Assembly: GCA_018396795.1 (NCBI GenBank)
Contig: JAGTRH010000017.1
Span: 1 to 13,279 of the forward strand
From: Candidatus Bathyarchaeota archaeon
GTDB taxonomy: Archaea > Thermoproteota > Bathyarchaeia > Bathyarchaeales > B26-1
Length of the DNA stretch: 13,279 nucleotides
Reading direction: 5' to 3'
The first letter of the stretch is position 1, and the number at the start of each line of letters is the position of its first letter. The notes beneath the pieces were generated by a model. It searched no databases and was not told the DNA's origin. It saw only the letters and a list, made by a program, of their open reading frames with translations. Shown one piece after another: positions 1 to 13,279 of the stretch. Both the position numbers and the translations under genes were made by a program.

Positions 1-217
1 AGATATCCATGTCTCCTTTCTCCAGCATTTCAACCGCCTTAGCCGGATCCGATACCGTGAAGAAGACAACCTCGTCGAACCATCCGTACTTATTTATTGG
101 AAGCTCCTCCGGTGCAGACATCGTTGGGATGATTGGTGCTAGAGCCTGAGTCAACATTAGAAGCATCAGGATTGCTGCAAATACCGTTAACTTGTTTTTT
201 AAACCATGAGGCATCAT
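1..217 (-). CDS. N-terminal part of a secreted ABC-type peptide solute-binding protein (cut by window edge)
   Basis: Seen: from ATG at 217-215 an open frame runs off the window at base 1. It starts MMPHGLKNKLTVFAA, a basic n-region followed by a hydrophobic core ending ALA, then PIIPTMSAPEE. This is a classic secretory signal peptide of about 28 residues. The mature part has FFTVSDPAKAVEMLEKGDMD, which matches the N-terminus of family 5 extracellular solute-binding proteins (DppA/OppA type), where a segment ending 'aLekGdiDi' is typical. Known: such proteins capture peptides or sugars outside the cell and deliver them to an ABC permease. The next ATG (214) is an equally possible start; GAGAG lies a few bases upstream. 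Inferred: it may be transcribed separately from the pilin genes, since only 25 bases separate them but a TATA-like box lies inside the preceding gene. The family call rests on about 70 residues. Confidence 0.65.
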   Translation of the reverse strand, partial: MMPHGLKNKLTVFAAILMLLMLTQALAPIIPTMSAPEELPINKYGWFDEVVFFTVSDPAKAVEMLEKGDMDI

Positions 218-242
218 TTTTCTCTCACATACATGCGCGTGC

Positions 243-767
243 TCAAAGCCCGATGACTACCACTTTTATATCGGTGAAGGATGTTGAGAAAAAGATTATC
301 TTGTATCTCCCCTGAGTAATCTTGACTGGGGTGAAATGAATTTCCTTCAAATTTCCTGATGGAGTTCTTCTTTTATACGATATGCTCGCTCCATTACCAA
401 GATCCTTTGGTTCCACATCAATCACTTCGCCATTACTATATTGATTTAATTGTAAGCGTAAATTTTCGAGAAGAGATTTCTCAGGTCTGTTCTTTGAGAT
501 AAAGGAAATCCACTCCTCAGTGAACTCTATTGTTTCGTCTGCAGAAAGCGACACTATCACTTCAGCAGAGGACTGGGGATTAATGATACAGTGCAGGATT
601 GCTCTGTTTATGTATTCTAAAGAGTATACTCCTAGGCTCTGCATTTTCATCATTTCTATCGTACGCATAGCTATGCTTAACGCTATTATTGCAGCCATAA
701 TGAGCACTGAAAAGAGGACGATTGCAGCTGGGACCGCCATTCCTAGTTTACTCTTATCACTGCCCAT
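243..767 (-). CDS. Type IV pilin-like protein (fourth in the pilus operon)
   Basis: A 174-residue protein beginning MGSDKSKLGMAVPAA, then an uninterrupted hydrophobic helix to about residue 32. Lysines before a glycine (SKLG) followed directly by the hydrophobic stretch fit the archaeal class III signal peptide, with cleavage by a PibD/FlaK-type peptidase predicted after Gly9. The rest is soluble and of mixed composition, with no recognised domain. I prefer the start at 767 over Met10 (740): GGGGTG sits about 7 bases upstream and the longer start keeps the charged leader. It overlaps the upstream gene by 25 bases, so it is probably translationally coupled. It ends in TGA. Inferred role: minor pilin or pseudopilin assembled by the ATPase and platform protein encoded upstream. 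The pilin class is supported by N-terminal architecture and context only. Confidence 0.65.
   Translation of the reverse strand: MGSDKSKLGMAVPAAIVLFSVLIMAAIIALSIAMRTIEMMKMQSLGVYSLEYINRAILHCIINPQSSAEVIVSLSADETIEFTEEWISFISKNRPEKSLLENLRLQLNQYSNGEVIDVEPKDLGNGASISYKRRTPSGNLKEIHFTPVKITQGRYKIIFFSTSFTDIKVVVIGL
264..270 (-). promoter_or_regulatory. Possible TATA box for the solute-binding protein gene
   Basis: On the minus strand the bases read TATAAAA inside the last codons of the preceding pilin-like gene. The centre is about 50 bases upstream of the ATG at 217, leaving room for a leader of about 25 bases containing a GAGAG element. Placement inside coding sequence makes this tentative. Confidence 0.3.
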
Positions 768-1570
768 AGTGTTTCACCCCTGCTTCCACTCACCACTAAA
801 ACTATGCCGATTTCACTATAGGGCTTGTCTTTCTCCAACATTATGTAATATTCGGGCCTGATTAAAACGCTTAATTTATAATATCCATTATCGCTTTCCT
901 TGAAACCATATGCCACTTCCTCCAACTGCTTATCGTTTAAGACATACACCGTGTACCTTACGTATTTAACTGGCCCATCAGTATCTTTCAAAGCAAAATC
1001 AAGATCCAACCGGTATAGGACAGTTCCACTTGCGCGAGTAAGCCCACTACGGCTAATCTCGCTTAATTCTATCCAATAGCTTTTTGCGCTGTTCAGCCCT
1101 CCAAGTACTGGGTCTGTAAGGTCATATTCTAAAGTTATATTGAAATAGGTTAAATTAACTAAGATTCTCCCCTGTATCGATGCTCCATCCATATTGTTGT
1201 ACTTCAATTTTTCCCGGTCCTCGTGAAGCTTGTTAACACTTATGCTGTAAACGCTTTCCATGAAATAGTGTGCGCTCCCAGGTTTCTCATCATCTAAAAA
1301 GTGGTTCTTTTTCAAATTCTCCTCCACAATTTCGCTTGCACTACGCTCAATCTCATAATCCATCATGTATTCTTTAAAATGCTCGAAGGCTTCCTTTGTC
1401 CTAGTGGAAAACTCTGCTCTCAACACGCCCTTTAAAACACTTTCAAGCAGCTCTGTTCGACCTGAAAATGGGGGCTCGTCGATAAACCTTGGAGAATACA
1501 TTAATGCAATAATTATGGCCAGCAGGATTACCAAGGTTGCTAAAATGTATGAGCCGCCCTGCTTATTCAT
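743..1570 (-). CDS. Type IV pilin-like protein, large (275 aa)
   Basis: Starts MNKQGGSYILATLV with a hydrophobic segment to about residue 24 (ending IIIALMYS). A short polar leader ending in Gly-Gly before the hydrophobic helix is consistent with a prepilin peptidase site. The remaining ~250 residues are soluble, rich in beta-type segments, and carry sequons such as NLT and NIT near residues 135-145, as expected of an extracytoplasmic domain. At 275 residues it is longer than typical major pilins, so a minor or tip pilin is more likely. The start is well supported: GGTGGAGAAGG lies immediately upstream of the ATG. It overlaps the previous gene by 4 bases and the next by 25, and ends in TAG. 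No domain family recognised. Confidence 0.65.
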   Translation of the reverse strand: MNKQGGSYILATLVILLAIIIALMYSPRFIDEPPFSGRTELLESVLKGVLRAEFSTRTKEAFEHFKEYMMDYEIERSASEIVEENLKKNHFLDDEKPGSAHYFMESVYSISVNKLHEDREKLKYNNMDGASIQGRILVNLTYFNITLEYDLTDPVLGGLNSAKSYWIELSEISRSGLTRASGTVLYRLDLDFALKDTDGPVKYVRYTVYVLNDKQLEEVAYGFKESDNGYYKLSVLIRPEYYIMLEKDKPYSEIGIVLVVSGSRGETLWAVIRVN

Positions 1571-1995
1571 CCTTCTCCACCCGAGATGCTTAAGACAACT
1601 ATCCTAATCTGCTCTTCACCGTTAAAAGTAAGGTACAGGAAGGCTCCACTAGCAGATTTCTCAGAGTCGAATCCTCTTGAAATGGACCATAGCATCCTCC
1701 ACTGTTCATCATAAACAGTCATGTTATACCCATATGAAGGGGGTAAAACTGATTCTATAATCTTCTTGGAAAGCTCAATGTTTCCACTTCCATCTTCGCC
1801 GTAAATCATCCAGTAAAGGGTGTCTTTCTCATCCAGCAGGGTTAAGATTCTATTAGCAATATTTGACAGCCCCTTATAGGATCTTGTATTAATTATTGAG
1901 ATGTTTAAAACATTTATGAACAGGAAGCCTATTAATAAAACGACTAGTGCCAACGACAATTCTATTAGTCTTGCTTGACCTGTCTTTTTACCCAA
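1567..1995 (-). CDS. Type IV pilin-like protein with TTG start
   Basis: A 142-residue protein. The N-terminus MGKKTGQARLIELSLALVV continues into a hydrophobic helix to about residue 30. The short lysine-rich leader followed by RLIEL and a long hydrophobic run closely resembles type IV pilins (bacterial form: leader-G, then FTLIEL), with the Glu at the place that normally pairs with the mature N-terminus during assembly. The initiation codon is TTG at 1995-1993. An in-frame TAG a few codons upstream leaves no ATG or GTG alternative, and the upstream gene overlaps by 8 bases, so translation is probably coupled. It ends in TGA overlapping the next ATG. A sequon (NMT) lies in the soluble part. 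Role inferred: minor pilin of the same apparatus. Confidence 0.65.
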   Translation of the reverse strand: MGKKTGQARLIELSLALVVLLIGFLFINVLNISIINTRSYKGLSNIANRILTLLDEKDTLYWMIYGEDGSGNIELSKKIIESVLPPSYGYNMTVYDEQWRMLWSISRGFDSEKSASGAFLYLTFNGEEQIRIVVLSISGGEG

Positions 1996-2485
1996 CCCAT
2001 AGATACGCCTCTATTAGCCAAAGGGTGTTTTGAACCTTAGCCATATCGATTATTTTTACAGCATGATTCGGAATTTCCCTTATTCCCATTTCTATAGGAG
2101 GAGGTGGAGGATAAGGCTCGGAAACCCTAGAACTTGTAAAGGATCCTGAAACCTCCGCTATAGCAGTTATTTTCACGTAATAGGCTAAATCTTTCATAGG
2201 ATGATTTTCGGATTTAAGCTTCTCGTAAACTTGTTGAGAAACCTTATAGATAAAGATTCTTCTAAAATCTTCTTCACTCATACTTCTAATCTCCTCTATA
2301 GACTTTGCACGCGTTTCTAACCATAGTTTTATGAAGCTCGATATCGCGTGTCCCCGTTGGCTGAGGGATTCGTAAAGAGCCTCTTGAGTATTCGCCAAGA
2401 AAATATCCTGTACACGGGATGTTGTGAACGCAATGATAATAATGAACAGAACGATTCCCACGAGTGCTTCCATCAGCGCGTTCAT
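1988..2485 (-). CDS. Small membrane-anchored pilin-like protein with polyproline segment
   Basis: 165 residues. MNALMEALVG leads directly into a hydrophobic helix (about residues 7-22, GIVLFIIIIAF) with almost no leader. If it is a pilin, it has lost or never had a recognisable basic prepilin signal, so it may be an uncleaved pilin-like subunit. Residues about 25-100 are strongly helical and amphipathic (QEALYESLSQRG and onward). Residues 126-130 are five consecutive prolines, followed by an aromatic C-terminus ending LWLIEAYLWVG. The ATG overlaps the platform-protein stop in an ATGA arrangement, and the downstream gene overlaps its TAA by 8 bases. Position directly after the TadC-like gene supports a structural or assembly role in the pilus. 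No family recognised. Confidence 0.6.
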   Translation of the reverse strand: MNALMEALVGIVLFIIIIAFTTSRVQDIFLANTQEALYESLSQRGHAISSFIKLWLETRAKSIEEIRSMSEEDFRRIFIYKVSQQVYEKLKSENHPMKDLAYYVKITAIAEVSGSFTSSRVSEPYPPPPPIEMGIREIPNHAVKIIDMAKVQNTLWLIEAYLWVG

Positions 2486-4185
2486 TTAAGACTCACGCCA
2501 AACATAATCATGAACATTGATAGGATCGAAATAACTAAATAAAGCACTACATAAATGAGGCCCACGCCGATCTTGTTATCGCTAATCTTTCCGGTTAATA
2601 AACCTAGGCAAACAGCATTTACCATTAAGCCTGAAAAAACTATGTCTATGAAGGAAGGCAGGTCTTCCTTAGATACTACTTGAAATCTAAACATTATTAC
2701 TGAAGCCCTTTCAGCTTGAGCACGCATGAGTTCTGAACCCCATCCGCTCAAGGGAATAACAATCATTCTGACCAGTATTCCGATTATTAGTATTAGCATC
2801 ATCATCGTCATGAAACTGAACATTTTCAATGGAGAGATGTTTTGCTTCATAATTTTATTTGTATCAGTTATTTCCCTAGTTATGTTAGTTACCTCTTCAA
2901 AAACTTCCCCCTTTCCACCAAATTTAATTGCTTCGGAAAGCAGTGAAAAAATTACCAACCCGGTCCATGAAAGATCGTCTTTCACAGCCCTAATAGCGTC
3001 TTCAAATGATGACCCGGATGTAACCGCTTTTTCTATCTTATTTAAAAGCTCGTCGAACTCACTTCCATATGTTTTTATTTTTACTATGGAACTTATGGCA
3101 AGAAGAGGGGAAACACCTCTCTTCACCTCCTCAGTCATGTCTCTTAGAAAGCTCGGAAGCGCGTTATCTATCCTGTTCAACCTTCTAATTCTCCTGTAAA
3201 AAAGGGTTCCTTCTATAACAGATACTGGAAGAGAGGCTAAAAATAACGATAATGTTATATTATACATACTTAGGTATTCGACTGTTCCCGATAAAAATTG
3301 GACAGCAAAATACGTTGCAACCCCGGCCACTATTGCTGGTGGAATATAGTAGACAATTCTCCTGTAAAGCCTCATGAAGGATACTGGAGTCTTGGGGTAG
3401 AGAGCGTCGATTATCAGGAGAATAGCGACCGTTAGCAACGGGATCACTATATAGGAATAGGCTCTTATTTGAAGGAGGCTCTCTCGGGTTGCAAACATGG
3501 AGTAAAGAGTGAAGAGAATCATAGGGAGTACCCCGAATAAAACAAGTATTACATCAGCCATCGTCTTCATTGTTTCAGAAAGTCTTACATAGGATTCTCT
3601 CAGTATCATGAATGATGATTTCATCTTATCCCTCAGCATTATATAGAGATCCACTCCACTTCTAACTGTTCCTATTATTGAGAAAATAAAGTCTTGAATT
3701 GCCTCTGAACCCATAATCTCCGCTTCTTTTTTAACAGCCGTCCACTCGTCAAGCGCGTATAACTGTCTAAGTTTTTCAATTCTCTTTGACATTCTACCAC
3801 TTGCTGGGAAAATATCTGAGAAAGCTGCTAATTTACCTATGGCAGAGGAAGGCGGTAAACCAGCGACACCATAAAGTGTTAGTAAGGCAGATGTAAAAGG
3901 AAGCTCTTTTTCAACCTGTTTCAGCTCGGTATAGCCTTTAAACACAGGCTCTATAGAGAGTATAAATGTGATGGCCACGGGGAAAGGCGATGCCCAGAGT
4001 AGTAAGTCAAAAATGGGTTCAGATACTGAAATGGGAAAAATACCATGTTTTAACATAAGAGAAATAGCGATCAGTAAAAAAGAAAAAGAAAAAGCAGCCA
4101 GCATATTTATCAGGAATGTTCTTTTAAACTTGCTCGGCGTAATGCCAGCCTGAGCCAAATAAAGATATTTGTCTATATTAAACAT
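2482..4185 (-). CDS. TadC/FlaJ-type pilus platform membrane protein (type II secretion F family)
   Basis: A 567-residue polytopic protein. Hydrophobic segments lie at about residues 24-44, 57-77, 212-232, 243-262, 277-298, 308-330, 455-478, 514-532 and 540-564. Two cytoplasmic helical T2SSF-like domains sit between them: about 95-210 (with LPFTSALLTLYGVAGLPPSS) and about 342-450 (with LPSFLRDMTEEVKRGVSPL). This duplicated arrangement is typical of archaeal FlaJ/TadC platform proteins. Known role: it anchors the pilus in the cytoplasmic membrane and transmits conformational work from the ATPase to subunit insertion. The gene follows the ATPase gene by 6 bases and overlaps the first pilin-like gene by 4, so ATPase, platform and pilins form one transcription unit. 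I cannot separate archaellum, adhesion pilus and Tad-like systems from sequence alone; no archaellum-specific genes are seen. Confidence 0.85.
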   Translation of the reverse strand: MFNIDKYLYLAQAGITPSKFKRTFLINMLAAFSFSFLLIAISLMLKHGIFPISVSEPIFDLLLWASPFPVAITFILSIEPVFKGYTELKQVEKELPFTSALLTLYGVAGLPPSSAIGKLAAFSDIFPASGRMSKRIEKLRQLYALDEWTAVKKEAEIMGSEAIQDFIFSIIGTVRSGVDLYIMLRDKMKSSFMILRESYVRLSETMKTMADVILVLFGVLPMILFTLYSMFATRESLLQIRAYSYIVIPLLTVAILLIIDALYPKTPVSFMRLYRRIVYYIPPAIVAGVATYFAVQFLSGTVEYLSMYNITLSLFLASLPVSVIEGTLFYRRIRRLNRIDNALPSFLRDMTEEVKRGVSPLLAISSIVKIKTYGSEFDELLNKIEKAVTSGSSFEDAIRAVKDDLSWTGLVIFSLLSEAIKFGGKGEVFEEVTNITREITDTNKIMKQNISPLKMFSFMTMMMLILIIGILVRMIVIPLSGWGSELMRAQAERASVIMFRFQVVSKEDLPSFIDIVFSGLMVNAVCLGLLTGKISDNKIGVGLIYVVLYLVISILSMFMIMFGVSLK

Positions 4186-4191
4186 TAAGCA

Positions 4192-5913
4192 TCACTTACG
4201 TGACCAAAACCTTTTTTTATGTTTTTTCGTTTTTTTAATCCCAGGACCTGTTTTTGAACCTTCTTTAACATGTTTTATTTTCGCTGGTTGTTTCCTAATT
4301 GGACTAACCCTTATGGGTTTCGGCTTAGTAACATCTATGCCTGCGGAATCCGTACTCTGAACATTATCCTTAGTTTCCACCTCTTCAAATACTTGTCTTG
4401 GCAACAGCTGTTGATCCTTATAATATTCAGGATTACTATAATATTTTTTAAGTTCGCCTAAGAACCCATCAGGTTCTAAAACATTCGGATCACTATCTGC
4501 AAGATTCCTTAACCATTTCAGGTATTCTGTTCTTTTTTCCAACTCTTCTTTGAAATCTATACCGGCTTTATCCCAAAGGTATTTCACTGTTTTTGAACTC
4601 ATTAGCTTTTCAAAATCTATACTGTAAGAATCAGTACGAACATCATATGATACAAAAACCTCAAATTTTGTTTCACCATTATGGAGAATTACATGTCCTA
4701 TTTCAGTTATTCTCCTTTTCCCCATTTCACTTACTTTCTTTATAAAAATTATTCCTCCACGCAAAGCTATTAATTCCTCTTTCTTTAGGCCTATGTGCTG
4801 CATTCTCGTACATAGATCTTCGAAATTAGGTGCATGAAAAGTTGTAATTCCTCCACTGCCTGCAGCTATAGCGTTTATCCACGTAGGTACGTCTTCTTCA
4901 CTCCTGACCTCGTTAACAACTATATAGTCAACGACTGCTCTTAATATTTGTTTCAAAAGTTCTTGCGTCGTTATCGGTTTTCCATCCGATGTTAGAGATT
5001 CTCTCGTAAAGTATCTTAACCAACTTTCTGGTCTCACGGGAAGCTTGAATTCAGGTACATCTTCTATCGTACCTATTCTGACAGTGGGCCTGGTAAACCC
5101 GCATATAGAGTTTGCGAGTGAGGTTTTCCCAGAGTCCATTTCTCCACATACAAGCATAGGCATTTTATTCTCCATGAATATCCAGAGTATGGCAGCAATC
5201 TCAGGGGTGAGCGTATTGTTCTTCATAAGCTTGGTGGGTGTCCACCCGGTTTTAGGGAATTTTTTTATCGTGAAGGTCGAGGACCCTGCTATCTCCCCCA
5301 TGTAGCTTGCAGCAAGTCTGCTCCCATCCGGCAATCTAGCATTATCTATTCTGGGGTTCGCTTTGGATATGGTTTTTGCAGCCTTATAAGCCAATCTTTG
5401 AACTAACTGATCTAGTTCATCCGCATTATATTTCAAGTTAGTCGTTAAACGACCTATGCCATAATATTTAACAGTCAGGGAAACATCAGCACCGGTACAT
5501 TCAATACTTTCTATATTTGGATCATGCATCAATGGGTCTAAGCTTGAATACCTGTCTTCGCTGATTTCCCTCATAATCAGATATTTAAGACCAGGTGAAA
5601 TTTTCAATTCTCCTAACCGCTTTTTAATATCCTCATCCTTCTTAAATTCTGAATAAATTAGCTCGCCTGCTGTTTTTTCAAGTAGTTCCAATTGATCTTC
5701 TGTCACCGGGGGGTCCTGAACAAGATAATAACCCAACCCTTCTTTTACGCCGATCATGATCTTTGTCTGAGTGTTTTCAACGTAATACTCTTTTTCCTTT
5801 CTAAATCCAGTTAGATCCGCTGAGAAAACCTTTATTTTTATTTTGGGAAATGTTTCAGGCTTTTTACCTTTTTTATCTGGAGTCATTTTCACATTACGCT
5901 TGAGTATCGCCAT
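4192..5913 (-). CDS. Type II/IV secretion system ATPase (TadA/CpaF/FlaI-like)
   Basis: 573 residues. The hexameric motor that powers pilus or secretion assembly. The N-terminal domain (about 1-230) carries the linker motif NPRIDNARLPDGSRLAAS, typical of the VirB11/TadA family. The C-terminal ATPase domain has Walker A GEMDSGKT (257-264), an Asp box TIEDVPE (282-288), a Walker B-like YIVVNEVR (330-337; Glu335) and a His box GSGGITTFHA (352-361). Most relatives have G-E-V-R where this protein has N-E-V-R. After about residue 530 there is a low-complexity, strongly basic tail rich in Lys and Pro, ending KKHKKRFWSRK, not usual for the family. Start: GGAG lies 5 bases upstream of the ATG, and a TATA box precedes it by about 35 bases. 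First gene of the pilus operon. Confidence 0.9.
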   Translation of the reverse strand: MAILKRNVKMTPDKKGKKPETFPKIKIKVFSADLTGFRKEKEYYVENTQTKIMIGVKEGLGYYLVQDPPVTEDQLELLEKTAGELIYSEFKKDEDIKKRLGELKISPGLKYLIMREISEDRYSSLDPLMHDPNIESIECTGADVSLTVKYYGIGRLTTNLKYNADELDQLVQRLAYKAAKTISKANPRIDNARLPDGSRLAASYMGEIAGSSTFTIKKFPKTGWTPTKLMKNNTLTPEIAAILWIFMENKMPMLVCGEMDSGKTSLANSICGFTRPTVRIGTIEDVPEFKLPVRPESWLRYFTRESLTSDGKPITTQELLKQILRAVVDYIVVNEVRSEEDVPTWINAIAAGSGGITTFHAPNFEDLCTRMQHIGLKKEELIALRGGIIFIKKVSEMGKRRITEIGHVILHNGETKFEVFVSYDVRTDSYSIDFEKLMSSKTVKYLWDKAGIDFKEELEKRTEYLKWLRNLADSDPNVLEPDGFLGELKKYYSNPEYYKDQQLLPRQVFEEVETKDNVQSTDSAGIDVTKPKPIRVSPIRKQPAKIKHVKEGSKTGPGIKKTKKHKKRFWSRK

Positions 5914-5944
5914 TCATACTCCATTTTATGGTAAGTGAAATCCA

Positions 5945-5957
5945 CATATAAATTTTT
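5945..5957 (-). promoter_or_regulatory. Archaeal promoter (BRE + TATA) of the pilus operon
   Basis: On the minus strand the region reads AAAAATTTATATG, an A-rich BRE-like stretch then a TATA box centred about 36 bases from the ATG at 5913. Transcription would start near 5924, leaving a leader of about 10 bases with GGAG. It lies in the only clear gap (5914-6012) between the ubiquitin-type locus and the pilus genes, so the two groups are probably transcribed separately. Confidence 0.6.
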
Positions 5958-5965
5958 CTAGAGAA

Positions 5966-5986
5966 ACCCTGTATTTGATAGAGGGT
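5966..5986 (-). terminator. Weak stem-loop downstream of the zinc-ribbon gene
   Basis: ACCCT (5966-5970) and AGGGT (5982-5986) form a 5-bp inverted repeat with an 11-base loop, lying between the stop of the zinc-ribbon gene (6013) and the TATA box of the pilus operon. On the minus strand it is followed by a short mixed T/A run. It could help end the upstream transcript, but the stem is short and archaeal termination often needs only a T-tract. Confidence 0.25.
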
Positions 5987-6012
5987 CTTACACCAAAATA
6001 TGGGCATTGCAC

Positions 6013-7446
6013 TTATAAAAGTGAATTCCCGCACTCTATACAGAAAGATGCATCACTATCATTTTTAAACCCGCATGAACTACAGCTTAATGATTCTCTA
6101 TCTTCCCTTACTAACATATCATACTCTTGAAGAGATAAAGGCAGGTCTGAAGCTATGTTTTGAATCAGTTTAATAACTTCTTTCTCACTTTCTAAAATAT
6201 CTTCGACAGACTCCTTAAAAGACTCGTCGACACGGAGTCCCACTCTGCTTGCCAAATCCTTAAATATGTTTATTTTTTTAGACAGGGTTAAGTTAAATTT
6301 TTGATTTAAAACATTAACCGCAAAATACTGGGATGTTTCAGCAAAAATGGTTTCTGATTCTTGAAAGGCCTTTCTGAGCTCTTCTAAACGTGATTCAGCT
6401 TCTCTATATTTAACTTCCTTTTCTCGAATTTCTTCTGTAAGAGCATTTCCTTCAATAAGTTTTCTAGCATTTAACAATTCTAACTCAACTTTGAGTTCGG
6501 ATAATGTGCTTTCTACGCGTGCTATTTCCTCAGAGAAACTAAATCCACATTCTGGGCAAAACTTACTTCCTATTGGTAAAATACTTTTGCAATTATAGCA
6601 GACAGCATGCTTCTTTTCTTTAGAATCCTTTGGCAAGAAAACTTGGTTTATCTTCGATCCACAGAATTTGCAATACTTCCACGATATTTGAACAGTTTTT
6701 CCACATGAATCACATTTTCTATCCTCCTTTTCTTCGTACAATACATCGGGATAAAGAATACTTCCTAATATAAATAGATTCATGGATTTTCTAACCATGT
6801 TTTTCCTAGATTCCTCGTATTTTTCTCTAAGATTTTTTGATACTGCTACCTTTGCCTCAGTCCTGAGCTTTTTAAGGTTATCCAGAGATTCTAAGGCCAT
6901 TTCTCCCAAGAATCTAAGTTTCGTCAGAAAGCCGTTAACATAGATCAACTGGTCGAGAAATTCATCAGAAAAATCGCTAATGATTTTCTGCTTCTCATCT
7001 TTTTTAGTCTCAACGAAAGGCCTGGCTACAAGTTCGCTGACAACTTGCAATATATATTCAATATTGTTTAACGCCTCTCTTAAATTAACCAGATTTGAAT
7101 TTAGGCATGTTTTATCAATAGATAACTCTTTAAGACTAGGCCTTAGCAATAGTTCTTCAAGCCTTTTTTTATACGTTTGTTCATCAATTTCTCCCGCAAA
7201 ATACATAAGATCGTATTCGGCGGCTTCGAAAACCAAGTTTTTAAGAATAAAATCTGGAGTCGACGGATTCATCAATTTTATAGCCCTTAGTCTTTCTAGT
7301 GTCCTTAATGCATCCAGTATATCCTTTGTATTCATTTGGAGCTGTTTTTCAGCATCTTCCAAAGAGAAGGTTACACTCCCGTTTTTTGAACATGATATTA
7401 TGTATTTTAAAACTTTTATGGCAGTTTCATCTAAATCTGTTGACAT
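6013..7446 (-). CDS. Winged-helix-like, coiled-coil protein with three zinc ribbons
   Basis: 477 residues, no named family recognised. Order: a winged-helix-like N-terminus (about 1-70; LDETAIKVLKYI, then DALRTLERLRAIKL), a helical segment with the hairpin motif FAGEIDEQTYKKRLEEL (83-99), a long helical region (110-225), zinc ribbon 1 (Cys245, 248, 259, 262), zinc ribbon 2 (Cys283, 286, 297, 300), a coiled coil (about 305-370), another helical region, and a C-terminal zinc ribbon (Cys455, 458, 469, 472). All twelve cysteines are in intact CxxC pairs. The gene begins 18 bases after the E1-like gene on the same strand, so it is probably co-transcribed with it. Zinc ribbons can bind ubiquitin (for example the NZF type), so this could be an adaptor or receptor of the modifier, but it could equally be DNA- or RNA-associated. 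Function unknown. It ends in TAA. Confidence 0.75.
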   Translation of the reverse strand: MSTDLDETAIKVLKYIISCSKNGSVTFSLEDAEKQLQMNTKDILDALRTLERLRAIKLMNPSTPDFILKNLVFEAAEYDLMYFAGEIDEQTYKKRLEELLLRPSLKELSIDKTCLNSNLVNLREALNNIEYILQVVSELVARPFVETKKDEKQKIISDFSDEFLDQLIYVNGFLTKLRFLGEMALESLDNLKKLRTEAKVAVSKNLREKYEESRKNMVRKSMNLFILGSILYPDVLYEEKEDRKCDSCGKTVQISWKYCKFCGSKINQVFLPKDSKEKKHAVCYNCKSILPIGSKFCPECGFSFSEEIARVESTLSELKVELELLNARKLIEGNALTEEIREKEVKYREAESRLEELRKAFQESETIFAETSQYFAVNVLNQKFNLTLSKKINIFKDLASRVGLRVDESFKESVEDILESEKEVIKLIQNIASDLPLSLQEYDMLVREDRESLSCSSCGFKNDSDASFCIECGNSLL

Positions 7447-7464
7447 TTTTTTCTAAAACCCCTG

Positions 7465-8277
7465 CTAATAGAAATCGTTGCATATGCAACCCTTCCTCCT
7501 TTCAACATCGACTACAGTTATATAGTTTGCCCTTCCCATGTAGTACAGCACCTTACCCGCGAGACTCTTTAGTTTATTGCCTTCTCTATCAATTAGCAAT
7601 TTAAATATTTCCTGAGACTGAAAACCCCCGATTATAGACGTGATGGATGAAATAGAAGAAAGCGGTAGAAGAGTCCCGTCGTCCAATATTTTTCCGCTGC
7701 AGGAGGTTCTTTCCCTAACTGCCTACTTACTCATCTCACACTATAACCAAGCAGTTTTCCCAGGAATAGTTACTCTAACATACCCCTCGAAACCCTCCAT
7801 TCCACCATCTACTAAAGGTTTTCCATTAATTAACGATAATATGTTTAATTTAAGTCTAGAGGCAACACCATCTAGACAGGAAACATACAGGTCGGCATCC
7901 TTCAAGAAGTCTTCATCCCCATTCAGATCCAGCAGATTTCTATTGATAGGAATTATCTCTGTGTTTATGTTTTTTCTTAACTTTTTAACGTTTTTTGCAA
8001 GAGCCTCAACCTTTTGTGTTTTCAACTCAGCATCTTCTAGAGTGAAAAGAATACACCTATTTAGGTTAGCCTTTATCACATGATCGAAATCCATTATGTA
8101 TATCTTTCCTATTCCTGCTAAAACCAAATTTTTAACAACTTCGTTTCCCAAGGCTCCCGCTCCTGCTATAAACACGCTTCCCTCTTCTATGCTTTTCTGG
8201 CTCCATCCATCTATAAGTATCTGTCTGCTGAACGTATCTTCGTCAATTTCATACCTGCCAATACTCCTTATACTCAT
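7465..8277 (-). CDS. E1-like ubiquitin-activating enzyme (ThiF/MoeB fold), interrupted by two in-frame TAG codons
   Basis: If the TAGs are ignored this is a 270-residue protein in one frame. Residues 1-178 are a good E1 adenylation domain: SRQIL (17-21), the nucleotide loop GAGALG (39-44), DFDHV with Asp63/Asp65, NLNRCILF (71-78), Lys86, and CLDGVASR (134-141) with Asp136. Known role: adenylate the C-terminal Gly of the modifier and carry it as a thioester. TAG codons stand at positions 179 (7741-7743) and 185 (7723-7725). The frame resumes with RERTSCSG, where Cys193 is the candidate catalytic cysteine, then SIIGGFQSQEIFKLL (typical of the family) and a terminal CIC (264-266), a likely second half of a zinc site. 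There is no credible start for the C-terminal piece alone. It lies 7 bases after the coiled-coil gene. Amber readthrough, decay or sequence error are all possible. Fold call very firm; intactness uncertain. Confidence 0.85.
7723..7743 (-). other. Two in-frame amber codons in the E1-like gene
   Basis: Minus-strand codons read W-L-TAG-C-E-M-S-K-TAG-A-V-R. Relatives usually have A-C-Y-x-C here, the first half of a structural zinc site. The nine bases before the TGT are TGGTTATAG; moving a single G gives TGTTATGAG, that is Cys-Tyr-Glu, which would restore CYEC. TAG also ends at least five genes in this window (stops at 743, 7465, 8285, 9887 and 11247), so it normally acts as a stop here. Confidence 0.85.
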
Positions 8278-8284
8278 GGTTGAA

Positions 8285-9271
8285 CTATACTAATAGCCTA
8301 TCTAAAGAATGGATTTTCCCCCTTAATGCTTCTGTTTTTTCACGATAATCTTCATAAATCCTTTTCTGAACCACCAGTTGATCATTAAGATTTTTTTCTT
8401 TTCTCTTTAGTTCGACTATTAACCTATTATACTCATCTGCACTAATTTCATTAGTCTTATATTTTTCTTCGACTTGCGAAATTTGCCATAATGTTTCATT
8501 CAAATCGTTTTCAATCAGTTTGATTTGAGAGATAAACCCAATCTGCATGTTAAAGTTTTTCAGGCTTTTTATTTCGGCAATCGTATTTTTCAATATCTCT
8601 TCAATTCTTCCTTTAAGGAAAATATAACTTGCTTCATCTAATAGTCCTACAGAATGTTTCACTTTAATGTTATTAAGCTCCTCTTCAAATCCTTCAGCTT
8701 TCTTCTCAAGCTCATCAATGCGATGGTTAACAGCATCTTTTAAGTTTGCCAATTTAGAGATCCGCGAGTTTAAGAAATCTTCAATATGAGGCGGATACTC
8801 TAGTTTATTCACCTGTGCATTATAGATGTAATCAACGATGCTGATGATTTCTTTCTTCCAGTCGTTAATTTCGTTTTCGGAAATCGGGATCTCATGGAGC
8901 AAGGCATATATTTTAAGGTTTAGCCTACCGATTTTCTCGCGTGTATCCTCTAAAACCGAAAGGATGACTTTTTTGTTCTTCTCATCTTTCTCTTCTATTA
9001 ATCTAAGTATAGCTAACTCTTCAATCCTATGTAGGTTCTTTCTTTCAGAAAGTAGCGCATTTAAATCATGTGCTTCCAAGAGGCTTTTGAAAAACTGAGA
9101 TAATTCACGAATAGTCTTTACTTTAACATCAACTTTTCTTAAGTCAGAAACCTTCATAGCACGCGGAGGAACAGGAATAATTGAAGCGATCCTCTTTATG
9201 GATAGCATTAAGCTAAGATATTCGCTAAAGGTAATATAAACTTTTCTCTTAAGGATTTCGCGGATAAACAT
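8285..9271 (-). CDS. Coiled-coil protein of unknown function, upstream of the E1-like gene
   Basis: About 328 residues from the ATG at 9271. The frame is open to an ATG at 9337 (350 residues), but that start would overlap the divergent RING gene and its TATA box, so the inner start is preferred; no clear Shine-Dalgarno decides it. The protein is almost entirely helical and charged. After a basic, mildly hydrophobic N-terminus (REILKRKVYITFSEYLSLML) come long heptad-like stretches with no membrane segment, cysteine or catalytic signature. Two segments share a hairpin pattern: VGLLDEASYIFLKGRIEEIL and YKTNEISADEYNRLIVEL. A third copy occurs in the zinc-ribbon protein. It ends in TAG 7 bases before the E1-like start, which implies co-transcription. 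A scaffold or substrate adaptor is a guess from context. It could also be a remote ESCRT/CdvB-like helical protein, but I see no decisive motif. Confidence 0.7.
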   Translation of the reverse strand: MFIREILKRKVYITFSEYLSLMLSIKRIASIIPVPPRAMKVSDLRKVDVKVKTIRELSQFFKSLLEAHDLNALLSERKNLHRIEELAILRLIEEKDEKNKKVILSVLEDTREKIGRLNLKIYALLHEIPISENEINDWKKEIISIVDYIYNAQVNKLEYPPHIEDFLNSRISKLANLKDAVNHRIDELEKKAEGFEEELNNIKVKHSVGLLDEASYIFLKGRIEEILKNTIAEIKSLKNFNMQIGFISQIKLIENDLNETLWQISQVEEKYKTNEISADEYNRLIVELKRKEKNLNDQLVVQKRIYEDYREKTEALRGKIHSLDRLLV

Positions 9272-9310
9272 GGTTTGTAGCAATATGCTGAAAACCTTAT
9301 ATTCTTCCCG

Positions 9311-9320
9311 TTTAAATAAG
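9311..9320. promoter_or_regulatory. Shared bidirectional TATA element between the RING and coiled-coil genes
   Basis: TTTAAATAAG contains the palindrome TTTAAA. It is centred about 39 bases upstream of the plus-strand start at 9354 and about 44 bases upstream of the minus-strand start at 9271. Both distances are compatible with archaeal initiation, so one A/T-rich core may serve both directions. Confidence 0.45.
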
Positions 9321-9353
9321 ACAGATGAACAATACATGTTGGAGAAGTTTCGA

Positions 9354-9881
9354 ATGAACGAACAAAAACTGGTTGAAAAAGATGAGAAAACAGGTATGAT
9401 TAGGGATGTAGTATTTATTAAGACGAGCAGGCTTCACGTTGTCGGTCTGATTGTTAACATTCACGGTGAAGAGTTAGAAATTCCGATTCATAAGGTTAAA
9501 ATAAGTGGAGATAACATGGTGATTCCGTTGATAAATAAAAAGGCTATTAAAACTTTCATCAAATCCTCTGGACATACGGTTTTAGAGCCAATATCCATCA
9601 GGATAAAAGTTCTTCCTAAGGCTAGGAAACTTTTAGAAGGCGGAAAAACAGATCGAATAGAAGCTGTTTCAACCATCATGCTGGATATTAATGACGCGTT
9701 GTTATCTAAATGCCCAATATGCATGGGGAAGGTTGAATCCATGGAGGAGTTTGTATTCTGTCAATCTTGCCTAACGCCCTACCATAAAAGTTGTATAGAC
9801 GAGTTGCTCAAATCTGTTCCTAGAGAAAAATGTTGGAACTGCGGCAATATCGATTTATCACAAATTTCAAAGCTTACTTAA
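9354..9881 (+). CDS. RING/PHD-like C4HC3 zinc-finger protein, candidate E3 ligase
   Basis: 175 residues from the ATG at 9354, chosen because GGAG (9341-9344) lies 9 bases upstream; an in-frame ATG at 9270 would overlap the divergent gene. Residues 1-115 form a beta-rich N-terminal domain (VVGLIVNIHGEELEIPIHKV) that I do not recognise and that may bind partners. The C-terminus is a cross-brace zinc finger: Cys120, Cys123, Cys136, Cys139, His144, Cys147, Cys160, Cys163, spacing C-x2-C-x12-C-x2-C-x4-H-x2-C-x12-C-x2-C. The C4HC3 order resembles RING-CH or PHD more than a classical C3HC4 RING. Known: RING proteins bring E2~ubiquitin to substrates, and a small RING protein is encoded with the Caldiarchaeum ubiquitin genes. 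The gene is convergent with the surface-protein gene, with stops 5 bases apart. E3 activity is inferred from context. Confidence 0.8.
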   Translation: MNEQKLVEKDEKTGMIRDVVFIKTSRLHVVGLIVNIHGEELEIPIHKVKISGDNMVIPLINKKAIKTFIKSSGHTVLEPISIRIKVLPKARKLLEGGKTDRIEAVSTIMLDINDALLSKCPICMGKVESMEEFVFCQSCLTPYHKSCIDELLKSVPREKCWNCGNIDLSQISKLT

Positions 9882-9886
9882 AAATG

Positions 9887-11257
9887 CTATTCTCTTTTAG
9901 ATCTATACCATTTTATGAGGAGGATGTTTATAAATATTAAGGAAAATATTTGAAGAGCAATTAGTAGCGGCATGTTAAACAATACACTTGGCTCATATTT
10001 TATGATCAAATCTTTCGGTAGCCATACTATCCTCAATCCAGCTTCGCTATTATTCAAATATCCAAGGAAGCAATTATCCGAGTACATTGAAAAAATTCCA
10101 AATGGTAAAAGCATGTTATCAGAATATTGCAAGAATATTGGTTGATTGTTTATAACACTGATCAACCATCCAGCTTGTATTCCTCTTATCCTTCTTAAAT
10201 AGCATTTTATTGTTATATTGGCGTCTTGGTTTGCTACAATGCTTGTTTTATCCGTGGCAATGTTTAAACCATATGGACCCCTTTTAAGCTTGACAGTTAA
10301 CACGTAGTTGCCATCTGTAAGTTGCACTACTGGATTTTCTATTTTTGTTCCATTTAAGTAAAGTTCCAATTCATGAAGACTTATCTCATTTCCATCAGAA
10401 TCAATAAGGTTCAAGGAAGAGAGATATAGCTTATCCAGGTTTAACACGATTTCCCTTTCTGTTTCATTAAATGGCCTTCTTCCAACTTCTTTATTATCAT
10501 ATAGTGCCCGCCAGTAACAATTCTCGATATTTGATGGCAAGACCCTTGAAAAACTTATTTCTAATGTCCCATTTTCATCAACCTTCTCCATTAAGAGAGA
10601 ATTAGCATTGTGAGTCAACTCTATCACCACATTGCTTACAGCCTTGTTTAGTCTTATACGTATGCCTTTAACATCAGTCACATTCAATCTTAAAGGAAGG
10701 CCTTCATCAATATTAAGTATCCCTGTTGACACCGTAAAATTATTTCCAAAAAATGGATAAATTATGCTATAATTGAATTTAAAATCACTAGGTATGGTAA
10801 AATTAAGAGTTCCTTTATACATCTCCCAAGTTTTACTTAGATTTCCACGCGAGATTTTTAAGTATAATCTGATGTTTGAAATATTTATGTTTGAAGCATA
10901 ACATCTAAGTATGGCGTTTTTTATGTTTAAATTCAACACTAGTGGCTCAGAAAGATTCACATCCAGTATCCTTCCAATTTTTAACAACGTCAAGTTTAGA
11001 GGAATCCAGATAAGACTCGCTTCTAGGCCGGTGTAGTTGTAAGGAATCCTAGTTTCCCCGTTTACTACTTCGTAGAATTCAGAGAACGTATCATTATAAA
11101 CTTTTAAAGCAATAAAACCGTTAAGCGGAATCATATCGTCTAACGTTTTAAAGTTAAACACGATGTCTTGATTAGGTGTGCCGACCGTTTTAATAGTTAA
11201 TAATGCTGTTTGAAGCAATAGCAATAATAAGATTCCCGTTGCTCTCCTATAGTCCAT
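9887..11257 (-). CDS. Secreted, C-terminally anchored, sequon-rich surface protein
   Basis: 456 residues from the ATG at 11257, preceded by GAAGGGAAGAG. An upstream ATG (11284) would overlap the previous gene by 38 bases and blur the signal peptide, so it is less likely. N-terminus: MDYRRATGILLLLLLQTALL, a strong signal sequence. C-terminus: a hydrophobic segment at about 428-449 followed by KWYRSKRE, a stop-transfer anchor with a short basic cytoplasmic tail. Between them lie about 15 N-x-S/T sequons (NDT, NYT, NLT, NLS, NIS, NFT, NYS, NVT, NGT, NET, NIT, NNS), so a heavily N-glycosylated extracellular beta-rich region is expected. Parts near 305-370 look like PEGA or Ig-like modules (LYLNGTKIENPVVQLTDGNY). 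No catalytic motif seen. It is last in the modifier operon, after the single-pass membrane gene (11-base overlap). Function unknown. It ends in TAG. Confidence 0.75.
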   Translation of the reverse strand: MDYRRATGILLLLLLQTALLTIKTVGTPNQDIVFNFKTLDDMIPLNGFIALKVYNDTFSEFYEVVNGETRIPYNYTGLEASLIWIPLNLTLLKIGRILDVNLSEPLVLNLNIKNAILRCYASNINISNIRLYLKISRGNLSKTWEMYKGTLNFTIPSDFKFNYSIIYPFFGNNFTVSTGILNIDEGLPLRLNVTDVKGIRIRLNKAVSNVVIELTHNANSLLMEKVDENGTLEISFSRVLPSNIENCYWRALYDNKEVGRRPFNETEREIVLNLDKLYLSSLNLIDSDGNEISLHELELYLNGTKIENPVVQLTDGNYVLTVKLKRGPYGLNIATDKTSIVANQDANITIKCYLRRIRGIQAGWLISVINNQPIFLQYSDNMLLPFGIFSMYSDNCFLGYLNNSEAGLRIVWLPKDLIIKYEPSVLFNMPLLIALQIFSLIFINILLIKWYRSKRE

Positions 11258-11792
11258 AATATCTCTTCCCTTCAACCAGTACAATACCTAAAAGTTCAGC
11301 TCTGACATTCACAACCAAGAGTACATCATTACTATCAATTACAAAATTTAGTCCATCAGCATATCTTAAGCTCGCAGTATTATTACTGGGGATTGATCTG
11401 ATAGATGTCTTTGTAAGGACGTTCAAAATTGTAGTGGTGAACCAATTATTTCCTTCCACCTCTATCTTTATTGTATCGCTATCAATGCGAATCACATTTA
11501 CTCCGTTCAAAATTGTTTGAACACAAAAGATGGTGAAAGTGTAAAGTAAAGACATTCCTATTATAGAATTTACCAGCAAAAGGTAAATAATAAGTCTATT
11601 GGTGCTTTTTCGCCGAATGGGTCTATGCTTTCTGAAGAAACGGACAAGGGGCTCGTAGGAAAAAGGCTCCTCGCCAGCCGAGTGTATTGCCACATACCTA
11701 TATCTTGGCGGAGTCGGTGGCGGGGCTTTCTTCACTTCTCTCTCAACAACTCTTTTCACTTTCAGCTTGGAAACCTCTTTTTCACCGCTCAT
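11247..11792 (-). CDS. Single-pass membrane protein with basic, proline-rich cytoplasmic tail
   Basis: 181 residues, family not recognised. Residues 1-65 are polar and basic (KLKVKRVVEREVKK, then PPPTPPRYRY and RFFRKHRPIRRK). One membrane helix spans about 67-92 (LIIYLLLVNSIIGM onward), and the positive-inside rule predicts N-in/C-out. The outer part (93-181) is beta-type and has a sequon (NNT, Asn137). Start is secure: AGGAGAGGAGG lies immediately upstream of the ATG, which overlaps the JAMM gene by 11 bases. Its stop TAG overlaps the start of the surface-protein gene. The tight overlap on both sides implies it is made together with the protease and the surface protein. The lysine-rich inner tail could be a docking site or substrate for the modifier machinery, which is speculation. 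Confidence 0.7.
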   Translation of the reverse strand: MSGEKEVSKLKVKRVVEREVKKAPPPTPPRYRYVAIHSAGEEPFSYEPLVRFFRKHRPIRRKSTNRLIIYLLLVNSIIGMSLLYTFTIFCVQTILNGVNVIRIDSDTIKIEVEGNNWFTTTILNVLTKTSIRSIPSNNTASLRYADGLNFVIDSNDVLLVVNVRAELLGIVLVEGKRYYGL

Positions 11793-12261
11793 TTTTCCTC
11801 CTCTCCTTGAAAATGATAAACGGTATCCCTCTGTATGAATTATCGGTGAGCTTAAATAGCTTTAACTCTATTCTCACTGGATCAATTACTAATGCTACAT
11901 GATTAGGGTTTGAAAAGAAGCTTCTTTGAGTTTGCACGTCTATTGATGACAAAAAGCAGCCGAAATCAGGGTGCGAATGGTACCAGCCAACAATAATATT
12001 TTCTTTCAATATCCTGTCAATTCTATTTAAAGCCCTCGCTAACGAATTCTCGTGAGGCTCAACCATATCTGATCTTGAAATACTCTCAATAGGCTGACTA
12101 TCCACAATTAACGTGTATTGCTTTCCATTCCATTCGCAAAAGTCTCCAATTAGGAACCCAAGAACCTCAACATCCTTGTTTAAAGCCACGTGATTCTCAA
12201 GTTTAGCTAACGCATCAAACGAAATGTAAGCCTCATATATATTATCGCTAGAATTAAGCAT
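11782..12261 (-). CDS. JAMM/MPN+ metalloprotease, Rpn11-like deubiquitinase
   Basis: 159 residues, essentially one MPN+ domain without the C-terminal extension of eukaryotic Rpn11. All zinc and catalytic residues are visible: Glu32 in EVLGFLIG, and HSHPDFGCFLSSIDVQTQ at 95-112, giving His95, His97, Ser105 and Asp108 (H-x-H-P-x6-S-x2-D). GWYHSHP-x-FGC-x-LS-x-x-D-x-x-TQ is strikingly like Rpn11 and CSN5, closer than to bacterial RadC or MEC types. Known reaction: zinc-dependent hydrolysis of the isopeptide or peptide bond after the Gly-Gly of ubiquitin-like proteins. Here the likely jobs are trimming the 5-residue tail from the modifier encoded two genes upstream, and removing it from targets. 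The gene overlaps the E2 gene by 8 bases and the membrane-protein gene by 11; GAGGA precedes the ATG. It ends in TGA. Confidence 0.93.
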   Translation of the reverse strand: MLNSSDNIYEAYISFDALAKLENHVALNKDVEVLGFLIGDFCEWNGKQYTLIVDSQPIESISRSDMVEPHENSLARALNRIDRILKENIIVGWYHSHPDFGCFLSSIDVQTQRSFFSNPNHVALVIDPVRIELKLFKLTDNSYRGIPFIIFKERRKNER

Positions 12262-12826
12262 TCTTCCTCAACAATTTCGGGGGAGGACGCTTTTTGAAAT
12301 ATTCTGCAGCATCCTTGCAAATTTTTGGAACTGAAATTGGATCATCAGGATACGGGTTGGAGATCAGTATTCTTAAACCATCTATTATTCCGATAAGAGA
12401 CATTTTTGTCATCGAGGCTTTCAACAGATTCCAACATACTACGCCGTTTCCCCCAAACTTCTCCCCGGGAGCTATGTTTGGATGAAATATGGGAGATAAC
12501 CAAGCCAGCCTCACAGGAGCGCCTAACCTTCTGCTATCATCATAATACGGGTACCATCTTAATACGTAAATCCTCACAACACCCGTGGTTAAAGGCAATG
12601 GGTCAACGCCTTCCCTAGGTCTATAGTAGCATGATGCTTCAAACTCCACATCATAGACCCTGACAACTTCAACCTCTTCCCACCCGTATACGGTATAAAC
12701 ATGTATCTTTTTGCCTTTTTCTCCAGAATAATAATCCGTCTTAAAAACTCTTCTAACGTGATTGGAAGCTTTAAGCTCGTTCTCCTCGTTGTCAAGCCTT
12801 CTTAACAGTAAGTTCATCGGCAACAT
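12254..12826 (-). CDS. E2-like ubiquitin-conjugating enzyme (UBC fold)
   Basis: 190 residues against about 150 for a minimal E2. An N-terminal helix region (1-30) precedes a UBC core: a beta meander (about 40-110), the HPN motif in SPIFHPNIAPG (His115-Asn117), candidate active-site Cys131 in GGNGVVCWNLL, and the crossover region with LRILISNPYPDDPISVP (151-167) followed by an AAEYF helix, as in eukaryotic E2s (NP-x-x-x-DP, then A-x-x-Y). Known role: accept the modifier from E1 as a thioester and deliver it to lysines with an E3. Odd: the spacing from His of HPN to Cys is 16 residues, where the common eukaryotic spacing is 10, so a glycine-rich insertion of about six residues sits next to the active site. 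A basic tail follows. It starts 11 bases after the modifier gene; Met4 (12817) is an alternative start. It ends in TAA. Confidence 0.92.
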   Translation of the reverse strand: MLPMNLLLRRLDNEENELKASNHVRRVFKTDYYSGEKGKKIHVYTVYGWEEVEVVRVYDVEFEASCYYRPREGVDPLPLTTGVVRIYVLRWYPYYDDSRRLGAPVRLAWLSPIFHPNIAPGEKFGGNGVVCWNLLKASMTKMSLIGIIDGLRILISNPYPDDPISVPKICKDAAEYFKKRPPPKLLRKNA

Positions 12827-12837
12827 TTCAAGGTCCT

Positions 12838-13098
12838 TCAGATGTTTCCGACGTACCCACCTATCACCCTAGGCATCAAATGTAACACATCGCCGTTTCT
12901 CACACCGATTTCTCCCAGCGTTCTCGTATCGCTGGAGGTAATCTCCTTACTCCCCAGGGTCAATATCCACTCGCCACTCCTAAGCTTAAGCTGGCTTATT
13001 ACAAGATCGATTATGTCCTTCGGTGTATGATAGGGCTCAACCTCAACCTCAATCTGCTTGCCTTCAGTAGGGACAATAATTGTTATAGACTCAGGCAT
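12838..13098 (-). CDS. Ubiquitin-like modifier precursor with internal Gly-Gly
   Basis: 86 residues with a beta-grasp pattern: strands SITIIVPTEG and KQIEVEVEPY, a helix TPKDIIDLVISQLKL, then EWILTLGSKEI, TLGEIGVRNGDVLHLMPR. The order and spacing match ubiquitin (T-L-x-E-x-G-V-x-x-G-D-x-L-x-L). The chain ends RVIGGYVGNI: Gly80-Gly81 followed by five residues, so it must be cut after Gly81 before activation. Lysines at 14, 27, 38 and 51 could be chain sites. Known: the Caldiarchaeum modifier is also made as a precursor and matured by an Rpn11-like enzyme. First gene of the operon, 11 bases before E2. There is no Shine-Dalgarno, and the TATA box is about 28 bases upstream of the ATG, so the mRNA is probably leaderless. 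URM1, SAMP or ThiS types usually end directly in GG, which argues against a sulphur carrier. Confidence 0.93.
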   Translation of the reverse strand: MPESITIIVPTEGKQIEVEVEPYHTPKDIIDLVISQLKLRSGEWILTLGSKEITSSDTRTLGEIGVRNGDVLHLMPRVIGGYVGNI

Positions 13099-13120
13099 TT
13101 CTAAATAAGAATGAAGAAGT

Positions 13121-13135
13121 CATATATAAGGCTTT
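13121..13135 (-). promoter_or_regulatory. Promoter of the modifier operon (leaderless)
   Basis: Minus strand: AAAGC, then CTTATATATG, a strong TATA box centred near 13126, about 28 bases from the ATG at 13098. Initiation would fall at or within a few bases of the start codon, consistent with the absence of a Shine-Dalgarno there. Confidence 0.65.
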
Positions 13136-13171
13136 TTCTTCAATATATCTTATCTTCATGAGCAACATCGG

Positions 13172-13197
13172 AGCTTTTTAATCGCGTGCTAAAAGCT
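13172..13197. repeat. 7-bp inverted repeat in the right-hand intergenic region
   Basis: AGCTTTT (13172-13178) and AAAAGCT (13191-13197) flank a 12-base spacer containing GCGTG. It could be a hairpin ending a transcript that enters from beyond the window, or a regulator site about 45-70 bases upstream of the modifier TATA box. The surrounding stretch 13131-13279 has no ORF I can defend. Confidence 0.3.
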
Positions 13198-13279
13198 TAG
13201 AAGGGCAGGAAACTTCTTTCAACTTCTCGTCTAGCACAAGTTCATGTAGAAAAAATCACGAATATGCTAACGCTAAATT

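Follow-up and report, generated by a model that had tools for sequence, protein, structure and literature searches.

The locus described here bears on the cellular role of archaeal ubiquitin systems. The window, i.e., the whole stretch of DNA that was analysed, comprises 13,279 nt from Candidatus Bathyarchaeota archaeon (GCA_018396795.1, contig JAGTRH010000017.1, positions 1 to 13,279 of the forward strand). A preliminary description had reported nine open reading frames forming two minus-strand units around a RING gene on the opposite strand. All nine are present and the genes are placed in this way; however, the lower unit, which consists of the genes for a coiled-coil protein (CC), E1 and a zinc-ribbon protein, does not end at position 6013 but runs on to position 243 with gaps of at most 99 nt, and this part encodes a secretion ATPase, a TadC-like protein and four pilin-like proteins. 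We give about even odds to the reading that the ubiquitin-like genes form a conjugation cassette devoted to one machine of the archaeal cell envelope, which resembles a type IV pilus. The coupling of ubiquitin genes to pilus genes is well supported by sequence comparison; the substrates and the chemistry of the cassette we infer.

Judged from their sequences, the genes for the modifier, E2, JAMM and RING are intact. The ubiquitin-like modifier Ubl (12838..13098, minus strand) is made as a pro-form, in which a C-terminal GG is followed by five residues. Its top Pfam match is YukD (3.6e-6; ubiquitin 6e-6), and its PDB matches include ubiquitin and YukD. The E2 conjugating enzyme (12254..12826, minus strand, 190 aa) matches UbcH5-type structures in the PDB, at best with 3.5e-4, and the Pfam model UQ_con with 6.9e-4, which is below the curated cut-off. 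Its HPNI and Cys region is invariant among E2 relatives (H115, P116, N117 and C131), and C131 is presumably catalytic, given its position. The JAMM deubiquitinase (11782..12261, minus strand) carries the HxHP..S..D signature, has kept the metal-site residues and matches yeast RPN11 (1.8e-18) and Pfam JAB (3.8e-13). The RING-type protein (9270..9881, plus strand, start uncertain) is recognized by Prok-RING_1 with 5.5e-7, barely above the cut-off of that model, and matches the RINGs of L111, L003-L005 and L002 at 1.2e-9 to 3.1e-5; the L112 RING compares with it at 0.09, and the best control RING does better (0.0022). A viral origin was considered and dropped; no E2 relatives were found in viral contigs.

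The E1 gene (7465..8277, minus strand, of ThiF/MoeB size) is the exception: the conjugation pathway, described as complete and with signature residues in each core member, is not supported as complete in the window, since the E1 contains two in-frame stops and has lost a conserved cysteine. Pfam ThiF/E1 covers its first 178 aa with 3.9e-35. The frame is broken by TAG codons at 7741-7743 and 7723-7725, and a Cys-to-Trp change at 7747-7749 affects a cysteine that is kept in the 13 other rows of a 14-row alignment, in which three further Cys columns are invariant (14/14). Both TAG codons and the Cys change fall within 27 nt, which is also compatible with base-call errors. A frameshift was ruled out by the alignment, in which the frame is held throughout. 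A sense reading of TAG was rejected as well: TAG terminates 5 of the 15 window genes and is thus an ordinary stop in the window. The interruption would mean a recent loss in the strain, an E1 borrowed from elsewhere or base errors in the contig. With about 270 residues, the window E1 is not of the long type (about 390-420 aa); E1 proteins of six loci of the window type have 280-312 aa, compared with 389-424 aa in nine long-E1 rows. In the E1 tree, the Calditenuaceae and the window group are not joined.

The secretion part of the lower unit shows the order of a T2SSE protein followed by a T2SSF protein: a type II/IV secretion ATPase (4192..5913, minus strand, PF00437 3.6e-16) and a TadC/FlaJ-like membrane protein (2482..4185, minus strand, PF00482 2.3e-7). 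They are followed by four pilin-like ORFs on the same strand (1988..2485, 1567..1995, 743..1570 and 243..767), each of which has one predicted N-terminal TM and no pilin Pfam match, their putative class III cleavage sites being judged by eye. The ORF at 1567..1995 has pilin-like homologues inside L003, L004, L005 and L111 (3.9e-8 to 1.4e-6).

Eight genomes with a window-type E2 were found and served as the comparison set; closer relatives of the window locus were not found in the genome collections searched. Pilus genes adjoin the ubiquitin genes in seven of the eight, which belong to the Desulfurococcales, the Calditenuaceae and a relative. The eighth genome, G139, also carries the cassette, but the 12.5-kb contig that holds it lacks both a pilus ATPase and TadC, and the genome has no member of the ubiquitin-linked ATPase clade. 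In G001, the link consists of TadC and pilin-like genes, the ATPase being encoded on a different contig. G001 and G002 have E1 after pilin-like ORFs on the same strand (gaps of 87 and 69 nt, respectively), in G006 E1 precedes the ATPase by 49 nt, and in G104 it is the last gene of the pilus run. By contrast, neither the ATPase nor TadC occurs at any of 18 long-E1 loci from the same phylum (those fetched of 49 weak E2 matches), and the profiles used detected no pilus genes at the 74 loci L007-L080, many of which are short. Pilin-like ORFs were counted in 30/138 cases versus 6/323 in control loci. The TadC proteins of G001 and G002 that are nearest to the window TadC are not the ubiquitin-linked copies. 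Furthermore, G003, G004 and G104 also hold a second E2, paired with a long E1, so the window-type set is not the sole ubiquitin system in these organisms.

The ATPases linked to ubiquitin genes form one clade of 8 rows (support 95/97), and 16 other rows from the same eight genomes fall outside it; in this tree, the window ATPase sits on a long branch, and the program warns of false joining. The G001 ATPase belongs to the clade, although its contig shows no ubiquitin genes. In a class of 44 genomes, a close ATPase is found only in the four that have the window ubiquitin type (963-978 bits; next 360), and in a class of 229 genomes, the top three ATPases are those of the three genomes with this type (885, 875 and 570; next 495), both rankings having been obtained with a profile trained on five of the seven top-ranked genomes. 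A related ATPase and TadC occur in G402, where no ubiquitin gene was detected in 20 kb.

A second connection to the membrane is provided by TM1 (11247..11792, minus strand), a protein with a proline motif followed by a TM, for which we propose a function as membrane tether of JAMM. The TM lies at 67-85 with a net charge of +7 ahead of it, and a weaker hydrophobic stretch at 157-175 makes the single pass first assumed for this protein likely, not certain. Proteins with this kind of proline motif and a TM are encoded after JAMM at L002 and L112, and at L006 such an arrangement is fused to JAMM itself; the motif was defined only after these three proteins and that of the window had been seen. Profile comparison of TM1 with the L112 protein gave 0.0026, confined to 23 motif columns. 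In the Calditenuaceae group (L003-L005, L111), JAMM is not followed by a TM protein; the adjacent gene encodes a PPPT motif, yet without a TM, and was left uncounted as a tether. A structure model of the L006 JAMM-tether protein contains JAMM and a TM helix, whereas the linker with the proline motif is disordered, so the model is uninformative on docking. The protein collection holds three TM1 homologues besides TM1 itself. Of the four accessory families, recurrence beside the core genes in close relatives could be assessed for TM1: in two cases, the longest contigs of the TM1 and E1 relatives are equally long (12948 and 7139 bp), which suggests that the two lie on the same contigs. The recurrence of motif and TM at JAMM genes supports TM1 as a partner of JAMM, as had been suggested, and a deubiquitinase beside a likely membrane anchor may mean that, in some archaea, ubiquitin-like tagging operates at the cell envelope. 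The envelope association is in fact stronger than first claimed, since the locus includes pilus genes.

The other three accessory proteins fared differently. SURF (9887..11284, minus strand, TTG start uncertain) has an N-terminal TM or signal at 17-35, a C-terminal TM at 439-457 and a short basic tail, and its description as a sequon-rich surface protein is borne out by 15 N-X-S/T sequons compared with 5.1 +/- 2.0 in shuffled sequences (0/2000 shuffles as high). A conserved family is not supported: no convincing homologue was found in the ubiquitin loci searched, and surface proteins recur there only as a class, which includes cohesin, VWA/dockerin and Ig-like proteins. The best SURF matches, at 0.024 and 0.096, were Ubl ORFs and were not accepted, the comparison with the L177 surface protein (1.1) revealed no homology, and a single-sequence structure model was unusable (pLDDT 34.6). 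CC (8285..9337, minus strand, start uncertain), taken from the ORF list, overlaps the RING gene head-to-head by 68 nt with the listed starts, so that at least one of the two true starts is located further inside. It had been listed among the partner genes, but no convincing counterpart was found at other ubiquitin loci; a profile counterpart with an E of 0.0036 over 53 coil columns was not accepted. Weak Pfam matches were obtained to the CdvA coiled coil in CC (0.0045) and to a PRC barrel in RING (0.0064), and a link to CdvA was dropped, as nine neighbour proteins at other ubiquitin loci have no such match. The zinc-ribbon protein (6013..7446, minus strand) carries ribbons (Pfam 1.1e-12) and an N-terminal winged-helix domain. 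Its role as a partner is supported for the winged-helix family, which leave-one-out profiles assigned in seven of eight genomes (it is not visible in G001), but not for the ribbons themselves, which do not recur at pilus-linked ubiquitin loci.

Could this be an ordinary archaeal ubiquitin operon of the cytosol that has pilus and membrane genes as neighbours by chance? The core enzymes are of a known kind, and both G139 and the 74 loci mentioned above, many of them short, lack pilus genes by the profiles used. However, the link recurs in three lineages with a dedicated ATPase clade and 0/18 controls, both ubiquitin types are co-resident in three genomes, and, by a rough estimate, an E2 would fall within 10 kb of one particular gene of a 1.2-Mb genome with a chance of about 2% per lineage; we therefore regard accidental neighbourhood as unlikely. 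Still less probable in our view is a system of envelope protein quality control, in which misfolded membrane or secreted proteins are marked for extraction and degradation and the pilus is one client. An RPN11-like JAMM tied to a membrane protein and the diversity of nearby surface proteins would suit it, but the linkage is with a single ATPase subfamily, and the 15 window genes, by their descriptions, include no protease or Cdc48-like gene.

Pili frequently act as virus receptors, and an antiviral ubiquitin-like system of the Bil, Bub or CBASS kind might tag virus particles or a receptor pilus. The patchy distribution of the window-type system and matches of E1 and JAMM to the E1 and JAB models of PADLOC are in line with this. 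The E1 matches, however, are restricted to the ThiF-type region and do not necessarily imply a defence role; no PADLOC model matches E2, Ubl, RING or CC at 0.01, so that neither E2 nor Ubl was recognized as a member of the defence families, the zinc-ribbon protein has only a weak AbiEi-like match (0.0048), and RING together with an RPN11-like JAMM indicates the archaeal ubiquitin line. We place this explanation lower again than quality control. Finally, the system could be decaying in the strain, with E1 as a pseudogene and the remainder to follow. Two stops and a lost cysteine are what decay would leave, but the 14 other genes retain open frames and lie close together, the frames of eight close E1 relatives (60-82% identity) are full-length, though the protein collection from which they come favours open frames, and three changes in 27 nt could be base-call errors; decay thus appears very improbable.

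If the cassette is dedicated to the pilus-like machine, E1, E2 and RING would put the modifier on cytosolic lysines of this machine, with the ATPase, TadC and the tails of pilins or surface proteins as candidate targets. JAMM, which TM1 would hold at the inner surface of the membrane, would trim the Ubl tail and detach the modifier there; an adaptor role is probable for the winged-helix/zinc-ribbon protein. Such a reversible tag could govern assembly, activity or turnover of the machine. That the modifier is used by or on the type IV pilus-like apparatus, and that conjugation and membrane-tethered removal act as a control switch, is a tentative proposal, possible rather than probable. A cassette travelling with one secretion-ATPase subfamily and a membrane-tied deubiquitinase nevertheless points to specific candidate substrates and to a site of action. 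Two separate ubiquitin systems are present in three of the eight archaeal genomes, and one of them seems to be dedicated to the envelope; this has a bearing on the origin of membrane-linked ubiquitin use. If the proposal of a control switch is true, it would be a membrane use of ubiquitin in archaea outside Asgard, distinct from the long-E1 system that is co-resident in some of the genomes.

The closest known system is the operon of Candidatus Caldiarchaeum subterraneum (Ub, E1, E2, srfp RING, Rpn11), which clusters the same five functions and likewise has an RPN11-like JAMM and a small RING protein. According to PMC5654768, its modifier is produced as a precursor in which GG is followed by a tail, as in the window Ubl, and PMC5654768 and PMC6043591 report its enzymes to be active in vitro, both on the E2 and on test substrates. 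At nine long-E1 loci in the phylum, which we take to be Caldiarchaeum-like by their build (Caldiarchaeum itself was compared directly via PDB for Rpn11 and Ubl), the E1 proteins have 389-424 aa compared with 269-312 aa in the window type, which in addition has pilus genes, the JAMM tether and the winged-helix protein. No publication linking archaeal ubiquitin to pilus genes was found in the literature searched; the available part of the 2016 census of archaeal type IV pili (PMC4858521) contains no word starting with "ubiquitin", and supplementary clusters I-III of PMC5654768 may show related loci. Archaeal type IV pili and the archaellum share with the window a PF00437 ATPase followed by a PF00482 protein and pilin-like genes, but the window ATPase subfamily is distinct from the other ATPases of the same genomes and shares its run with E1. 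In type VII secretion (YukD/EccD), a ubiquitin-fold protein is also encoded with a secretion machine. To our knowledge, YukD has no E1, E2 or JAMM partners, whereas the window has a conjugation set. The window JAMM resembles the eukaryotic deubiquitinases RPN11 and CSN5 in sequence, fold and metal-site residues; unlike these, it is encoded beside a membrane protein, or in L006 fused to such a segment, instead of belonging to a lid complex.

Nine genes of a ubiquitin-like pathway had been described at 6013-13098, and six-frame ORFs bear out all nine at these positions. Eight of them are on the minus strand. The gene for the modifier Ubl (12838-13098) is followed after 11 nt by E2 (12254-12826), which overlaps the JAMM gene (11782-12261) by 8 nt; the latter overlaps the gene for the membrane protein TM1 (11247-11792) by 11 nt, and TM1 overlaps the gene for the sequon-rich surface protein SURF (9887-11284, start uncertain) by 38 nt. 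The RING gene (9270-9881) lies on the plus strand, and the coiled-coil gene CC (8285-9337, minus) is followed by E1 (7465-8277) after 7 nt and by the zinc-ribbon gene (6013-7446) after a further 18 nt. The proposed end of the locus at 6013, however, does not hold: 99 nt beyond the zinc-ribbon gene, the same-strand run continues with a secretion ATPase (4192-5913; Pfam T2SSE, 3.6e-16), after another 6 nt with a TadC-like gene (2482-4185; Pfam T2SSF, 2.3e-7), and then with four small ORFs, each with one N-terminal transmembrane segment (TM), successive overlaps of 4, 8, 4 and 25 nt and no pilin match in a Pfam scan. Thus, E1 belongs to the same run of genes as a type IV pilus-like set.

The search of 5.8 billion proteins returned eight E2 homologues at E <= 0.001, and a protein collection search found three homologues of TM1 besides TM1 itself. 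Homologues of E2 and E1 bearing the label Thermoproteota point to this as the probable phylum of the host. Scanning the genome collection with an E2 alignment gave 123 relatives, the best 80 of which were retained (L001-L080); the closest among these, loci L001-L006 with 37-42% E2 identity, come, by their labels, from three Desulfurococcales and three Calditenuaceae. In a whole-genome search with a wider E2 alignment, 5/398 genomes of the phylum had strong matches and 46 more only weak ones, and a repeat draw from the phylum returned the identical five genomes. At E <= 1e-15, the three classes gave 1/40, 3/229 and 4/44 genomes; the phylum and class sets overlap, and the combined total is eight genomes (G001-G006, G104 and G139).

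Profiles grown from the ATPase and TadC of the window matched five of the best 80 E2 loci (L001-L005) and the G104 locus L111; there was no match in L006-L080, many of which are short, in the G139 locus L112 or in 18 control loci, drawn from the 49 weak E2 matches of the same phylum. Where its length was determined (nine rows), E1 of the control loci is long, at 389-424 aa, and by their build these loci are here called Caldiarchaeum-like. In G001 and G002, six pilin-like ORFs are followed by E1 on the same strand. The E2 contig of G006 is short, and a second contig carries a winged-helix gene, E1 and the ATPase consecutively, with at least 49 nt between the last two. G104 has a plus-strand run of Ubl-E2, JAMM, ATPase, TadC, membrane and pilin-like genes, a one-TM gene and E1, interrupted by minus-strand genes after JAMM and before the one-TM gene. 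The pilus link is therefore found in 7/8 genomes, with only TadC and the pilin-like genes involved in G001. When ORFs of 100-320 aa with one N-terminal TM are crudely counted as pilin-like, they number 30/138 in the eight loci, 4/14 in the window and 6/323 in the control loci. Of the four in the window, ORF 1567-1995 has homologues within L003, L004, L005 and L111 (3.9e-8 to 1.4e-6), and convincing homologues of the remaining three were absent from these loci. The G104 run also encodes, near E1, a surface protein (L177:14260-15747) with N- and C-terminal TMs and, by eye, an HExxH-like stretch. No report linking archaeal ubiquitin genes to pilus genes was found in searches of an open-licence library, and the word "ubiquitin" is absent from a type IV pilus census (PMC4858521).

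A query with the window ATPase has the ubiquitin-adjacent copy as its top match in G002, G003, G004, G005 and G104, and the copy adjoining E1 in G006; the top match in G001 lies on a contig without ubiquitin genes. For TadC, the ubiquitin-linked copy is the top match in four genomes and comes second in G001 and G002. In a tree of the window ATPase and 23/24 ATPase matches (the weakest, L157, omitted), the window, the four members of the Calditenuaceae group (L003-L005 and L111), G002, G006 and G001 form a clade (95/97) that excludes the 16 remaining ATPases, all from the eight genomes; the program flagged the window sequence as a long branch. A profile of six ATPases (window, G001, G002, G003, G005 and G104; G006 and G004 excluded, the latter near included rows) scored 963-978 bits in only the four ubiquitin-bearing genomes of the class of 44, the next match reaching 360. 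In the class of 229, with at most five candidates scored per genome, it gave 885 (G001), 875 (G002) and 570 bits (G006), then 495 in the genome G402. There, a one-TM pilin-like gene accompanies a related ATPase and TadC (L179:8112-11880), with no ubiquitin gene detected in 20 kb; this set is possibly a ubiquitin-free outgroup to the pilus machine. In the E1 tree, the window clade joins Desulfurococcales (87/87) but not Calditenuaceae, so that the ubiquitin-pilus link is either old or was assembled more than once.

The window E1 carries two in-frame TAG codons (7741-7743 and 7723-7725) and a Trp in place of a conserved Cys (7747-7749). TAG ends 5/15 genes of the contig and is thus an ordinary stop there. 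The frame aligns over its entire length with its nearest relative (82%), and E1 is full-length in eight close relatives (60-82% identity) from a protein collection, a kind of source that favours open frames. The cause may be a fresh loss or base errors; with either, and contrary to the preliminary description, the pathway is not complete in the window copy as sequenced. Two of its accessory partners were not upheld as conserved: CC has no convincing counterpart and SURF no accepted relatives, the large proteins with N- and C-terminal TMs at other loci having domains unlike those of SURF. L112 (391-4559) encodes a VWA and dockerin protein together with a cohesin protein near the ubiquitin genes.

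In TM1, the segment ahead of the TM carries a net charge of +7 and the one behind it 0, which suggests that the N-terminus is inside. A tether pattern, a proline motif followed by a TM within 10-60 aa, was written after four proteins were known and occurs in 5/9802 ORFs: window TM1, L002, L006, L112 and one low-complexity protein of a control locus. The ORFs of L002 (true start uncertain) and L112 overlap JAMM, and in L006 the pattern lies within the JAMM C-terminus itself; this fusion is predicted (pLDDT 79.7) to adopt a JAMM fold, closest to RPN11 and CSN5, plus a C-terminal helix. The L001 contig stops inside JAMM, and L003-L005 and L111 lack a tether-pattern protein. In two Thermoplasmatota loci (L010:10308-12962 and L012:5751-6278), JAMM N-termini bear proline stretches, only L010 fitting the loose pattern; these are possibly a docking peptide of archaeal JAMMs. 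The window JAMM matches yeast RPN11 (70 bits) better than Caldiarchaeum Rpn11 (49 bits). In the Calditenuaceae group, a single ORF matches both Ubl and E2, fused in frame (L003:9752-10573, L004:9752-10573, L005:9743-10573 and L111:9232-10050); GG sits at the joint, where cutting by JAMM may release both.

Leave-one-out profiles built on the first 135 residues of the winged-helix proteins recovered the window zinc-ribbon protein (2e-8), G006 (6e-12), L002 (4e-11), L112 (7e-7) and the Calditenuaceae group (best 1.5e-7). With L004, which nearly duplicates rows used for training, set aside, no match beyond the training rows ranked above the left-out member, except L116 in the tests of L112 and the Calditenuaceae group. 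Only two of the 4424 ORFs from 92 other loci scored below 1e-3, a CdvB-like gene in L116 and a gene beside ubiquitin genes in L127. A Pfam scan found no zinc ribbons in the counterparts at the other loci it covered. The window RING matches those of L111, L003-L005 and L002 (1.2e-9 to 3.1e-5), compared with 0.0022 for the best control RING and only 0.09 for that of L112. In L127 (8498-10644, genome G346), E1 and E2 genes each appear by eye to start with a ubiquitin-like domain, and the winged-helix gene is adjacent. The L116 gene, with a weak Snf7 match (0.0019) and a C-terminal winged helix, lies beside a long-E1-type E2 and E1, as does a gene that is MIT/Vps4-like by eye; this region (L116:12055-13988, genome G182) is possibly an ESCRT-ubiquitin neighbourhood outside Asgard.

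G003, G004 and G104 additionally carry a second E2, accompanied by a long E1, which makes a dedicated role of the window-type genes there likelier than a general one. Gene content, linkage, motifs and fusion are observed; we propose that the pathway acts on the pilus-like machine from the cytosol, where TM1 would tether JAMM and the winged-helix protein would serve as an adaptor. From family knowledge, the modifier would be transferred by E1, E2 and RING, and JAMM would trim the Ubl tail and deconjugate, as for the Caldiarchaeum proteins (PMC5654768 and PMC6043591).
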